Shown here: positions 1-64,000 of the stretch, in pieces
How the letters are laid out: each line of letters starts with the position of its first letter
Position numbering within the stretch: the stretch's first letter is position 1
DNA from: Flavisolibacter ginsengisoli DSM 18119
Lineage (GTDB): Bacteria > Bacteroidota > Bacteroidia > Chitinophagales > Chitinophagaceae
Length of the DNA stretch: 64,000 bases
Assembly: GCF_900129295.1 (NCBI RefSeq)
Contig: NZ_FQUU01000008.1
Coordinates: 124,001-188,000 of the forward strand
Direction: 5' to 3'
Notes under the pieces: generated by a model
Told to the model about the DNA's origin: nothing
Databases searched by the model: none
The model's input: the letters and a program-made list of their open reading frames with translations, nothing else
Program-made: the position numbers and the translations under genes

Positions 1-586
1 TACCCCGGGCAATTGCACTTTGAACCGTATCGAAAGCAACAGCAGCCGGATCTGAACCCATTGCCTGCTTCACAATAGGCACGCCAGTGCGATCCGACCA
101 GATGGTTAACTGGTCAACAGCCGCCGCCCTGAATGTATCTGCAGCTCCTAAAAGCACTGATTTACCAGCCTTTTTAAAATTATAAGCAAGCTTTCCTATA
201 GTAGTGGTCTTTCCTACTCCGTTTACTCCAACTACCAGTATTACATAGGGTTTGTGAGGAATGTCTGAAGTAAAATCATAAGAAGCTTCCCCAACCAGCA
301 TTTCTTTAATTTCTTCTTGAAGTATGCTGTTTAATTCACTGGTATTAAGGTATTTATCTCTTACAACTCGTTGTTCAATACGATCAATAATGGCTACAGT
401 TGTTTCAATGCCCACATCAGCCGTCACCAATGCCTCTTCCAGGTCATCAAGCACTTCCTCGTCTACCGTGCTTTTTCCGGCAATAGCTTTTGAAACTTTA
501 GAAAAGAAGTTTTCCTTGGTTTTCTGAAGTCCTTCATCCAGGCTTTCCTTTTCTTTTTTACCAAATATCTTATTGAAAAATCCCAT
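1..586 (-). CDS. ftsY: Signal recognition particle receptor FtsY (partial, C-terminus beyond window)
   Basis: This is the SRP receptor GTPase, which docks ribosome-SRP complexes at the inner membrane. The translation from the ATG at 584-586 begins MGFFNKIFGKKEKESLDEGL and continues through the helical N domain (KTKENFFSKVSKAIAGKST, then VDEEVLDDLEEALVTADVG). It reaches the G1 loop GVNGVGKTTTIGKLA near residue 120. The long acidic A domain of enterobacterial FtsY is absent, and the protein starts almost directly with the NG core, as is usual in Bacteroidota. About 195 codons are visible, and the rest of the G domain lies left of base 1. It is the distal gene of the rpmB-rpmG-DUF4295-ftsY order. 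A hairpin at 779-802 separates it from those genes, so it may have its own promoter. Identification is secure. Confidence 0.95.
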   Translation of the reverse strand, partial: MGFFNKIFGKKEKESLDEGLQKTKENFFSKVSKAIAGKSTVDEEVLDDLEEALVTADVGIETTVAIIDRIEQRVVRDKYLNTSELNSILQEEIKEMLVGEASYDFTSDIPHKPYVILVVGVNGVGKTTTIGKLAYNFKKAGKSVLLGAADTFRAAAVDQLTIWSDRTGVPIVKQAMGSDPAAVAFDTVQSAIARG

Positions 587-777
587 AATCTTGGCTCCTT
601 TTGCTGATTGTTATTCTAATCCTCATTTGCTTTGAGGCCTTTTTTAATATGTTTGCCCTATCCATTATTTATCTGCTAGATAGCCTAAAACTGAAAACAC
701 CAGCTTCGGGGTCTGCAAGATACAATAGGAATATATATTCCTGTTAAGAACAAAGTGCAGTCCTTGCCTCAAATAAC

Positions 778-806
778 AAAAGCCGTCCGGTTGGACAGCT
801 TTAGGA
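778..806 (-). terminator. Hairpin after DUF4295 gene, before ftsY
   Basis: Arms 779-788 and 793-802 pair around a GGTT/AACC loop with one mismatch. Read on the minus strand, the stem ends in a T-run. It fits a partial or attenuating terminator between the ribosomal-protein genes and ftsY. Confidence 0.6.
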
Positions 807-825
807 AAATTTACTAACCCTTAAT

Positions 826-999
826 TTATTTCTGCGCTAAAAAATCCTTCACTTTATCCTTGTGAATGATAGCCTCTTTAAAGGTATAAGCACCAGTTTT
901 AGGGCTACGCACAGCTTTGATAACTTTTGACCAGTTCTTTGCTTCAGCGGCTGCCCTGGCATCTTTAGATTTAATCGCGGTTTTTGCTGCTTTTGCCAT
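826..999 (-). CDS. DUF4295 small basic protein (57 aa)
   Basis: This is a 57-residue, lysine- and alanine-rich protein. It begins MAKAAKTAIKSKDARAAAEA and ends KDKVKDFLAQK. It matches my memory of the DUF4295 family, found in Bacteroidota directly downstream of rpmB-rpmG and upstream of ftsY. That synteny is exactly what is seen here. The composition (many Lys and Ala, almost no acidic patches) suggests a ribosome-associated protein, which is inference. The ATG at 997-999 is the only sensible start and gives the full family length. It lies about 70 bp after rpmG and is probably co-transcribed with it, ending at the hairpin at 779-802. No biochemical role is known to me. Confidence 0.85.
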   Translation of the reverse strand: MAKAAKTAIKSKDARAAAEAKNWSKVIKAVRSPKTGAYTFKEAIIHKDKVKDFLAQK

Positions 1000-1071
1000 G
1001 ACTTATAAGTTGATATATTGATTAGTTGACAGGCATTCCTAAATGACCATGAGCCACTAGGGTAAACCTAA

Positions 1072-1254
1072 TTACTTAATTTCTTTATGAACAGTAACTT
1101 TCTTCAGGTTTGGATTGAATTTCTTCAGCTCCAAACGCTCTGGATTGTTCTTTTTGTTCTTTTCAGTGATATAACGGCTGGTACCAGGCACGCTCGTAGT
1201 TTTTTGCTCAGTGCATTCCAGAATTACCTGTACACGGTTTCCTTTCTTTGCCAT
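1072..1254 (-). CDS. rpmG: 50S ribosomal protein L33
   Basis: This is the 60-residue large-subunit protein L33. The sequence [18 protein letters not shown], followed by a [11 protein letters not shown] motif and [16 protein letters not shown], is the standard L33 pattern. Only one cysteine is present and there are no CxxC pairs, so this is the zinc-independent type. It is located 41 bp downstream of rpmB on the same strand, the usual Bacteroidota arrangement, and the two are almost certainly co-transcribed with the DUF4295 gene. Length and start agree with the family. Confidence 0.97.
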
Positions 1255-1295
1255 TGTTGATTGATTTGAAAATTTAAAAATTAGCCATCAGCTAA

Positions 1296-1532
1296 TTAAA
1301 TATGTTGACCCTGAGCTCTCAGCTCTTTTACAACGGTTAATAAACCTCTTTTATTGATAGTACGGATACCATCTGCAGTAAGTTTTAAAGTGATCCACTT
1401 ATTCTCTTCTGCTAAGAAAAACTTCTTTGTTTGCAAATTGGGTAGAAAACGACGCTTGGTTTTAATGTTTGAGTGAGAAACAGAATTACCTGCGATTGGC
1501 GTTTTACCCGTTACCTGACATACTCGCGCCAT
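1296..1532 (-). CDS. rpmB: 50S ribosomal protein L28
   Basis: This is large-subunit protein L28, 78 residues. It starts MARVCQVTGKTPIAGNSVSH and contains the typical SNIKTKRRFLPNLQ segment and the GIRTINKRGL motif. It is the first gene of the minus-strand group rpmB-rpmG-DUF4295 (then ftsY). The ATG at 1530-1532 gives the normal N-terminus. The zinc-binding CxxC pairs seen in some L28 proteins are absent, with only Cys5 visible. Expression is presumably constitutive and growth-linked. No clear TAnnTTTG promoter was found in the 88 bp before it. Confidence 0.97.
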   Translation of the reverse strand: MARVCQVTGKTPIAGNSVSHSNIKTKRRFLPNLQTKKFFLAEENKWITLKLTADGIRTINKRGLLTVVKELRAQGQHI

Positions 1533-1620
1533 GACTTGGAAAATTTTGGAGGGCGAAGGTAAGGGAAAATGGGCAATGAGCGTAAGGCAAATTGAGAAAT
1601 TTTCATCTGTTTAGAAAATA

Positions 1621-1857
1621 TTAGCAATAATTTTCAGCCACTCTGTCATTTACCTGTATAATTTGGTCCAAACCAATGTGAATACCTGCATCAGTTTCTA
1701 TCATATCCCGCTCAGAAACGGTACTCATATCAATAATCCGGGTCTTTAAAATAGAAACGCCCCCATCTACCGACCTGAACTTAATAATACAGGGTCTTCT
1801 AAGATCCATTTGTTCTTCCAGGTACTCTTTGAATGCTGTTGATGGATGATTCACCAT
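1621..1857 (-). CDS. Conserved small hypothetical protein (78 aa), possibly Rof-like fold
   Basis: This is an unrecognised 78-residue cytoplasmic protein without a signal peptide or membrane segment. It has a helical start (AFKEYLEEQMDLRRP). An apparent small beta-barrel region follows, with alternating hydrophobic strands (CIIKFRSVDGGVSILKTRII) and the segment IETDAGIHIGLDQIIQV. The strand-DG-strand layout and the late IxLDxI motif remind me of Rof, the inhibitor of Rho termination, but this is a weak visual resemblance. It is located 88 bp upstream of rpmB on the same strand. It is real by codon pattern and by its clean ATG start. Its function is unknown. Confidence 0.6.
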   Translation of the reverse strand: MVNHPSTAFKEYLEEQMDLRRPCIIKFRSVDGGVSILKTRIIDMSTVSERDMIETDAGIHIGLDQIIQVNDRVAENYC

Positions 1858-2339
1858 ATTTCTTTTTCTGCAATAAAGATACCATTTAGTGCAGGCTCCT
1901 TTTTATATAACAATTACTTCCCTCCTGTTTACTACATAGGAAAGCCATGGGAAAGCCCTATCTCCGGTATAGCTACGGTATAGATACTCCGTACCCGCAC
2001 GGAGTATCCATACCGTAGATAGGGAGTTCCCAGGGCGCAGGTATGGCTCCGCTACCAACCTGGATTAAAATAAGGTAGACTGAAAGGATGGCAGGGCTTA
2101 CAATAAACCTATTGAAGGCCAAAGTATGTTGTATTCCGGTAGTTCCTTTTTCTTATCGGCTCATAGCTCACCTTCTTTGTGCTTCACTCATTTTAAATTA
2201 GCTTCGTGCCGCTTTTGAAAAGTCAGGGAAGTAAGTCGTTGAAACAAGGACCTTCTGACCCTGGAAATTGATTTTTGATCACTCTAAATCTTAACCTTGA
2301 TTCCTGTTAGGAAGAAAAGGGAATTAAAAATGTAATAAA
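1858..2339. other. 482-bp intergenic region with a large palindrome
   Basis: No credible ORF or tRNA was found between the small hypothetical gene and lpdA. The stretch holds the palindrome at 1949-2031 and then about 300 bp with nothing recognisable. No exact TAnnTTTG box precedes lpdA. Both flanking genes point away from this region, so their promoters must lie here. Confidence 0.6.
1949..2031. repeat. Large imperfect palindrome (83 bp)
   Basis: The inner arms are TACGGTATAGATACTCCGT at 1974-1992 and its near-exact reverse complement at 1999-2017 (18 of 19 positions), with a 6-base loop. A second stem extends outward: CCCTATC at 1956-1962 with GATAGGG at 2018-2024, then GGGAA at 1949-1953 with TTCCC at 2027-2031. 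The left side carries an 11-base unpaired insertion at 1963-1973 containing CGGTATAG, an echo of the inner arm. No T-run follows, so this is not a standard terminator. Confidence 0.8.
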
Positions 2340-3743
2340 ATGGCATACGATGTAGTCGTTATTGGTTCGGGTCCTGGTGGTTATGTTGCCGCTATCCGTG
2401 CCTCACAGTTAGGTTTTAAAACAGCAATTATTGAAAGGGAAAGTTTGGGAGGTATATGCCTTAACTGGGGTTGTATCCCAACCAAAGCACTTTTAAAAAG
2501 TGCCCAGGTATATGAATATATCAAGCATGCAAAGGATTTTGGTATTGAAGCAACTGGACAGCACAATTTTGAAGCTGTCATTAAAAGAAGCCGTGGTGTG
2601 GCAGATAAGATGAGTAAGGGTGTAGCCTTCCTGATGCGCAAGAACAAGATCGACGTTATAAATGGTTTTGGTAAAGTAGTAGCCAAGGGAAAGATTGAAG
2701 TAACTGGTGCCGATAACAATAAACAGACCGTTGATACAAAATATATCATTATTGCTACAGGTGGCCGTAGCCGCCAGCTACCTTCCATGCCAATTGACGG
2801 TAAGAAGATCATTGGATACCGGGAAGCTATGGTATTACCACAGCAACCTAAATCCATGATCGTAGTGGGTAGCGGTGCTATAGGAGTGGAATTTGGCTAC
2901 TTCTACAGTAGCATGGGAACTAAGGTTACCATTGTTGAATTCATGCCACGGGTGGTTCCTGTAGAGGATGAAGAGATCTCTAAAGAACTGGAAAAGAACT
3001 TTAAAAAGCAGGGTATTGACATTATGACCTCTTCCGAGGTAACTAAAGTGGATACTTCTGGCAATGGGGTAAAAGCAACAGTAAAAACAGCTTCTGGTGA
3101 AGTAACCCTGGAAGCAGATGTTTTATTAAGTGCTGTGGGTGTTACAGCCAACATTGAAAATATAGGACTGGAAGCTGCAGGTATTAAAACAGAAAGAGGT
3201 CTTATAAGCGTAGATAAATACTACCAGACCAGCGTTCCTGGCATATATGCTATTGGTGACTGTGTACCCGGGCAGGCCCTGGCACACGTAGCTTCGAAAG
3301 AAGGAATTATCTGCGTAGAGAATATTGCTTTTGGTGAGAAGAAATACAACCACCAGCCAGAACCACTGGATTATGGAAATGTACCAGGATGTACGTATTG
3401 CACCCCTGAAATAGCGTCTGTAGGATTAACCGAGCAAAAGGCTAAAGAAGCTGGCTATGAAATTAAAGTAGGTAAATTCCCATTGAGTGCATCAGGTAAA
3501 GCCTCGGCAGCCGGCCATACCGAAGGTTTTGTAAAGGTGATCTTTGACGCTAAATATGGCGAATGGCTTGGAACACATATGATCGGGTATAATGTTACAG
3601 AGATCATTGCTGAAACTGTGGTAGCAAGGAAACTTGAAACCACATACCATGAAGTATTAAACAGCATTCATCCACACCCTACTATCAGTGAAAGCATTAA
3701 AGATGCCATTGAAGTAGCTTATGGTGAAGCTATTCATTTATAA
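2340..3743 (+). CDS. lpdA: Dihydrolipoyl dehydrogenase (E3)
   Basis: This flavoprotein reoxidises dihydrolipoamide with NAD+ in the 2-oxoacid dehydrogenase and glycine cleavage complexes. At 467 residues it has the usual length. The FAD-binding GSGPGGYVAAIRA motif is at residues 9-21. The redox disulfide GGICLNWGCIPTK has Cys40 and Cys45. An NAD-binding GSGAIGVEFG segment is in the middle, a second FAD motif AIGDC follows, and the C-terminal HPHPTISE motif supplies the catalytic His and Glu. It stands alone here. An E2 gene lies 16 kb away at 19413, and no E1 or lipoate genes adjoin it. A hairpin terminator follows at 3766. The start ATG is directly before the FAD motif. Confidence 0.97.
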   Translation: MAYDVVVIGSGPGGYVAAIRASQLGFKTAIIERESLGGICLNWGCIPTKALLKSAQVYEYIKHAKDFGIEATGQHNFEAVIKRSRGVADKMSKGVAFLMRKNKIDVINGFGKVVAKGKIEVTGADNNKQTVDTKYIIIATGGRSRQLPSMPIDGKKIIGYREAMVLPQQPKSMIVVGSGAIGVEFGYFYSSMGTKVTIVEFMPRVVPVEDEEISKELEKNFKKQGIDIMTSSEVTKVDTSGNGVKATVKTASGEVTLEADVLLSAVGVTANIENIGLEAAGIKTERGLISVDKYYQTSVPGIYAIGDCVPGQALAHVASKEGIICVENIAFGEKKYNHQPEPLDYGNVPGCTYCTPEIASVGLTEQKAKEAGYEIKVGKFPLSASGKASAAGHTEGFVKVIFDAKYGEWLGTHMIGYNVTEIIAETVVARKLETTYHEVLNSIHPHPTISESIKDAIEVAYGEAIHL

Positions 3744-3765
3744 TAGCACCTCATTCATAAAAAGA

Positions 3766-3792
3766 AAAGCCTGTGTAACCACGGGCTTTTTT
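3766..3792 (+). terminator. Rho-independent terminator after lpdA
   Basis: The stem AAGCCTGTG / CACGGGCTT pairs with a G-T wobble and is followed by six Ts. It lies 22 bp after the lpdA stop codon. Confidence 0.8.
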
Positions 3793-3853
3793 AATGATGA
3801 TACCAGGGCATGGCTTTTATACTTTCTTCAAAACTCTTTAATCTTACTTACCA

Positions 3854-4579
3854 ATGAAAAAACTATTAATCCTTATTACACTTGTTGCCTATGCTTCGAT
3901 TCTTAAAGCCCAGGATGTCGCTGATTCAAGACAGTTAGCCATAAAATGGGCACCTAGCGGGCTTATTTTAGGCAGCCTTAGTTTGCAGGGAGAGTACAAT
4001 TTTGGAAAGAACTCGTTAACAGCTAAAATAGGCCTGCCTGTTACGGTGAATCATACGTTTACCTATGAGGATAAAGATGCTGACTTCCAAATGCGGGCAA
4101 CATCTTTTCTCGCTGGTTACAGGATGTACCTTTCAAAGAAGCATATGCGAGGTTTGTATTTTGAACCTTTTTTTAAGTATGTTCATCAGAATGCGGAGGG
4201 TGTGGGAAATGGAACGCTTTCAGGAGATCCGGTGGTTATGGATTTTACCAATGATTATAATGGACTGGGTGTAGGTGCCCAACTGGGCGTGCAGTTTATG
4301 ATTAAAAAAAGATTTGTAATTGACCTGTTTTTAATTGGTCCTGAAATCAATTCAAGCCGGAACAATTTCAAAGCTGTAGAAACATCACATTCTATTCCAT
4401 GGACATCTATCCAGGCGGGTGAAGCGGAAAAAGACATCAGGAACTTTATAGATAAGTTTCCATTCATCAGGGATCATGTGGATGTGATGGTAGACAAGAA
4501 CAACAGGACGGTCATTACCGATTTTAAAGGTGCCCTGCCTGGTTTCCGAACAGGTGTTTCCTTTGGAGTAGCATTTTAA
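3854..4579 (+). CDS. Secreted outer-membrane beta-barrel-like protein (241 aa)
   Basis: The signal peptide MKKLLILITLVAYASILKAQ (residues 1-20) ends in the A-x-A-Q type cleavage site common in Bacteroidota. The mature part has amphipathic, aromatic-rich strands (PSGLILGSLSLQGEYNFG, SFLAGYRMYL, GLYFEPFFKYVHQ, LGVGAQLGVQFMIKKRFVIDLFLIGPEI) and ends in a hydrophobic strand, GVSFGVAF, with a terminal Phe. This pattern fits a small outer-membrane barrel of the DUF3575/OmpW-like kind. A charged insert (residues about 185-215) would be a loop or plug. There is no operon partner. It ends in a bidirectional terminator shared with the DUF4197 gene. Specific function unknown. Confidence 0.65.
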   Translation: MKKLLILITLVAYASILKAQDVADSRQLAIKWAPSGLILGSLSLQGEYNFGKNSLTAKIGLPVTVNHTFTYEDKDADFQMRATSFLAGYRMYLSKKHMRGLYFEPFFKYVHQNAEGVGNGTLSGDPVVMDFTNDYNGLGVGAQLGVQFMIKKRFVIDLFLIGPEINSSRNNFKAVETSHSIPWTSIQAGEAEKDIRNFIDKFPFIRDHVDVMVDKNNRTVITDFKGALPGFRTGVSFGVAF

Positions 4580-4604
4580 AAATACTTGGTTACTATTAAC
4601 AAAA

Positions 4605-4650
4605 GGAGCAAAAGAGTAGAACTTTAAATAACTACCCTTTTGCTCTTACT
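4605..4650. terminator. Bidirectional terminator
   Basis: Arms 4605-4619 and 4633-4647 (GGAGCAAAAGAGTAG against CTACCCTTTTGCTCT) form a 15-bp near-perfect stem with a T-run or A-run on each side. It lies between two convergent genes. Confidence 0.75.
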
Positions 4651-4654
4651 ATTA

Positions 4655-5395
4655 TTAATTAGCAAAAACCTTCTTTAGAATATCGCTTGTGCGGGCCATT
4701 GGGTCCTTTCGTATTTGTTGTTCTTCAAGGCTTACCTGGTGAAAAATACCAGCCAATGCACGTTCCGTTACATAAGCAGTAAGGTCAGGATTGATCTTTT
4801 CGCTGCTAAAACGGTTATAATTGGAGAAAATAGTGTTCCAGTATTTAGTAGCACCTACTTTGGCCAACGAGGCTTCAATAACAGGACGAAACTTTTCTGT
4901 GAGTGAAGCGGTGGTTTTATCCTTAAGGTAGTTGGTGGCAGCAAAATCTCCACCTTTTAATATACCCACTCCATCCTGAATGGTCATACCCTTGATAGCA
5001 TTGATAAATATGGGTGTCACTTCTTTTGCTGCATCTTCAGCAGCCCTGTTCATAGAGAGTATTGCATTATCAACCTGCTTACCCATTCCTATTCCTCTTA
5101 ACTTGCTTTCTACCTTTTTAGCCTCTTCCGGCATCAATATCTTTATAGCTGCATCTTTAAAAAATCCATCTGTCGCAGATAATTTTTGCGAAGCCTTATT
5201 GGTACCAACAGCAAGGGCTTCTTTTAATCCATTAATTATATCGTCATTGCTTAAGCCTGTTTTAGTTCCGGTGTTGAGGACCTTCCCTATTCCAAGTTTC
5301 CCGGAAGAGTCTTTTTTAAATAAGCCTTTCAATCCCTGGCTTTGACCAAAGAAAAAGAATACGAGTAGTGAAGAAAGCAATAGTGATTTTTTCAT
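4655..5395 (-). CDS. DUF4197 family secreted protein
   Basis: This is a 246-residue protein with a signal peptide (MKKSLLLSSLLVFFFFGQSQG) and an all-helical body. The sequence includes LSNDDIINGLKEALAVGTNKA near residue 50, the ILMPEEAKKVESKLRGIGMG block and the NRAAEDAAKEVTPIF block. Near the end it has LTAYVTERALAGIFHQVSLEEQQIRKDP. These are the conserved blocks of DUF4197, a periplasmic family of unknown function. Length and order fit a complete member. It is convergent with the barrel protein and divergent from the FAD oxidoreductase, with 183 bp between start codons. Confidence 0.85.
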   Translation of the reverse strand: MKKSLLLSSLLVFFFFGQSQGLKGLFKKDSSGKLGIGKVLNTGTKTGLSNDDIINGLKEALAVGTNKASQKLSATDGFFKDAAIKILMPEEAKKVESKLRGIGMGKQVDNAILSMNRAAEDAAKEVTPIFINAIKGMTIQDGVGILKGGDFAATNYLKDKTTASLTEKFRPVIEASLAKVGATKYWNTIFSNYNRFSSEKINPDLTAYVTERALAGIFHQVSLEEQQIRKDPMARTSDILKKVFAN

Positions 5396-5531
5396 AGAAT
5401 GGTTTGTATAGTGAAAATAGTCATCTGGAATATAATAATGGGTTAAATAAGGTTTAGACTTTTAATAACGGGTATTTTTTCCTGGTAAATCCACGATTCA
5501 ACACAAACTGCATTTGGAGATTTTTAAACTA

Positions 5532-5559
5532 TTGTAACTTCCTGTTTTGGGTATATTTT
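5532..5559 (+). promoter_or_regulatory. Candidate Bacteroidota promoter for the FAD oxidoreductase
   Basis: TTG at 5532-5534 is separated by 17 bp from TATATTTT at 5552-5559. The latter is one base off the TAnnTTTG consensus. A transcript would start about 13 bp before the ATG at 5579. Confidence 0.4.
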
Positions 5560-5578
5560 AGTTATTATATTATACAGT

Positions 5579-6718
5579 ATGCAGGTTTCAATTTGGGAAA
5601 AGGAAAGTTTTTATGCCCCACAGGATATCATTATTGTGGGTAGTGGTTTTGTGGGGCTTTGGTCGGCTTATTACTTAAAAAAGAGGGACCCGGATCTGAA
5701 GGTAACCATTATTGAAAGAGGGCTTATTCCCATGGGGGCCAGTACACGCAATGCCGGATTTGCCTGTTTCGGCAGCTTAAGTGAGTTGGTTCATGATGCT
5801 CAAGCTATGGGAACAGAGAATATGCTAGACCTAGTGGAAAAAAGATTTAAAGGGCTGGAGCGTATTCAGAAGGTGTTTGGAAAAAAGGAGATTGGCTTTT
5901 CACTTTGCGGAGGGTACGAACTCTATGACAATTCGGAGGGCATAACTCCTGAAGAACTGGAAAATAACATTGCATACATTAACTCCCTGCTTAAACCAAT
6001 AACAGGAAGTAAAAGAACCTATAACCTTGTTAATGAAAAGATTAATGGTTTTGGTTTTGGAAATACACGCCACCTGGTGGAGAATATTTGGGAAGGATCC
6101 CTTCATTCAGGCAAACTATTACAAAGGTTGTTACTATTAGTTCAGTCAATGGGTGTGCAGGTATTTACCGGCATGGAGGTTAGCTGCTTCGAAAAAGTAA
6201 ATGATCATATGGAAGTTCATGTGCCTCCCATAGGAAAACTTTTTGCCACCCAGTTGCTGCTATGCACCAATGCTTTTACCAAAAATCTATATCCATCGGT
6301 GGACATCAAACCTGCACGGGGACAAGTACTTTTAACTACACCAATAGAAGACCTGGATTGGGAAGGAACCTTTCATTCCGATGAAGGTTATTACTACTTC
6401 CGAAACCTCGGGAAAAGGGTTTTACTAGGGGGTGCCAGGAATAAAGCTTTCCAGGAAGAGGAAACCACTGAAATGGCTACCACAGGGTTCATCCAGGGTG
6501 AATTGGAAAATTACCTTGCTGAAGTGGTGTTGCCTAATCATCGGGGTAAATACGAGGTTGAATACCGATGGGCAGGAATTATGGCAATGGGAAGCGAAAA
6601 GGCACCAATAGTAAAAGAATTGGAACCAGGTGTTTTTTGTGCAGTTCGTATGAGTGGCATGGGAGTAGCTTTGGCACCAGAAGTAGGAAAACAGGTAGCC
6701 CATATGATGGACCGGTAG
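5579..6718 (+). CDS. FAD-dependent oxidoreductase, DAO (glycine/D-amino acid oxidase) family
   Basis: The 379-residue cytoplasmic flavoprotein has an N-terminal Rossmann motif, IIIVGSGFVGLWSAYYL, at residues 17-33. An acidic residue (IIER) ends strand 2, and a GASTRNAGFACFG segment binds FAD. The C-terminal block GVFCAVRMSGMGVALAPEVGKQVA is typical of DAO-family oxidases. About 16 residues precede the Rossmann motif, within the normal range. The substrate cannot be told from the sequence. Family members oxidise amino acids, glycerol-3-phosphate or related amines. It is a single-gene unit. The next gene is convergent and 35 bp away. Confidence 0.85.
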   Translation: MQVSIWEKESFYAPQDIIIVGSGFVGLWSAYYLKKRDPDLKVTIIERGLIPMGASTRNAGFACFGSLSELVHDAQAMGTENMLDLVEKRFKGLERIQKVFGKKEIGFSLCGGYELYDNSEGITPEELENNIAYINSLLKPITGSKRTYNLVNEKINGFGFGNTRHLVENIWEGSLHSGKLLQRLLLLVQSMGVQVFTGMEVSCFEKVNDHMEVHVPPIGKLFATQLLLCTNAFTKNLYPSVDIKPARGQVLLTTPIEDLDWEGTFHSDEGYYYFRNLGKRVLLGGARNKAFQEEETTEMATTGFIQGELENYLAEVVLPNHRGKYEVEYRWAGIMAMGSEKAPIVKELEPGVFCAVRMSGMGVALAPEVGKQVAHMMDR

Positions 6719-6753
6719 TGGGTCTAAGTAACCATAACCCCAATATGATATGG

Positions 6754-7980
6754 TCAGAGTCTTATGAATTTTTCTCTCAGCTGTCTTTTACCATTATCAC
6801 CCTGAACCAGGTACATGCCTTGCTTTAAATGAGATACAGGTACTTTTTGAATTCTTGCAGTAATATTGAAAGTAGATAACACAACCCCATTCATATCCGC
6901 AATGCGGATGGTTGAGCCAATCCAGCTATCGTCAAGGTTTATGCTAATGTCACCCATAGCCGGGTTGGGGAAGATGGCTGCAGAAGGAATGATTGTTACA
7001 GGCGGAGCTTCAGCCATCCATGGCTCATTCAATCCTTTGCTTGAAAGTAAGCCAGCCCTTGGTCCGCCTTCATAAAACATGCTGCGCATCCTTAATTTCT
7101 GACCATTGGTAAATAAATTCATACAGGCATCACCGGTATAGTCCATATAATTCATGTACATATCACCCAATGCGCCATTACTACAGGAACTTCTGAAAGT
7201 GTTAGGACATCCGGGTGTAAAATTTCCCTGTACTGGGGTATCATCAACCCCATCATCGCCACAATAATAGTCACCCCATATATGTTTCAAGCCTAACCAA
7301 TGCCCCACTTCGTGAACTGCTGTTCTCCCCATATTGTAAGTACCTGACCTATTGAGGGTTCCAAAAACTGAAGTGGCAATGACAACTCCATCGGTGGCAG
7401 CATCGCAACCAGGCACTGAGGAATAACCAATTACTGACTGGATGTTACCAACCCATATGTTCAGGTAATACCTGCTATCCCAGGCATCGTCACCCCCTTC
7501 CCTGTTGTATTTGATCTTATCGTCAGTCTTCCAGAAAGGAAGCGAGGTCTTTTTATGAATAATCCCTGTGGTAGGCCTGCCAAAGGGATCGGCAGTAGCC
7601 AGTTTAAATTCTATACTTACATCTGCAGCCATTTCTTTAAACCGCTGTGGAGTAAGGCTTGTATCCTGGTTTAATCTTCTAAAGTCACGGTTCAATGCAT
7701 CAACCTGGCTTTTCACCTGGTCATCTGAAAGGTTTTGAGAACCATCATTATATAATACATGGACTATAACAGGAATAACGATAACAGGGTTTGCAAAATT
7801 TCCATCTACACGGAAGTTCATTTTCTGGCGCTGCAGGAATGCTTCTATATTAGAAAGCTTATTTTGTAATTGAGGCTGTGCGCTTCTTAAAACCTCAATA
7901 TAGGATTGAGTGCCGCAGTTGCGTTGAGCATATATAGAAGTGGAAAGCAATAAACATATACCAAAGACGATCGTCCTCAT
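6754..7980 (-). CDS. Secreted M43 (pappalysin-type) zinc metalloprotease with T9SS sorting tail
   Basis: The 408-residue exported protease has a signal peptide, MRTIVFGICLLLSTSIYAQ. The zinc site is HEVGHWLGLKH (His223, Glu224, His227, His233), the extended HExxHxxGxxH motif of metzincins. A Met-turn MNYMDY (Met279) follows, with cysteine-bearing segments between them, as in M43B cytophagalysins. The last ~75 residues (FPNPAMGDISINL ... LKQGMYLVQ ... EKFIRL) form a type A T9SS C-terminal sorting domain, so the enzyme is probably secreted or anchored at the cell surface. No T9SS machinery genes are in this window. A good promoter lies at 8145-8176, giving a long 5' leader. Confidence 0.93.
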   Translation of the reverse strand: MRTIVFGICLLLSTSIYAQRNCGTQSYIEVLRSAQPQLQNKLSNIEAFLQRQKMNFRVDGNFANPVIVIPVIVHVLYNDGSQNLSDDQVKSQVDALNRDFRRLNQDTSLTPQRFKEMAADVSIEFKLATADPFGRPTTGIIHKKTSLPFWKTDDKIKYNREGGDDAWDSRYYLNIWVGNIQSVIGYSSVPGCDAATDGVVIATSVFGTLNRSGTYNMGRTAVHEVGHWLGLKHIWGDYYCGDDGVDDTPVQGNFTPGCPNTFRSSCSNGALGDMYMNYMDYTGDACMNLFTNGQKLRMRSMFYEGGPRAGLLSSKGLNEPWMAEAPPVTIIPSAAIFPNPAMGDISINLDDSWIGSTIRIADMNGVVLSTFNITARIQKVPVSHLKQGMYLVQGDNGKRQLREKFIRL

Positions 7981-8144
7981 AGTTCCAGGGTTTACAGCAA
8001 TGCACAGGCTTATGGAGTACGGAATTTTCCAGGAATGTTGGAACTACAGGAAAAGGAATTGCAAAAGTCATTCCCAGGAATCGGAGGTAAAGGACAGTGT
8101 AAAGTTATTGGGGATCTTTAGTAGGATACGTAGAAGGGAATGCC

Positions 8145-8176
8145 CAAATTTAAATACCAATATCCATATAAACAAA
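8145..8176 (-). promoter_or_regulatory. Consensus Bacteroidota promoter for the M43 protease
   Basis: On the minus strand, TTTG (8173-8176) is followed after 20 bp by TAAATTTG (8145-8152), an exact TAnnTTTG box with a correctly spaced -33 element. The predicted leader to the ATG at 7980 is about 155 nt, unusually long. Confidence 0.55.
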
Positions 8177-8233
8177 GAATACAAAACTATTTGTTTAACA
8201 AAAGTCTTTTGACCCATCCCTTATTTTTGTCAG

Positions 8234-9031
8234 ATGAAGAAACTTAGTTGCGTACTTGCTGCTACCCTTTTCATCATTTTCATTAGTTGCAATAATAATA
8301 CGGAAGACAGTTCCGGCACCCCGGCAGAAAAACCCATTCCAATAATGAGTTACAGTGTGGTTTCCACCCATGCCCATGATACCAGCTATTTTACAGAAGG
8401 CATAGAATTCTATAAAGGCACTTTACTGGAAAGCACTGGCTTGTATGGAAAATCAAAGCTGGTTCAGAAATCTTTCCCTGATCTTAAAATATTAAAAGAA
8501 GTAACACTTGACCCCAAACTGTTTGGGGAAGGAATTACTGTTTTACATGATACCTTGTACCAGTTGACCTACCAGGAGCACCGGGTACTGGTGTATTCAG
8601 CAAAAGATTTTAAGAAAATAAAGGAACTGCCTTTGAATCCCGAAGGCTGGGGAATGACCAATGATGGTAAGAGCCTGATAGCAAGCGATGGCAGTAGCAA
8701 CCTTTATTTTTATGAACCACAGACATTTCGATTATTACGCGTGCAGGGAGTAACTGAAAATGGTACGCCTGCAGTGAATATCAATGAACTGGAATATATT
8801 AACGGGTTTGTATATGCTAATCAATGGCAATACAATTACATCTTAAAGATAGATCCTTCGAATGGCCAGGTAGTAGCTAAAATGGACCTGACAGAATTGG
8901 TTAACAAAGTTAAAAACAGCGATCCCCATGCAGAATTCTTCAATGGCATTGCTTATAACCCCGAAACAAAAAAGGCATATGTAACCGGCAAAAACTGGTC
9001 GCAGATGTATGAGATCCAATTCTCCTTTTAA
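8234..9031 (+). CDS. Glutaminyl-peptide cyclotransferase-like lipoprotein
   Basis: The 265-residue protein resembles plant-type glutaminyl cyclase (glutamine cyclotransferase family, a five-bladed propeller that forms N-terminal pyroglutamate). The lipoprotein signal is MKKLSCVLAATLFIIFISCN, with the lipid on Cys19. Family motifs are visible: SYFTEGIEFYKGTLLESTGLYG near residue 50, LFGEGITVLHDTLYQLTYQE, EGWGMTNDGKSLIASDGS, then INELEYINGFVYANQW and HAEFFNGIAYNPETKKAYVTGKNW. The T9SS pathway in Bacteroidota often exposes N-terminal Gln, so a periplasmic QC is plausible. Its stop overlaps the convergent methyltransferase by 4 bp. Confidence 0.9.
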   Translation: MKKLSCVLAATLFIIFISCNNNTEDSSGTPAEKPIPIMSYSVVSTHAHDTSYFTEGIEFYKGTLLESTGLYGKSKLVQKSFPDLKILKEVTLDPKLFGEGITVLHDTLYQLTYQEHRVLVYSAKDFKKIKELPLNPEGWGMTNDGKSLIASDGSSNLYFYEPQTFRLLRVQGVTENGTPAVNINELEYINGFVYANQWQYNYILKIDPSNGQVVAKMDLTELVNKVKNSDPHAEFFNGIAYNPETKKAYVTGKNWSQMYEIQFSF

Positions 9032-9921
9032 TTCTTTGAGATAATATAGATCAGGGAACTGGCTTTTTTCTTATTAACCAATGCTTTAAAATTGGACCGG
9101 ATTCCATTAATGCCGGCTCCTAACCATGAAGTATTTCCTGTACGGTACTTGCTACTTAATAAGCTTATGTAAAAAGCATCAAACCACATAGGCTTACGGC
9201 CTATGATCTTCATGCCGTGCTTTTCTACCAGTACTTCTATGGACCGAGGCGTAAAATGGTACAAATGCCTTGGCACATCATAAGCCGCCCACCTGTTTCC
9301 ATAAAGATCTGCATCTAAAGAGGTATAATTAGGCACCGCAATGAATATCCTGCCATTTGGGGTCAGCAGCTTTTTTAACTGGGCCACATAGTCCTGCAGG
9401 GGCTCAACATGCTCCAGCACATGCCATAGAGTAATGGCATCATAGCTGCCATGAGGCAGTTGGTTTAATTCCGGTGTTGGTTTTAAATCAATGGCAAAGA
9501 GATTCCTGGCCTGCTGCCTTGCACCATAGTCTGGCTCTACACCCTCAATATCCCAACCTTTTTGCTTCATTTCATTTAAAAAAGCACCAATACCTGCCCC
9601 TATATCTAGTATCCTACCTTTTTGGGTAGTATGGGAAATAACCAATCCGGACTTTTGCCCAAGGGTAAACTTTCTTACAGCCTGGTAAAGTTTGTTCAGC
9701 AAACCTTTATTGGTATTGCTATGCGAGATATAGTCCTGTGATTGATAATATGGCCCTATGGAATTCTCATCCGGAACATCCTGGGTGAAACGTAAGGTGC
9801 ATGACTGACATTGCCAGATTACGAAATCTTCGCCGCTTACAGAATGATCCTTTGCAGTTAATATGGGATGAATATCAGAACTGCCACAAACCGGGCAATG
9901 GGTATAATGCAATTTGCTCAT
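9028..9921 (-). CDS. Class I SAM-dependent methyltransferase with N-terminal zinc finger
   Basis: The roughly 297-residue protein has an N-terminal zinc ribbon (CPVCGSSD ... CQSCTLRF) and a methyltransferase-type Rossmann domain. SAM motif I is ILDIGAGIGAFLNEM, and the post-II segment is AITLWHVLEHV. The block GRIFIAVPNYTSLDADLYG follows, then YDVPRHLYHFTPRSIEVL. This combination is the common Methyltransf_23 type found in sugar and cell-surface pathways. The ATG at 9919-9921 is preferred over an upstream TTG (9936) and places the zinc finger at the N-terminus. It follows the HU-CCDC81-like gene by 37 bp and is probably in the same operon. Substrate unknown. Confidence 0.85.
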   Translation of the reverse strand: MSKLHYTHCPVCGSSDIHPILTAKDHSVSGEDFVIWQCQSCTLRFTQDVPDENSIGPYYQSQDYISHSNTNKGLLNKLYQAVRKFTLGQKSGLVISHTTQKGRILDIGAGIGAFLNEMKQKGWDIEGVEPDYGARQQARNLFAIDLKPTPELNQLPHGSYDAITLWHVLEHVEPLQDYVAQLKKLLTPNGRIFIAVPNYTSLDADLYGNRWAAYDVPRHLYHFTPRSIEVLVEKHGMKIIGRKPMWFDAFYISLLSSKYRTGNTSWLGAGINGIRSNFKALVNKKKASSLIYIISKN

Positions 9922-9958
9922 AAAAAGAGGCTGCAAAATAGGTAATCGGAAAACAATA

Positions 9959-10573
9959 TTAGTTGATAGTTGCCTGTGACGCCTTCAAAGTAAGACCTGA
10001 GGACAGCGGATTAAATCCATTCCTGTATAAGATATAAACTATGGCAAGGATGGTTATAATCAATAATATCCAACCAATTAAAACTGCCAATGATCTTTTC
10101 TTACCAGGCTTTGATAAACTATCTGTGACCTGTTGCGATGTCATTTGACGATCGCCCACCAACATATTGTGCTCTACATTTTCCCTGATTACCTTATGTG
10201 CGCCTACAGGTCCAAGACCTTCGATAAGCATGGGGTATTGCTCAATAGTTATGTTACCTTCTGTTCCCCGTAAATTAGCTATCCCGTTCCAGGCAAATGG
10301 CCCTTTTCTAACCCGGGTACTAAACATCTTACCAAATTGATCCAATTTGGTTTTGATACTTTCTGGATCGGAATCAAAACTGGAGGCAAGGTAATGCACC
10401 TGGTGTTCGGGCAGGGCATCATTGTTATGCCAGTTAAGAGAAAATGAGGGCGGCAGTACCAGTTTGTCCACTACATTAAATTCCGCAGGATACTGCACCA
10501 ACTCAAATGTACCTACATGAGGAATGGATAGCCTGCGGAATTGCAATAAATATTTGGTAAGTAAAGCCAGCAC
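9959..10573 (-). CDS. HU-CCDC81-like domain membrane protein (204 aa, GTG start)
   Basis: An open frame extends upstream to 10672, but that would overlap the barrel gene by about 100 bp. A GTG at 10571-10573, one base past the barrel gene's stop and preceded by AAGG, is the likely start. The N-terminus (LLTKYLLQFRRLSIPHVGTFEL) resembles the HU-type CCDC81 domain of Bacteroidota SPOR-like proteins. The middle is unassigned. One transmembrane helix, SLAVLIGWILLIITILAIVYILY, lies near residues 160-183, and a short tail follows. The topology suggests a cytoplasmic HU-like domain tethered to the inner membrane. It is translationally coupled to the barrel gene. The domain call is from memory and moderate. 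Confidence 0.6.
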   Translation of the reverse strand: MLALLTKYLLQFRRLSIPHVGTFELVQYPAEFNVVDKLVLPPSFSLNWHNNDALPEHQVHYLASSFDSDPESIKTKLDQFGKMFSTRVRKGPFAWNGIANLRGTEGNITIEQYPMLIEGLGPVGAHKVIRENVEHNMLVGDRQMTSQQVTDSLSKPGKKRSLAVLIGWILLIITILAIVYILYRNGFNPLSSGLTLKASQATIN

Positions 10574-10574
10574 C

Positions 10575-12245
10575 TTAATTCTTTTGAGCGAACGAAAATA
10601 CAACTCCGCCAAGGAAATTAAACCCATAAGTTGGATATTGATTCCAGCGTTGGTATTCTTTATTGAATACATTATTGAACTGCGCCCACAATTTTACATT
10701 GTTAACCACCTTGAATTCAAGGCCTGCACTTAGGTCCATGGCAGCAGGTAAATCCCTTCTGCCTGTCTTATTCAAAGACCAGGGACCATCAAACGCATAT
10801 AAATTAGCATTAACATATAGGTCTTTTAATACCTGCACAGTCAACCGTGTGTTCCATTCAAGGGGAAGTAAGCCCCAGGCCTTATCATTTTGCTGTAGCT
10901 TATACCTGTTAAAAGCCAGGTTTGATATCACTGAGAACTGCTCTCCTACTGTATAACCTAATTCTCCCGTAAAGTTCACCACTTTCATTTCGGGTTCATT
11001 AATCACTTCGAAAGATTTACCACTCAGGGTATCGTTAATATATAGCGGTTGGTTATTGACCTTATTATAACCCACCTTGGCACTATAGCTGAAATGGTCC
11101 CCTATCGAGCCTTTCAGGCCAGCATATCTTTCCTCAATCCAAGTATTGCTGGTAGTAGCAGGCGCCCATATATATGGGTTGTAATTGGCCATATATTGAA
11201 ATCCACTATAACGCATATATCCGAGCCAACCTGCCTGGAAAGATACCCTGTCGTCAGCAGAACTAAATACAGCCATGACATTGGGGAACAGCTTAAAATT
11301 CCCATTGTCCCAACTAGGCTTGATACCAGCCTGTATATTGACGTTGGAAGATTTATATAAAATCGAGGGAGAAGCAGTGACAAAATTATTGGTTATGGTA
11401 CTCTTGCCTTCAGGCTTGTAAGTAGCATGGTTGGCCTCAAGTGCCAGGTCAACTTCGAACTGGGTGCCTATTGTTTTAGTGAGAGGCAGGTTGACATAAC
11501 TATTGTTTTCTGAATTGCTCAATTGGTCATTGAAAACATCAATCTTCATTTCAGGCGCATAAGAAATACCAAATTCCGTGCGATTGATATTGTGGAAGGC
11601 AAGACGTCCTTTCCATGATTGGTATTTTATATTGAGTGAATCTTTAGGGAATTCCAGCGTGGAAGGCTGAAAGCCGTACTTATTATACTTTTCCTGTACT
11701 CCACCAAAGCGGGCATTCCATTCAAGGTTCTTTGAAGTTTGAACAAATGCATCCAGGTCAATATTGGTATGCATTACATCCTGGTAAGGTAACTTACCTT
11801 TTGAGGAATAGTGCTTGGCATAGGCATTCAATCCTAGTGTTTTACCGTCACCCACTGATAGGCCTGCCTGTATATAGGGTGTGGAAAGACTGCCAAAACC
11901 AGCTTTAATATAACTATCGTTATTCCACCTGCCACCTGTATCCACCTGTAGGGCCAACGGCTTAAGACTTCCCGGCTGAAAGGCAAAGGCAAGGTTCTGG
12001 TTCGGAATGATATATTGCAACCTTGGCCTTGTAGTATCTGGTACAGGAGGCGTAGGATTGATATTGATCTTAGCAGCCTCTTTTAAAGAGGGCTTGAAAG
12101 TGGAGGTTACGCTGACCTCTCTTTTTTTGATGGTAGTATCCTGGGCCATGCCTGCAAATCCTGCCAGTAAAGTAAATACTATAAAGATGGAAGCTTTCAT
12201 ATGCTGCTTACTAAATGCTTTTTCAAAATTTTGTTTGTTAACCAT
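10575..12245 (-). CDS. TonB-dependent receptor-like outer-membrane beta-barrel protein
   Basis: The 556-residue exported barrel starts with a long n-region, then the hydrophobic signal segment ASIFIVFTLLAGFAGMAQ. A TonB-box-like REVSVTSTFKPSLKEAAKI segment follows directly. Repeated amphipathic strands fill the rest, and it ends in GFNFLGGVVFSFAQKN, a typical barrel terminus. The plug domain of full TonB receptors is missing and the protein is shorter, so it may be a transporter-like or structural barrel. Two starts are possible. The ATG at 12245 has an AAGGA element ahead and is preferred; the ATG at 12200 gives a more compact signal peptide. It lies 19 bp after the TPR gene. Confidence 0.75.
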   Translation of the reverse strand: MVNKQNFEKAFSKQHMKASIFIVFTLLAGFAGMAQDTTIKKREVSVTSTFKPSLKEAAKININPTPPVPDTTRPRLQYIIPNQNLAFAFQPGSLKPLALQVDTGGRWNNDSYIKAGFGSLSTPYIQAGLSVGDGKTLGLNAYAKHYSSKGKLPYQDVMHTNIDLDAFVQTSKNLEWNARFGGVQEKYNKYGFQPSTLEFPKDSLNIKYQSWKGRLAFHNINRTEFGISYAPEMKIDVFNDQLSNSENNSYVNLPLTKTIGTQFEVDLALEANHATYKPEGKSTITNNFVTASPSILYKSSNVNIQAGIKPSWDNGNFKLFPNVMAVFSSADDRVSFQAGWLGYMRYSGFQYMANYNPYIWAPATTSNTWIEERYAGLKGSIGDHFSYSAKVGYNKVNNQPLYINDTLSGKSFEVINEPEMKVVNFTGELGYTVGEQFSVISNLAFNRYKLQQNDKAWGLLPLEWNTRLTVQVLKDLYVNANLYAFDGPWSLNKTGRRDLPAAMDLSAGLEFKVVNNVKLWAQFNNVFNKEYQRWNQYPTYGFNFLGGVVFSFAQKN

Positions 12246-12264
12246 ACTGTTTTCCTTAACCCGG

Positions 12265-15200
12265 TTAATTATTCACTTTACTATTTCTTCCTTCTTCGTC
12301 AATCACTTTGTCAAGTTTACCCTGTGCTTCAGATTTTAACTCAGCGTTCAAGGAATTGTCTACCACGCTTTGGAAAGTGGCCTTGGCATTGAAGTAATCT
12401 TTTTCCTTAAAATATACATCGCCTAGTAATATATAGGCTTTAGTGACCCACCAGTCATAGGAACCCGATTTATTAATAACTTCAAAAGCAGCCTTTTCAG
12501 CATCTTTCATTCTATCCAGGAGGAACCAGCTATTTGCAATCTCATAGCGTGCTTCCGCGGCAAGAGCTGCCTTATTTACAGCCACCACCTGCTTAAAGGA
12601 ATTTATTGCCACATCATATTGCCCTCCCATTTGTGCGGATTTTCCAATAGCCATATTAGCAAGGGACTTATCATCTGAGCTGCTTCCCTTCTGGCTGATC
12701 AGGTCTTTTGCATTAGCAACCGCATCGCTCCATTTTTGCTGCTGGTATTGGCTGCGCAATAATCCACGCATAGCTTCCAGCCTGTTTTCCTGGCTGGAGG
12801 TAATTTGTTTTAACTGGGCATAGTAACGCTCCGCCTCTGCATAATTCTTCAATTCGAAGAAATTGATACGGGCAGCCTGCAACACTGCTCTTTCAGCAAA
12901 TGTATTGGGAGCTCTTTCAGCCACCACCGTATAACTGCTTAAAGCTTTCTGCCAGTCTTTACGTGTATTATAGATCTCGGCCCTGTAGTATTGTGCATTG
13001 GTGGAATAGGTACCATCCGAAAAACGTTGGAGGTAAGTATTGAAAGCTTCCAGTGCGGCTGGCATATTTCCATTTTCATACTGCAATTGAGCTGCAGAAT
13101 AGGTTAAGGAATCTTCTGCTGAAACAGAGATAGGCTTTCCTGCCTGCCTGGCCACATCTGCATATTCAGAAGGTTTGCCCTGTTCTACATAAATAACTTT
13201 TAAATTCTCCAATGCATTCTCCGCTTCAGGCGAGTTTGGATAATTGTTGAGCAATTGTTTATACTGCGCGATGGCAGATGCATTATTGTTTAAGTTGTAA
13301 TAGGCTATACCAGATTTTAAATATGCCTGGGGCTTCATGCTATTGTTCCCCGTAGCATTAATAATAGTGGTAAGGTATGGTATGGCCTCACGGAAACGCT
13401 CGTCCGCCAGGTAAGTATTGGCAATCTCCATATTGGCATCATCTACCAGGTTGGATTGTGGGAACTTGCGTATTAGCGTATTTAAAAGGTTGACTTTTTC
13501 ATTTGAGTTATTAATGCCTGTTATCATTGCTTTCTGGAAAGTTGCATAGTCCTCAGCAGGCCAGGAATAACGAATGACATTATCATACATGTTTCGAGCC
13601 TGTGAATAATTTCGGCCCATAAAATAAGTATCAGCGGTCCGGATATATGCATCCTGTGTAATAGGGTCTGAACTGAGAGATACGTTAGTAGCCAGGGGTT
13701 CAAAAAAGCTTTTAGCAACAGGGTAATTTTCCTTTCTGTAATAGGCATACCCAAGGTTATATTTCACAGATCGCTCACTGGCCTCGCCTGAAGTTGGCGC
13801 TCCGGCATTCAGGTATGCATTATAATAACGTATGGCATCATCAATATTATTACTACGATAGGCCAACTCTCCTTTCCAAAAATTTACAAGAGGCAGAACG
13901 GAAGCATTATTAGGGTCTTTCAATGCTCTATCCAATAAAGCATTAGCTTCTGCCAACTGTCCATCATTGATCATTTCAGTAGCACGGCCATATAATATCC
14001 TCGGCAGCAAACGTTTTACCGAAGCTGTTGGATATTGAATGCCTTCCAACAGGGTAAGAGCATCTTTGTAATTATTAGTATTGGCTAATGCGCCCACCAG
14101 CAACTCGATAGCTTCATCCCTGTATTTAGAATCGGGATAATCATTCAGAAATGTCCGGAGGCTCTTCAATGCCTCATCCTGGTACCCTAATTCATAAGAT
14201 AACTTGGCATAGTTAAACCTCGATATTTCCCTCTGTTCAGGATTACTATTGTTAGAAGATCCGAATAAGAAAGCATTCCTGGCATTGGTTTTCTGCCCGG
14301 TCTTTAAATAAGAGTCTCCTAACAGGTACATGCTATGCTGGCTCAATGAATCTTCCTTACCGCTTAACTGCTTAAATCCTTCTATCGCCTTGTTGTAATC
14401 TGCAGCCTGGTAATAAGCATAGGAAAGTTCATAAAGATCTTCCCGACGAACCTTTTTTGAACGGTTGACATAATCTTCCAGGTAAGGCAGGGATTTAGAA
14501 TATTGTTTCTTTTCGAAATAAGCGTGACCTAATAACTGTTTTAATTCCAGGTCATAATATTGAGTCTTTCCTTGTTTGATCTTATTTTCTGCATAACTGA
14601 TTGCTTCTTCCTTTTTACCTTGCACATAATAGATCTGGGCAATATAATAAGGCACAATGGCTTCATAGGCAGGCTCGTTTTCAACTATGCGAAAGCTTTG
14701 AAGAGCGTCGTTATAATCCCTGTCACGAAAGGCAATGAACCCATAATAGTAATTAGCATCAATATAATTAGGGTCAGATTTTACCTGGCGTATGGTATTT
14801 AATAGAGGTTTTGCCTTTGCAAACTGTTGCATGGTAAAATAAGCATACCCTTCATGAAACTTATAATCCGCTACTTCCCTGTTATTAAGATTGGCAATAT
14901 TGGCATGTTCATAGAGTTGCACCGCATCAGAAAACCTTTTTTGTCTGAAGTAATATTCAGCCAAATGAAAATTCATCATCTGCACTCTCGCATTGTTCTT
15001 GGTTACATCTATAAATTGCAGGGCATCCTGCTCCGCCCTACCCTCATTTTGCTTTAATGCACTTACAGTAGCATAATAATTGATCTCCTGGGTTTCAATA
15101 GGATCATTTACTACATTGGTTTCCCTCGCAGATTGTTGCAATTCTTTAAAAAGAGGATATGCAAGGCTATATTGTTCTTTTTGAAAATATTCCTTTGCCT

Positions 15201-15300
15201 CATTAAATGTTTCCTTTGGATTTTTAAAGAAATAAGTCTGCTGCGAATAGGATAATACACAAATAAAGCAGAATGAGAGAGAAGTACAAATTTTCTTCAT
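12265..15300 (-). CDS. Large secreted tetratricopeptide-repeat protein (1011 aa)
   Basis: The protein is built almost wholly of TPR helices, such as AEYYFRQKRFSDAVQLYEHA, LGHAYFEKKQYSKSLPYLED, NLGYAYYRKENYPVAKSFFE and YLKSGIAYYNLNNNASAIAQY. More than 15 repeats span residues about 30-980. The signal peptide is MKKICTSLSFCFICVLSYSQ. The ATG at 15298-15300 is chosen because it gives this signal peptide and has AAAGGA about 8 bases upstream. A longer frame to 15465 adds an unlikely leader. It heads the operon TPR / barrel / HU-CCDC81-like / methyltransferase. It is probably a periplasmic scaffold partnering the barrel, analogous to other TPR-OMP pairs. That role is inference. Confidence 0.85.
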   Translation of the reverse strand: MKKICTSLSFCFICVLSYSQQTYFFKNPKETFNEAKEYFQKEQYSLAYPLFKELQQSARETNVVNDPIETQEINYYATVSALKQNEGRAEQDALQFIDVTKNNARVQMMNFHLAEYYFRQKRFSDAVQLYEHANIANLNNREVADYKFHEGYAYFTMQQFAKAKPLLNTIRQVKSDPNYIDANYYYGFIAFRDRDYNDALQSFRIVENEPAYEAIVPYYIAQIYYVQGKKEEAISYAENKIKQGKTQYYDLELKQLLGHAYFEKKQYSKSLPYLEDYVNRSKKVRREDLYELSYAYYQAADYNKAIEGFKQLSGKEDSLSQHSMYLLGDSYLKTGQKTNARNAFLFGSSNNSNPEQREISRFNYAKLSYELGYQDEALKSLRTFLNDYPDSKYRDEAIELLVGALANTNNYKDALTLLEGIQYPTASVKRLLPRILYGRATEMINDGQLAEANALLDRALKDPNNASVLPLVNFWKGELAYRSNNIDDAIRYYNAYLNAGAPTSGEASERSVKYNLGYAYYRKENYPVAKSFFEPLATNVSLSSDPITQDAYIRTADTYFMGRNYSQARNMYDNVIRYSWPAEDYATFQKAMITGINNSNEKVNLLNTLIRKFPQSNLVDDANMEIANTYLADERFREAIPYLTTIINATGNNSMKPQAYLKSGIAYYNLNNNASAIAQYKQLLNNYPNSPEAENALENLKVIYVEQGKPSEYADVARQAGKPISVSAEDSLTYSAAQLQYENGNMPAALEAFNTYLQRFSDGTYSTNAQYYRAEIYNTRKDWQKALSSYTVVAERAPNTFAERAVLQAARINFFELKNYAEAERYYAQLKQITSSQENRLEAMRGLLRSQYQQQKWSDAVANAKDLISQKGSSSDDKSLANMAIGKSAQMGGQYDVAINSFKQVVAVNKAALAAEARYEIANSWFLLDRMKDAEKAAFEVINKSGSYDWWVTKAYILLGDVYFKEKDYFNAKATFQSVVDNSLNAELKSEAQGKLDKVIDEEGRNSKVNN

Positions 15301-15444
15301 AGATCGTCCTTTAACCGTTGCGAAGATAACGTTGATTGAATTCCAATTATTTTGGCCATGCCCAAACATCATTCCAAAGAACATCATAAAATTGCATTTG
15401 CGCATCCTATTTAACATATCAGAAGGTCTGTTATATTTCAATAT

Positions 15445-15456
15445 GTTTACGTAAAC
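15445..15456. promoter_or_regulatory. Perfect 12-bp palindrome, possible operator
   Basis: GTTTACGTAAAC is a perfect dyad located between the divergent TPR (15300) and DoxX (15481) start codons, 25 bp before the DoxX ATG. It could be a dimeric regulator site. There is no direct support. Confidence 0.3.
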
Positions 15457-15480
15457 TTGCGGCACAATTCAATTAACCTA

Positions 15481-15891
15481 ATGAGAAAATTATTCAACAC
15501 CAGTACTTCCGATAATGCTTTTTCCTTTGCCATGCTCGTTCTACGCCTTGGAGTTGGTTTATCAATGATGATCAACCATGGCCTTGATAAACTAATGCAT
15601 TTTGCACAAAAAGCACCCAGGTTCGCTGATCCTTTCCATATAGGTTCCACTACATCTCTTTCCTTAGTAGTGTTTGCTGAGTTCTTTTGTTCTGCATTTA
15701 TAATTCTTGGTTTATTCACCCGACTGGCCTGCATACCGCTTATTATTGCTATGTCAGTGGCCTTGTTCATTGCAAATAAAGGTGCCTTCTTTGGTGTGGG
15801 TGAAGCTGCAGGTTTATTTCTTGCCTGCTTTATTACCTTGTTGTTCACAGGTCCCGGGAAAGTAAGCTTAGACAGGTTTATTGGTAAATAA
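15481..15891 (+). CDS. DoxX family membrane protein
   Basis: The 136-residue integral membrane protein has four hydrophobic helices. The N-terminal helix has the family signature LRLGVGLSMMINHGLDKL near residues 20-37. It is followed by FAEFFCSAFIILGLFTRLACIPLIIAMSVALFI and GLFLACFITLLFTGPG. DoxX proteins are small quinone- or redox-associated membrane proteins whose exact role is mostly unclear. The ATG at 15481 is chosen over an in-frame TTG at 15457 because family members start just before the first helix. It is a single gene, divergent from the TPR operon, with a 12-bp palindrome just upstream. Confidence 0.88.
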   Translation: MRKLFNTSTSDNAFSFAMLVLRLGVGLSMMINHGLDKLMHFAQKAPRFADPFHIGSTTSLSLVVFAEFFCSAFIILGLFTRLACIPLIIAMSVALFIANKGAFFGVGEAAGLFLACFITLLFTGPGKVSLDRFIGK

Positions 15892-16035
15892 CCAGTAGCT
15901 GGATTACCATATTATGTTCATATTACTATGAAGGTAACCAGTACTTTTATTTGGAATTGGACCTATGTATCAGGGTAATATACAAAGCTGGCAAATGGTT
16001 GATTGCCGCAATTATGATTGAGTAAGATTTATTTG

Positions 16036-16464
16036 TTACACCCTATGCCAGTCTGCCTTCCAGATTTTTATCTCTTTTTTTATGGCGTCATTACTTAACC
16101 CGTGCTCTAAAGCTCGGTCTGCCAATGCCGGCATTTCTTCATCGCTGGCAAAACGCAGGGCAATGACCTGGCCTAAGGAAAGTCTCGTGTCAAGGCGTTT
16201 ACCTGTCAGTAAGAAGTAACGCAACCCTTGTTCTGCCCTGATGGCCCTATCCTGGGCTTTTAGTGCAAAGACACGGCTATGGATATACAAACTCAATAAA
16301 ATAAAAGATATCAATACAATTAACCAGGCGGAATATAAATTCTCCCTGCTGCTATAAATTACATTTCTTATCGAACCTATCAAAAGAGCCAAAATAGACA
16401 GAAGTGTGAGAATGTGATAGGTAAAAAGGAACTGCCTGTGATTCTTATAGTTTTGTTCTTTCAT
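16036..16464 (-). CDS. DUF6526 family two-helix membrane protein
   Basis: The roughly 142-residue protein begins MKEQNYKNHRQFLFTYHILT. Two transmembrane helices (residues about 15-35 and 45-65) are followed by a conserved cytoplasmic part, RVFALKAQDRAIRAEQGLRYFLLTGKRLD, and LSLGQVIALRFASDEEMPAL. The NYKNHxQ start and the AQDRAIRxEE-like segment match DUF6526 as I remember it. The function is unknown. The ATG at 16464 is preferred over an upstream in-frame start at 16497, because the family begins at MKEQNYxNH. It lies 81 bp downstream of the dacB-like gene on the same strand. Confidence 0.75.
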   Translation of the reverse strand: MKEQNYKNHRQFLFTYHILTLLSILALLIGSIRNVIYSSRENLYSAWLIVLISFILLSLYIHSRVFALKAQDRAIRAEQGLRYFLLTGKRLDTRLSLGQVIALRFASDEEMPALADRALEHGLSNDAIKKEIKIWKADWHRV

Positions 16465-16545
16465 AAAACCGGGGTCTTTGTTTGCTCCAAAATACAAAGT
16501 AATAGCAATAATCTAATGCCCGGAGGCACAGGCGGGTTGCTGGAT

Positions 16546-17955
16546 TTATTTTAATTCATCCAGCACTTTGTACATCTTTTGAACAATTGCCGAAGCAGAA
16601 CCATTATAATTATTGACTAAAAAAGAAAAGATATAATCTTTACCATCAGCTGAATGCTGGTAACCGCAAAATCCTTTAACGGCATTTATTGTTCCGCTTT
16701 TCATTTTCATTTTATTGTATTCAGGAAGTGCATCATAAAAGCCGGAAAACCAATTTTGCTTTTTTGCATATTGCAACACTGTCACCTGTGCATGCGTGGT
16801 AACCCGGTTAAGAGGTGACAGTCCTGAACCATCAACTATATTTAATTCAGTGATCTCAATACCTTTTTCCTTCCAGAAGTTCCTTAGGATATCTACGCCT
16901 ATTTCAGTGTCACCAAAGCCTTCCTTTTTTAGAGCCAGCGTTTCGATAAGTGCCTCTCCATATAGATTGATGCTTTTTTTAAAGAACCAATAGATAATAG
17001 AATCAAGGGATGGAGAACGGAAGGTCAGTAATTCATGTTCAGCACTTACATCCTTTAATGAATAGTCTTCACTGCCATTATATAATTTAGTTCCTCCTTT
17101 AATAGAAATATTCGCTTTTCGCAGAGTGGATTCGATTTCTTCAGCAAAAGACAATGCAGGATAAGGTAATGAACCTGAGATAGTAAAGTTTTTATCCTGT
17201 TGGGGTATAGTTCCTGTAGTGAATCCAAATTGACTATACGGTGCCAGGTAGATATATCCATTGTCACCACTACCCTTTTTACCGGTTTTAATGCCATTGT
17301 GCAACTGGAAAGATGATGTGCCATTTCCTTTTGTAATGATGCGGGTGGTATCACCAGGTTTATTCCCTGGCTTCAAAACCAGGTCATACTGGTTCTCATT
17401 CCAGTTGATGGCCCTGCTGCCTGCACCGTAATAATTACCTATGTCATCCCATATCCAGCCTCCCGGGGTGGGCTGAAAGGAAAATGAAGACTCATCCAGG
17501 TAAATGGTGCCCTGCACCTGTTTGATATTTAAAGAACGAAGCTTAGAAACTATGGTATTAAGTATGGCTTCCCTTTTTGTATCCTGGTAACGCCAACTGC
17601 CAAATGTAGGATCTCCACTGCCTTTGATGAAAAGGTCACCTTTCAATACATTTCCTTCGAATTTTCCATTTGTAGTCACTATAGTATTAAATCTAAAATC
17701 ACTTCCCAGTAATTCATAGCAAGCAGCACCGGTTATGATTTTTTGCGTAGATGCAGGAGCCAACCCGATACCGGCATTCTTTTCAAAAACAATCTTACCG
17801 GTTTTCTCTTCGATAACATAAAGAGAGGCAATGGCATGTCTTAATTGGGAGTCGTTTTCAAAAGACCTGAAAGCTTTTTCAATATTCCCTGAAACAGATT
17901 GACCGAAGGACGGTAAATATGATAATAAAAGACTGAAAAGAAGTAGTTTTTTCAT
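16546..17955 (-). CDS. dacB: D-alanyl-D-alanine carboxypeptidase/endopeptidase, S13 (PBP4) family
   Basis: This 469-residue periplasmic enzyme trims or cleaves peptidoglycan peptides. The signal peptide is MKKLLLFSLLLSYLPSFGQS. The SxxK active-site motif is STQK (Ser69, Lys72) in LAPASTQKIITGAACYELL. The second motif SIN is in KKSINLYGEALIETLAL, and the third box, KSGT, is in KMKSGTINAVKGFCGY. A large insertion domain lies between motifs 1 and 2, as expected for S13. The start at 17955 matches the signal peptide. The cinA start lies only 37 bp away in the opposite direction, so each promoter probably lies inside the other gene. Confidence 0.93.
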   Translation of the reverse strand: MKKLLLFSLLLSYLPSFGQSVSGNIEKAFRSFENDSQLRHAIASLYVIEEKTGKIVFEKNAGIGLAPASTQKIITGAACYELLGSDFRFNTIVTTNGKFEGNVLKGDLFIKGSGDPTFGSWRYQDTKREAILNTIVSKLRSLNIKQVQGTIYLDESSFSFQPTPGGWIWDDIGNYYGAGSRAINWNENQYDLVLKPGNKPGDTTRIITKGNGTSSFQLHNGIKTGKKGSGDNGYIYLAPYSQFGFTTGTIPQQDKNFTISGSLPYPALSFAEEIESTLRKANISIKGGTKLYNGSEDYSLKDVSAEHELLTFRSPSLDSIIYWFFKKSINLYGEALIETLALKKEGFGDTEIGVDILRNFWKEKGIEITELNIVDGSGLSPLNRVTTHAQVTVLQYAKKQNWFSGFYDALPEYNKMKMKSGTINAVKGFCGYQHSADGKDYIFSFLVNNYNGSASAIVQKMYKVLDELK

Positions 17956-17992
17956 GGCTTCGTACATTGCGCTAAAATTAAGAGATTCACTG

Positions 17993-19258
17993 ATGAAAGA
18001 AGTTAATGCTTGTATAATAACTATCGGAGATGAATTGTTGATAGGTCAAACCATTGATACCAACAGTGCATTTATTGCGCAGGAGTTGAATAAGATTGGC
18101 ATTTGGGTAAAAAGAAGAGTGGCTATCGGGGATAATAAAGAAGAAATTCTAAATACGCTAACTGAAGCAAGTAAAGAAAATGAGGTGATTATCATAACCG
18201 GAGGACTTGGTCCTACTGCCGATGATATTACCAAGCCTACCCTATGCGAGTATTTTCATTCAAAGATCACCATTGATGAAGGTGCCCTTCAAAACGTGAA
18301 AGACATTTTCTCTAAATTGAATAAGCCATTGACTGGTAGAAACCTGAAGCAGGCAGAAGTACCGGACAATTGCACGGTATTACCAAATCTTCGGGGTACA
18401 GCACCAGGAATGTGGTTTGAAAAGGATAACGTATTCTATGTGTCTTTACCCGGAGTTCCAAACGAAATGAAAGGATTGATGCAAAATAGTGTAGCTCCCA
18501 AATTGAAAGATTCACTGGAGTTACCGGCAGTTGTACACCGCACTTTGCTGACATCCGGAATTGGCGAATCAACCATAGCAGACGTACTGGAAGATTTTGA
18601 AAGGGATTTGCCAGGTCATATTAAACTGGCTTACCTCCCATCTTATGGAATGGTTCGTTTACGACTTACAGGAAGGGGAAGCGATAAGGAAATGGTAGAC
18701 CAGGAAGTATCCGTCCAATTTGAAAAAATGAAGCCCCTGGTAGCAGAATGGATGGTTGCTGATTCTGACATTAGTCTTCAACAAGCTGTAAGTAACCTTT
18801 TAAAGAAATTGGGCAAAACGGTGGCAACTGCTGAAAGTTGTACTGGCGGATATATAGCGCACCTAATTACCTCAAAAGCTGGTTCCTCTGCAATTTTTAA
18901 TGGAAGTATCGTTTCGTATTCTAATAAAGTAAAAGAAAATGTATTAGGGGTAAAGGAGGAAACGATCAGGAATTTTGGAGCAGTTAGCGAGCAAACCGTG
19001 AAAGAAATGGTTCAGGGCGTATTAAGTTGTATTGACAGCGATTATGCGCTTGCTACATCCGGAATCATGGGACCTGATGGAGGTTCTGTAGAAAAGCCTG
19101 TAGGCATGGTTTGGATAGCTGTAGGGAATAAAAACAATGTAAAGGCAGCTCAATATAAATTCAGGTACGATCGCACCAGGAATATTGAAATGACAGCGCA
19201 GGCAGCATTAACCATGTTGCGGGGCTTTATCTTAGAACAGGAGACCTTGAAGGATTAA
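17993..19258 (+). CDS. cinA: CinA family protein (NMN deamidase / ADP-ribose pyrophosphatase type)
   Basis: The 421-residue two-domain cytoplasmic protein has an N-terminal MoaB/Mog-like domain, ACIITIGDELLIGQTIDTNS (residues 4-23), with IITGGLGPTADDITKP. The C-terminal CinA domain has TVATAESCTGGYIAHLIT and ALATSGIMGPDGGS. Characterised members deamidate nicotinamide mononucleotide in pyridine nucleotide salvage. The ATG at 17993 is preferred. The longer frame from 17954 overlaps the dacB start and adds 13 residues not seen in the family, and AAGAG lies upstream of 17993. It is a full-length CinA. Confidence 0.93.
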   Translation: MKEVNACIITIGDELLIGQTIDTNSAFIAQELNKIGIWVKRRVAIGDNKEEILNTLTEASKENEVIIITGGLGPTADDITKPTLCEYFHSKITIDEGALQNVKDIFSKLNKPLTGRNLKQAEVPDNCTVLPNLRGTAPGMWFEKDNVFYVSLPGVPNEMKGLMQNSVAPKLKDSLELPAVVHRTLLTSGIGESTIADVLEDFERDLPGHIKLAYLPSYGMVRLRLTGRGSDKEMVDQEVSVQFEKMKPLVAEWMVADSDISLQQAVSNLLKKLGKTVATAESCTGGYIAHLITSKAGSSAIFNGSIVSYSNKVKENVLGVKEETIRNFGAVSEQTVKEMVQGVLSCIDSDYALATSGIMGPDGGSVEKPVGMVWIAVGNKNNVKAAQYKFRYDRTRNIEMTAQAALTMLRGFILEQETLKD

Positions 19259-19278
19259 TGCGGCATTCCTTATTTTTG
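19247..19278 (+). promoter_or_regulatory. Candidate promoter for the E2 gene
   Basis: TTG (19247-19249), 21 bp of spacing and TATTTTTG (19271-19278) match the Bacteroidota consensus. The -33 element lies inside the end of cinA. The leader to the ATG at 19413 would be about 128 nt. Confidence 0.45.
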
Positions 19279-19412
19279 GCGCAAATTCCATGGACGGAAT
19301 GCTAATGATTGCTGTATTTTCTTAATAGGTGCTCTGAAAAAGGCATCCTGTGTGAAAGTCATGCTGGTTGCATTGTGGCCTGGAAGGTTAAAACGAAACT
19401 TTAAATTATTAT

Positions 19413-20789
19413 ATGGCTACTGTAGACCTGGTAATGCCTAAGATGGGCGAAAGCATAATGGAAGCGACCATTTTAAAATGGCTTAAGAACCCCGGAGATG
19501 CTGTCAAAATGGATGAAACTGTTTTGGAAATTGCAACAGATAAAGTGGATAGTGAGGTGCCTTCTACAGCAGAAGGTGTTCTTTCTGAAATTCTATTTAA
19601 TGTAAATGATGTCGTTCCAATAGGTACTGTCATTGCTCGAATAAAAACAGGAGCAGGAGAATCAGTGGCAACTTCTCCCTCTACACCTGCACCAACTGTC
19701 CAGGAGCCATCTTATACATCACATAGTATCCAGGAAGATAATGCTCCAAAGCCACAGGTAAGTTCAGCATCCTATTCTACTGTAAATAGCAGTAATGAAA
19801 CTGGCTCAAATGGTAACAAATTCTATTCTCCCCTGGTTTTGAATATTGCTGCGCAGGAAGGTGTTAGCATGGTAGAACTTGAAAATATTCGTGGTACCGG
19901 CAATGAGGGAAGGGTAACAAAACGAGACATACTTCAATATGTAAACGAAAGAAGAAGTGGAAAAGCCCCAGCCAATACTGGCGCTTCACCTCAACCCCAG
20001 CAAACATCATCTCCCCGTGAGCAACAAATGATGATTCCGGTGAATAAAGTTGAGTCCTCTGCCCCTACTACCTATAGCGGCAATGTGGAGATCATTGAAA
20101 TGGACCGGATGCGCAGATTGATAGCCGACCATATGGTGCGCAGTAAACACACCAGCCCCCATGTAACATCATTTACTGAAGCAGACGTGACCAACCTGGT
20201 ATTGTGGCGGGAAAAGGTGAAGAAAGAATTTGAAAAGCGGGAGGGAACAAAGATCACTTTTACTCCTTTGTTCATTGAAGCCATTGTTCGCTGTATCAGG
20301 AAGTTTCCATTGATCAACAGTTCCCTGGATGGAAATAATATTGTTGTCAAAAAAGATATAAACATTGGCATGGCTACAGCCCTGCCCACAGGAAATCTTA
20401 TTGTGCCTGTGATCAGGAATGCCGACCAGCTAAATATGGTAGGCCTGGCCAAAAAAGTCAATAGCCTGGCCGACGCTGCACGTAATAATAAATTAAAACC
20501 GGAAGACATTGCAGACGGAACATTTACCCTTACCAATGTAGGAACGTTTGGAAGCCTTATGGGAACACCGATCATTAACCAGCCACAAGTTGCCATATTA
20601 GCTGTTGGTGCTATCAAAAAACGCCCGGTTGTGATAGAAACACCTCATGGCGATAGTATAGCCATCCGGCACATGATGTATTTATCTATGAGTTATGACC
20701 ACCGGATAGTAGATGGCAGCCTTGGGGCCACATTCCTTACCGCTGTAGCCAATGAGCTTCAGAATTTTGATATCAACAGGGAGTATTAA
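19413..20789 (+). CDS. 2-oxoacid dehydrogenase E2 (dihydrolipoamide acyltransferase)
   Basis: The 458-residue E2 core of a branched-chain-type 2-oxoacid dehydrogenase has three parts. The N-terminal lipoyl domain carries Lys44 in the ATDKVDSE motif. A Ser/Pro/Thr/Gln-rich linker leads to the peripheral-subunit-binding domain (FYSPLVLNIAAQEGVSMVEL ... GRVTKRDILQYV, about residues 140-190). The C-terminal acyltransferase domain has SYDHRIVDGSLGATFL, with His430 and Asp434. The MGESIMEATI N-terminus is typical of the branched-chain E2 of Bacteroidota. E1 genes are not adjacent, and lpdA lies 16 kb away. It ends with a strong terminator. Confidence 0.93.
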   Translation: MATVDLVMPKMGESIMEATILKWLKNPGDAVKMDETVLEIATDKVDSEVPSTAEGVLSEILFNVNDVVPIGTVIARIKTGAGESVATSPSTPAPTVQEPSYTSHSIQEDNAPKPQVSSASYSTVNSSNETGSNGNKFYSPLVLNIAAQEGVSMVELENIRGTGNEGRVTKRDILQYVNERRSGKAPANTGASPQPQQTSSPREQQMMIPVNKVESSAPTTYSGNVEIIEMDRMRRLIADHMVRSKHTSPHVTSFTEADVTNLVLWREKVKKEFEKREGTKITFTPLFIEAIVRCIRKFPLINSSLDGNNIVVKKDINIGMATALPTGNLIVPVIRNADQLNMVGLAKKVNSLADAARNNKLKPEDIADGTFTLTNVGTFGSLMGTPIINQPQVAILAVGAIKKRPVVIETPHGDSIAIRHMMYLSMSYDHRIVDGSLGATFLTAVANELQNFDINREY

Positions 20790-20803
20790 AACAGTAATAA
20801 TAG

Positions 20804-20852
20804 ATAGGGAGAACCATTATGCTATTTGTGTATTGGTTCTCCCTATTCTTTT
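20804..20852 (+). terminator. Strong terminator after E2 gene
   Basis: A perfect 13-bp stem (20804-20816 with 20834-20846, ATAGGGAGAACCA and complement) with a 17-base loop is followed by a T-rich tract. Confidence 0.85.
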
Positions 20853-20897
20853 AAGCTTATAAAAAGTACAGCCATCCGCAAAGAATTATCAAACTCC

Positions 20898-21389
20898 TCA
20901 TTTACCAAAATGTTTTTTGTCAAAGCTGTAATGCCGGCCCCTTCTTTTTACTACAAATAGATCTCCATATTCATTGTCAGCAAGATCCCCTGGGATAACC
21001 TTTGACCCTATAAGCGTATTGACAATATTATTTACTGTATTGGAATGGCCAACTATCAATATATTTTCCTTCCTGTTCCTTAATAGCTTTACCAGGCTGG
21101 TATCAAGGGGTTCATAGATTTGAATAGAAAGATTTAATGCTTTTGCCAAAGGCTGTGCAGTTGACCTGGTGCGTAAAAAATTTGTAGAATAAATGGAACG
21201 AATATGCTTATGCATCAATTGATCTTTCAAGGCTTCTGCCCTTTCCTTTCCCTCCTCAGACAAAGGAACGTCACTTCCCATGGAGGTGGTTGTTTCCTTT
21301 TCGGCATGACGCACAACAAAATAACTGGCTGACTTACAGGAATGAAGGAGTAATAATACCAATAATAGCCTGGCAATACGCATATTCAT
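20898..21389 (-). CDS. Histidine phosphatase family lipoprotein (SixA/PhoE-like)
   Basis: The 163-residue protein has a lipoprotein signal, ARLLLVLLLLHSC. Directly after it comes the histidine phosphatase motif YFVVRHAEKE (RHG-type, here RHAEK, nucleophile His). The second half has NILIVGHSNTVNNIVNTLIG, which provides the second catalytic His. PLSEEGKERAEAL is also typical. The membrane anchor puts the catalytic domain in the periplasm, unlike cytoplasmic SixA, so a phosphoprotein substrate is less likely and a small phosphoester is possible. That is inference. The nearest start, MNMRIAR, is used; a second ATG two codons later is equally possible. Confidence 0.85.
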   Translation of the reverse strand: MNMRIARLLLVLLLLHSCKSASYFVVRHAEKETTTSMGSDVPLSEEGKERAEALKDQLMHKHIRSIYSTNFLRTRSTAQPLAKALNLSIQIYEPLDTSLVKLLRNRKENILIVGHSNTVNNIVNTLIGSKVIPGDLADNEYGDLFVVKRRGRHYSFDKKHFGK

Positions 21390-21468
21390 ATTATTAACAC
21401 ATTAAAGATAAACAGGTCTATGATTTGAATAGTCTATTTAGTAAATTAGGTAATCAAATCTTTAAACT

Positions 21469-22188
21469 ATGAAGCAATTGTCTGAAACATGGTTTGCCGA
21501 AGGATATATAGATTTTGAGTTAAAGAAGTATACCTTATTGGCTTACCTGCAAGAGATCAATAAGTATTTCAATCAGAATAAGCTCTATCCGCAATTGGCA
21601 GATCTCATCTTTCATTACAACAATATTGTTGCCTTTAGAGAAAATAAGAAATACCTGCAGGAACACTTCCCAAAGAAATTAACAGGCATTCAAATAGAAA
21701 AACTTCAATTATTATATGAACAAATGATTGCGGATGATGAACTCATGCAACAACTGGAAGAGATCATCAATTATTCAGCTAATGAAATGAAGACTACCAT
21801 TAGTAGCGGAACTGAACTGTATGAATTTGTAGAAGAAAAGCTGACCATTACACCTGTGGGCCTTGTACCTCTTGATAACCAGGAAGGCTATTTCTTTTTA
21901 AGTGCAGGGTATGTCAAAGCTACCCGGGTTTATCATTACCGGTTGTCCATATTTGAAAAACATGATGAAAAGTTCAGGAGCATCCGTACCTCTTACCTTG
22001 ATGAAATGCGCCGCAGTCTTGTTAACACTTATGAAAACCTGAAGTATGACCTCATTAAAAACCGGACTGATTTGCCCAATCCGGCTGTTTATTGTATTGA
22101 AACCGAGCTCCAGTTCCCGGTAGAAGAGACCTTGTTACCCATAGCCAAAAGGAGCCTCGTGAAATACCTTTCACCTTCTGTTGGATAA
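21469..22188 (+). CDS. Conserved hypothetical protein (239 aa)
   Basis: This soluble, acidic, helix-rich protein has no signal peptide or membrane segment and no motif I recognise. The first half is mostly helical (KYTLLAYLQEINKYFNQNKLYPQLADL; a coiled-coil-like LQLLYEQMIADDELMQQLEEI). The second half is more beta-like (GYFFLSAGYVKATRVYHYRLSIF) and ends with TELQFPVEETLLPIAKRSLV. The ordered sequence and codon pattern indicate a genuine gene, and I believe relatives occur across Bacteroidota as uncharacterised proteins. It is a single gene, divergent from the phosphatase (79 bp between starts). No function is proposed. Confidence 0.65.
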   Translation: MKQLSETWFAEGYIDFELKKYTLLAYLQEINKYFNQNKLYPQLADLIFHYNNIVAFRENKKYLQEHFPKKLTGIQIEKLQLLYEQMIADDELMQQLEEIINYSANEMKTTISSGTELYEFVEEKLTITPVGLVPLDNQEGYFFLSAGYVKATRVYHYRLSIFEKHDEKFRSIRTSYLDEMRRSLVNTYENLKYDLIKNRTDLPNPAVYCIETELQFPVEETLLPIAKRSLVKYLSPSVG

Positions 22189-22224
22189 ATTATTGACTAA
22201 GGATTAAAGAAAGCAATTCACACA

Positions 22225-25149
22225 TTAAAAAACACCATATTCAAGACCCCATTCTTTGCCTTTTTTTACAGCCGGCACTCCATCGGTTATCCATTTAGGA
22301 GCTGGCTGACCTTTCAATAGCCAATCAAAATACTGTTGTTCCCGAACCTGAATATCCTTCCGGTTCTTGCGTTCAACAAGGTTATGCGCCTCCCCGTTAT
22401 AATTCAGCAGCCACACTTTTTTACCTAATCGCCTCATGGCTGTAAAAAATTCTATTCCCTGGTACCATGGCACTGCACCGTCGGCATCGTTAGCCATTAT
22501 AACCAATGGTGTAGTTACCTTCTTCAAATGGAAAAATGGCGAGTTCTCCATATAAAGATCAGGTCTTTCCCATGGGGTTGAGCCGATGCGGCTTTGGCCT
22601 TTTTCATATTGCGACTGCCTGTTGTTGCCACTCTCCCAACGTATGCCTCCATAGGCGCTAAACATATTTACCACAGGTGCTCCTGCCCATGCAGCTTTAA
22701 ATAAATTAGTTGCTGTGATCAGGTAAGCCACCTGGTAACCTCCCCAGCTTTGTCCTTGTATAGCCATGTTCTTCCCATCCACCCACTTTCGGTTAGCTAA
22801 AGATTTAGCAGCACTAACTATATAATTATAGGCATCCTTTCCCGGATGGCCTTTTGTATAATAAATATCCGGCGCCAAAACCAGGTAGCCGCGGCTTACA
22901 AAAAAAGGAATATTTAGGCGGCTGGGTGTAGGTGCAGGAGCGGAATAATTGTATAATCCATCACTCAATTTTTCATAGAAGTAAAAGATTACAGGATATT
23001 TTTTGGAAGCATCAAAATCTTCTGGCTTGTATAAAATTCCTGTTCCCTGTTTTCCATCGAAGGCCTTCCATTTGTACAATTCCGTAGTTCCCCAATTATA
23101 ATTTGCCTGCTGGGTATTTAAGGCTGTTATTTTAATACTATTATCAATATCTAAAGGCAAGGATAAATTGCTATGCTCATTATTACCATTAATAAGAAAT
23201 AAATTAGGGGATTGTATGAAATTCTCCCTCGTATATAAGATGGTTTGTCCGTTTTTTGCCTTGGTTAGTGCATTGAAATTATATTCCCCAAATCCCAGCG
23301 TATGTAAATTTAGTTTATTGTCAAGGGTACTATATGCATAACCTGTTTGCTTTGTTACCTGATTCTGCACTTTAAAAAATACCGGCTGGTAACTGGTGAA
23401 AAACTTCTCATCTTCGTCTAGCCGTATATACCGATAAGTGTTCTTAAGCCTGCGCCCTGATGCAGTTAAATTAACAGGTTGCGATATACCAGCAGGATCA
23501 ACTTTCCACACATCATATCGGTCATAAATGTACACTGCCGAATCCCCTTTGTGCCAACCCATCAAGCCATAAGGACCGGGATCATCCGGGACATCATTTT
23601 CTTCGTTATATAAAGGCACCGGGATGTTAGAAGTAATATTTTTCAAACCTTTCCCGTTCCATGAAAAATAATGCTTCTCTTTAGCATCATATAAGAGTAT
23701 ATATTTCCCTGTAGAGGAAGGATAAATACCACCATCATGATTTTTTTTGACCAATGTGGTATGCCCCGTAAGCACATCCATGGAATAAACATCGCTTTTG
23801 CCATTGCCCAACCATTGTGTTTCCACTCTCCTGCCTGTATCGGTGATGGCAACAAACATATTCCCGTCTCCTTCATTGGTTGGGATTATAGTTGGTAATC
23901 CTTCATTTGCCAGTTGTCTTATTTTTTGCGAAGAGAAATCATACACTGCAAGGAAGCTTTTTTTCAAATCAGACGGCAACCGTAATAATTGTTGTGTTTG
24001 CAAATAGTCATCCTTATAGTTCCAGATATCAAGTTTGACCAGGTCAATATCAACCAAACTTGTGTCTTTTGGTTTTGGTAAGGGAATGGTTCCAAAAAAT
24101 AACCGCTTGCCGGTTTTACTGAAGCTAACCTGTCCATTCTCACTTACAGTCATACCGAGTTGCATACCTGGCGTGTTCTTATCCAATAATAAATTTGCAC
24201 TATCACCCCCAGCCTGGTATAAGTATACACCATAAAATTTCTGCAGTGCATTGGTAGTAGTGTCCCTTTCGCCTACAAAAGCTATTTTATCTCCTGCTTC
24301 AGTTAAGGCAAAGTTTCTAAAATCATTTCCACCTTTAATAATAGTATCAGGTTTCCCCTGTAAAAGATCATAAACAACGACTCCATTCACAGAAGCAGAA
24401 TCCCTGGAATTCTTTGTAATCCTCATCAATAGTTTCTGCCCATATGCATTAAAGAAATATTCACTGACGTTTCTGAATACCTTATCTTTTTTATTGTTTG
24501 GGCTATATAGAATAAGGTCAGTTCCCTCTAATGCTCCAGCCACTGAAGCAGGGTCTTCTTCCGCATCTATATTGTCGACTGTACCAGCCTTTATATTTTT
24601 AATTTCTGTCACCAGCAGCAACAAAGAATCAATGGTCTTTTTTAAACTATCAACCGTTTTCTGAGTGGGAGCTGTGCCTGGCTTGCCTGGATCCTTTTCC
24701 TTTTGAATGGCAATCCATCCACCTGCCTTTTGAGGTGTCTTAAATGACCTGATGCGAGCCCATTTCTTTATTTCCTTATTGCCTAACTCTAATACCCCAA
24801 CCGAATCTTTGGGCATATCATCTGCCTTTTTCTTTTTAATTTTTGCTTCCCTGGTTTCCTTGTACGCTGGTTTTATTTTGAATACAACAAACCGGTTGTC
24901 TTCTGATATCACAGCTCCATACCCTCTTGGTACAACGATTTTTTGAGATGTATCCTGAGAAGGAAGAATATACAAACAAGCATCACCCTCCTGTGGCGTT
25001 ATAGAATATACTATCCACTTGCCATCATTTGAGATCATCCGTTCGCCTATGCTTTGCCATCCATCGTATACTGAATGATCAAGCGGAGGCTTTTGGGAGA
25101 AAGCGTAAAAAGAACTAAGAATACAACACAGGAAAACCGGTAGCTTCAT
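22225..25149 (-). CDS. S9 family serine peptidase (DPP-IV/acylaminoacyl-peptidase-like), secreted
   Basis: The 974-residue exported peptidase has a signal peptide, MKLPVFLCCILSSFYAFSQ. A long N-terminal beta-propeller (about residues 30-690) includes a Lys/Asp-rich insertion near residues 105-200. The C-terminal alpha/beta hydrolase domain has the nucleophile elbow IQGQSWGGYQVAYLI, the Asp in VIMANDADGAVPWYQG and the His in NYNGEAHNLVERK. It is longer than typical DPP-IV proteins (about 700-750), mainly in the propeller. It probably degrades peptides in the periplasm. It follows the EamA transporter by 37 bp on the same strand, possibly co-transcribed, which hints at uptake or export of small products (inference). 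Confidence 0.9.
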   Translation of the reverse strand: MKLPVFLCCILSSFYAFSQKPPLDHSVYDGWQSIGERMISNDGKWIVYSITPQEGDACLYILPSQDTSQKIVVPRGYGAVISEDNRFVVFKIKPAYKETREAKIKKKKADDMPKDSVGVLELGNKEIKKWARIRSFKTPQKAGGWIAIQKEKDPGKPGTAPTQKTVDSLKKTIDSLLLLVTEIKNIKAGTVDNIDAEEDPASVAGALEGTDLILYSPNNKKDKVFRNVSEYFFNAYGQKLLMRITKNSRDSASVNGVVVYDLLQGKPDTIIKGGNDFRNFALTEAGDKIAFVGERDTTTNALQKFYGVYLYQAGGDSANLLLDKNTPGMQLGMTVSENGQVSFSKTGKRLFFGTIPLPKPKDTSLVDIDLVKLDIWNYKDDYLQTQQLLRLPSDLKKSFLAVYDFSSQKIRQLANEGLPTIIPTNEGDGNMFVAITDTGRRVETQWLGNGKSDVYSMDVLTGHTTLVKKNHDGGIYPSSTGKYILLYDAKEKHYFSWNGKGLKNITSNIPVPLYNEENDVPDDPGPYGLMGWHKGDSAVYIYDRYDVWKVDPAGISQPVNLTASGRRLKNTYRYIRLDEDEKFFTSYQPVFFKVQNQVTKQTGYAYSTLDNKLNLHTLGFGEYNFNALTKAKNGQTILYTRENFIQSPNLFLINGNNEHSNLSLPLDIDNSIKITALNTQQANYNWGTTELYKWKAFDGKQGTGILYKPEDFDASKKYPVIFYFYEKLSDGLYNYSAPAPTPSRLNIPFFVSRGYLVLAPDIYYTKGHPGKDAYNYIVSAAKSLANRKWVDGKNMAIQGQSWGGYQVAYLITATNLFKAAWAGAPVVNMFSAYGGIRWESGNNRQSQYEKGQSRIGSTPWERPDLYMENSPFFHLKKVTTPLVIMANDADGAVPWYQGIEFFTAMRRLGKKVWLLNYNGEAHNLVERKNRKDIQVREQQYFDWLLKGQPAPKWITDGVPAVKKGKEWGLEYGVF

Positions 25150-25186
25150 AAAGATTTATATAGGCATTAAAAATAAGCATAGCCCT

Positions 25187-26074
25187 TTAATTTGATGATG
25201 ATTTTAGTCGTGTATACCGTAATAAATGAATCATATGAAAGGCCACTGCCAATGCTATCAGTCCAAAACCCACATAAAACCATTTACTGAGCTTTTCATT
25301 CTCATGGTAAATCACAAAGGCGAGCAAAATACCATACACGGGTTCAAGGGTAAGCGTGAGGTTCATGGTAAAAGCTGATATTTTTTTCAGGGAACGTATA
25401 TACAGGAAAAAGGTCATTATGGTACAAACCCAACTCAGTAAGACCAGCCACAACCAATCCATTGCAACTGGTATATGATGCTGTTCCGGGAAGAAATACT
25501 GGTATGCAGGCAGTAACAGGCTTAAACCTGCAAATCCTCCTGTAAGTTGGTAAAGCGTGATCTGGTCTGGGGCATATTGGTCAACAATTTTTTTATTTAA
25601 TACAGAAACCAATACAGTAAGTAATGCGGACAACAAGCCTATGATGATACCAACAGAGAACTGTACATGGGTATTATAGATTATGACAATACCCGCAATG
25701 GCAAATAATCCCAGGAATATCTCAATTGTATCAAATCTTTTGCGCAGCAGCAAAGGCTCAATAACTGATGCCAACAAGGCAGATGTTGATAAAGTAGTTA
25801 GGGCAATAGTAATATTGGCATATTTGATACTACCATAAAAACATACCCAGTGCAATGCCTGGATGAATCCAATACAACTAATAAGAAAGATCGACCTGGA
25901 GGGCAGTTTCTTTATCTTATTCATAAAGAAATATAATACCCATAGCGAAACAGTAGTGATCAGTAGCCTATACCAGACCAACCATGTCTGGTCAAGTGTT
26001 ATTACCCTTCCCAGCACACCAGTAAAACCCCATAAAAAAACCGCAGTATGTAACTGCAGCAAAGCCTTTCGCAT
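25187..26074 (-). CDS. EamA/DMT family transporter
   Basis: The roughly 295-residue integral membrane protein has ten predicted hydrophobic helices arranged as two EamA repeats. The first repeat starts LQLHTAVFLWGFTGVLGRVI. The second includes FSVGIIIGLLSALLTVLVSVLNKKI and LTLEPVYGILLAFVIYHENEKLS. The glutamate-proline in LTLEPVYG is characteristic of DMT transporters. The substrate cannot be predicted; family members export amino acids or metabolites. The ATG at 26074 fits the first helix; a second ATG two codons upstream is possible. It is divergent from the ABC ATPase gene (107 bp). Confidence 0.88.
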   Translation of the reverse strand: MRKALLQLHTAVFLWGFTGVLGRVITLDQTWLVWYRLLITTVSLWVLYFFMNKIKKLPSRSIFLISCIGFIQALHWVCFYGSIKYANITIALTTLSTSALLASVIEPLLLRKRFDTIEIFLGLFAIAGIVIIYNTHVQFSVGIIIGLLSALLTVLVSVLNKKIVDQYAPDQITLYQLTGGFAGLSLLLPAYQYFFPEQHHIPVAMDWLWLVLLSWVCTIMTFFLYIRSLKKISAFTMNLTLTLEPVYGILLAFVIYHENEKLSKWFYVGFGLIALAVAFHMIHLLRYTRLKSSSN

Positions 26075-26180
26075 GATCAAAGAAACATAAAATCCACTAT
26101 AAGCCCCGGACTCAATTACTTGATTATCTTTAGACGGCAGTCCTCATGTTCATTTCTATTAAAAAGCATTCGACCGTTAT

Positions 26181-26954
26181 ATGGAACCTGTTATCAGCAT
26201 AAGAAACCTGTTCAAGAACTTTGGAAATAAGCAGGTATTAAAAGATATAAACCTGGAAGTATATAGCGGACAGGTCATAGGGTACATTGGCCCAAATGGT
26301 GCAGGAAAAAGCACAACCGTAAAGATCCTTTGCGGGTTGCTTACAGATTATGAAGGTGAAGTAAAAGTTAAGGGGTTTGATGTTAAAAAGGATACACTTG
26401 AGGTGAAAAAGATAATAGGATATGTACCAGAGATGGCAGAACTCTATGACGTACTCACACCAAAGGAGTTCCTTTCCTTCATGGGAGCTTTGTATGGTAT
26501 CAATGAGCAGGTATGTTCTGAAAGAATACAAAAGATACTGTCAGCATTCAGCCTAGCTGATAATATAGATCAGCGCATGGATAGCTTTAGCAAGGGTATG
26601 AAACAAAAGGTACTGATTGCTTCCGGGCTTTTACACAATCCAGATGTTATCATTCTTGACGAGCCATTGAGTGGGTTGGATGCCAACAGTGTTATTATCA
26701 TTAAGGAAATGATCAGCAGGCTGGCCCGTGATGGCAAAACAATTTTTTACTGCAGCCATATGATGGATGTCGTGGAAAAGGTTAGTGACCGCATTGTATT
26801 GATTGATGAAGGCAGGATCATTGCAAACGGAAGTTTTGAAGAATTAAAAGTTCAACAGGGTAATAAAAGTCTTGAACAGATCTTTGCCAATCTTACAAGT
26901 AAGGATTCGCTGGCTTCAACTGCAGATGAATTGATCAAAGCATTGGAAAACTAA
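26181..26954 (+). CDS. ABC transporter ATP-binding protein
   Basis: The 257-residue ATPase has Walker A GPNGAGKSTTVKIL (about residues 37-50) and a Q-loop region with YVPEMAELYD. The signature motif is FSKGMKQKVLIASGLL, Walker B is VIILDEPLSGLD, and the H-loop is FYCSHMMDVVEKV. The signature FSKGMKQK, rather than LSGGQ, is typical of ABC-2 exporter ATPases. It pairs with the permease 50 bp downstream. The pair looks like a drug, lipid or peptide exporter of unknown substrate. Confidence 0.93.
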   Translation: MEPVISIRNLFKNFGNKQVLKDINLEVYSGQVIGYIGPNGAGKSTTVKILCGLLTDYEGEVKVKGFDVKKDTLEVKKIIGYVPEMAELYDVLTPKEFLSFMGALYGINEQVCSERIQKILSAFSLADNIDQRMDSFSKGMKQKVLIASGLLHNPDVIILDEPLSGLDANSVIIIKEMISRLARDGKTIFYCSHMMDVVEKVSDRIVLIDEGRIIANGSFEELKVQQGNKSLEQIFANLTSKDSLASTADELIKALEN

Positions 26955-27004
26955 TACCCTGTTATTAAATTAAGTGGCTGGTACGAAAATAAATAGAAAC
27001 CCAA

Positions 27005-28717
27005 GTGAACCCGGTCAATAAAATATTTTTAAAGCTGGTGCTGCTTCCCACAGCTGTATACAAAAGCATGGGAGTAAACATGGATCAATTAAGATCCATA
27101 CTTGTCACTAAACTGATCATGGATGATAGAAGACCTAACACCATCCAGCAAACCAGGACCAGAAACAAAGGCAAACAGGTATCTATGGCTACTCTTGGTA
27201 CCATGCTTATGAGTGGTTTAATCGGCCTGGTTTACCTGTTTGCATTCTCAATAGGTTCTAATATGGTGACCAGTCTTACCATTTATTTCTCCATGTTCTT
27301 CTTTATGCTTTCTGCAACTTTGATCTCTGATTTCACATCGGTGCTTATAGATGTAAGAGATACATTTATCATTTTACCTAAACCCGTTAATGATAGAACG
27401 TTATTAATCTCACGACTGTTGCACATCCTGATACATGTTTCCAAAATAGTCCTTCCCATGAGCCTTGCAGGTATTGTTTACCTGGTTATGAATGTTAACA
27501 TTGCTGCAGCGCTATCCTTTATCCTGATGGTTCTTTTCACCACCATCTTTGCTATACTGTTTATCAATGCCGTTTACATAGGAATTCTTAAAGTAACAAC
27601 TCCTCAGAAATTCCAATCTGTTATCAGTTATATCCAAATTGTCTTTGCTATAGTTATATATGCCAGCTACCAGGTCTTTCCCCGCATGATTAACCGGTTT
27701 GGCCTGGGCAGCCTTGATCTTTCCCTTCAAAAAGGTATTCTTTTTTATCCCCTTTACTGGATAGCCTGCACCTGGAAATTCTTGTACTCTTTTCATGTTA
27801 GCAGCAGGGAAGCCATAGGAACAGCTCTGGGATTGTGCTTACCATTTATCAGCATTTACCTTGTTGTCAAATACCTGGCTCCATTTTTCAATAATAAACT
27901 GGCTTTATTGTCATCCGGAAGTGGAACTTCTGCAACTGCAAGGCCTGTGAACAGTAGTAAGCACCGATTTGACTACCCTTTATTATTAAGCAAACTTTTC
28001 ACTTCCTCTCCTTCCGAAAAAATGGGTTTTTTGTTTTCCTGGAAGATGACATCGCGGAGCAGAGATTTTAAATTAAAGGTCTATCCCTCCATTGGCTACC
28101 TGGCCGTATATGTAGTCATCATGTTCATGAATACCAAATCTATGGACCTGCAGGAATTAAGGGAAGAAAGTATAAAGAGCAGGATACTGGTAATATCAGC
28201 CCTGTACTTTACAAGTTTCATCCTCACCATGGCCATTTCCCAAATAGTATATTCAGAAAAGTATAAAGCTTCCTGGATGTATTACATCCCACCGGTAGAC
28301 AAGCCCGGAGCTATCATTTTAGGGGGCGCCAAAGCCGCCATCCTGAAATTCTATATTCCTATAGTGTTTTTTATAACAGTTGCTGGCCTGGTACTTATAG
28401 GACCTGGTGTATTGCCTAATATTTTGCTGGGCTTATTTAATGAATTGCTTATCGCAACCTTACTTGTTTATGTGGGCAATAAACTTTTCCCCTTCTCCAT
28501 GCATCAAAATACAAATATAAAATCCGGGTCATTATTAAGAAACCTGTTTGTATTGGCTGTTTCGGGGGTAATTGCCCTCTTTCATTTCTTTATATATACC
28601 ATCATGCCCGTGGTTATTATAGGCGCAGTTCTTTCCATCATTGCCACCTGGCTGATCATGCAAAGTATCAGGAATATTCAATGGAAAGCAGTAAAGAGTA
28701 GTTACAGTGAAGACTAA
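27005..28717 (+). CDS. ABC transporter permease (570 aa)
   Basis: This is a large integral membrane protein with about 12 hydrophobic stretches, including MLMSGLIGLVYLFAFSIG, ALSFILMVLFTTIFAILFI, FISIYLVVKYLAPFF and LFVLAVSGVIALFHFFIYTI. A soluble N-terminal segment carries the basic sequence MDDRRPNTIQQTRTRNKGKQ. It starts at a GTG (27005); an internal ATG at MDQLRS is an alternative. It is longer than ordinary ABC-2 permeases, like the fused-type permeases of Bacteroidota. It belongs with the ATPase upstream. Its stop overlaps that of the convergent glycosyltransferase by 4 bp. Confidence 0.82.
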   Translation: MNPVNKIFLKLVLLPTAVYKSMGVNMDQLRSILVTKLIMDDRRPNTIQQTRTRNKGKQVSMATLGTMLMSGLIGLVYLFAFSIGSNMVTSLTIYFSMFFFMLSATLISDFTSVLIDVRDTFIILPKPVNDRTLLISRLLHILIHVSKIVLPMSLAGIVYLVMNVNIAAALSFILMVLFTTIFAILFINAVYIGILKVTTPQKFQSVISYIQIVFAIVIYASYQVFPRMINRFGLGSLDLSLQKGILFYPLYWIACTWKFLYSFHVSSREAIGTALGLCLPFISIYLVVKYLAPFFNNKLALLSSGSGTSATARPVNSSKHRFDYPLLLSKLFTSSPSEKMGFLFSWKMTSRSRDFKLKVYPSIGYLAVYVVIMFMNTKSMDLQELREESIKSRILVISALYFTSFILTMAISQIVYSEKYKASWMYYIPPVDKPGAIILGGAKAAILKFYIPIVFFITVAGLVLIGPGVLPNILLGLFNELLIATLLVYVGNKLFPFSMHQNTNIKSGSLLRNLFVLAVSGVIALFHFFIYTIMPVVIIGAVLSIIATWLIMQSIRNIQWKAVKSSYSED

Positions 28718-29484
28718 GACCCATTTGTCAGGCTGGGATCTAGTTTGCTTTTCACCCTGCGCCTGTAATTGGTGAACATGCTGTACCAGCGCAGTTTCAA
28801 TACACCCAGGATGCCTTCCTTTACAATTCCCTTGCTCATTTTCGACTCTCCATATTTACGGTCTTCAAATTGAATGGGAACTTCTTTAAGACGGAACCCA
28901 AGTTTCCAGGCAGCAAACTTCATTTCTATCTGGAAAGCATATCCAACAAAATGAATTTCATCCAGGTTAATGGTTTCTAATACTTCACGTCTATAGCACA
29001 TGAAACCTGCAGTCTGGTCTTCAACAGGCATCCATAATATCAGGCGTGTATACAATGAGCCGCCTTTGGATAATAATATCCTGTTACGTGGCCAGTTCTG
29101 CACGCCTCCACCTTTTATATACCTTGAACCAATGGCAACATCTGCCCCACCGTTTTTGCAGGCATCATAAAGACGAGGCAGGTCTGAAGGGCTATGCGAA
29201 AAATCAGCGTCCATCTCAAAAATGTATGCATACTCTCTCTTGATCCCCCATTTAAAACCATGTATATAGGCTGTACCCAGTCCCAGTTTCCCTTTTCTTT
29301 CTTCCAAGAAAACAGTATCAGGATATTGTGCCTGGTAGGTACGAACAATATCAGCCGTCCCATCGGGTGAGCCATCATCAATCACCAGGATATGAAAATC
29401 CTGGTTCAGGTCATGTATGGCCTGGATGATAGGGCCAATATTCTCCCTTTCATTATAGGTTGGTATAATAACGAGTTTCTCCAA
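28714..29484 (-). CDS. Polyprenol monophosphomannose synthase-like glycosyltransferase (GT2)
   Basis: The 256-residue enzyme starts at a TTG (29482-29484) giving MEKLVIIPTYNERENI, the normal family N-terminus. Motifs are LVIDDGSPDGTADIV, the DxD-type site EMDADFSHSP, SRYIKGGGVQNWP and VPIQFEDRKYGESKM. It transfers mannose or a similar sugar from a nucleotide donor to polyprenyl phosphate, feeding surface glycosylation. It lacks the C-terminal membrane domain of larger homologues. It sits 7 bp after the exonuclease gene and is probably the last gene of the mpl operon. The unusual start codon is supported by the lack of any ATG before the first strand. Confidence 0.88.
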   Translation of the reverse strand: MEKLVIIPTYNERENIGPIIQAIHDLNQDFHILVIDDGSPDGTADIVRTYQAQYPDTVFLEERKGKLGLGTAYIHGFKWGIKREYAYIFEMDADFSHSPSDLPRLYDACKNGGADVAIGSRYIKGGGVQNWPRNRILLSKGGSLYTRLILWMPVEDQTAGFMCYRREVLETINLDEIHFVGYAFQIEMKFAAWKLGFRLKEVPIQFEDRKYGESKMSKGIVKEGILGVLKLRWYSMFTNYRRRVKSKLDPSLTNGS

Positions 29485-29491
29485 AAGGTTA

Positions 29492-30262
29492 CTAGAACTT
29501 TTTTAACATGATGCGGGTATACATTTCAGTTAGCTTCTGTTTGGTATTCATTGGAAACTCTCCTTTCATCATCCAGTCATAATACTGTGGTTCAGCCTTT
29601 AATACATCAGCAACAGGCCGCCCTTTATGCTTTCCAAAATTAAATACTTCCACACCCTTATCATTAAATATAAAACGTCGGGCAAAATCAATGATCTGCT
29701 CTTCACCAATAGCTTTTATTATGCTATCTATATTAGTCCCTAACTGAGGATATTTTTCTAACTGCGCATTTAAAATTTCTGCAGTAGCTACGGCATCTAC
29801 TTCTGCGCCATGTGCCCCCTCCAGTGATTTATTGCAATAAAATTTGTAAGCTGCTGACAATGTACGTTGCTCCATCTGGTGAAAGATCTTTTGAACATCA
29901 ACCACCTTACGGCCTTTCATATCAAATTCCACATCAGCCCTGATAAATTCTTCCATCAACATAGGTATATCAAGACGGTAAGCATTGTAACAGGAAAGAT
30001 CACAGCCATCTAAAAATTGCCTGATCTCATGCGCTGCCTGCTTAAAAGTTGGAGCATCCTTTACCATTTCATCTGTGAGGCCATGAATCTCACTGATGGA
30101 AGCCGGAATGGGTATCTGTGGATTGATGATCTTTCTCTTCACCGTGCGGTTACCATCCGGCAACACTTTTACAATGGCTATTTCAACTATTCTATCTGCA
30201 CTGACATTCGAGCCCGTGGCTTCAATATCAATAAAGGCCAGGGGTTTCTTTAATTGTAACAT
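29492..30262 (-). CDS. DEDDh 3'-5' exonuclease (DNA polymerase III epsilon-like)
   Basis: The 256-residue protein has an exonuclease fold. Exo I is FIDIEATG, with Asp12 and Glu14. Exo II contains CYNAYRLDIPML, and the Exo III motif is HGAEVDAVATAEIL. The C-terminal segment (FNFGKHKGRPVADVLKAEPQYYDWMM) is the short zinc-less DUF3820-like extension often found after epsilon-type domains in Bacteroidota. It is likely a proofreading or repair nuclease. It follows mpl by 56 bp and precedes the glycosyltransferase by 7 bp. Confidence 0.9.
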   Translation of the reverse strand: MLQLKKPLAFIDIEATGSNVSADRIVEIAIVKVLPDGNRTVKRKIINPQIPIPASISEIHGLTDEMVKDAPTFKQAAHEIRQFLDGCDLSCYNAYRLDIPMLMEEFIRADVEFDMKGRKVVDVQKIFHQMEQRTLSAAYKFYCNKSLEGAHGAEVDAVATAEILNAQLEKYPQLGTNIDSIIKAIGEEQIIDFARRFIFNDKGVEVFNFGKHKGRPVADVLKAEPQYYDWMMKGEFPMNTKQKLTEMYTRIMLKKF

Positions 30263-30318
30263 TTACAGTGGTTTCTTAAAATGGGTAAAGGTAAAGTTTT
30301 GTAATATTCAGGACGAAA

Positions 30319-31686
30319 TTAATGACTTGCCCCTGTTATTTGTTTAGCAAATAATTCTGTGTCTAATCCATCATAATTTCCGGAGCTCATAAAGACTACA
30401 ACTGCATTTTTATAATCATTGCTGTTTAACCAGTCTTCAAGATCCTTCCGTTCATTGATCACCGCCAAACCTTTTTTGTCAAATCCCTTTGCTACAGATT
30501 CTTTCGACAGGTCTGGCATCCGCTTTATCTCTAATGCATGCCTGCTATAAAAAACAGCAGCCCAATCTGCCTTTTCCATCACGCCATCATATTCTTTCAT
30601 AAAAGCTTCATTCAAACTGCTGTAGGTGTGAAGTTCCAGGACCGCTATCAGGGTTTTGTCGGGAAACTGTTGCTTAAGGGCTTCTATTGTTGCTTTCACT
30701 TTGGATGGCGCATGGGCAAAATCCCGGAAAAATAAAGCCTGTTCATTTTTTGCAAGCAGTTCCAGGCGTTTGGAGGCACCCGTAAAGCTGCTAATAGCTT
30801 TTGTAAAATCAGCCGCGCTTACACCCAATTGCTTGCAAACAAGCCAGGCGGCCTGCATATTGAGTAAGTTATGATCGCCAAATACTTTTAAAGACACTTC
30901 TTTGTCTTCAATAGTAACTTTTGTTTCCCCGTTCTTTATCTCATGTGCGGGTACCCTATATGGATGATAATGTATATCCGTTCTATTTTGAGCTTCCACC
31001 AATTCTTTTAATGTGGCATCCGTATCATTATAGATCAGGTGGCCTCCCTTTTCAATCTTTTCAATGAAGATCCTGAACTGTTCCAAATAATTATCAAAAG
31101 TGGGAAATACATTGATATGGTCCCAGGCAATACCCGTTATAACCGCAATATGTGGAAATAGGAAATGGAATTTAGGTCGTTTTTCTATTGCACTCGCGGG
31201 ATACTCATCTCCCTCGCAAACAATAACAGGAGCCCCGGTGATCTTAACAGATTGATCAAACCCATGGAGCCTGGCCCCTACCAGGTAGTCAAAGTCGATA
31301 TTGGCTGACCTTAACACATGCATAATCATGGAAGTGGTAGTTGTTTTTCCATGACTACCCCCAACAATTACTCTTGTCTTTCCCCGGCTTTCCTGGTAAA
31401 TATATTCCGGAAAGGAATAAATGGGGATGCCCAGTTCCCTGGCTTTTATAAGCTCCGGGTTGTCAGCCCTGGCATGCATACCCAGTATTACGGCATCCAG
31501 CTTGCTATCAACGAGGTCTGGTTGCCAGCCAAGTTGCTGTGGTAATATACCTTCACTGTCCAGGTTGCCCCTGGCGGGCTCAAATATTTCATCATCACTT
31601 CCTGTAACCTGGTATCCTTTTCGCTTTAACGCTATTGCCAATTGGTGCATAACGCTGCCACCAATGGAAGTAAAATGTATTCTCAT
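30319..31686 (-). CDS. mpl: UDP-N-acetylmuramate:tripeptide ligase (Mpl-type Mur ligase)
   Basis: The 455-residue Mur ligase reattaches recycled murein peptides to UDP-MurNAc. The start MRIHFTSIGGSVMHQLAIAL is the Mpl-type Rossmann segment. The ATP-binding motif is GGSHGKTTTT (residues 109-118). The block VCEGDEYPAS and the HINVFPTFDNYLEQF region follow, with a C-terminal block including RDFAHAPSKVKATIEAL. Mpl differs from MurC in the GGSVMHQLA stretch. It is the first gene of a three-gene minus-strand set. Identification as mpl rather than murC is good but not certain. Confidence 0.9.
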   Translation of the reverse strand: MRIHFTSIGGSVMHQLAIALKRKGYQVTGSDDEIFEPARGNLDSEGILPQQLGWQPDLVDSKLDAVILGMHARADNPELIKARELGIPIYSFPEYIYQESRGKTRVIVGGSHGKTTTTSMIMHVLRSANIDFDYLVGARLHGFDQSVKITGAPVIVCEGDEYPASAIEKRPKFHFLFPHIAVITGIAWDHINVFPTFDNYLEQFRIFIEKIEKGGHLIYNDTDATLKELVEAQNRTDIHYHPYRVPAHEIKNGETKVTIEDKEVSLKVFGDHNLLNMQAAWLVCKQLGVSAADFTKAISSFTGASKRLELLAKNEQALFFRDFAHAPSKVKATIEALKQQFPDKTLIAVLELHTYSSLNEAFMKEYDGVMEKADWAAVFYSRHALEIKRMPDLSKESVAKGFDKKGLAVINERKDLEDWLNSNDYKNAVVVFMSSGNYDGLDTELFAKQITGASH

Positions 31687-31804
31687 GGTTTATCTATATG
31701 GTTTGGATGGATAAGCTATAGCCTGCTAACCTGCTTTTATGAGCTTTTGACCGATGAAAGGGCTGGACAGGGCCAACAGGGGTTTTAAATGTAATTTTCA
31801 TAGC

Positions 31805-31812
31805 TATATTTG
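31805..31812 (+). promoter_or_regulatory. Exact TAnnTTTG box before the mini-lipoprotein/ytxJ operon
   Basis: TATATTTG matches the Bacteroidota -7 consensus exactly. The -33 region is only T-rich (TTTT) instead of TTTG. The leader to the ATG at 31858 would be about 40 nt. Confidence 0.4.
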
Positions 31813-31857
31813 CATAATAAGCGGCAAATTAAGCCGTTTTAATCCAAACTAGTTATT

Positions 31858-31995
31858 ATGAAAAACAAATTGCTTTACCTTTCCCTGTTAATCCTGACCA
31901 GCCTGGTCTTTGCTTCCTGTGCAGGTTCCCGTTATGGTTGCCCTGCTTCAACAGCATCTGCCAAAACTCCTGTTATTGAGAAGCATAAGGTTTAA
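31858..31995 (+). CDS. Mini-lipoprotein (45 aa)
   Basis: The predicted protein is 45 residues: a lipoprotein signal MKNKLLYLSLLILTSLVFAS with lipidation at Cys21, then a short mature part that starts CAGSRYGCPAS and ends VIEKHKV. The mature peptide is only 25 residues, so it is a membrane-anchored peptide rather than an enzyme. The GSRYGCP segment is distinctive, and I believe similar tiny lipoproteins occur next to ytxJ in Chitinophagaceae. It lies 19 bp before ytxJ and shares its promoter. Function unknown. Confidence 0.65.
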   Translation: MKNKLLYLSLLILTSLVFASCAGSRYGCPASTASAKTPVIEKHKV

Positions 31996-32014
31996 TCATT
32001 AAAAATTATTGTGT

Positions 32015-32350
32015 ATGCATTGGATTCATCTTACCGATGAAGAGCAGTTGAAAAAGATCATTAGTAATTCTCAAAATAAGCCACAGGTAATATTTAAACA
32101 CAGCACCCGATGCTCTATTAGTTCGGTTGCCCTGCAAAGATTGCAGAAAGTAGATCAGCCCTCTGATATTGACTTTTACTTTCTTGACCTGATCGCTTAC
32201 AGGGGACTTTCTTCTAAGATCTCAGAGGTATTTGGAGTGTATCACGAATCTCCCCAGGTTCTTGTCATTAAAGATGGTCAATGCATCTATGATGAGAGTC
32301 ACCTGAGTATTTCCATGGACGAAATCCTGGAAAGCGCTCACGCAGCATAA
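32015..32350 (+). CDS. ytxJ: Bacillithiol system redox protein YtxJ/BrxC-like
   Basis: The 111-residue thioredoxin-fold protein has its active site in VIFKHSTRCSISSVAL, with a single Cys33 (monothiol) instead of CxxC. The C-terminal SPQVLVIKDGQCIYDESH fits the cis-Pro and later strands. YtxJ/BrxC proteins are bacilliredoxins that remove bacillithiol from proteins or use it as a reductant. The presence of this gene suggests that the organism makes bacillithiol. The ATG at 32015 is preferred over an in-frame TTG at 32009. It is followed by a hairpin at 32375. Confidence 0.9.
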   Translation: MHWIHLTDEEQLKKIISNSQNKPQVIFKHSTRCSISSVALQRLQKVDQPSDIDFYFLDLIAYRGLSSKISEVFGVYHESPQVLVIKDGQCIYDESHLSISMDEILESAHAA

Positions 32351-32374
32351 TAAAAGTTTAAAGATATTTCTTCC

Positions 32375-32400
32375 AGGGAACCTTCATGGTTCCCTTTGTA
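32375..32400 (+). terminator. Hairpin after ytxJ
   Basis: A perfect 8-bp stem (AGGGAACC/GGTTCCCT, 32375-32382 with 32388-32395) with loop TTCAT is followed by TTGTAGTTT. Confidence 0.65.
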
Positions 32401-32533
32401 GTTTACCAATAGATGAATCTCCCGATTATAGACACCATCTATCCCCTTCCATGTTGAAAGGCCTTGTTGCCACTGAGTAGTTTCCACGCTTTCCTGTAGC
32501 TTTGTTTTAATAACACGCTTAATATTAAAAACT

Positions 32534-32944
32534 ATGATACGTAATGCAACCGCCGTTTGGAACGGCTCTGGAAAAGAAGGCAACGGAAAACTGACCACTC
32601 AAAGCACTGTTTTAAAGGATACCCAGTATTCTTACCTGTCCCGTTTTGAGAATGGTATTGGCACTAACCCTGAAGAATTGGTAGCAGCAGCGCATGCTGG
32701 TTGTTTTACAATGAAATTGAGTTTTGTTTTAGGTGAAGCAGGGTTTACACCCGAAAGCCTGGAAACAAAGTGCGGCATCACATTTGAAAACGGAGCGGTT
32801 ACTAAATCTCATTTAACTGTTACGGGTAAAGTACCTGGAATCAGCAAGGAAAAGTTTGATGAAGCTGTAAAGAATGCTGAACAAAACTGTCCTATATCTA
32901 AATTATTGAACACCGAAATTTCGGCAGAAGGTACGCTGGCATAA
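32534..32944 (+). CDS. OsmC family peroxiredoxin
   Basis: The 136-residue member of the OsmC/Ohr family reduces hydroperoxides with two cysteines. Cys57 lies in the motif ELVAAAHAGCFTMKLSFVL and the resolving Cys119 in AEQNCPISKLL. RFENGIGTNPEELVAAAHAG supplies the Glu and Asn that position the active site. It is slightly short but complete. Its place next to the bacillithiol protein supports a peroxide-defence role. A TAGCTTTG box at 32497-32504 could be its -7 element, but no well-spaced -33 was seen. A strong terminator follows. Confidence 0.93.
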   Translation: MIRNATAVWNGSGKEGNGKLTTQSTVLKDTQYSYLSRFENGIGTNPEELVAAAHAGCFTMKLSFVLGEAGFTPESLETKCGITFENGAVTKSHLTVTGKVPGISKEKFDEAVKNAEQNCPISKLLNTEISAEGTLA

Positions 32945-32952
32945 GCCTGGAA

Positions 32953-32977
32953 AGCCGCCAAATGGCGGCTTTTTTTA
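32953..32977 (+). terminator. Terminator after osmC-like gene
   Basis: The 7-bp G/C-rich stem AGCCGCC/GGCGGCT (32953-32959 with 32964-32970) is followed directly by seven Ts. It overlaps the end of the convergent gene at 32975. Confidence 0.9.
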
Positions 32978-33865
32978 TTTTCTTTTGTAATAATAGAGAT
33001 TCACACTGTTACTGAAGCCTTTTTCGCTCAAGGTATAATAACCCTTATTATCAACAGCAAAGGTTACCGCTTCGCCTAATGGCTCCATTTTATACGGTAT
33101 AGTTGTATAAGCTTTGCCCAACGCCTGTACAATGCTTTGTTGCGTTGCTATTGCATAATGCAAAATAGCAGGATAGGTCTTTACCAGCAGTTCCCTTCCA
33201 TCTGCTGAAAGGCAGGCAGAAACTACCCCACCATACGGCAACGTTGTCACCTGTTTGGCCACATTTATAGTTGTAAAGGAATAAGGATAGGACAATTTGA
33301 AAACCCTGGAATTATTATCTCTTTTGGTAAACAAGTAAATATCTTTTGAGCCCGGATCTACAATAAAGGCTTCTGCATCATGCGATCCATCTTCATATTG
33401 AAACCTGATGCTTTGAAAATCAGTTACTGTGTCGGTTGATTTAGCAGGCTCTGGAAAAGTGTAGATCGTGTAATCAGGATATACCTGGTTGTTATCTCCA
33501 ATATCGGCAATGTACAAATCAGAGCCTGACAGGGCCATATCTTCCCAATCGCGATTAACTGCGCCTTTTATGAAAACGTTTTTAAACACTTCGCCATTAT
33601 GGTCAATCAGGGAAATAGCAGGCGGATTGCCGCTATCCTGCTCACCCCAGAGGTAACCGGCATTTAATTTACTATCAGCAATACCCGAAATCTCATTGAT
33701 CATGGGTAATACAGGCTTTACAACGGGTACAGAATCGAACAGGGCTATTTCAACAGCTGCAGATGTTTTTTGGCAGGAGGTAAATGAAACAATAGGCAGA
33801 TAGAGAGGCAGCAATAAAAACCTGGTGCAAATCTTCCTGGTAAAAAACAAAATACCATATTTCAT
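32975..33865 (-). CDS. Secreted beta-propeller protein of unknown function
   Basis: The roughly 296-residue exported protein has a hydrophobic N-terminus and a lipobox-like LPIVSFTSC, so it is probably a lipoprotein. The body has propeller-like repeats, including INEISGIADSKLNAGYLWGE, NRDWEDMALSGSDLYIADIG, DAEAFIVDPGSKDIYLFTKR and LGEAVTFAVDNKGYYTLSEK. These blocks (EISG near the N-terminus, DWEDMA, ADIGDN, DAEA, GEA) match a family annotated in Bacteroidota as PE-PGRS-like or esterase-like propellers of unknown role. The ATG at 33865 is preferred over the one at 33880. An exact TAnnTTTG box (33882-33889, minus) lies just upstream of it. Confidence 0.75.
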   Translation of the reverse strand: MKYGILFFTRKICTRFLLLPLYLPIVSFTSCQKTSAAVEIALFDSVPVVKPVLPMINEISGIADSKLNAGYLWGEQDSGNPPAISLIDHNGEVFKNVFIKGAVNRDWEDMALSGSDLYIADIGDNNQVYPDYTIYTFPEPAKSTDTVTDFQSIRFQYEDGSHDAEAFIVDPGSKDIYLFTKRDNNSRVFKLSYPYSFTTINVAKQVTTLPYGGVVSACLSADGRELLVKTYPAILHYAIATQQSIVQALGKAYTTIPYKMEPLGEAVTFAVDNKGYYTLSEKGFSNSVNLYYYKRK

Positions 33866-34029
33866 CAGGGAAAAATACATTCAAATTTATAAATAGGCCC
33901 CAATAGGTTGTTTTAAACAGCTTATTTGAGCTTAATCGGAAAAATACTAAGGAGATTCACCTATAAAGCATAGAAAATATTTATGTACTTTATAGTAGAT
34001 TTATATATTGCAATCCGAAACCTTTCTCT

Positions 34030-34230
34030 ATGAATTTTGAAGCCTTGGTAAACGGTGAAATGTATTCGTTCTATTTTATTAAAGAAACTATGGTGCTTGT
34101 ATCCTCTTCTCAGGCAGAATATATATTGTACAAAAAGAAACAATGGCATTGTGCTGATGATATATCTCCGGCATTACTGGGCATGTTAGGAACAGCCATT
34201 GAGCAATATGCAAATGCCTCAGCTATCTGA
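34030..34230 (+). CDS. Small hypothetical protein (66 aa)
   Basis: The 66-residue protein has an ATG start and no signal peptide. It begins MNFEALVNGEMYSFYFIKET and continues VLVSSSQAEYILYKKKQWHC. This looks like a small beta-sheet fold with a helical end (LLGMLGTAIEQYANAS). Codon usage looks like that of the neighbours. Its stop is 4 bp from the stop of the next, convergent small gene. No homologue is recognised. An opposing frame covers part of the same bases but lacks support. Confidence 0.45.
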   Translation: MNFEALVNGEMYSFYFIKETMVLVSSSQAEYILYKKKQWHCADDISPALLGMLGTAIEQYANASAI

Positions 34231-34234
34231 TTGG

Positions 34235-34456
34235 CTATAAATACTTGTAAACCGTTTTTTTATAGTCAGCAAGCTCTTCAAGAGTTGAGAACTCATCAAA
34301 TTTTTGGGGTTGCCCCTGCAACTTCCTAACCAGTTGCACTTTTTCGCCATTTACGATGGTGCTTTTGGCACGTTCGAATATGTTATCCAGTTCATTGATG
34401 TTACTGATTGTCTGTAATTCTTCTATTTTTGAAACATCTATAATATATTCCTGCAT
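34235..34456 (-). CDS. Small hypothetical protein (73 aa)
   Basis: The 73-residue cytoplasmic protein starts MQEYIIDVSKIEELQTISNI. A helical segment, INELDNIFERAKSTIV, is followed by NGEKVQLVRKLQGQP and a second helix, FSTLEELADYKKTVYKYL. It is charged and has no membrane segment. It resembles in general style the small antidote or helper proteins found near stress genes, but no family is recognised. It converges with the 66-aa ORF (4 bp gap). A TAAATTTG box (34485-34492, minus strand) lies 29 bp ahead of its start and supports it as a genuine gene. Confidence 0.55.
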   Translation of the reverse strand: MQEYIIDVSKIEELQTISNINELDNIFERAKSTIVNGEKVQLVRKLQGQPQKFDEFSTLEELADYKKTVYKYL

Positions 34457-34571
34457 TTCCTCTTCTGATTTTATTTAATCCTGACAAATTTATTGCCCAA
34501 ATACATCCTACCTTCCATATGCCATATAATTAAGATGGTATGATAATGGTACAACTTTAAAAAAATAAATT

Positions 34572-34883
34572 ATGGACGTAATCATACAATCGCTTGGATT
34601 TAAAGCGGGAGAACAACTGGAAGCTTATATTAAGGAAAAACTTGAAAAACTAACGCCCAACGATCATATAGTAAGGGCTAACGTAACCCTGTTTTTAGGA
34701 CCAGATAAGGCGACTCAAAATACCTATTGTGAGATCAGGCTGGAAGTACCAGGCAATGATCTATTTATAAAAGAAAGTAGCCTTGAATTTGAACAATCGG
34801 TAGACTCCGCTGTAAACAAGCTCCAGGGTATGCTGAGAAAGGCAAAAGAAAAGCAACAGGATCAATGGCAAGGTAAAGCATGA
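34572..34883 (+). CDS. hpf: Ribosome hibernation promoting factor, short form (HPF/RaiA family)
   Basis: The 103-residue protein binds the 30S subunit and inactivates ribosomes in stationary phase. It begins MDVIIQSLGFKAGEQLEAYI, continues KEKLEKLTPNDHIVRANVTLFLG and contains CEIRLEVPGNDLFIKES. Then comes FEQSVDSAVNKLQGMLRKAK, the standard beta-alpha-beta-beta-beta-alpha order. It lacks the C-terminal dimerisation domain of long HPF. It is a single-gene unit ending in a GAAA-loop hairpin. The lysine-rich end KAKEKQQDQWQGKA is as in the family. Confidence 0.92.
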   Translation: MDVIIQSLGFKAGEQLEAYIKEKLEKLTPNDHIVRANVTLFLGPDKATQNTYCEIRLEVPGNDLFIKESSLEFEQSVDSAVNKLQGMLRKAKEKQQDQWQGKA

Positions 34884-34906
34884 TCATAATTTTTTAATAG
34901 TAGTTC

Positions 34907-34934
34907 GACCCCTGGAAACAGGGGTCTTGCTTTT
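34907..34934 (+). terminator. Terminator after hpf
   Basis: A perfect 8-bp stem, GACCCCTG/CAGGGGTC (34907-34914 and 34919-34926), is closed by a GAAA tetraloop and followed by TTGCTTTT. Confidence 0.8.
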
Positions 34935-34979
34935 GGCAAATCAATAGATATTTATGGCACCTAATCAACATCCTGGTTC

Positions 34980-35729
34980 ATGAGTTATGAAGACATAGCA
35001 TTAAGGGAACTTCGGGCCTGGCAGTGTGAAATGGTTAGCAGCCCTTCTTTTTTTAACCGCCTTTCCAAAAAGTTGCAGGTTAAAATGAACAGTTTCATTC
35101 CAGAAAAGATCCACCAGGTTATCACCGCTACTATTAAGCAAATGATAAAGGGGGTGTTATTTGGAGCAAGGCAGATCACAAAAGAAAGTTCCCCCTTTCA
35201 GGATCTCCAGGCTACAGAAGAAGCAGTGGAAAAAATCATTCGCAATTATAAACATACTGCATCGGTGGAAGGCGGTGTGACAGGCGCAGGAGGCATCCTT
35301 ATGGGCCTTGCCGATTTCCCTTTACTCCTTGCTATTAAGATCAAGATGCTGTTTGATATTGCCAGCCTGTATGGCTTTGATGTGCAGGATTATAAAGAAC
35401 GGGTTTACCTGCTTCACATTTTCCAGCTTGCCTTTAGCAGCCATGAGCATCGCACACATATATACCTGCAGATGAATGATTGGGAAAATCAAAAGCATTT
35501 GTTGCCAGATGATATTAACCAGTTTGACTGGCGCAACTTTCAAATGGAATACAGGGATTATATTGACCTTGCTAAAATGGCGCAACTGGTGCCTGGAATT
35601 GGTGCAGTAGTTGGCGTGTTAGTTAATTATAAACTGGTAAAAAAACTGGGTCTAACAGCTATGAATGCCTATCGTATGCGCATATTTCAAAAACAAATCA
35701 TTAGTGGATCTTTAATAACAGGAACATAA
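34980..35729 (+). CDS. EcsC family protein
   Basis: The 249-residue protein resembles EcsC, the accessory protein of the Bacillus Ecs system. It starts MSYEDIALRELRAWQCEM. The central membrane-associated block is GGVTGAGGILMGLADFPLLL. The conserved block YGFDVQDYKERVYLLHIFQL follows. The late LAKMAQLVPGIGAVVGVLVN segment may be a second membrane helix. The Ecs ABC transporter genes are not adjacent. Role unknown. Its end overlaps the convergent DUF92 gene by 29 bp. Confidence 0.85.
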   Translation: MSYEDIALRELRAWQCEMVSSPSFFNRLSKKLQVKMNSFIPEKIHQVITATIKQMIKGVLFGARQITKESSPFQDLQATEEAVEKIIRNYKHTASVEGGVTGAGGILMGLADFPLLLAIKIKMLFDIASLYGFDVQDYKERVYLLHIFQLAFSSHEHRTHIYLQMNDWENQKHLLPDDINQFDWRNFQMEYRDYIDLAKMAQLVPGIGAVVGVLVNYKLVKKLGLTAMNAYRMRIFQKQIISGSLITGT

Positions 35730-36414
35730 CCAGGGCGCCAGCTACAGTATTTAAAAAGTTTACAAGGTCATTTGGCATCAGGCCCCGACGTTCCAATGTA
35801 GCTCCTAATAAGGAATCAGTAAGATTACCTATAGTACCAGCAATAACTATCCATAGGATATACAGGCCCCAACCATAGCCCACTGATGTTACTATGGCTA
35901 CCAAAAAACTACCTGCAATCCCAATAAGTGTTCCTTCCAGGCTTATCACGCCATCCAGGCCTCTTGTATCTTTTCGAAAGCTTAGAATATTATAAAACCG
36001 GGATCCATACAAACTGCCCAATTCGGAAGAAAGGGTATCGGCCGTGGCCGAAGAAAAAACCCCGGCTATGAGTAAGGTAAACAGGTCTGCTTTTTCGGGC
36101 CATACAATTGCCAGCAAAGCTAATATTCCTGCCATTCCGCCATTGGCCAGTACCTGGGTGGCACTGCGTCTTCCCTTATTTCTTTCTGCAATTTTCCACA
36201 ATTCTTTCTTATTACGCTTCCAGGCAGTAGCAAGGGTGCCCAGTAAAAAGAAAAATGCCATAAGCAACAATCCCAGCCACCCTGTACCAATAAAGATCAC
36301 TAAACCTAACATGATACCCGTTATCCCAGCTACTGTTGTCAGTTTACCGGTCCAAATGCTGGTTAAAGCACCTCCCGTCAATAGTATTAGTAGAAATATA
36401 TATTGTAATAACAC
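35701..36414 (-). CDS. DUF92 family membrane protein (VTE6-like)
   Basis: The 237-residue integral membrane protein starts at GTG (36412-36414). It has several helices, such as LLQYIFLLILLTGGALTSIW and TVAGITGIMLGLVIFIGTG. The DUF92 core is GVFSSATADTLSSELGSLYG and DGVISLEGTLIGIAGSFLVA. Near the end, GTIGNLTDSLLGATLERRG contains the DSxxGAxxE segment. Eukaryotic relatives include the phytyl-phosphate kinase VTE6, so an isoprenoid-alcohol kinase activity is possible. The bacterial role is unknown. Its 3' end overlaps EcsC by 29 bp. Confidence 0.85.
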   Translation of the reverse strand: MLLQYIFLLILLTGGALTSIWTGKLTTVAGITGIMLGLVIFIGTGWLGLLLMAFFFLLGTLATAWKRNKKELWKIAERNKGRRSATQVLANGGMAGILALLAIVWPEKADLFTLLIAGVFSSATADTLSSELGSLYGSRFYNILSFRKDTRGLDGVISLEGTLIGIAGSFLVAIVTSVGYGWGLYILWIVIAGTIGNLTDSLLGATLERRGLMPNDLVNFLNTVAGALVMFLLLKIH

Positions 36415-36687
36415 GCGGCAAACTAAAACTTATATCCTTTCATTTCAAAGAAAAGCTTTCGAATGGTTTATGTTCTACAGCATTTGTGTAGGTTTTTATA
36501 TAAGACCAATTTCCCTCTCTTTAAAATCTTATTCATGGAACTTAGAATACCACGTTGAATTATTGCAATAACCCGGTTATATGCTGTCGGTATCAATTGA
36601 TATGTCTCCATGTTATTTTGACAGTTTTATCCCATAAAAAGTCAGAAAGAACTGAAATTTTCCAGTTACCCTAACTGCATTATGCAA

Positions 36688-36767
36688 CGCCTATGTGCCG
36701 CCTATGTAACGGCTTTGTGCCGCCTATGTAACGGCTCTTTAAAGAGGCGGTACAAAGCCGTTACATA
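36688..36767. repeat. Direct-repeat/inverted-repeat array
   Basis: GCCGCCTATGTAACGGCT occurs twice in tandem (36697-36714 and 36719-36736), and CGCCTATG precedes it at 36688. The arms 36703-36724 and 36746-36767 are reverse complements at 21 of 22 positions, with a 21-base loop, so the RNA would fold into a long hairpin. There is no T-run, so it is not a simple terminator. Confidence 0.8.
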
Positions 36768-36781
36768 CATGATAAAAAGAC

Positions 36782-36931
36782 ATGGCAAAATTGGGAGGTA
36801 AACTAACCAGCTATGTAATAGCCGTATCAGGGAACCTTAGAAAATGGAACAAACTGACTATCGGTTGGGCCAGTTATTTCGAAATGGCAATTGAAATGAT
36901 GAAAAAGACAGATCCGAACGCTAAGAAATAA
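36782..36931 (+). CDS. Possible small protein (49 aa) beside repeat array
   Basis: The ORF begins ATG at 36782, 14 bp after the hairpin repeat, and encodes 49 residues: MAKLGGKLTSYVIAVSGNLR, then a KWNKLTIGWASYFEMAIEMM region and a KKTDPNAKK tail. It is basic and amphipathic, with a helical region containing two Trp residues, compatible with membrane or RNA association. An A-rich stretch precedes the ATG, but no strong Shine-Dalgarno sequence. The frame has no internal stop and no overlapping gene. No family is recognised, and it could be chance coding. Confidence 0.35.
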   Translation: MAKLGGKLTSYVIAVSGNLRKWNKLTIGWASYFEMAIEMMKKTDPNAKK

Positions 36932-37062
36932 CCTCGCTATTAATGGACTAACCTTAAGAGCTTTGACTTGCTCTTTCCCCTGTTAAATTATCGACCAATC
37001 AATTTTCACCCCTTACCTCTAAGCTATGATCTTTACTTTTGAATGTTGGCTTTTGACTTGTC

Positions 37063-38043
37063 TCACAGCTTGCCCTGTGCCTTCTTTTTAAAGAATCCCC
37101 TTAATAAAAAGTTATGTTGAAGGGCCTCCATATTTTCATCAAGTTTTTGAGTGCTTGATTGCAGGTTTTTAATTGTTTCCTTTATGGAAGCAGCAGATTG
37201 CTCATCGTTCAACAATACGCCGGCAGGTGTATTGGTTTTTTTAAGATCCGACTGCAGGTTCTGGCTAACGTTATTAATGGTTACCATTACCTCATTTGCT
37301 TTCCGGGTCATTTCCTCCACCTGTAATACACTTGTCTTCAACCTGGAGAACAATACAGTGTCTGTAATAAGATCATTGGTAAGTGTTCCCGGCTTCTGAA
37401 GATTAGCAGCATAGGAGTTGAATTGTGTGGTCAACCTTTCTGCATTAACTGAAGCCCTTTTTAATACGGCCATTGTATTATTCAGATCATTGGCAAGAGA
37501 TTCTTCTTTCAATAATTTGCCTATAGTGCCTTCCCCATTTGCCAGGCGGCGGCTTACTTCTTTAAAATCAGTGGTTATAGCAAGTATGTTCTTGTTATTA
37601 GATTGAAAAGTACTCATCATATCTTCCACGCTAGCAGTTTTCTCAACATGTAGCATATCACCAGACTGCACCGGCGCTGCCTGTGGAGTGCCTCCATATA
37701 ACACAATTATTTTATTACCTATCAGGCCATCAGAACCTACTTTGGCAAAAGCGTCTTTATGAATAAATTGCGTAGTATTCTCTTCAATGCTTATAGCCAC
37801 ATCAACAGAACCCGCTTTATTGAAAGAAATGCTTTTTACAGTGCCTATTTTAACACCCGAGTACCATACATTGCTTCCCTTCTGCAAGCCATTCACATCA
37901 TCAAAAACAGCCATGAGGTCAATGGTATTGGCAAAGGTCTTCCGCTGGCCTCCCAGTGTTAGTATACCCACTATAAAAATTACAAGGGCTATGAATATAA
38001 AAATACCTACCAATACACTTCTTGTATTTTTAGTTGATCTCAT
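37063..38043 (-). CDS. mlaD: MlaD/MCE family lipid transport protein
   Basis: The 326-residue protein has an N-terminal transmembrane helix, VLVGIFIFIALVIFIVGILTLGG (residues about 10-32). A single MCE domain follows (LMAVFDDVNGLQKGSNVWYS, then VKIGTVKSISF and GLIGNKIIVLYGG). After it comes a long helical, coiled-coil region (residues about 150-300), ending NFLLRGFFKKKAQGKL. MCE proteins form periplasmic tunnels that carry phospholipids. It is the last gene of mlaE-mlaF-mlaD. The gap to mlaF is 3 bp. No MlaB or MlaC homologue is adjacent, as is usual in Bacteroidota. Confidence 0.93.
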   Translation of the reverse strand: MRSTKNTRSVLVGIFIFIALVIFIVGILTLGGQRKTFANTIDLMAVFDDVNGLQKGSNVWYSGVKIGTVKSISFNKAGSVDVAISIEENTTQFIHKDAFAKVGSDGLIGNKIIVLYGGTPQAAPVQSGDMLHVEKTASVEDMMSTFQSNNKNILAITTDFKEVSRRLANGEGTIGKLLKEESLANDLNNTMAVLKRASVNAERLTTQFNSYAANLQKPGTLTNDLITDTVLFSRLKTSVLQVEEMTRKANEVMVTINNVSQNLQSDLKKTNTPAGVLLNDEQSAASIKETIKNLQSSTQKLDENMEALQHNFLLRGFFKKKAQGKL

Positions 38044-38046
38044 TTC

Positions 38047-38820
38047 TTATTGTATAAAATTGTATTCGTAAAAACTATTGATCCGTTCATCCTTGGTATC
38101 AAAGATGGAATCAAAAGAACCAACCTTGACGAACTGACCGTCCAGCATCATAGCCACCCTGTCCCCTGTTGCCTTGGCACAGGTAAGATCATGCGTGATG
38201 ATAATAGAACTGGTATGGAATTTTTCCTGCACGGCCACTATCAGGTTATTAATTTCTGTACTGGTAATTGGATCAAGACCTGCTGTTGGTTCGTCGTACA
38301 GCATGATCTGTGGTTGCATGATCAATGTACGGGCTATACCTATCCTTTTGCGTTGTCCGCCTGAAAGTTCAGAAGGCATCTGGTTGATAGATTGCAGGAG
38401 GCCCACAGCATCCAGCACTCTTTCAATAGAGTTATTCAAATCTTTTTTAGCCAGGTGGTGAGAATTTTTTACCAGCGGGAACTCCAGGTTTTCCCTGACT
38501 GTCATGCTATCATATAAAGCACTGTTCTGGAAAGAAAATCCCAGTTTCATGCGCAGTTCTCTTAGTTTCTTTTCATTCAGGGAGGGAACATCATAACCTA
38601 AAACATTTACAGTACCACTATCAGGTTTTAAAAGGCCTGAGATCATTTTGATCAGGACCGACTTACCTGTTCCCGATCTACCCAATACCACCACATTTTC
38701 CCCTTTGTAAACTGTAAGGTCTATTCCTTTCAATACATCATTGTCACCAAAGGACTTGTAGAGGTCCTTAATTATTATGACCGGGGTATTATAATCGATA
38801 TGGCCTTTTTCTTTTTGCAT
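38047..38820 (-). CDS. mlaF: MlaF-type ABC ATPase
   Basis: The 257-residue ATPase has Walker A VVLGRSGTGKSVLIK and a Q-loop region, FSFQNSALYDSMTVREN. The signature is ELSGGQRKRIGIARTLI, Walker B IMLYDEPTAGLDP and the H-loop IIITHDLTCAK. The LDPIT motif after Walker B is typical of MlaF/Ttg2A. Its start abuts the mlaE stop exactly (38820/38821), and it powers the MlaE permease in phospholipid trafficking across the periplasm. Confidence 0.95.
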   Translation of the reverse strand: MQKEKGHIDYNTPVIIIKDLYKSFGDNDVLKGIDLTVYKGENVVVLGRSGTGKSVLIKMISGLLKPDSGTVNVLGYDVPSLNEKKLRELRMKLGFSFQNSALYDSMTVRENLEFPLVKNSHHLAKKDLNNSIERVLDAVGLLQSINQMPSELSGGQRKRIGIARTLIMQPQIMLYDEPTAGLDPITSTEINNLIVAVQEKFHTSSIIITHDLTCAKATGDRVAMMLDGQFVKVGSFDSIFDTKDERINSFYEYNFIQ

Positions 38821-39591
38821 TTAACGGATCCAGTTTACCATTTGAATAATTGCCATTTCTTCTATAAAGATCAGGAACATTGAAACGACCACCGCCATAT
38901 TTGCAGCTTTTCCAACGCCTTCTGTTCCCTGGGTGGTATTGTAGCCCTTGAAGCAGCCAACCAAAGAAATGGTGAATCCATATATCACAGAGCGAAATAA
39001 CGTGGAAGCAAAATCAAGGAAAGTGATCTTCTGAAAAGCATTCTGGAAGAAGGTAAGCAGGGTAATATTTTCATGGGAGTGGATATCAATATAGGAACCC
39101 ATAAGGGACACAAAAGCAGCGTACATCATTAGCAATGGAATGCATATAGAGGTAGCAACGATACGGGTAACTACAAGGAATTTAAAAGCGTTTACTCCTG
39201 AAACATCCATGGCATCTATTTGCTCTGTCACTTTCATAGATCCCAATTCAGCACCAATACCCGACCCTACCTTACCTGCACAGATCAGGGCAGTTACCAG
39301 GGGCGCCAGGGATTTAATAACCGCTATGCCTACCAGGGAAGGCAACCAGGAAGTAGCTCCAAATTCAGCAAGTGATGGTCTTGATTGCTTGGTAAAAACG
39401 AGCCCTGTTATAAAACCTGTAACTGTTATCAATGCTACTGAGCGAACACCTACATTATAACATTGTTTGATCATTTCATTGAACTCGAAGGGGGGCTTAA
39501 ACACCTCCTTAAAAAAACGTACAACAAAGCCAAAGACATCTGAGACATCTGTAAAAAAACTATCTACATTTTTTGAAATGACATATTTCAT
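38821..39591 (-). CDS. mlaE: MlaE-type ABC permease
   Basis: The 256-residue permease has several transmembrane segments. Conserved MlaE blocks are SVALITVTGFITGLVFTKQS, ALICAGKVGSGIGAELGSMK, VTEQIDAMDVSGVNAFKFLV and SLVGCFKGYNTTQGTEGVGK. These are the standard MlaE signatures. It is the first gene of the operon, behind an excellent promoter at 39686-39714. It carries lipid between the inner membrane and the MCE ring. Confidence 0.95.
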   Translation of the reverse strand: MKYVISKNVDSFFTDVSDVFGFVVRFFKEVFKPPFEFNEMIKQCYNVGVRSVALITVTGFITGLVFTKQSRPSLAEFGATSWLPSLVGIAVIKSLAPLVTALICAGKVGSGIGAELGSMKVTEQIDAMDVSGVNAFKFLVVTRIVATSICIPLLMMYAAFVSLMGSYIDIHSHENITLLTFFQNAFQKITFLDFASTLFRSVIYGFTISLVGCFKGYNTTQGTEGVGKAANMAVVVSMFLIFIEEMAIIQMVNWIR

Positions 39592-39958
39592 TCTGAAACC
39601 AGTTCGTTATAGAGCGATTTTCAATACTAATACAGGTTCATCATTACTTCCCATTGGGTAAATATTGGCCTTTGATCAGGCGGCGCAAAAATAAGGTATC
39701 GGGCTGTACCCAAATTAGAATGACATCATAAATGCATCAATATAGTAGAACTACGCCACCAATCACCTGATAATTTAGAACAAAACCCATTATGGCCAGC
39801 TTCGGGATCCTATTTCATTTTCTACAGAACTTAGGGGTAGAAAGCTGATTAATTGTCCATAAGCTGGTGGTTATACTGCTTTCTAAACTAATTTTGATCT
39901 ACACCGGTATTTTGCCGGAGTAGGAGCAGAACTATCCTCTACAATTAAATCATTTTTC
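39592..39958. other. 367-bp intergenic region between mla operon and GH30 genes
   Basis: It contains the mlaE promoter on the minus strand (39686-39714) and one exact -7-like box on the plus strand, TAATTTTG at 39889-39896, without a spaced -33 element. Nothing else was recognised. Confidence 0.5.
39686..39714 (-). promoter_or_regulatory. Consensus promoter for the mla operon
   Basis: On the minus strand, TTTG (39711-39714), 17 bp of spacing and TATTTTTG (39686-39693) match the Bacteroidota -33/-7 pattern at every fixed position. The leader to the mlaE ATG is about 90 nt. Confidence 0.6.
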
Positions 39959-41440
39959 TTGAAACGTTTAATACCAGCTTTCCGGTTTATTTTAATTTCC
40001 TGTCTTTTCCTGGTGGTATGTTCCTCCAGTTGCAACAAAAGCACAAGCACCGGGGGCACGCCTACCCCCACCCCTGTTCCCCCTATAGATCCTCCCACCC
40101 CTCCTCCACCTGGTGTGAATGAAGTGGATTTTTGGTTAACCAAAAGTGACCAGACTGCATTATTAGAAAAGCAAAGTACCATCTTAAGTTTTGGAACGGT
40201 AGCCAACAATGATCCCTATATAGATGTAGATACCACCAATACCTTTCAAACCATTGATGGTTTTGGCTATACGCTCACAAGTGGAAGCGCAATGGTAATA
40301 AACGCATTAAACGCAGCTACCAAATCTGCGCTTTTGAAAGAATTGTTTGGTAATGATGCCAATTCCATAGGCATTAACTATTTAAGAATAAGCATAGGTG
40401 CTTCAGACCTGAGTGCCTCCGTCTATACCTATGATGATGTGCCGGCAGGACAAACCGACCTGGCACTGGCTAATTTTTCTTTAGCTCCTGATATGGACAA
40501 CCTGATCCCATTGTTAAAGGAAATACTGGCTATTAATCCCGCTATCAAAATACTGGCAACGCCATGGTCATCGCCTGTATGGATGAAGGATAATGGCAGT
40601 AGTATTGGTGGAAGCCTTAAGCCTGAGTATTATGATGTTTATGCCAGGTATTTTATAAAATATATTCAGCAAATGAAGGCCCAGGGGATCACCATTACTG
40701 CCATAACTCCTCAAAATGAACCTTTGAACCCGGGCAATAATCCAAGCCTTTATATGACGGCTGAACAGCAATTAACTTTTATTAAAGATCATTTAGGCCC
40801 CGCATTCCAAACGGCCGGCATTTCTACTAAGATCATTGTGTACGATCACAACTGCGACAGGCCTGATTATCCTTTAACGATACTAAATGACCCGGCCGCA
40901 AAGGCTTTTGTTGAAGGTTCTGCCTTTCACCTCTATGCAGGTGACATCAGCGCCCTTTCACAGGTAAGAAATGCACACCCGGATAAGAACCTATATTTTA
41001 CCGAACAGTACACTGCGTCCAATGGCGATTTTGGGGGTGACCTGAAATGGCATTTGAAGAATGTGATCATTGGTTCTATGCGTAACTGGAGCAAGACCGC
41101 ATTAGAATGGAACCTGGCTAATAATGCTTCCTTTGAGCCACATACCCCTGGTGGATGTAACACCTGCAAGGGAGCCCTGACCATTACAAGTACAGTACAG
41201 CGTAATGTAGCTTATTACATAGTGGCCCATGCCTCTAAATTTGTTCCTTCAGGTTCTGTTAGAATTGGTAGCAATATCGCAGGCAACCTGCAAAATGTAG
41301 CCTTTAAAACTCCCGCAGGGAAAAAAGTATTAATTGTGGAAAATGATGGTAATACAACCCAGGGGTTTAAGATACGTATGGTGAACAAGTGGGTAACTAC
41401 CTCTTTGCCTGCTGGTGCAGTTGGAACCTATATTTGGTAA
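39959..41440 (+). CDS. GH30 family glycoside hydrolase, lipoprotein
   Basis: The 493-residue enzyme starts at TTG (39959-39961), since no ATG precedes the signal peptide MKRLIPAFRFILISCLFLVV. The lipobox ends at Cys25 (CSSSC), and a Thr/Pro-rich linker (residues 30-52) suggests surface exposure. GH30 motifs: the QTIDGFGYTLTSGSA block, the acid/base Glu254 in ITPQNEPL, and the nucleophile Glu349 in LYFTEQY. GH30 members act on glucosylceramide, beta-1,6-glucan or xylan. The sequence is nearest to glucosylceramidase-like and beta-1,6-glucanase subfamilies. The next gene is another GH30, and a PUL follows. Confidence 0.93.
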   Translation: MKRLIPAFRFILISCLFLVVCSSSCNKSTSTGGTPTPTPVPPIDPPTPPPPGVNEVDFWLTKSDQTALLEKQSTILSFGTVANNDPYIDVDTTNTFQTIDGFGYTLTSGSAMVINALNAATKSALLKELFGNDANSIGINYLRISIGASDLSASVYTYDDVPAGQTDLALANFSLAPDMDNLIPLLKEILAINPAIKILATPWSSPVWMKDNGSSIGGSLKPEYYDVYARYFIKYIQQMKAQGITITAITPQNEPLNPGNNPSLYMTAEQQLTFIKDHLGPAFQTAGISTKIIVYDHNCDRPDYPLTILNDPAAKAFVEGSAFHLYAGDISALSQVRNAHPDKNLYFTEQYTASNGDFGGDLKWHLKNVIIGSMRNWSKTALEWNLANNASFEPHTPGGCNTCKGALTITSTVQRNVAYYIVAHASKFVPSGSVRIGSNIAGNLQNVAFKTPAGKKVLIVENDGNTTQGFKIRMVNKWVTTSLPAGAVGTYIW

Positions 41441-41478
41441 TTTGAATTCTTTTAATATTTAAGTTTAAATAAAGTATA

Positions 41479-42948
41479 ATGAAACAAATCCTATTGGCAA
41501 TATCAGTGGTAACGGTCTTTGCCTGTTCAGAAAAAAAGGCAAAAGTACTTTCCTCCGCTACAACTTCGGCCAACGTACCAGCTGCAGGAAAATCGATTGT
41601 AGTTTATACTACAGCCGATACAGCCAACTACAGGCTGACTCCCACTGATACATTGGAGTTTAAAGATTTTGGACAGCCACTTGAAACACAACCCTGTGTA
41701 TTTGTAGACCCTACAAAAACATTCCAGACTTTATTGGGAATAGGAGGCGCCCTTACAGATGCCTCTGCTGAAACATTTGCTAAACTTTCCAGGGAAAAGC
41801 AAAAGGAATTTTTAAAGGCCTATTATGATCCCAATACTGGTATTGGCTATACCCTTGCCAGGACAAATATCCATAGCTGTGATTTTTCCAGTGGAAGCTA
41901 TACCTACATTAAAGAAGGCGACAAGGAGCTCGCCTCTTTTAATATTGATCATGATAAACAATACAGGATTCCATTTATAAAGGATGCCATTGCTGCCGCG
42001 GGTGGTAAGCTAACTTTATATGCCTCTCCCTGGAGCCCGCCGGCATTTATGAAAGACAATAACGACATGCTGCATGGCGGAAGACTTAAAACAGAATTTT
42101 ACCAGTCCTGGGCCAACTACTATGTAAAATTTATTAAGGCTTACGAAAAAGAAGGGATACCGGTTTGGGGATTAACCATACAAAATGAACCTATGGCCAG
42201 GCAAACCTGGGAATCCTGTATTTATACTGCCGAAGAAGAAACAAATTTTTTAAAGAACAACCTTGGTCCTACCCTGGCCAAAGAAGGATTGGGCAGTAGG
42301 AAGATCATAGTTTGGGACCATAACAGGGACCTTTTGTACCAACGGGCAAGTACTTTATTAAATGACCCGCAAGCTGCAAAATATGCCTGGGGAGTTGGTT
42401 TTCACTGGTATGAGGACTGGAGTGGTGGCGACCAGGTATTCGAAAATGTAAAAAAAGTATCCGAAAGCTTTCCGGATAAAAACCTGATTTTTACTGAGGG
42501 TTGTAATGACAAGTTTACAGCAGCCAGGCTTAAAGACTGGGCGCTTGGGGAACGGTATGGCAGATCCATGATTAACGATTTGAATAATAATACAGTAGGC
42601 TGGACGGACTGGAACGTATTATTAGATGAGAAAGGCGGGCCTAACCATGTTGGGAACTTTTGCTTTGCACCTATCCATGCTGATACTAAAACAGGCAATT
42701 TGATCTATACGAATTCCTATTATTACATTGGCCAGATATCTAAATTTGTTCGCCCTGGTGCTAAAAGAATTGAAAGTTCGGCAAGCAGAAGCCCGCTTTT
42801 AACCACAGCTTTTATCAATCCGGATGGGAAAATTGCAGTAGTGGTAATGAATACCACTGGTAAGGATATGCCTTTTCATTTATGGATGGGCGGTAAGGCA
42901 GCTGAAACCAAAAGCCTTGCACATTCCATAATGACAATGGTATTTTAA
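41479..42948 (+). CDS. GH30 family glycoside hydrolase, second copy
   Basis: The 489-residue lipoprotein has the signal MKQILLAISVVTVFACS with lipid at Cys16. GH30 features: TLLGIGGALTDASAETFAKL, SPWSPPAFMKDN, the acid/base Glu237 in LTIQNEPMARQTWESC and the nucleophile Glu340 in LIFTEGCND. The motif GIGGALTDASAE is the classical glucosylceramidase/GH30_1 or GH30_3 start. It differs strongly from the first copy, so the two are probably complementary rather than redundant. The gap between the two is 38 bp, which suggests co-transcription. A strong terminator follows. Confidence 0.94.
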   Translation: MKQILLAISVVTVFACSEKKAKVLSSATTSANVPAAGKSIVVYTTADTANYRLTPTDTLEFKDFGQPLETQPCVFVDPTKTFQTLLGIGGALTDASAETFAKLSREKQKEFLKAYYDPNTGIGYTLARTNIHSCDFSSGSYTYIKEGDKELASFNIDHDKQYRIPFIKDAIAAAGGKLTLYASPWSPPAFMKDNNDMLHGGRLKTEFYQSWANYYVKFIKAYEKEGIPVWGLTIQNEPMARQTWESCIYTAEEETNFLKNNLGPTLAKEGLGSRKIIVWDHNRDLLYQRASTLLNDPQAAKYAWGVGFHWYEDWSGGDQVFENVKKVSESFPDKNLIFTEGCNDKFTAARLKDWALGERYGRSMINDLNNNTVGWTDWNVLLDEKGGPNHVGNFCFAPIHADTKTGNLIYTNSYYYIGQISKFVRPGAKRIESSASRSPLLTTAFINPDGKIAVVVMNTTGKDMPFHLWMGGKAAETKSLAHSIMTMVF

Positions 42949-42997
42949 AAGACAAATCATATAAGATTATATTACTTATTGATTTTTAATACTATAG

Positions 42998-43034
42998 AAG
43001 GGTTTGCCTAATGATGAGGCAAGCCCTTTTTTTT
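42998..43034 (+). terminator. Terminator after GH30 pair
   Basis: A 12-bp stem (AAGGGTTTGCCT with AGGCAAGCCCTT, one wobble; 42998-43009 and 43017-43028) is followed by a run of Ts. It separates the GH30 genes from the sigma/FecR/SusC unit. Confidence 0.85.
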
Positions 43035-43103
43035 AAAAATCAACGTGAAATGTTAATGGTTAGTTCAGCTTTTTAACATAGATTTGGTTATCGACTGCTA
43101 TAA

Positions 43104-43676
43104 ATGATTGGTACTACACTGCTGGATAAACTGCTAAACAGGATTGCCCTATATGACGATGCTATCGCCTATAAGGAACTTTTTTCTCTTTATCACCTGA
43201 AACTTATCCGTTTTTCAGCACTGATCACTAAATCAAAAGAAGCAGCCGAAGAAGTAGTATCGGATGTATTCCTTAAAGTTTGGAATACCCGTTCTACGTT
43301 GACGAGGATAGAAAACTTTCATTTATACATCTATATTATAACAAAGAACCAATCAATTAACTGTCTTACCAGGTTAAAACGAAATAAGTCTTTTTCCATT
43401 GATGACACTGAAGTTGAATTAAAGAGTATGTATCCCAACCCGGAACAATTAATGATCACCTCTGAAATGCACAAGCGTTTGAACCTGGCTGTTGACGCCC
43501 TTCCGCCCAGGTGCAAGTTGATCTTTAAGCTTATTAAGGAAGATGGTTTGAAATATAAGGAAGTAGCCCAGTTGCTTGAACTTTCGCAGAAAACAATAGA
43601 AAATCAAATGACTATTGCTTTACGGAAGATTGGCGAATCCATCCAATTGGAAGTTTCCAAAACCTATTTGAATTAA
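43104..43676 (+). CDS. ECF sigma-70 family RNA polymerase sigma factor
   Basis: The 190-residue ECF sigma factor has region 2 (ALITKSKEAAEEVVSDVFLKVW) and region 4 (LPPRCKLIFKLIKEDGLKYKEVAQLLELSQKTIENQM), with the helix-turn-helix. This is the Bacteroidota type that pairs with FecR. FecR, SusC and SusD follow within 5 kb, so its target is likely this locus. A TAGATTTG box (43079-43086) lies just before it but no -33 element was seen. The gap to fecR is 61 bp. Confidence 0.93.
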   Translation: MIGTTLLDKLLNRIALYDDAIAYKELFSLYHLKLIRFSALITKSKEAAEEVVSDVFLKVWNTRSTLTRIENFHLYIYIITKNQSINCLTRLKRNKSFSIDDTEVELKSMYPNPEQLMITSEMHKRLNLAVDALPPRCKLIFKLIKEDGLKYKEVAQLLELSQKTIENQMTIALRKIGESIQLEVSKTYLN

Positions 43677-43737
43677 TTTCTTGTAGGGTTTAGGGGTAAA
43701 AGAGATATTTATTGTCCATTGCATACACTGCCTGCTA

Positions 43738-44826
43738 ATGACCGAAAACAGATATTGGAACTTGCTTGCTAAAAAACTGGCCGGAGATGCCGGGATTGAA
43801 GAATTACAGGAACTGGAAAGCCTGATAAAATCTCATCCTGAATGGCATTATTCGACTGAATTTATTGAGAATATCTGGAAGGTAAAGCCTGACGAATTAA
43901 ATTCTTATGACTCAGAAATAGCTTTCGAACTTCACCTTGACAATTTAAAAAAGAATGGAATTGATTTAGACCATGCTGATCCCCTCCCTATTCCATTCTC
44001 CGGACAAACATTAACCCGAAAATCTTATAAAAAAACCTGGGCTTTGGCATTATCAGCTGTTTGTTTATTGGCGCTGGTGCTTTGGATCCAACATTATACT
44101 TCTGTTCCTTCAGGCACGCCTGCTGATGAAAAAGCCTTCAGTGAGGTGTCAACCCGCTTTGGGTCCAAAACAAGAATGATTTTACCCGATAGTTCTGTTG
44201 TATGGTTGAATGCAGGGAGCAAACTTACCTACAATGAACATTTTGGCATTACCAACAGAAATACCACATTAACTGGTGAAGCATACTTTGATGTAAAGAA
44301 AAGTACTATTCCCTTTACCATTATGGCTAATGGCTTGCATATAAAAGTGTTAGGCACTGCTTTCAATGTAAGATCATACCCCGATGAGAGCAAGACGGAG
44401 ACCAGCCTGATCAGGGGCCGGGTGGAAATTACTCACGATAAAAGACCCGGAGAAGTATTCATACTAAAGCCTAATGAAAAACTGGTCATCGCTAATGAAC
44501 CGGAAGAAAAAAAGCCCCAGTTTACTCAAACAACTGAACCTAAAGTTGTTTTAAGCTCATTGACCCATTCAGCTGACAATACAATTGTTGAAACTTCCTG
44601 GGTGGATAATAAACTGGTTTTCCAGGATGAGAGTTTTGAAGAAGTGGCCAAAAGAATGGAAAAATGGTATAACGTCAGGATGGATATAAAAGACCAACAA
44701 CTTGCCAGGGTTAGGTTGGGTGGAACATTTGAAAATGAGAATATTCGGCAGGCGCTGGATGCATTGCGCATCGCAACGCCTTTTAATTATACTATAAATG
44801 AGAATACTATACTGATAACACGCTAA
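43738..44826 (+). CDS. FecR-type anti-sigma factor
   Basis: The 362-residue protein has an N-terminal cytoplasmic part (residues 1-97), where it can bind sigma. One transmembrane helix (TWALALSAVCLLALVLWIQHY, about residues 99-119) follows. The periplasmic FecR domain includes STRFGSKTRMILPDSSVVWL and GEAYFDVKKSTIPFTI, and a C-terminal DUF4974-like segment ends in ITR. It relays the signal from the STN domain of the neighbouring SusC to the sigma factor. The order sigma / fecR / susC is standard for Bacteroidota cell-surface signalling. Confidence 0.93.
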   Translation: MTENRYWNLLAKKLAGDAGIEELQELESLIKSHPEWHYSTEFIENIWKVKPDELNSYDSEIAFELHLDNLKKNGIDLDHADPLPIPFSGQTLTRKSYKKTWALALSAVCLLALVLWIQHYTSVPSGTPADEKAFSEVSTRFGSKTRMILPDSSVVWLNAGSKLTYNEHFGITNRNTTLTGEAYFDVKKSTIPFTIMANGLHIKVLGTAFNVRSYPDESKTETSLIRGRVEITHDKRPGEVFILKPNEKLVIANEPEEKKPQFTQTTEPKVVLSSLTHSADNTIVETSWVDNKLVFQDESFEEVAKRMEKWYNVRMDIKDQQLARVRLGGTFENENIRQALDALRIATPFNYTINENTILITR

Positions 44827-44919
44827 ACAGACTGCTTATGAAGGACAATACATCTTAAAGAACAAAGAACTAAATGGAGAGAAGATCATCAATTAACTTA
44901 TAACTTATAATGTCATAGT

Positions 44920-47900
44920 ATGAAAAAAAAGAGACACACGACTTATCTAAAACATCCCAACCTTTCAAACATAGGCCGGATTATGAAAATGATGTGTGCA
45001 TTTATGCTGTTAATATGCCTGCAGGTATCTGCGGCAGGTTTTAACCAGGACAGGGTCACGTTAAATCTTCAGTCGGCTGACCTCAAAAAGGTGCTGACAG
45101 AGATACAAAAGAAAACGACCTACCGTTTTTTGTATGACCAGGCGCTTATTAATAATAAGAAAGTAGATGTGCATGTTAAGGATGCTGAAGTTCCAGCTGT
45201 TTTAAACAGCATATTTGAAGGAATCGGTATTGGCTACCAGATCATGGATAATAACCTGATAGTATTGAAAGCTTCTGTTAATGGGCAGAAAATAGAAGTT
45301 CAGGATATAAGGATATCCGGTAAAGTTACCGGCCAGAATGGTGAAGGATTAGCTGGCGTTTCCATATCTGTTAAGGGGACCACTATCGGAACCACAACAG
45401 ATGCAGGAGGTAATTATACACTTAGTGTTCCGGATAACAGCACGACCCTTGTGTTTTCTTATGTTGGTTATGATGCGGTGGAAGAAGCTATCAATGGAAG
45501 AACTACTATAAATGTTTCATTAAGTTCTTCAAGAAACGCCCTGGATGAGATCGTTGTAATTGGATATGGTACTGCCAGCAAAAGAGACCTTACCGGATCT
45601 ATAGTAAAGATCTCAGGTAAAGAAGTAGCTGACAAGCCCAACTCTAACCCGATTGCTTCTTTACAGGGTAAAGTTGCCGGCTTATCGGTTGTTAACTCTG
45701 GAACTCCGGGACAGGCGCCAGATATCCGTATTAGAGGTACGATCAGCATTGGGCAGGTACATCCATTGTATGTCGTAGATGGAATTTTACAGGATAACAT
45801 TGACTACCTGAATCCTAATGATATTGAATCAATTGAAGTTTTGAAAGATCCTTCCTCGTTGGCCATCTTTGGTGTAAGAGGTGCAACAGGTGTAATTGCC
45901 ATTACCACCAAAAAGGCAAGAGCCGGGCAGGTGGTAGTGAACTTTAATACCAACTACGGTTTCAAGAAGCTGGTTGACAAGATCAAAATGGCAGATGCTG
46001 CACAATTTAAGACACTATTTGACCAGGAAAATTTAAACAATGGAGTGGTAGATCCTTTTGATTATGGTCCTTTAAATGCCAATACTAACTGGATCGATGC
46101 AGTAACTAGAACAGGAAAGTTCAGCAACAGTAACCTGAGCATTTCCGGAGGTTCTGACAGGAATAAATTCAATTTTGGTTTAGGTTATATATATGATGAA
46201 GGACTGATCGTTCATGAAAAACTGGACCGCCTGGTGCTTTCATTAGGGGATGAGTTTAAGATCAGCAATGTTTTTAAAATCGGAGTAAACTTAAATGCTT
46301 CCCGTCAAAATAGTCCTTATGACGCAACCTGGGTACTGGATGCAGCCCGAAAGGTAATGCCGCAGATATCTTCTGGTACAAAACCTTTCAAGGTTAGAAA
46401 CCCTTATGGTGGAGATACGATCACACAGAACTTATATTCTTTGCTTGACGTAGGTCTGCAAAACTCCGGAGTTATTAATCCATTGTTACAGGTTGAAAAC
46501 ACCTGGGATAAAACAAAAGGTGTTGAATACCGGACAGTGGGAAGTGTTTTTGGAGAAGTAAACTTTTTGAAAAATTTTACCTGGAGGTCTACATTTTATG
46601 CTGATATGAGTAACGTGGAAAGGCGTACTTACAACCCCAGGTATTATGGATATAATCCACGTACTAATGAAGTTGAATTGTATAGCCAGGTTACCGGTGT
46701 GAATGAAAGTAATCAAGACTGGAGGAAGTTCCAGCAGGACCATTTATTAACTTTTAAAAAGAATATTGGTGCTCATGGAATTACGGCAACAGGAGGTTTT
46801 ACAACCTACTATTTTGGAAATTTCAACAGGTATGCGAGTTCAAGTCAACCTGACCAAAATGCTGCACCAATTCCTAATGATCCAAGGTTCTGGTATGTTA
46901 CCAATGGTTTTGAGAATTCAGGAAGCACTTCTTCCAGTTCAGGTCAAAGTGAATATACCACCGTTTCTTACCTCGCAAGGGTGTTGTATAATTACCAGAA
47001 CAGGTATTTCCTTAATGCTTCCTACCGTGATGACGCTTCTTCAAGGATTCCTGAAAAGAATCGCCACCAGCAATTCTGGGCTGTTGGCGCCGCCTGGGAC
47101 CTGACCAAGGAAAGCTTTATGGCAGATCAGCGTTTCTTCGACTTTCTGAAGATTAAAGGTTCTATAGGCGTTCTAGGTAACCAATCGGCTTCGGATTTGG
47201 GAGGAAATTCATTAGATTACCCGTTCTATCCCAGATTAAATACAGGTACTGCAGCTAATTTTGGCACAGTAATGCATGCTGCAGCTGATCCATCTTATAT
47301 CCCAAATCCTGACTTGAAATGGGAAACGGTAAGTGCGAAAGAAATAGGATTTGAATTAAACGCATTTCAGAATCGTCTTCATTTTGAGGCTAATTATTTC
47401 TCAAGAACAACTAATAATTTAATGACCTATGTGAGCAGGTATACCATTGGTCAAAAAGATGAATTAGTAAATGGCGGAAAGATCAGGAACTGGGGGGAAG
47501 AGCTAAGTGCCAACTGGAATCAAAATATTTCCAAAGACTTCAATATAACCATTGGTGGAAATATTACCTTCTTAAAGAATAAAGTGATTAGCCTTGCACA
47601 AGATATTCCAACTGGAGTATTAATCAGAGGCTTTCAGAATAATGGAAGTGCTGAAGCAAGAACTTTGCCTGGGTATCCTATTGGTTCCTTCTATGGTTAT
47701 GTTGTTGAAGGCATTTACCAGAGCTATGCCGATATTTTAAAATCGCCAAATGCGGGTGCCCTGGGTGCCTACAGGCCAGGTGACTTTAAGTTCAAAGATG
47801 TAAATGGTGATGGAAAGATAACTTCCGATGACCGCACTGTTATCGGAAATCCAACGCCTGATTTCACCTATGGAAGTTCAATTAATTTCAACTACAAAGG

Positions 47901-48342
47901 TTTGAGTTTAGGCATCGATGTTAATGGAGTATATGGAAACGAGATCTTCAGAACATGGGGATCATTGGAATCACCTTTCCAGCGTGTGAACTATGCGGCT
48001 TTCCAGATAGATGCATGGCACGGACCTGGCACTTCAAACTGGGTTCCATTGGTTAGCCAGGCCGATCGTTTTAATTATAACGGATCAACCTATAATATTG
48101 AAGATGGTAGTTACTTCCGTATTCGAAATGTGCAACTGGGTTATAATTTTGGAAGAAGCACTATATCCAGGTTAAAAATGACTAACCTACGTATCTATGC
48201 CAACGTTCAAAACTTAAAGACCTTTAAGCACAATTATGGATATACAGCAGAATATGGTGGTGATGCAACTGGCTTTGGCTTTGACAATGCCGGTGGTGCT
48301 TTACCAATGGTAGGAACTATAGGTTTGAATGTTACTTTTTAA
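44920..48342 (+). CDS. susC: SusC/RagA-type TonB-linked outer-membrane protein with STN domain
   Basis: The 1140-residue transporter imports oligosaccharides with SusD. Its order is: signal sequence (about residues 1-40), STN domain (VTLNLQSADLKKVLTEIQKK, residues about 44-110), a carboxypeptidase-D regulatory-like beta domain (ISGKVTGQNGEGLAGVSISV), a TonB-box region (DEIVVIGYGTASKRDLTGS), plug (PDIRIRGTISIGQVHPLYVV) and a large beta-barrel ending MVGTIGLNVTF. The STN domain indicates signalling through FecR to the sigma factor. SusD starts 18 bp later. Confidence 0.96.
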   Translation: MKKKRHTTYLKHPNLSNIGRIMKMMCAFMLLICLQVSAAGFNQDRVTLNLQSADLKKVLTEIQKKTTYRFLYDQALINNKKVDVHVKDAEVPAVLNSIFEGIGIGYQIMDNNLIVLKASVNGQKIEVQDIRISGKVTGQNGEGLAGVSISVKGTTIGTTTDAGGNYTLSVPDNSTTLVFSYVGYDAVEEAINGRTTINVSLSSSRNALDEIVVIGYGTASKRDLTGSIVKISGKEVADKPNSNPIASLQGKVAGLSVVNSGTPGQAPDIRIRGTISIGQVHPLYVVDGILQDNIDYLNPNDIESIEVLKDPSSLAIFGVRGATGVIAITTKKARAGQVVVNFNTNYGFKKLVDKIKMADAAQFKTLFDQENLNNGVVDPFDYGPLNANTNWIDAVTRTGKFSNSNLSISGGSDRNKFNFGLGYIYDEGLIVHEKLDRLVLSLGDEFKISNVFKIGVNLNASRQNSPYDATWVLDAARKVMPQISSGTKPFKVRNPYGGDTITQNLYSLLDVGLQNSGVINPLLQVENTWDKTKGVEYRTVGSVFGEVNFLKNFTWRSTFYADMSNVERRTYNPRYYGYNPRTNEVELYSQVTGVNESNQDWRKFQQDHLLTFKKNIGAHGITATGGFTTYYFGNFNRYASSSQPDQNAAPIPNDPRFWYVTNGFENSGSTSSSSGQSEYTTVSYLARVLYNYQNRYFLNASYRDDASSRIPEKNRHQQFWAVGAAWDLTKESFMADQRFFDFLKIKGSIGVLGNQSASDLGGNSLDYPFYPRLNTGTAANFGTVMHAAADPSYIPNPDLKWETVSAKEIGFELNAFQNRLHFEANYFSRTTNNLMTYVSRYTIGQKDELVNGGKIRNWGEELSANWNQNISKDFNITIGGNITFLKNKVISLAQDIPTGVLIRGFQNNGSAEARTLPGYPIGSFYGYVVEGIYQSYADILKSPNAGALGAYRPGDFKFKDVNGDGKITSDDRTVIGNPTPDFTYGSSINFNYKGLSLGIDVNGVYGNEIFRTWGSLESPFQRVNYAAFQIDAWHGPGTSNWVPLVSQADRFNYNGSTYNIEDGSYFRIRNVQLGYNFGRSTISRLKMTNLRIYANVQNLKTFKHNYGYTAEYGGDATGFGFDNAGGALPMVGTIGLNVTF

Positions 48343-48360
48343 ATTTCTAATTCTAATTGC

Positions 48361-49941
48361 ATGAAAAAAAATAAAATAATATTCTGGAGTTTATTGGCTG
48401 CTATTCCGATGTTGTTAGCAGTAGCCGGATGTAAAAAGTTCCTGGATCGTAAGCCGCTTACGGCGACCTTACAAGATTTGAACCAGGGCGCCTTAGAGGG
48501 GCAGGTATTAGGGATGTATTCGAACCTCAGAACACTTGCAGGTTTTTCATTACTTCCATGGATCGACTTTCACAGCATTCGGGGTGATGATGCTCAAAAA
48601 GGAAGTGATAATACAGATGGCAATGAAGTGATCACTGAATTTGATACGTACCAATATACCAAGGATGATTGGGCACCCAATACCTATTGGAATGACCACT
48701 ATGCAATGATCAACCTGGCGAACGAAGCTCTATATACAGCAGTTGATTCCTTAAAGGTTTCAGATGCAGCGTCATTAAGAAATATTGGTGAAGCCTGTTT
48801 TTTCAGAGCTTACTCTTACTTTGAATTGGTAAAGACCTATGGAGATGTACCGCTGATCAACTTTAAAGTAAAAACTGCTGCCCAGGGAATTGTACCTAAA
48901 TCACCTGCTTCCAGGATCTATGAATTCATAGATTCCAATTTGCAGGCTGCGGTAAGTTTACTGCCAGTTTCTTCTTCCGAATATGGTGCAGGGTATGATG
49001 GGAGGTTAACTAAAGGGGCGGCCAATACCTTATGGGCACAGACCTATTTGTTCCGAAGTAATTGGGCGAGAGTAGCTGCACTTTGTACAGAGGTAATAGC
49101 TTCCAATCAATATTCATTAGTGCCTAATTTCTCTGATATCTGGAGAACTGAAGGAGAAAATGGTCCTGAATCCATATTCGAAATGCAGGCTTATGTAGGA
49201 CCTGGAGCAGCTTCTAATTCTGCTGTAGATTTCGGTTCTGATTGGGGAACCAGCCAGCAGGTTCGCCGCAACGGAGCGCCTATTGAATGGAACCTTGGCT
49301 GGGGTTGGAATACGCCAACAGATAAGTTGGTTAGTGATTGGCCGGCAGACGATCCCAGGAAACAACAAACAATTTTATTTTCTGGTCAAAATGATGGGGG
49401 CCGTGACCTGGGAGGCTTTGGAGCTAATGTTCCTGCCTATTCCAATCCTGCAGGCACAGGAGGCCTTGCACAGAAATACTGGAATAAGAAATTGTATACA
49501 GGAAATGATCCCACCATTCGTCAGTCAACTGGTTACATCAATGCCAGTGGTGCTGCCCGTTGGATCAACCACAGAATTTTGCGGTACGCAGATGTGATCC
49601 TTATGTTAGCGGAAGCAGACAATGAATTAGGAAATGGTGCAGCTGCTGCTGAAAACCTTGAGTTGATTCGCAACAGGGCCAGTGGTAATAAAGGACCTTT
49701 GCGTACTATAGTTCCAAAGATCGACTTTGTTAACCAGGCGCAAATGCGCCAGGCTATCAAAGACGAAAGACGTTGGGAGTTTGCCATGGAAGGATACCGC
49801 TTCTACGACCTGGTGCGTTGGGGTGATGCAGATGCCGTGCTTGGACCACTTGGATATACACATCGGGCGAGGTTCTATCCTATTCCGCAAAAAGCAATTG
49901 ATCTTTCAGGTGGTGTACTGACACAAAATCCAGAATGGTAA
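48361..49941 (+). CDS. susD: SusD/RagB-type glycan-binding lipoprotein
   Basis: The 526-residue outer-membrane lipoprotein has the lipobox VAGC, the lipid on Cys24, then KKFLDRKPLTATLQDLN. TPR-like helices follow, with ALYTAVDSLKVSDAASLRNIGEACFFRAYSYFELVKTYGDVPL, a hallmark of the family. The C-terminus has ERRWEFAMEGYRFYDLVRWGD and the final YPIPQKAIDLS. It binds glycans and forms the lid of SusC. A perfect 12-bp hairpin follows the gene. Confidence 0.96.
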   Translation: MKKNKIIFWSLLAAIPMLLAVAGCKKFLDRKPLTATLQDLNQGALEGQVLGMYSNLRTLAGFSLLPWIDFHSIRGDDAQKGSDNTDGNEVITEFDTYQYTKDDWAPNTYWNDHYAMINLANEALYTAVDSLKVSDAASLRNIGEACFFRAYSYFELVKTYGDVPLINFKVKTAAQGIVPKSPASRIYEFIDSNLQAAVSLLPVSSSEYGAGYDGRLTKGAANTLWAQTYLFRSNWARVAALCTEVIASNQYSLVPNFSDIWRTEGENGPESIFEMQAYVGPGAASNSAVDFGSDWGTSQQVRRNGAPIEWNLGWGWNTPTDKLVSDWPADDPRKQQTILFSGQNDGGRDLGGFGANVPAYSNPAGTGGLAQKYWNKKLYTGNDPTIRQSTGYINASGAARWINHRILRYADVILMLAEADNELGNGAAAAENLELIRNRASGNKGPLRTIVPKIDFVNQAQMRQAIKDERRWEFAMEGYRFYDLVRWGDADAVLGPLGYTHRARFYPIPQKAIDLSGGVLTQNPEW

Positions 49942-49950
49942 TCTTATAAT

Positions 49951-49982
49951 GATAAGTTGCCTGGAAAGGCAACTTATCTTTT
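49951..49982 (+). terminator. Perfect hairpin between susD and the LamG gene
   Basis: A 12-bp perfect stem (GATAAGTTGCCT/AGGCAACTTATC) with a GGAA loop is followed by a T-stretch (TTTTC). As an attenuator it would lower expression of the downstream LamG lipoprotein. Confidence 0.75.
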
Positions 49983-50006
49983 CAAATCATTAAAGTTTTA
50001 ATTATT

Positions 50007-50843
50007 ATGAATTACATGAATAAAATAGTTAGAAGCACAGTGATCCTGGCTGCTTTTAGCTTTGCGGTGATGGGATGTCAGAAAATGGACCGACCTACTT
50101 TAGGAGATTATGCAAAAGATACAAATCCTCCCGGAGGTCCCCTAAAATTTTATGCTGCCATGGATGGCACTTCAGTTGACAGTACAAGAGCCAACTTTGG
50201 TGCTGAAAAAGATATTACTTATACAGCGGGTGTGCAAGGACAAGCAATGGATGGTACACATAATGGCTATATAAGCTATGGTTCGGCTAATGATTTTAAA
50301 AAATCTACCAGTTTTACTGTTGCCTTTTGGCTGAAGAAAAATGGTCCCAATCCGGCCGGAGCTGGTACATCTTTCGTCTTTGGTTTAGCTACTACAACAG
50401 ATATATGGACAAAACAGGACATGTTCCTTGAGTTTGAAGATGCCGGAAATCCAAGCAGTGCCGACCTGGCTTCTGCCAAGTTCTATTTATTAGATCAGTG
50501 GTTTGAATTTACAGGTGCTAAAAGAATGCCTCATGTATTGGACGGTCAGTGGCATCATTTAGCATTTACATTTGATCAAACTACCTCAACACTTACTACG
50601 TACATTGATGGACAAGCTTTCACTAATCTTCCTGCAGATTTTGGAAAGTTTACAAATAATGGCGGACAGGTTAATTTCTCAAAATCTGCTGGTTTAGTAA
50701 TTGGTGGTGCAGGACATTATGCTATTGGTAAAACTCCAGATAGCTGGATGGGTAATTTTAATGGTATGATTGATCAATTCAGGTTATATGATACTGCTCT
50801 TTCTGCTAGTGAAGTTGCAGATTTGTTTACGAACAAAAAATAA
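50007..50843 (+). CDS. LamG-like (concanavalin A-type) surface lipoprotein
   Basis: The 278-residue lipoprotein has the lipobox FAVMGCQ (Cys24). A laminin-G-like jellyroll covers residues about 45-275: MDGTHNGYISYGSANDFKKS, FTVAFWLKKNGPNPAGAGTS, HVLDGQWHHLAFTFDQTTST, TTYIDGQAFTNLP and MIDQFRLYDTALSASEVADLF. These are typical of LamG_3 domains. Its position after susD equals that of SusE/SusF, so it is likely a surface glycan-binding protein. A bidirectional terminator follows. No catalytic residues were seen. Confidence 0.88.
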   Translation: MNYMNKIVRSTVILAAFSFAVMGCQKMDRPTLGDYAKDTNPPGGPLKFYAAMDGTSVDSTRANFGAEKDITYTAGVQGQAMDGTHNGYISYGSANDFKKSTSFTVAFWLKKNGPNPAGAGTSFVFGLATTTDIWTKQDMFLEFEDAGNPSSADLASAKFYLLDQWFEFTGAKRMPHVLDGQWHHLAFTFDQTTSTLTTYIDGQAFTNLPADFGKFTNNGGQVNFSKSAGLVIGGAGHYAIGKTPDSWMGNFNGMIDQFRLYDTALSASEVADLFTNKK

Positions 50844-50857
50844 TAAGACTTAAATAA

Positions 50858-50895
50858 AATTAAAAGAGGGCTGTGAATACAGCCCTCTTTTAATT
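50858..50895. terminator. Perfect bidirectional terminator
   Basis: A perfect 17-bp stem at 50858-50874 and 50879-50895, with loop GAAT, is A-rich on one side and T-rich on the other. It serves the LamG gene and the convergent cytochrome gene. Confidence 0.9.
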
Positions 50896-50930
50896 ATTAT
50901 AATGACCACTTTCTTTCTAATTCAATCATA

Positions 50931-52202
50931 TTATTTTTTCCGGGGTTCTTTTTTTAATTCAAGAAGTATTCTCTTTGTTTCATCAGGATAAATACTAACA
51001 TAGTGCGAGCGGATCATAGCTGCTACTGGCTGCTCCTCCCCTTGTAATCTTACAGCAATAGCTTTTGAAGGCTGCAATGGCATGTGGCAATCAATACAAT
51101 TACTGGTAATTACTTTACCCAGGCTTTGGGTTAATTTACAATCAGAACCATGTCCATTGTTATGACATTCCATACATCTCTGTGAAAACAATGCAGTTTG
51201 CCCTTTCTCCCGCTGGTGAGTATTGTGACAAGTATTACAAGTCAATGTCTGCGTCATTCTAAAACATTTACTTGCCCGCATCAACGCGTATTGATTTCCA
51301 TGCACATCAATATTTTCAGGCTTCGGAGCAGTGGTATCTACAATATAAAAATCAGATAGCTTATCTCCCACCTTAAAGCTAAATGAAGGCTGTGTTTTTT
51401 GAAGGCGGCCTCCATGGCACGATGCACATAGATCAAGGTTCTGCTGTCTCGATAAAGATGCCGGGTTGATAATAAACTGTCCTTTCTTTTCATTGGGATG
51501 CGCTGACTGAAAGTCCACATGCTTTGCTGCGGGTCCATGGCATTTTTCACAGTCAACACCAAGTATTAATCTCGTTGAATCAAACCTCTCAGGCTCAATC
51601 CCGGGGTCTGAGATAGTTTTAGCATAAGTGGCATGACACTCCAGGCAACGGGAAGTAATTACACGGTTGAAAACTACCTTATCGGGAAATCCGGGACTAT
51701 TAGACCATGTGTCAGCTGCTGTGAAATAAGTTATGGGTAATTGAAACAATTTATGGTCTGACCAATAAAGATAGCTCTGGCCCATAGTGCCCGAACCAAC
51801 CACAATGTCAAAGCGTTTGGCCTTCTTCTGCTGGTCTCGAAAATATTCCACCTGGTAAAACCCATTAGATCTTTTTTCCATTTCCACGACAACGCTGGCA
51901 TTAAAAAAATAGGCATTCTTTCCTGCCTCAAAGCTTCCCTTGATATATTCAGCAGTAGCAGGCCTGGAAGTTAGATAATGAGCCGTTTTCAAATGATGAT
52001 CAAAAATATCTTTATGACAACCGGCACAGGAGGCAGAACCAGCAAACCTTTCACCTGAAGCGTTTTCAATTACTCCTGGGTTTTCATCCTTCTTATCTGA
52101 GCATTTTGAAAAAACTAACACCCCTATGGCCATTAAACCAACTATGGTGACAGTACGTGGATATTTCAGTATTCTTTTGAATGTAAAAGGATAGGTTGCC
52201 AT
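50931..52202 (-). CDS. Multihaem cytochrome c lipoprotein (7 CxxCH)
   Basis: The 423-residue exported protein has one N-terminal membrane/lipobox segment (VTIVGLMAIGVLVFSKC). Seven c-type haem motifs are present: CAGCH, CLECH, CEKCH, CASCH, CNTCH, CMECH and CIDCH. Many additional His residues could be distal ligands. The arrangement resembles cytochrome c554/NrfA-like multihaem modules and DmsE-type electron carriers; the catalytic CxxCK of NrfA is absent. It is transcribed away from and divergent to the CRTAC1-like gene (122 bp gap), inside a glycan locus. Electron partner unknown. Confidence 0.9.
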   Translation of the reverse strand: MATYPFTFKRILKYPRTVTIVGLMAIGVLVFSKCSDKKDENPGVIENASGERFAGSASCAGCHKDIFDHHLKTAHYLTSRPATAEYIKGSFEAGKNAYFFNASVVVEMEKRSNGFYQVEYFRDQQKKAKRFDIVVGSGTMGQSYLYWSDHKLFQLPITYFTAADTWSNSPGFPDKVVFNRVITSRCLECHATYAKTISDPGIEPERFDSTRLILGVDCEKCHGPAAKHVDFQSAHPNEKKGQFIINPASLSRQQNLDLCASCHGGRLQKTQPSFSFKVGDKLSDFYIVDTTAPKPENIDVHGNQYALMRASKCFRMTQTLTCNTCHNTHQREKGQTALFSQRCMECHNNGHGSDCKLTQSLGKVITSNCIDCHMPLQPSKAIAVRLQGEEQPVAAMIRSHYVSIYPDETKRILLELKKEPRKK

Positions 52203-52324
52203 AATAAACTTAAGTAAATTTACAAGCTAATGTTATAATCCGTGAGCTCCAAAGCCTTCGGTGCAATTGATAAATTATCTCGTAACATTTATTTGCTAAT
52301 TCCTGACGAATAAATATTTAAACT

Positions 52325-55300
52325 ATGCCTTCAAAAGGCCTCTCTTTTTTATCATGTATAGCCTTTGTTTTGCTATTTAATTCCTGTGAGAAAAAAAGCA
52401 GTTTATTCACCAGCCTTTCGGCATCTAAAACAAATATCCATTTCGCTAACAACCTGGAAAAACGTGACTTGTTCAGCATCCTCTATTACCTGTATTATTA
52501 CAATGGTGGCGGAGTTGCTACAGGGGACATTAATAATGACGGATTACCTGATATTTATTTCACAGCCAATAGTAAAGGTCATAACAAACTCTATCTCAAC
52601 AAAGGTAACTTTCAATTTGAAGATATTACAGACAAGGCAGGAGTTGCAGGTAATTCAGATTGGTGCAGTGGTGTAACCATGGCGGATGTAAATGGCGACG
52701 GTAACCTGGATATATATGTTTCTGCCGTAGCCAACCACCATGGACTACAAGGACGTAATGAATTATTTATTAATAATGGTAATGGAACATTTACCGAAAG
52801 CGCTGCTAAATACGGTCTTGATTTTTCTGGTTTCACTACCCAGGCAGCATTCTTTGATTATGACCATGATGGCGACCTCGATTGTTATATTTTAAACCAG
52901 TCGCATCAACCAAACCAAAACATTGTTGATACCATCAACCGGAGAAAGTTCGATAAATATGCCGGTGACAGGCTGTATAGAAACGACATGAATACGCCTG
53001 CTGGAAAATTTACAGATGTTTCAGCAAGCGCAGGCATTTACCAGAGCAGCCTGGGTTATGGCCTTGGTATTGCTATAGCCGATATGAATAATGATGGATG
53101 GGATGATATTTATATAGGTAATGATTTTCACGAGAATGACTATTACTATGTCAATAACGGCAATGGCAGTTTTACAGAAAGCGGTTCAAAGGTTTTTAAT
53201 CATTACTCCAGGTTCAGTATGGGTAATGATATTGCAGATTATAACAATGATGGCCAACCCGACCTGGTAACAGTGGATATGCTGCCAAAGGATGAAAAAG
53301 TTTTAAAGACCTATGGAAGCGATGAAAATGCAGATATCTATAAGTTGAAGATACTGAGGAACGGATACCAGTATCAATATTCAAAGAATTGCCTGCAACG
53401 CAATAATGGTAATGGTGCAAGTTTTAGTGAAACAGCGCTCTTAAGCGGTGTTTCGGCAACCGACTGGAGCTGGTGTCCTTTATTTGCCGATTTTGACAAT
53501 GATGGGTCAAAGGATCTTTTTGTTTCCAGTGGCATTGTAAAACGCCCTGTTGACCTGGATTACGTGAAATTCGTTTCTAACCTGTACATGCATAAAGCAT
53601 TGAATACTTCTGACAAATATGATGATATGGCATTGGAAAAAATGCCTGATGGGAGTTCTCATCCTTTTTTATTTAAGGGAGATGGGCAAAATTATTTTAA
53701 GGATGTCAGTGATGACTGGGGAACTGGTAAAATGAAAGGTTATTATAATGGTAGTTCTTATGCTGATCTTGATAATGATGGCAATCTTGACCTTGTAATA
53801 AACTGTATTGATGCACCTGCAGTGATTTTAAAAAATAATGCGCCACGCAAAAACTACATAACACTAGCATTGCAGGGGGATGGCCTTAACAGAATGGGAC
53901 TGGGCACCAAAGCTTATGTTTTTGTCAATGGCAAAATGCAATACCAGCAAGTAATGGCAACAAGGGGTTTTCAATCAAGTTCAGATACGAGGTTGCATTT
54001 CGGACTTGATTCTGCAGCCAGGGTAGACAGTTTATTAATAGTCTGGCCTGATCAGAAATGGCAGGTATTAAAAAATCTTAAGACTAATCAAATATTGCAT
54101 ATACAACAAAAAGAAGCAGCGGGTCATTTTGACTACAACCGCTTTTTTCCTCCCCCGCCATCTTATTTATTTCCTATAACCAGCCTGGTTACAAACTGGC
54201 AACATAAGGAGAATGATTTTGAAGACTACAATGTTCAATACCTTATTCCCCATGCAGAATCAACCCGCGGTCCTAAGATAGCTGTGGCAGATGTGAATGG
54301 CGATGGCCTTGATGATATGTATGCCTGCGGGGCAAAAGGACAACCCGGGACATTGTTGCTGCAAAAACCGGGTGGATCTTTCATTACAAGTGATACGGCT
54401 GTTTTTAAACAAGATGCAGCAAGTGAAGATGTAGATGCGATCTTCTTTGATGCCAATGGCGATAAAAAGCCTGACCTCTACGTAGTAAGTGGGGGAAATG
54501 AATATACAGGCAATGACCCTGCCCTGCTGGACCGCTTATATATTAATGATGGCAAGGGCCACTTTGCAAGGACAGCAAATGCATTACCGGATTTGTTTCA
54601 GAATAAATCCTGTGTGAGTGCGGCAGACATAGACCATGATGGTGATATGGATCTGTTTGTTGGGAACCTGGCCAATGCAAAAGCATATGGCATTCCCCAA
54701 ACTTCGGAACTTCTCCTTAACGATGGCAAAGGGAATTTTAAAGTAGCTGACAATGGTATCATGCCCTTATTGAATATAGGAATGGTAACAACAGCCATAT
54801 TCACCGATATCAACCATGATGGATGGAGTGACCTATTACTCGCTGGTGAATGGATGCCTATTACAGTATTCACAAATAACCATGGAAAGTTTGTAAAAAC
54901 CGAGATACCCCATACAACGGGATGGTGGCAAAATATCTTTGCCGATGATGTGAATGGGGATGGGAAAATGGACATACTTGCAGGAAATTGGGGATGGAAC
55001 AACAAATTTGAAGATGGTAAAAACAGTCCTGTAAAACTTTACGTAGCTGATTTTGATAAGAATGGGCAAACTGACCAGTTATTATCTTATACAAAAGATG
55101 GAATCGAGTATCCTTTTCTTGCCAAGGACGAAATGGAAAAGGCATTGCCAGTTTTAAAGAAACATTATCTATTATATGCTGATTATGCTGGCCTGCCCAT
55201 GAAGGATGCGTTTTATGGATTTGCGGAAACAGTTAAACCCCTGGAAGCAGAAAGACTAGGTTCTGCTGTTTGTTTTGGAGATGGTAATGGAGGCTTCACA

Positions 55301-55621
55301 GTTAAAGACCTGCAGGCAAACTTGCAGTTGGCCCCTATTTTCAGTTTTCAAAAGATAGGTCTTCCAAATAATATAAGTGGATACCTGGCCGGTGGCAACT
55401 TTTTTGATGTTATTCCCTATGAGGGACGTTATGATGCCCAGGCACTTGCCTTATTTAGTATCAATAAGCAACAGGTTCACTATTTCAATGACCCAAATAT
55501 ATCTGGCTTAAAAGAGCAGGTAAGAGATATTAAATGGATAAAGACTGGTGCTGGACCTGTGCTTGTAGTAGCCGGAAATAATAGTCCATTAAAATTTTAT
55601 AGTTTGACCACCCCGAAATGA
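52325..55621 (+). CDS. CRTAC1-like lipoprotein with FG-GAP/VCBS repeats and ASPIC/UnbV domain
   Basis: The 1098-residue surface lipoprotein has its lipobox near LLFNSCEKKSS (Cys21). At least 12 calcium-loop FG-GAP/VCBS motifs occur, such as GDINNDGLPDIYFTAN, ADVNGDGNLDIYVSA, DYDHDGDLDCYIL, ADFDNDGSKDLFVSS and DDVNGDGKMDILAGN. They sit in two blocks (residues about 60-500 and 650-950) around a UnbV/ASPIC domain near residues 515-600 (MGLGTKAYVFVNGKMQYQQV ... VWPDQKW). The family is often paired with SusCD loci and multihaem cytochromes. It heads the operon that carries the GH144 genes. Confidence 0.92.
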   Translation: MPSKGLSFLSCIAFVLLFNSCEKKSSLFTSLSASKTNIHFANNLEKRDLFSILYYLYYYNGGGVATGDINNDGLPDIYFTANSKGHNKLYLNKGNFQFEDITDKAGVAGNSDWCSGVTMADVNGDGNLDIYVSAVANHHGLQGRNELFINNGNGTFTESAAKYGLDFSGFTTQAAFFDYDHDGDLDCYILNQSHQPNQNIVDTINRRKFDKYAGDRLYRNDMNTPAGKFTDVSASAGIYQSSLGYGLGIAIADMNNDGWDDIYIGNDFHENDYYYVNNGNGSFTESGSKVFNHYSRFSMGNDIADYNNDGQPDLVTVDMLPKDEKVLKTYGSDENADIYKLKILRNGYQYQYSKNCLQRNNGNGASFSETALLSGVSATDWSWCPLFADFDNDGSKDLFVSSGIVKRPVDLDYVKFVSNLYMHKALNTSDKYDDMALEKMPDGSSHPFLFKGDGQNYFKDVSDDWGTGKMKGYYNGSSYADLDNDGNLDLVINCIDAPAVILKNNAPRKNYITLALQGDGLNRMGLGTKAYVFVNGKMQYQQVMATRGFQSSSDTRLHFGLDSAARVDSLLIVWPDQKWQVLKNLKTNQILHIQQKEAAGHFDYNRFFPPPPSYLFPITSLVTNWQHKENDFEDYNVQYLIPHAESTRGPKIAVADVNGDGLDDMYACGAKGQPGTLLLQKPGGSFITSDTAVFKQDAASEDVDAIFFDANGDKKPDLYVVSGGNEYTGNDPALLDRLYINDGKGHFARTANALPDLFQNKSCVSAADIDHDGDMDLFVGNLANAKAYGIPQTSELLLNDGKGNFKVADNGIMPLLNIGMVTTAIFTDINHDGWSDLLLAGEWMPITVFTNNHGKFVKTEIPHTTGWWQNIFADDVNGDGKMDILAGNWGWNNKFEDGKNSPVKLYVADFDKNGQTDQLLSYTKDGIEYPFLAKDEMEKALPVLKKHYLLYADYAGLPMKDAFYGFAETVKPLEAERLGSAVCFGDGNGGFTVKDLQANLQLAPIFSFQKIGLPNNISGYLAGGNFFDVIPYEGRYDAQALALFSINKQQVHYFNDPNISGLKEQVRDIKWIKTGAGPVLVVAGNNSPLKFYSLTTPK

Positions 55622-55631
55622 TCAGAATACA

Positions 55632-57293
55632 ATGAAACAACTATTTTATACCTGCATCTTTATACTTTCCGTAGTTACATTCACCCAATGCAGTAAATCA
55701 TCAACCCCGGAACCACAGCCAACTCCTACTCCATCCAGTTTTTCTTTGAAATCCTGGTCAGTAGATGGATGGACAGGCAATATTGCAAGCAGAACACCCG
55801 AAGTGAAATTAAATTTCTCGACTGCCATTGATAAAAGCACGGTTTCAGGTAACATATCTTTTAACCAGACTTCCGGCACCAACGTGCCATATGATGTTGT
55901 TTATAGTAATGCTGACAATACCCTTGCAATAAAACCTACAGCACCGTTAGTTCCATTAACAAAATACAGGATAAGTGTATCAAAGGGATTAAAATCTGCC
56001 AGTGGAGGAAATCTTAATGCGGCTACTGAGATCAACTTCATGACAACGATTGATTCTTCTGACAAGTTTGCACAGATCAGTGATTCTGCCTTGATAGAAT
56101 TGGTACAGAAACAGACCTTCAAATACTTCTGGGATTTTGGTCATCCTGTAAGTGGATTAGCAAGGGAAAGAAATACTTCAGGAGATATTGTTACATCAGG
56201 AGGCTCGGGGTTCGGTATCATGGCAATTGTAACGGGGGTAAACAGGGGCTTTATTACCAGGGCACAGGGATTGGACAGATTGCAAACCATGGTTAGTTTT
56301 TTAAAAAATACTGCCCGGAAAGTACATGGGGCATTCCCCCATTGGTTAAATGGGGCCACAGGTGCAATAGTACCCTTTAGCCAGAAAGATGATGGCGCTG
56401 ACCTTGTTGAAACATCCTACCTCATGCAGGGACTCTTATGCGCAAGACAATATTTTAATGGCAATGACGCCAATGAAACAACATTAAGAACGGATATAAA
56501 TGCCTTATGGAATGGTGTGGAATGGAACTGGTTTCGCCGAAACAATGAAAACACTTTGTATTGGCATTACAGTGAGAATTACAGCTGGGACATGAATATG
56601 CCAATAAAAGGATGGAATGAATGCCTGATAACCTATGTGCTGGCAGCTTCTTCACCCACTTATTCAATTCCCAAAATAGTTTATGATAATGGATGGGCAC
56701 AAAATGGAGGTATGAAAAATGGACAAAGCTATTATGGCTATGTGCTGCCCCTGGGACCTGAAAAGGGAGGACCATTATTTTTCAGCCATTACTCTTTCCT
56801 GGGAATTAATCCAAATAACCTTACAGATGCCTATGCAGATTATCACACACAGGTAGTTAATCATACAAAAATCAATTACGAATATTGCAAATCGAACCCA
56901 AACGGGTATTACGGGTACAGTGATCAGTGCTGGGGACTTACGGCAAGCGACATACAAAATGGATATACTGCCAGCTCTCCTACCAATGATGTAGGTGTCA
57001 TAGCGCCTACGGCTGCATTATCATCTTTTCCCTACACTCCAACAGAATCTATGAAAGCTTTAAAATTCTTTTATTATAAGCTAGGCGACAAGCTATGGGG
57101 TCCTTATGGTTTTTATGATGCTTTTAGCCTGAAGGATGGATGGTTTGCCAATTCATACCTGGCCATCGACCAGGGACCAATCATTGTTATGATTGAAAAT
57201 TACAGAACTGGATTACTTTGGAATTTATTTACGAGTTGCCCGGAAGTTAAAACCGGTATGAAATCACTTGGTTTTACAGCTCCTTATTTATAA
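55632..57293 (+). CDS. GH144-like (glucoamylase-like) lipoprotein with Ig-like domain, copy 1
   Basis: The 553-residue lipoprotein (Cys20 in TFTQCSKSS) has a Pro/Thr linker and a bacterial Ig-like domain (SbsA/Big_5 type, residues about 38-140: EVKLNFSTAIDKSTVSGNIS ... LTKYRISVSKGLKSASGGNL). The catalytic domain (residues about 150-553) is PF10091/GH144-like: TFKYFWDFGHPVSGLARER, FGIMAIVTGVNRGFITRAQG, FPHWLNGATG and KDDGADLVE (252-260). Later blocks are CWGLTASD and NYRTGLLWNLF. GH144 enzymes characterised in Chitinophaga are endo-beta-1,2-glucanases. Substrate inferred. Confidence 0.88.
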   Translation: MKQLFYTCIFILSVVTFTQCSKSSTPEPQPTPTPSSFSLKSWSVDGWTGNIASRTPEVKLNFSTAIDKSTVSGNISFNQTSGTNVPYDVVYSNADNTLAIKPTAPLVPLTKYRISVSKGLKSASGGNLNAATEINFMTTIDSSDKFAQISDSALIELVQKQTFKYFWDFGHPVSGLARERNTSGDIVTSGGSGFGIMAIVTGVNRGFITRAQGLDRLQTMVSFLKNTARKVHGAFPHWLNGATGAIVPFSQKDDGADLVETSYLMQGLLCARQYFNGNDANETTLRTDINALWNGVEWNWFRRNNENTLYWHYSENYSWDMNMPIKGWNECLITYVLAASSPTYSIPKIVYDNGWAQNGGMKNGQSYYGYVLPLGPEKGGPLFFSHYSFLGINPNNLTDAYADYHTQVVNHTKINYEYCKSNPNGYYGYSDQCWGLTASDIQNGYTASSPTNDVGVIAPTAALSSFPYTPTESMKALKFFYYKLGDKLWGPYGFYDAFSLKDGWFANSYLAIDQGPIIVMIENYRTGLLWNLFTSCPEVKTGMKSLGFTAPYL

Positions 57294-57313
57294 TATTTTT
57301 TACTGCCTGCTAA

Positions 57314-58651
57314 ATGAATAAAATACTCTTCACCTTCTTTGCCATACTGCCTTTTTATTTGAGTGCGCAGAATCCTGTTCCACTTCAAAGACCAAAGAAC
57401 CTTTCAGATACGGCCTTACTGGAATTAGTACAAAAACAAACGTTTAAATACTTCTGGGATTTTGCACATCCCATAAGTGGATTAGCCAGGGAAAGGAGCA
57501 ATGTGGCTTATGAGTACGGCAACGAAGTGGTTACAACAGGTGGTAGTGGTTTTGGCGTCATGTCCGTCATAGTAGCTGCAGAAAGAGGATGGATCAAAAG
57601 AGACACAGCCGCCAGGTTTTTATTGAAGCTTGTCAGTTTTTTAAGTAAGGCCAATTCTTACCATGGCGTATTCCCCCATTGGATGAACGGAGCAACAGGG
57701 CAAACTATTCCTTTCAGTCGGAAAGATGACGGGGCAGATCTTGTAGAGAGTTCATACCTGTTCCAGGGCCTGTTGTGTGCCAGGCAATATTTTACAGCAG
57801 ATAACCAGGTTGAAAGAGATCTGCGCAACCGGATCAATTGGCTGTGGAATGATATAGAATGGAACTGGTTCACTAAAGGAGGCGAAGAAGTGTTATACTG
57901 GCACTGGAGTCCCAATAATGGCTGGGCCATGAACTTCCCCATTCGTGGTTTTAATGAATGCCTGATCGTGTATGTATTAGCAGCATCTGGTGAACACTAT
58001 CCTGTGTCCAGTGCAGTTTACCATAGAGGATGGGCTCAAAGCAACTTTTTTAAAAATGGTAAATCCTTTTATAATATTCAATTACCACTAGGGTTTGATT
58101 ATGGCGGACCATTGTTCTTTAGCCAATATTCATTCCTCGGTCTTGACCCCCGTGGACTGAAAGACCGGTACGCAGATTATTGGGAACAGAATAAAGCACA
58201 CACCCTTATCAACAGGGCTTATTGCATCGATAATCCGAAAAAATGGAAAGGCTTTGGGGAGAATTGCTGGGGACTGACAGCAAGTGATAGCTGGGTAGGC
58301 TATGCAGCGCATTCACCCACGGAAGACCTGGGCGTGATTTCACCTACTGCGGCACTATCTGCATTTCCCTATACACCACAATATTCTATGCAGGCATTGA
58401 AACATTTTTACAATGATCTTGGAGATAAAATATGGAGTGATTACGGGTTTATTGATGCCTTTAGTGAATCAAAGAACTGGTATGCCAAATCTTACCTTGC
58501 TATTGACCAGGGACCCATTATTTCGATGATTGAAAATTACAGGACAGGATTACTTTGGAAGTTATTCATGAGTTGCCCGGAAGTACAACACGGTCTGCAA
58601 AAACTAGGATTTGAAAGTCCACATATAAAACCATTACCTGAACCTAAATAG
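57314..58651 (+). CDS. GH144-like enzyme, copy 2 (minimal form)
   Basis: The 445-residue enzyme has a type I signal peptide, MNKILFTFFAILPFYLSAQ, and then essentially only the catalytic domain. Motifs: TFKYFWDFAHPISGLARERS, FGVMSVIVAAERGWIKRDTA, FPHWMNGATGQTIPFSRKDD, the acidic motif ADLVESSYL, CWGLTASDSW and NYRTGLLWKLFMSCPEV. It has the full domain with no accessory modules and is predicted to be periplasmic, in contrast to copy 1. It lies 20 bp after copy 1 with no terminator between them, so they are probably co-transcribed. Confidence 0.9.
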   Translation: MNKILFTFFAILPFYLSAQNPVPLQRPKNLSDTALLELVQKQTFKYFWDFAHPISGLARERSNVAYEYGNEVVTTGGSGFGVMSVIVAAERGWIKRDTAARFLLKLVSFLSKANSYHGVFPHWMNGATGQTIPFSRKDDGADLVESSYLFQGLLCARQYFTADNQVERDLRNRINWLWNDIEWNWFTKGGEEVLYWHWSPNNGWAMNFPIRGFNECLIVYVLAASGEHYPVSSAVYHRGWAQSNFFKNGKSFYNIQLPLGFDYGGPLFFSQYSFLGLDPRGLKDRYADYWEQNKAHTLINRAYCIDNPKKWKGFGENCWGLTASDSWVGYAAHSPTEDLGVISPTAALSAFPYTPQYSMQALKHFYNDLGDKIWSDYGFIDAFSESKNWYAKSYLAIDQGPIISMIENYRTGLLWKLFMSCPEVQHGLQKLGFESPHIKPLPEPK

Positions 58652-58657
58652 AATTCA

Positions 58658-60814
58658 TTGAGAACACTTCCGGTAATAATTTGCTTGCTGTTTACTATTG
58701 CCTGCAAGGCCCAGGAACTGCCATATACCTACCAGTTCTTTGTCAATAGCCGCATGGAGGGCAATTATTTTTATAGTAAGGTAGTAATAGAAGGATCCTC
58801 TTATATAAAAAGTGAAAAGGATAGATTGCCTGTCCACGATAGTAATTTTTTTACCCCCGGCAATTCTCTTTTATTGGAATATAAAAACAGTGCAAAAGGT
58901 AACTGGATGGCTTTCATCTATAAACCAGCATTCAGAGGCCAGGATCATTTTATTCCTTCACACTTTCTTTCTTTCCACCTTTTAGCTTCTACAGTTATAT
59001 CCCGCAGTAATCTTCCCTACGTACAGCTTTTGTTACGAGACAGTAGCCTGACAAAAAAAAATGCTATAACGATAAAGAATTCGGGCAAATGGGAAACAAT
59101 AAACATTCCCCTGGCTGAATTTGATAAAAGGGAATTTAAAGATCCCAGGGAAATCATCGGGATCGTTTTTTCACAACAGGGCACCAGTGAAACAATCCAG
59201 CGCATTTTTGTAGACGATATAGAGTTGACCGGCTCAATAAAGACAAAAACTGTAAAAGAAAGACCTGTTATACTAACAATAAATAGATATGCAAGACATA
59301 TTGATATTAATTGGAAGCCTGTAACTGATACCAATATCAAATATGTGAAGATCTATAGATCTGAAAACGGAAACCCTTTTAAACCAGTTGGCATACAAGC
59401 AATGTCTATCCATAGGTATTCAGATTTTGTTGGGGAAACAGGAAGGTCGTACCTGTATAAGATCTCCTTCCTGAATTCAAACTACCAGGAAACGGCTCTA
59501 TCCAAACAAGTAAAAGCTAGAACAAGGTCTATGAATGATGAACAATTAATGGATATGGTTCAGGAAGCCTGTTTCAGGTATTATTGGGAAGGAGCTGAAT
59601 CAAATAGTGGTATGGCAAGGGAAAATATTCCTGGCTGGCAATCCATGATCGCGACAGGTGCCTCCGGTTTCGGAATTATGGCATTGTTAGTGGGTGCAGA
59701 ACGGAAATTTATAACCAGGCAACAATTGGTAGACCGTTTTAAAAAGATCGTGAGCTTTCTTGAAAAAGCAGATACATTTCATGGGGCTTTTCCACATTTC
59801 ATTGCTGGGAACACAGGTAAAGTAGAACCTTTTTTTGGCAAACGGGATAACGGTGGAGACCTGGTTGAGACATCATTCCTATTACAAGGGTTGATAGCTG
59901 CGAGGGCTTATTTTAAAGAAAGTAATAAGGATGAAGAACAAATAAGAAAAGGCATTACCTCCATCTGGGAAAGAATTGAATGGGACTGGTACAGGAGGTT
60001 CCCGGACAGTAAATTCCTGTACTGGCACTGGTCGCCGGACCAGGCATGGGTAATCAATCACCGGCTGATAGGATGGAATGAGACCATGGTAACTTACCTG
60101 TTAGCTATAGCCTCTCCTGGCCACCCTGTACCTGCTAGTCTATATTACTCAGGATGGGCCAACCAGGATAGCACTGGACAACAATACCGAAGCGCCTGGG
60201 GAGGTACAAGAGAAGGTTCAATGTACACTAATGGTAACAGTTATTTCGGCATTAAGCTGGATGTTGGCGTTTCCAATGGAGGCCCCTTATTTTTTACCCA
60301 TTATTCTTATCTGGGCTACGATCCTCACCAGTTGACAGACAAATACACCAATTACTTCACCAATAACCAGCACATTGCTCAGATCAACCTGAATTATTGC
60401 ATAACTAATCCGCACCATTACAAAGGATATGGTGATAGCTGCTGGGGCCTGACAGCCAGTGACGGCCCTTTCCATTATTCAGCGGATGAGCCGGTATTCA
60501 ATCGTGACCTGGGCAAGATAGCACCCACGGGTGCATTGGCTTCATTTCCTTATACTCCACGGGAATCAATGAGTGCCTTGAAGAATTACTATTACAACTA
60601 TGGCAAATTTCTTTGGGGGGAGTATGGTTTTCGTGATGCCTTTGATCTCAATGAAAACTGGTGTTCAGATATCTATATGGGTTTGAACCAGGCACCTATA
60701 GTAGTAATGATGGAAAATTACCGTACCGGTTTGCTCTGGAAGCTTTTCATGAGTGATAAGGATGTGCAAAATGGTTTAAAGAGATTGAATAAAGAAACTG
60801 CTGAAAGAAACTAG
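58658..60814 (+). CDS. GH144-like enzyme, copy 3, with N-terminal jellyroll and Fn3-like domains
   Basis: The 718-residue secreted protein starts at TTG (58658) 6 bp after copy 2's stop, since no ATG precedes the signal peptide MRTLPVIICLLFTIACKAQ. Residues about 20-195 look like a CBM-type galactose-binding fold (LLLEYKNSAKGNWMAFIYKP ... GKWETINIPLAEFDKREFKD ... IFVDDIELTG). Residues about 205-290 are fibronectin III-like (HIDINWKPVTDTNIKYVKIY). The catalytic domain (about 293-715) has KRDNGGDLVETSF, CWGLTASDGP and NYRTGLLWKLFMS. It differs at the acidic motif (NGG instead of DGA), so activity or specificity may differ. Confidence 0.87.
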   Translation: MRTLPVIICLLFTIACKAQELPYTYQFFVNSRMEGNYFYSKVVIEGSSYIKSEKDRLPVHDSNFFTPGNSLLLEYKNSAKGNWMAFIYKPAFRGQDHFIPSHFLSFHLLASTVISRSNLPYVQLLLRDSSLTKKNAITIKNSGKWETINIPLAEFDKREFKDPREIIGIVFSQQGTSETIQRIFVDDIELTGSIKTKTVKERPVILTINRYARHIDINWKPVTDTNIKYVKIYRSENGNPFKPVGIQAMSIHRYSDFVGETGRSYLYKISFLNSNYQETALSKQVKARTRSMNDEQLMDMVQEACFRYYWEGAESNSGMARENIPGWQSMIATGASGFGIMALLVGAERKFITRQQLVDRFKKIVSFLEKADTFHGAFPHFIAGNTGKVEPFFGKRDNGGDLVETSFLLQGLIAARAYFKESNKDEEQIRKGITSIWERIEWDWYRRFPDSKFLYWHWSPDQAWVINHRLIGWNETMVTYLLAIASPGHPVPASLYYSGWANQDSTGQQYRSAWGGTREGSMYTNGNSYFGIKLDVGVSNGGPLFFTHYSYLGYDPHQLTDKYTNYFTNNQHIAQINLNYCITNPHHYKGYGDSCWGLTASDGPFHYSADEPVFNRDLGKIAPTGALASFPYTPRESMSALKNYYYNYGKFLWGEYGFRDAFDLNENWCSDIYMGLNQAPIVVMMENYRTGLLWKLFMSDKDVQNGLKRLNKETAERN

Positions 60815-60837
60815 CCGATTATCTAATTGATTGAATA

Positions 60838-62133
60838 ATGCCTAAGTATATCTCCTTTTTATACGTGTTTGCTTTGATTAAGAAATACAATTCACAAAAA
60901 ATACCAGCCATTTTTCACCTGGCACTATTGCTAGCTTTTTCTACTCAATTATTTGCTCAAAAGGCACATAAGGCAATCTTCATTATTGCCGATGGAATAC
61001 CTGCTGATGTGATTGAAAAATTACCTACACCTGCACTGGATGAAATTAGCAGGCAGGGAGGCTACACCCGTGCCTACGTAGGTGGAGAGAAAGGAGGTTA
61101 TTCCCAAACACCCACCATTTCAGCAGTGGGTTACAATAGCTTGCTTACTGGCACCTGGGTTAATAAACACAATGTATGGAATAACGATATCAAATCACCC
61201 AATTACGCCTACTGGAATATTTTCAGGCTATTAAAAAATCAATATCCCCAAAAGAAGACCGCTGTTTTCTCTACATGGCTTGACAACAGGACCAAATTAG
61301 TGGGAAGTAAAGTGAAAGAAGCAGATAACCTGGAACCCGATTTTCATGTGGATGGATTAGAGTTAGATACTGTCAAATATACCCATGATACCGCAGGCTA
61401 TTTCTACCACCTTATAGATGAAGCGGTTACAGATAGTACTGTTTCCAACATTAAAGAAAAGGCCCCTGACCTGACATGGGTATACCTTGAATATACGGAC
61501 GAAATGGGCCACCGACATGGAAATAGCAAATACCTGGACAATGCCGTTCTGATGCTTGATAAGCAGGTCCATAGAATATGGCAGGCTATTCAATATCGCC
61601 AGCAAAATTTCAAAGAAGATTGGGAACTTTATATTACCACTGATCATGGAAGGGATTCAATTGGTTACAATCATGGAGGGCAGAGTCCAAGAGAAAGAAC
61701 TACATGGATCGTTACCAATGCAAAGGGTTTGAATAAAAGGTTTACAAAAGAACAACCAGCTATTGTAGATATCATGCCGTCTTTAGCTAGGTTCTTACAG
61801 ATCAACATACCCCATGAACAGTTAATGGAAGTAGATGGTATTCCCTTGACAGGTAAAATATCGGCAACCAATGCCAGGGCTATCCTCATCAAAGATAAGA
61901 TCAGGGTTAGCTGGAAGGCAATTGACAGAAGAGGGAAAGCAAAGATTTGGCTGGCCACCACGAATTCCTTTAAGACAGGTGGCAGAGATAAATACCAACT
62001 GGTGGCAACCATACCTGTAGGTGCACAAAAGGCAATAGTTGACGTAAAGAATACCCCTTCCAGTTTTTATAAAATAGTCATTGAAATGCCTTTTAACATG
62101 TTGAACCGATGGATAGTGATTAATAAAAAATGA
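60838..62133 (+). CDS. Alkaline phosphatase superfamily enzyme (type I phosphodiesterase-like)
   Basis: The 431-residue protein has a signal region ending LLAFSTQLFA-Q. The metal-binding core: Asp52 in IIADGIP, a Thr/Ser nucleophile segment SQTPTISAVGYNSLLTG (T93/S95 are candidates), EYTDEMGHRHG (Asp221, His225), TTDHGRD (Asp269, His270) and NHGGQSPRER (His279). The C-terminal ~80 residues (KDKIRVSWKAIDRRGKAKIW ... YKIVIEMPF) are Fn3-like. The family hydrolyses phosphodiesters, phosphomonoesters or sulfates. It sits between two GH144-like genes. It may act on phospho-substituents of glycans, which is inference. Confidence 0.85.
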   Translation: MPKYISFLYVFALIKKYNSQKIPAIFHLALLLAFSTQLFAQKAHKAIFIIADGIPADVIEKLPTPALDEISRQGGYTRAYVGGEKGGYSQTPTISAVGYNSLLTGTWVNKHNVWNNDIKSPNYAYWNIFRLLKNQYPQKKTAVFSTWLDNRTKLVGSKVKEADNLEPDFHVDGLELDTVKYTHDTAGYFYHLIDEAVTDSTVSNIKEKAPDLTWVYLEYTDEMGHRHGNSKYLDNAVLMLDKQVHRIWQAIQYRQQNFKEDWELYITTDHGRDSIGYNHGGQSPRERTTWIVTNAKGLNKRFTKEQPAIVDIMPSLARFLQINIPHEQLMEVDGIPLTGKISATNARAILIKDKIRVSWKAIDRRGKAKIWLATTNSFKTGGRDKYQLVATIPVGAQKAIVDVKNTPSSFYKIVIEMPFNMLNRWIVINKK

Positions 62134-62137
62134 AGCA

Positions 62138-63583
62138 ATGAAGAGTAAGTTTCACATCACCTTTTTAAGCATCGCTGTTTTATGTTTTAGCACATCTCTC
62201 TATGCGCAAAAAACCAAACAGGCAGGTGGACGCACCTATCCTGATTCCATTGCACCTGTGGGGATCATTAAAGGATTGAATGACGACCAATTACTGGAAG
62301 TAGTACAAAAGCAAACATTCAGGTATTTCTGGCATGGGGCTCACCCGGTGAGCGGGCTGGCGCTTGAAAGAAGCAATACGGTTCTGGCTGAACATTACTG
62401 GGACTATATTAATGAAGCCTGGGGAGAACCCAATTTCAGTAAAACACCTTTTGGCCCTGACGCTGGAGCTATAGGCGGAACAGGGTTTGGTATCATGAGT
62501 ACAGTGGTAGCTGTTAGCCGGGGCTGGATAGGGCGTGATACCGCTGTGAGACGATTGATAAAAATTGCTGACTTCCTCATCAAGGCTGATTGTTACCATG
62601 GTATCTACCCGCATTTTATGAATGGAAGAACGGGAAAGACCATTCCCTTTGACAGGCTGGATGATGGGGCTGACATTGTTGAAACCTCCTATCTGCTCAT
62701 GGGGTTTTTGTGTGCGAGAGAATACTTTAATAGTAGTGATCCAAGGGAAGTGTATTTACGTAACCGCATCAACCAGATGTGGGGTGCCGCCAATTGGAAC
62801 TGGCATACAAAAGGAGAAAATAAGTTGTATTGGCACTGGAGCCCTAATAACGATTTCGACATGAACTTTCCTGTGTGGGGATGGAATGAATGCCTGATCA
62901 CATATATCATGTCGGCTTCTTCACCTAACCATTCCATTTCTAAAGATGTATACAACGGATCCTGGGTAGGAAGTCCTGGCTTTAAAAACGGAAAGGAATA
63001 TTATGGATTCAAACTCCCCCTGGGAAATTATGATAAGGACAAGGGCGGACCATTATTCTTTGAACAATACACCTTCCAGGGTATTGACCCAAATGGACTA
63101 ACAGACTCCCTGGGTAATGACTATTTTATGCAGGGAAAAAACCACACCCTCATCAACAGGGCTTATTGTATTGAAAACCCCAAAAAGTATAAAGGTTATA
63201 GTGAAACCTGCTGGGGATTAACGGCAGGTGATAGTTATAAAGGCTATGTAGCCCATAGCCCGGAAAATGATCTCGGAGTGATTCAACCTACAGCAGCCAT
63301 TTCCTCAATGCCCTATACACCAAAGGAAAGCATGCACGCATTACGGTATTTCTATTATGGGCTTGGCAATAAGATCTGGAGCAAATATGGTTTTGTTGAT
63401 GGTTTCAGCATTCATCATAACTGGTATGCAAAAAGCCACCTGGCCATTGACCAGGGGCCAATCGTAGTGATGCTTGAGAATTACAGGACTGGATTGATTT
63501 GGAAGCTTTTCATGCAAATACCTGATATCCAGAATGGTTTAAAAAAATTGGGCTTTACCAGTAAATGGTTTAAAGAAAAATAG
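62138..63583 (+). CDS. GH144-like enzyme, copy 4
   Basis: The 481-residue enzyme has the signal peptide FLSIAVLCFSTSLYAQ. Motifs: TFRYFWHGAHPVSGLALERS, FGIMSTVVAVSRGWIGRDTA, YPHFMNGRTGKTIPF, the acidic motif LDDGADIVETSYL (around residues 174-186), CWGLTAGDSY and NYRTGLIWKLFMQIPDIQ. Compared with the other copies it has an extra ~20-residue insertion near residues 86-110 (EHYWDYINEAWGEPNF ... PFGPDAGA). It starts 4 bp after the phosphatase gene's stop, so the two are translationally coupled. This is support for a shared function. Confidence 0.9.
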   Translation: MKSKFHITFLSIAVLCFSTSLYAQKTKQAGGRTYPDSIAPVGIIKGLNDDQLLEVVQKQTFRYFWHGAHPVSGLALERSNTVLAEHYWDYINEAWGEPNFSKTPFGPDAGAIGGTGFGIMSTVVAVSRGWIGRDTAVRRLIKIADFLIKADCYHGIYPHFMNGRTGKTIPFDRLDDGADIVETSYLLMGFLCAREYFNSSDPREVYLRNRINQMWGAANWNWHTKGENKLYWHWSPNNDFDMNFPVWGWNECLITYIMSASSPNHSISKDVYNGSWVGSPGFKNGKEYYGFKLPLGNYDKDKGGPLFFEQYTFQGIDPNGLTDSLGNDYFMQGKNHTLINRAYCIENPKKYKGYSETCWGLTAGDSYKGYVAHSPENDLGVIQPTAAISSMPYTPKESMHALRYFYYGLGNKIWSKYGFVDGFSIHHNWYAKSHLAIDQGPIVVMLENYRTGLIWKLFMQIPDIQNGLKKLGFTSKWFKEK

Positions 63584-63620
63584 TGGCTGAACTTATTTTA
63601 CAACACTAAACTTATTTCGT

Positions 63621-64000
63621 ATGCATGATAAAATTTCAAGGGAAAGGTTTTTAAAAATGACCGCCCTTGCTGGTGCGGGGCTGTTGGTATCTTCCCTGGA
63701 AAGCTGGGCTGTGGCAACGAACGCCAAAAAGATCAAGGTTGCGGTAATAGGCTGTGGAAGTGTAAGTAACAGGTACCTGCCACAATTACTTTCCTCCTCA
63801 ATGATTGAAGTAGTCGGCCTTTGTGATATCAAATATGATCGTGCTCTTGCCCAGAACAAGCAATACAAGGTGAATGCAGCCACCTACCCTCATATTGACG
63901 CCATGTTAAAAGGTGTGCCTTTTGACATGATGGTTACACTAACTGATATGCAGGTTCATGGAGACCTGAATAAAAAGGCATTGCAGGCAGGGAGGCATGT
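63621..64000 (+). CDS. Gfo/Idh/MocA family oxidoreductase, exported (partial)
   Basis: This is the N-terminal 126 residues of a sugar-type NAD(P)-dependent oxidoreductase. The Rossmann motif IKVAVIGCGSVSNRYLPQLL lies at about residues 37-56, and the family blocks EVVGLCDIKYDRA and DMMVTLTDMQVHGDLNKKAL follow. A leader precedes it, MHDKISRERFLKMTALAGAG, of the Tat type but with Arg-Glu-Arg in place of the twin-Arg pair. It is probably exported to the periplasm. It lies 37 bp after GH144 copy 4 in the same operon and may modify sugar products. It is cut off by the window edge. Confidence 0.88.
   Translation, partial: MHDKISRERFLKMTALAGAGLLVSSLESWAVATNAKKIKVAVIGCGSVSNRYLPQLLSSSMIEVVGLCDIKYDRALAQNKQYKVNAATYPHIDAMLKGVPFDMMVTLTDMQVHGDLNKKALQAGRH

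Follow-up and report, generated by a model that had tools for sequence, protein, structure and literature searches.

Organization of a putative utilization locus for beta-1,2-linked glucan with four GH144 subfamilies in Flavisolibacter ginsengisoli

The window, i.e., the whole stretch of 64,000 nucleotides analysed here (Flavisolibacter ginsengisoli DSM 18119, contig NZ_FQUU01000008.1), contains in its last part (52325-64000) six ORFs on the plus strand, which were recovered exactly where a first-pass annotation had placed them. The tight spacing described there was also found: the gaps between the genes of the CRTAC1-like protein, the GH144 enzymes A, B, and C, the phosphatase-like enzyme, and GH144 enzyme D amount to 10, 20, 6, 23, and 4 bp, and the next ORF follows after 37 bp (Table 1). 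This part covers only the central portion of the locus, whose related genes extend from 39959 to L005:15643 (around 71643 in window numbering), i.e., around 7.6 kb beyond the window end, up to a GH3 beta-glucosidase gene. Two GH30 genes stand at the start of the locus, followed by a sigma/FecR pair and by SusC/SusD, and the portion beyond the window end adds PhyH, DoxX, esterase-type, GH43, SGNH, and GH3 genes. The GH3 gene, which had been predicted to lie beyond 64000, matches the NCBI BglX model with 990.9 bits (cut-off 666). The upstream GH30, sigma/anti-sigma, and SusC/SusD genes and the downstream GH43, SGNH, and esterase-type genes had not been part of the first-pass annotation. An Rfam scan of the window gave no match above threshold.

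Table 1. Genes of the locus within the window (positions in window numbering)
Feature	Coordinates	Strand	Evidence
GH30 enzyme 'b' (nearest model endo-beta-1,6-glucanase)	39959..41440	+	PF02055 155.8 bits
GH30 enzyme 'a'	41479..42948	+	PF02055 245 bits
ECF-type sigma factor, likely regulator	43104..43676	+	TIGR02985 133.8 bits vs cut-off 126.4
FecR-type anti-sigma regulator	43738..44826	+	PF16344 and PF04773 above cut-off
SusC-like TonB-dependent outer-membrane transporter	44920..48342	+	TIGR04056 749 bits vs cut-off 368
SusD-like lipoprotein	48361..49941	+	PF07980 and PF14322 above cut-off
LamG-type lectin-fold protein	50007..50843	+	PF13385 64 bits vs 27.6
Multihaem cytochrome c-like protein	50931..52202	-	Cytochrome_C554 and related Pfam matches
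CRTAC1-like FG-GAP/UnbV_ASPIC protein	52325..55621	+	PF13517, PF07593
GH144 subfamily A, Big_5 domain and PF10091	55632..57293	+	lipoprotein-type start by eye
GH144 subfamily B	57314..58651	+	PF10091; signal peptide by eye
GH144 subfamily C, full-length BDI_3064 (5z06) homologue	58658..60814	+	TTG start as listed
Alkaline-phosphatase-superfamily NPP-like putative phosphodiesterase	60838..62133	+	PF01663; Ser95 likely nucleophile
GH144 subfamily D, own clade, extra loop of ~25 residues before GGTGFG block	62138..63583	+	PF10091
Gfo/Idh/MocA oxidoreductase gene, start only	63621..64000	+	further on split into two overlapping ORFs

A tandem SusC/SusD pair is thus linked to co-directional genes of glycan-active enzymes, which supports the polysaccharide utilization locus (PUL) setting proposed earlier for the GH144 genes. 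For comparison, 28 related locus stretches were used (the repeats L077, L108, and L114 being left out); absences in these stretches are not firm, because they are cut-outs of around 10-20 kb. The CRTAC1-like protein exhibits FG-GAP repeats, a UnbV_ASPIC domain, and a lipoprotein-type start (judged by eye); its gene is present in 19/28 locus stretches. The LamG-type protein, likewise with a lipoprotein-type start by eye, is a possible candidate for glycan binding. The cytochrome gene on the opposite strand interrupts the locus and is found in 9/28 stretches.

Concerning the GH144-like enzymes, the proposed family identity is borne out by profile search, with PF10091 scores of 247, 267, 221, and 251 bits for A, B, C, and D (cut-off 27), although a match to this profile is in itself not specific, since the family also takes in cyclic glucan synthase domains. 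In the alignment, E211, E142, D139, D135, F268, and Y330 of CpSGL (5gzh/5gzk), the founding GH144 endo-beta-1,2-glucanase, are all kept in A, B, C, and D. All four enzymes therefore possess the Glu/Phe/Tyr set that defines clan GH-S (E211, F268, and Y330) as well as the base candidate E142 (roles according to the pertinent part of PMC12102758). The structure model of D has the (alpha/alpha)6 fold of CpSGL (Z 55.1, rmsd 1.8, 413 residues to 5gzk; Z 57.6 to 4gl3), with low model confidence in the D-specific loop (segment 87-96 below pLDDT 50); for A, B, and C the fold follows from sequence matches to solved chains. Of the sequence blocks that had been described as common to the four, the acidic block, CWGLTA, and NYRTG indeed occur in every one, but 'HP-x-SGLA' is restricted to A, B, and D and had been over-generalised, since C reads SNSGMAREN at that place.

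By sequence, A, B, C, and D are four subfamilies that are repeatedly encountered next to one another in Chitinophagaceae, and this recurring neighbourhood is, like gene content, conserved catalytic residues, and subfamily identity, a direct observation. In the GH144 tree (84 rows, quick method, SH-aLRT support only; slot names A-D given by the best phmmer score against the window's proteins), branches with a support of 100 set off sides of 25 rows for A, 5 for C, and 23 for D. A clade with CpSGL and 3eu8 takes 10/27 of the B-labelled rows and thus occupies the B slot in other loci, while 0/4 of the window's copies lie within it. C matches 5z06 from end to end (E 3.5e-253 across residues 20-712), i.e., BDI_3064 of Parabacteroides distasonis, presumably the exo-acting GH144 enzyme of published papers; both share one six-row clade (support 100), 68% identity in the catalytic-domain columns, and an Asn at the position of CpSGL D400. 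With its N-terminal part and GH144 domain at full length, C is assigned by homology to the exo-acting BDI_3064 type, which lends support to the earlier idea of staged enzymes. The gene set is patchy among related loci: the stretches L071 and L072, both from the genus of the window itself, contain A, a B of the CpSGL clade, and D, and lack C and the phosphatase-like gene. A plasmid search with B yielded 93 records with a best identity of around 60%.

The enzyme encoded between C and D, whose history had not been treated before, belongs to the alkaline-phosphatase superfamily, as had been recognised (Phosphodiest, PF01663, 59 bits vs cut-off 23). Its residues D52, S95, N116, D221, H225, D269, H270, and H279, which comprise the metal-site Asp/His set and the nucleophile candidate, are identical in 22/22 rows (two of these rows are the window protein), and the Ser-Asn spacing of 21 equals the T79-N100 spacing in the title of 5too. 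Ser95 is likely the nucleophile, an assignment from a weak alignment. As regards a diesterase or a monoesterase type, sequence profiles favoured NPP (1.4e-7) over SPAP/PafA (0.0017-0.005); the fold comparison was tied (SPAP 26.5, PafA 25.8, XaNPP 25.7). Sulfatases occupied the first rows of a Foldseek search (TM around 0.4-0.5), and a sulfatase identity was dropped because the [CS]xPxR signature is present in 0/92 homologues (residues 61-130 of the trimmed sequences).

The NPP-like gene might be a passenger, i.e., a phosphorus scavenger that is situated in the operon and acts on free phosphodiesters, not on glucan, and the chances of this are only somewhat short of even. A general linkage of the gene with GH144 is contradicted by the family genomes, since just four of the 37 that have it, own genome included and a few assemblies being very fragmented, carry it within around 10 kb of a PF10091 gene (in one more, G114, the distance is around 20 kb). 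Of 577 confirmed stretches, the comparison used the best 80 (around 9 kb or more being available on each side in 68). A GH144 gene is found in the available flank of seven, three of which coincide with contigs of three of the four linked family genomes; a SusC- or SusD-like ORF lies at most three genes away in 33 of these 80, as in Flavobacterium phosphate-utilisation loci (PMC8115612, pertinent part). Even in the 28 GH144 stretches, a set partly picked for holding it, the gene is present in only eight. The eight GH144-linked copies compared in a 92-row tree, however, all fall inside one 9-row clade with a support of 100/99 (copies of up to 395 residues and most duplicates dropped, the identical pair L044 and L091 kept), from which it appears that the gene, elsewhere in most genomes, was probably recruited to the GH144 locus a single time. 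Moreover, it is situated immediately before D in 7/8 of the linked copies, which is a stable and not a scattered placement.

The GH30 enzymes 'b' and 'a' match NCBIfam NF053856 (endo-1,6-beta-glucanase BT3312) with 392 and 268 bits, both under the cut-off of 700, and their PDB matches are 5ngk (E 7.2e-83) and 2wnw (E 3.1e-86), respectively. In 16 of 21 selected genomes, a GH30 gene is situated no more than 20 kb from a PF10091 gene; among the matches listed, 27/52 are this close vs 0.63 expected (outside the position list are six very long frames in G050, G059, G073, G121, G124, and G130, likely cyclic glucan synthases, a partial match in G121, and a single match in each of G052 and G129). The genomes of the PF10091 cluster survey had been picked for high PF10091 counts, clusters, or the linked NPP-like gene, and those of the GH30 search for GH144 clusters or the linked gene and not for GH30. 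The GH43 gene, present in 15/28 locus stretches, is divergent and without close solved relative, and has no obvious role in a pure glucan pathway. Both the GH30 pair, with its nearest model an endo-beta-1,6-glucanase, and this GH43 gene would suit a target other than plain beta-1,2-glucan, namely a glycan in which beta-1,2 and beta-1,6 linkages are combined (an exopolysaccharide or a fungal/lichen glucan, with branches possibly removed by GH43). The same applies to the identities of A, B, and D, which are 58, 66, and 58% to the uncharacterised 4gl3 vs 55, 59, and 51% to CpSGL; homology leaves the substrate of these three unfixed, because all are nearer to 4gl3. Such a target is nevertheless unlikely, given that the exo enzyme to which C is homologous over its full length acts on beta-1,2-gluco-oligosaccharides (PMC8861115 and PMC11842490, pertinent parts) and that CpSGL-clade enzymes fill the B slot of other loci. 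Caution in reading a substrate from neighbouring genes is advised by the GH35 of a Bacteroides xylanisolvens GH144 PUL, which, in the part of PMC11739564 concerned, is a beta-1,2-galactosidase that does not hydrolyse beta-1,2-gluco-oligosaccharides.

Four GH144 genes had been considered far more than the one or two normally present per locus. This holds for the phylum, where 105/296 genomes have PF10091 matches, ten of them three and own genome alone four, but not for Chitinophagaceae, within which clusters of three or four GH144 genes recur. That the four, which belong to a single family and are immediate or close neighbours, are near-redundant products of recent tandem duplication, effective by dosage only, is most improbable and contradicted by the 84-row tree, in which each clusters with sequences of other genomes and not with its neighbours; pairwise catalytic-domain identities are 45-62%, and as members of four separate subfamilies they are no recent copies of each other. 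Hardly any more credible is a trimming of the cell's own beta-1,2-glucan instead of feeding on foreign glucan: some relatives with GH144 clusters possess frames of 2,100-2,940 aa that match PF10091 more weakly (by their length and domain, these are probably cyclic glucan synthases, which is a guess), whereas searches of own genome found exactly four PF10091 matches, all at the locus, and none to the MdoG/OpgG profile (PF04349), and SusC/SusD genes are linked here.

The locus is probably a PUL that targets beta-1,2-linked glucan and belongs to a type conserved among Chitinophagaceae. For its working, we infer cell location, regulation, substrate, and every activity of the proteins as follows: the substrate would be sensed by the sigma/anti-sigma pair and the glucan cut at the cell surface by enzyme A with its lipoprotein-type start; SusC/SusD with the LamG and CRTAC1-like proteins would bind and import the fragments, which B and D may cut further in the periplasm. 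C would then take sophorose units off the non-reducing ends and the GH3 enzyme release glucose, while the GH30 pair may handle beta-1,6 links and the NPP-like enzyme, together with those of esterase type, remove charged groups.

In Gram-negative bacteria, natural periplasmic beta-1,2-glucans carry beta-1,6-glucose branches and succinate, phosphoglycerol, or phosphoethanolamine (PMC11842490, pertinent part). The probably single recruitment of the NPP-like gene and the GH30 pair with its beta-1,6-glucanase model suggest such a branched, decorated bacterial glucan as the substrate of the PUL. Tentatively, and with a chance of perhaps one in three, the locus may serve for both carbon and phosphorus from the decorated periplasmic glucans of other bacteria, with GH144 acting on the backbone, GH30 on beta-1,6 branches, esterases on acyl groups, and a phosphodiesterase on phosphoglycerol or similar groups; the latter would have been recruited once, from a phosphate-scavenging setting.

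To our knowledge, little is known about enzymes that dismantle decorated periplasmic glucan, and the locus offers candidates for each decoration and branch feature of the natural polymer. With four GH144 subfamilies, a division of labour is open to measurement, and the recruitment of a phosphoesterase is traceable. If a decorated glucan is indeed the target, bacteria would be seen to recycle each other's osmoregulatory glucans together with their phosphorus; if phosphorus is gained along with carbon, the locus would be the phosphate counterpart of sulfatase-bearing marine GH144 loci. Searches of the open-licence literature, subscription literature being mostly outside this scope, gave no paper that treats osmoregulated periplasmic glucans in connection with polysaccharide utilization, links beta-1,2-glucan to both Bacteroidetes and phosphoglycerol, or links it to an exo-type activity in Parabacteroides distasonis.

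The organization of the locus is similar to that reported for GH144 PULs of Bacteroidota, in which SusC/SusD, GH144, and GH3 are clustered, among them marine PULs with sulfatase (PMC6499787) and a Maribacter locus with one GH3, two GH144, susCD, and sulfatase genes (PMC8072126). Compared with the gene sets in the pertinent parts of these papers, the locus differs in its four GH144 subfamilies and two GH30 genes; like the sulfatase-bearing PULs, it encodes a member of the alkaline-phosphatase superfamily with a possible role in removing a charged group, but this member is NPP-like and without the sulfatase signature. In the SGL cluster of Ignavibacterium album (PMC8861115, pertinent part), more than one GH144 gene is likewise staged with other beta-1,2-glucan enzymes (two GH144, GH3, GH94, and GH35), but an ABC transporter and a phosphorylase are found there, whereas GH30, GH43, and NPP-like genes are found here. 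The SusC/SusD-phosphoesterase neighbourhood around some NPP-like relatives resembles the PusCD systems of Flavobacterium with their phosphodiesterases, although the phosphoesterases in the part of PMC8115612 concerned come from other Pfam families. At the level of single enzymes, the four GH144 copies agree with CpSGL in all residues compared and, in the model of D, in fold, but stand outside its clade, and C agrees with BDI_3064 over its entire length. The locus is an elaborated form of an already known locus type and no new type.

The four GH144 genes (A, B, C and D) quite probably belong to a recurring, elaborate PUL, the predicted substrate of which is beta-1,2-glucan. The ORFs listed in the first-pass annotation are present as described, and its assignment to a GH144-type family holds, the four genes matching the PF10091 profile with 221 to 267 bits (cut-off 27); a genome-wide search with this profile found no further match in the same genome. 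Of the catalytic blocks that the four were said to share, CWGLTA, NYRTG and the acidic one do occur in every protein, but HP-x-SGLA in three only. Intergenic gaps from the CRTAC1-like gene through D amount to 4-23 bp. Signal-peptide and lipoprotein starts were called by eye. Beyond the window, the contig continues with genes for a Gfo/Idh oxidoreductase, PhyH, DoxX, an esterase-type hydrolase, GH43, an SGNH hydrolase and the GH3 enzyme for which a downstream search had been proposed (990.9 bits on the NCBI BglX model, cut-off 666). Together with the upstream genes tabulated below, the total span is around 31.7 kb, more than the interval initially delimited.

Features of the GH144 locus (window numbering; L005, the locus stretch continuing past the window end, in its own numbering)
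Feature	Position	Strand	Remark
Mla-type ABC transporter genes			left of GH30 pair; taken as locus border
GH30b	39959-41440	+	upstream of A-D
GH30a	41479-42948	+	upstream of A-D
ECF sigma factor, FecR-type regulator		+	upstream of A-D
SusC, SusD, LamG protein		+	upstream of A-D
Multihaem cytochrome c-like	50931-52202	-	between LamG and CRTAC1-like genes
A	55632-57293	+	GH144
B	57314-58651	+	GH144
C	58658-60814	+	GH144
Phosphatase-like (NPP-like)	60838-62133	+	
D	62138-63583	+	GH144
Gfo/Idh oxidoreductase	L005:7621-8256, 8220-8771		two overlapping ORFs; window numbering 63621-64771
GH43 with F5/8 domain	L005:10899-12656		

The cytochrome c-like gene occurs, in either orientation, in nine of 28 locus stretches. 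The two Gfo/Idh ORFs correspond to the N- and C-terminal halves, one each, of what is a single ORF of around 390-400 aa in several sister loci; either a frameshift or a sequencing error would account for the split. The GH43 gene, found in 15 of the 28 stretches, lacks a close solved relative and is a candidate for a new specificity. Five sister loci (L057, L058, L060, L061, L076) also have, amid their GH144 genes, a gene for a PKD protein that bears a CHU_C type IX secretion signal and may be a secreted binding protein.

Judged by their sequences, the four genes represent four subfamilies, not four copies: their catalytic domains share 45-62% identity pairwise, and in a tree of 84 rows built by a quick method, A (25 rows), C (5 rows, including the solved structure 5z06) and D (23 rows) are each separated from the remaining rows by a branch with support 100. 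All four retain E211, E142, D139, D135, F268 and Y330 (numbering of CpSGL, the founding endo-beta-1,2-glucanase), residues whose roles are described in part of PMC12102758. Of 27 rows labelled B, 10 fall inside the clade of CpSGL and 3eu8, and the B gene studied here lies in a 15-row B clade; that a CpSGL-type enzyme is able to occupy the B slot constitutes indirect evidence that B may do similar work. C aligns with 5z06 over residues 20 to 712, with Asn at position 400 common to both. The record titles of 5z06 name BDI_3064, a beta-1,2-glucanase of Parabacteroides distasonis, which we take to be the exo-type GH144 homologue of the literature. Sophorose release from non-reducing ends is reported for an exo-type homologue in passages of PMC8861115 and PMC11842490. 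D possesses an additional loop of around 25 residues ahead of GGTGFG; its model fits the uncharacterised solved relative 4gl3 (Z 57.6) and CpSGL (Z 55.1), the loop itself being poorly predicted.

Concerning gene number, four had been considered far beyond the usual one or two. PF10091 occurs in 105 of 296 genomes from a phylum-wide sample, with four matches in this genome only and three in ten; within the family, 100 of 146 sampled genomes contain it. The 28 stretches (window included) carry four GH144 genes in 4 cases, three in 19, two in 3 and one in 2. Four genes are thus rare in the phylum, as supposed, yet part of a family pattern. Of 21 family genomes listed in full, which were picked for high PF10091 counts, clusters or the phosphatase-like gene, two (G059, G154) have the PF10091 domains of all four subfamilies within 10 kb. 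In the MAG UBA1946 (L076), the order A, B, C, phosphatase-like gene, D recurs with other genes interspersed, and two stretches of the same genus (L071, L072) have three GH144 genes, C missing. Weaker PF10091 matches in frames of 2,100-2,940 aa carried by relatives (G050:C15, G059:C1, G121:C1, G130:C39, G073:C66, G124:C1) are probably cyclic beta-1,2-glucan synthases; the PF10091 search found no such frame in the present genome.

Both GH30 genes match the NCBI BT3312 endo-1,6-beta-glucanase model below its cut-off of 700 bits: GH30b, for which it is the best match, with 392 bits, GH30a with 268; the best PDB matches are 5ngk for GH30b and 2wnw for GH30a. Among 21 genomes chosen for GH144 clusters or the phosphatase-like gene, 27 of 52 GH30 matches, spread over 16 genomes, have a PF10091 gene at a distance of at most 20 kb (expected 0.63). 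Periplasmic glucans of Salmonella, Pseudomonas and others are described in sections of PMC11842490 as short beta-1,2 backbones with beta-1,6 branches, bearing succinate, phosphoglycerol or phosphoethanolamine, and we infer that the gene set fits a branched, decorated glucan of this kind. Neighbouring genes are an uncertain guide to substrate, as the GH35 of a Bacteroides GH144 PUL, according to an excerpt of PMC11739564, is a beta-1,2-galactosidase without activity on beta-1,2-gluco-oligosaccharides.

The phosphatase-like protein is modelled confidently (pLDDT 91). Foldseek alone places sulfatases first, but the sulfatase signature is found in none of 92 homologues, such that this identity is rejected. 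In fold comparison SPAP, PafA and NPP are tied (Z 25.7-26.5), and the sequence profile favours NPP-type phosphodiesterases; D52, S95, N116, D221, H225, D269, H270 and H279 are identical in 22 of 22 rows (this protein counted twice). The gene is present in 37 of 146 sampled family genomes, in four of them (including this one) within around 10 kb of PF10091 and in one more, G114 (C12:569390-591939), at around 20 kb on one contig. Among the best 80 of 577 NPP-like loci, a GH144 gene occurs in the flank covered in 7 and a SusC- or SusD-like ORF at most three genes away in 33. A single nine-row clade (support 100/99) contains all eight distinct GH144-linked copies; its ninth row is Flavihumibacter soli (L085), where the flank covered lacks a GH144 gene. 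In seven of the eight, the gene immediately precedes D; in L082, a SusC/SusD pair, the NPP-like gene and D stand side by side. Despite the copy of L034, situated a few genes distant, a single recruitment into the GH144 locus is the simplest reading.

A cassette of SusC, SusD-like_2 and NPP-like genes recurs in Chitinophagaceae and in one Rufibacter genome (near position 10000 of L037, L038, L042, L043, L083, L101, L133 and others), and a SusD-like partner lies within three genes in 22 of the best 80 of 577 loci; the cassette is a candidate phosphodiester-utilisation system.

That carbon and phosphorus are both drawn from a decorated periplasmic glucan can be proposed only tentatively. Sus-type neighbours like those of the NPP-like relatives are described, in part of PMC8115612, for phosphate-utilisation loci of Flavobacterium. 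Marine GH144 loci, as portrayed in portions of PMC6499787 and PMC8072126, possess a sulfatase, whereas an NPP-like enzyme is found here, which by analogy would be the counterpart of that sulfatase for phosphorylated glucan.
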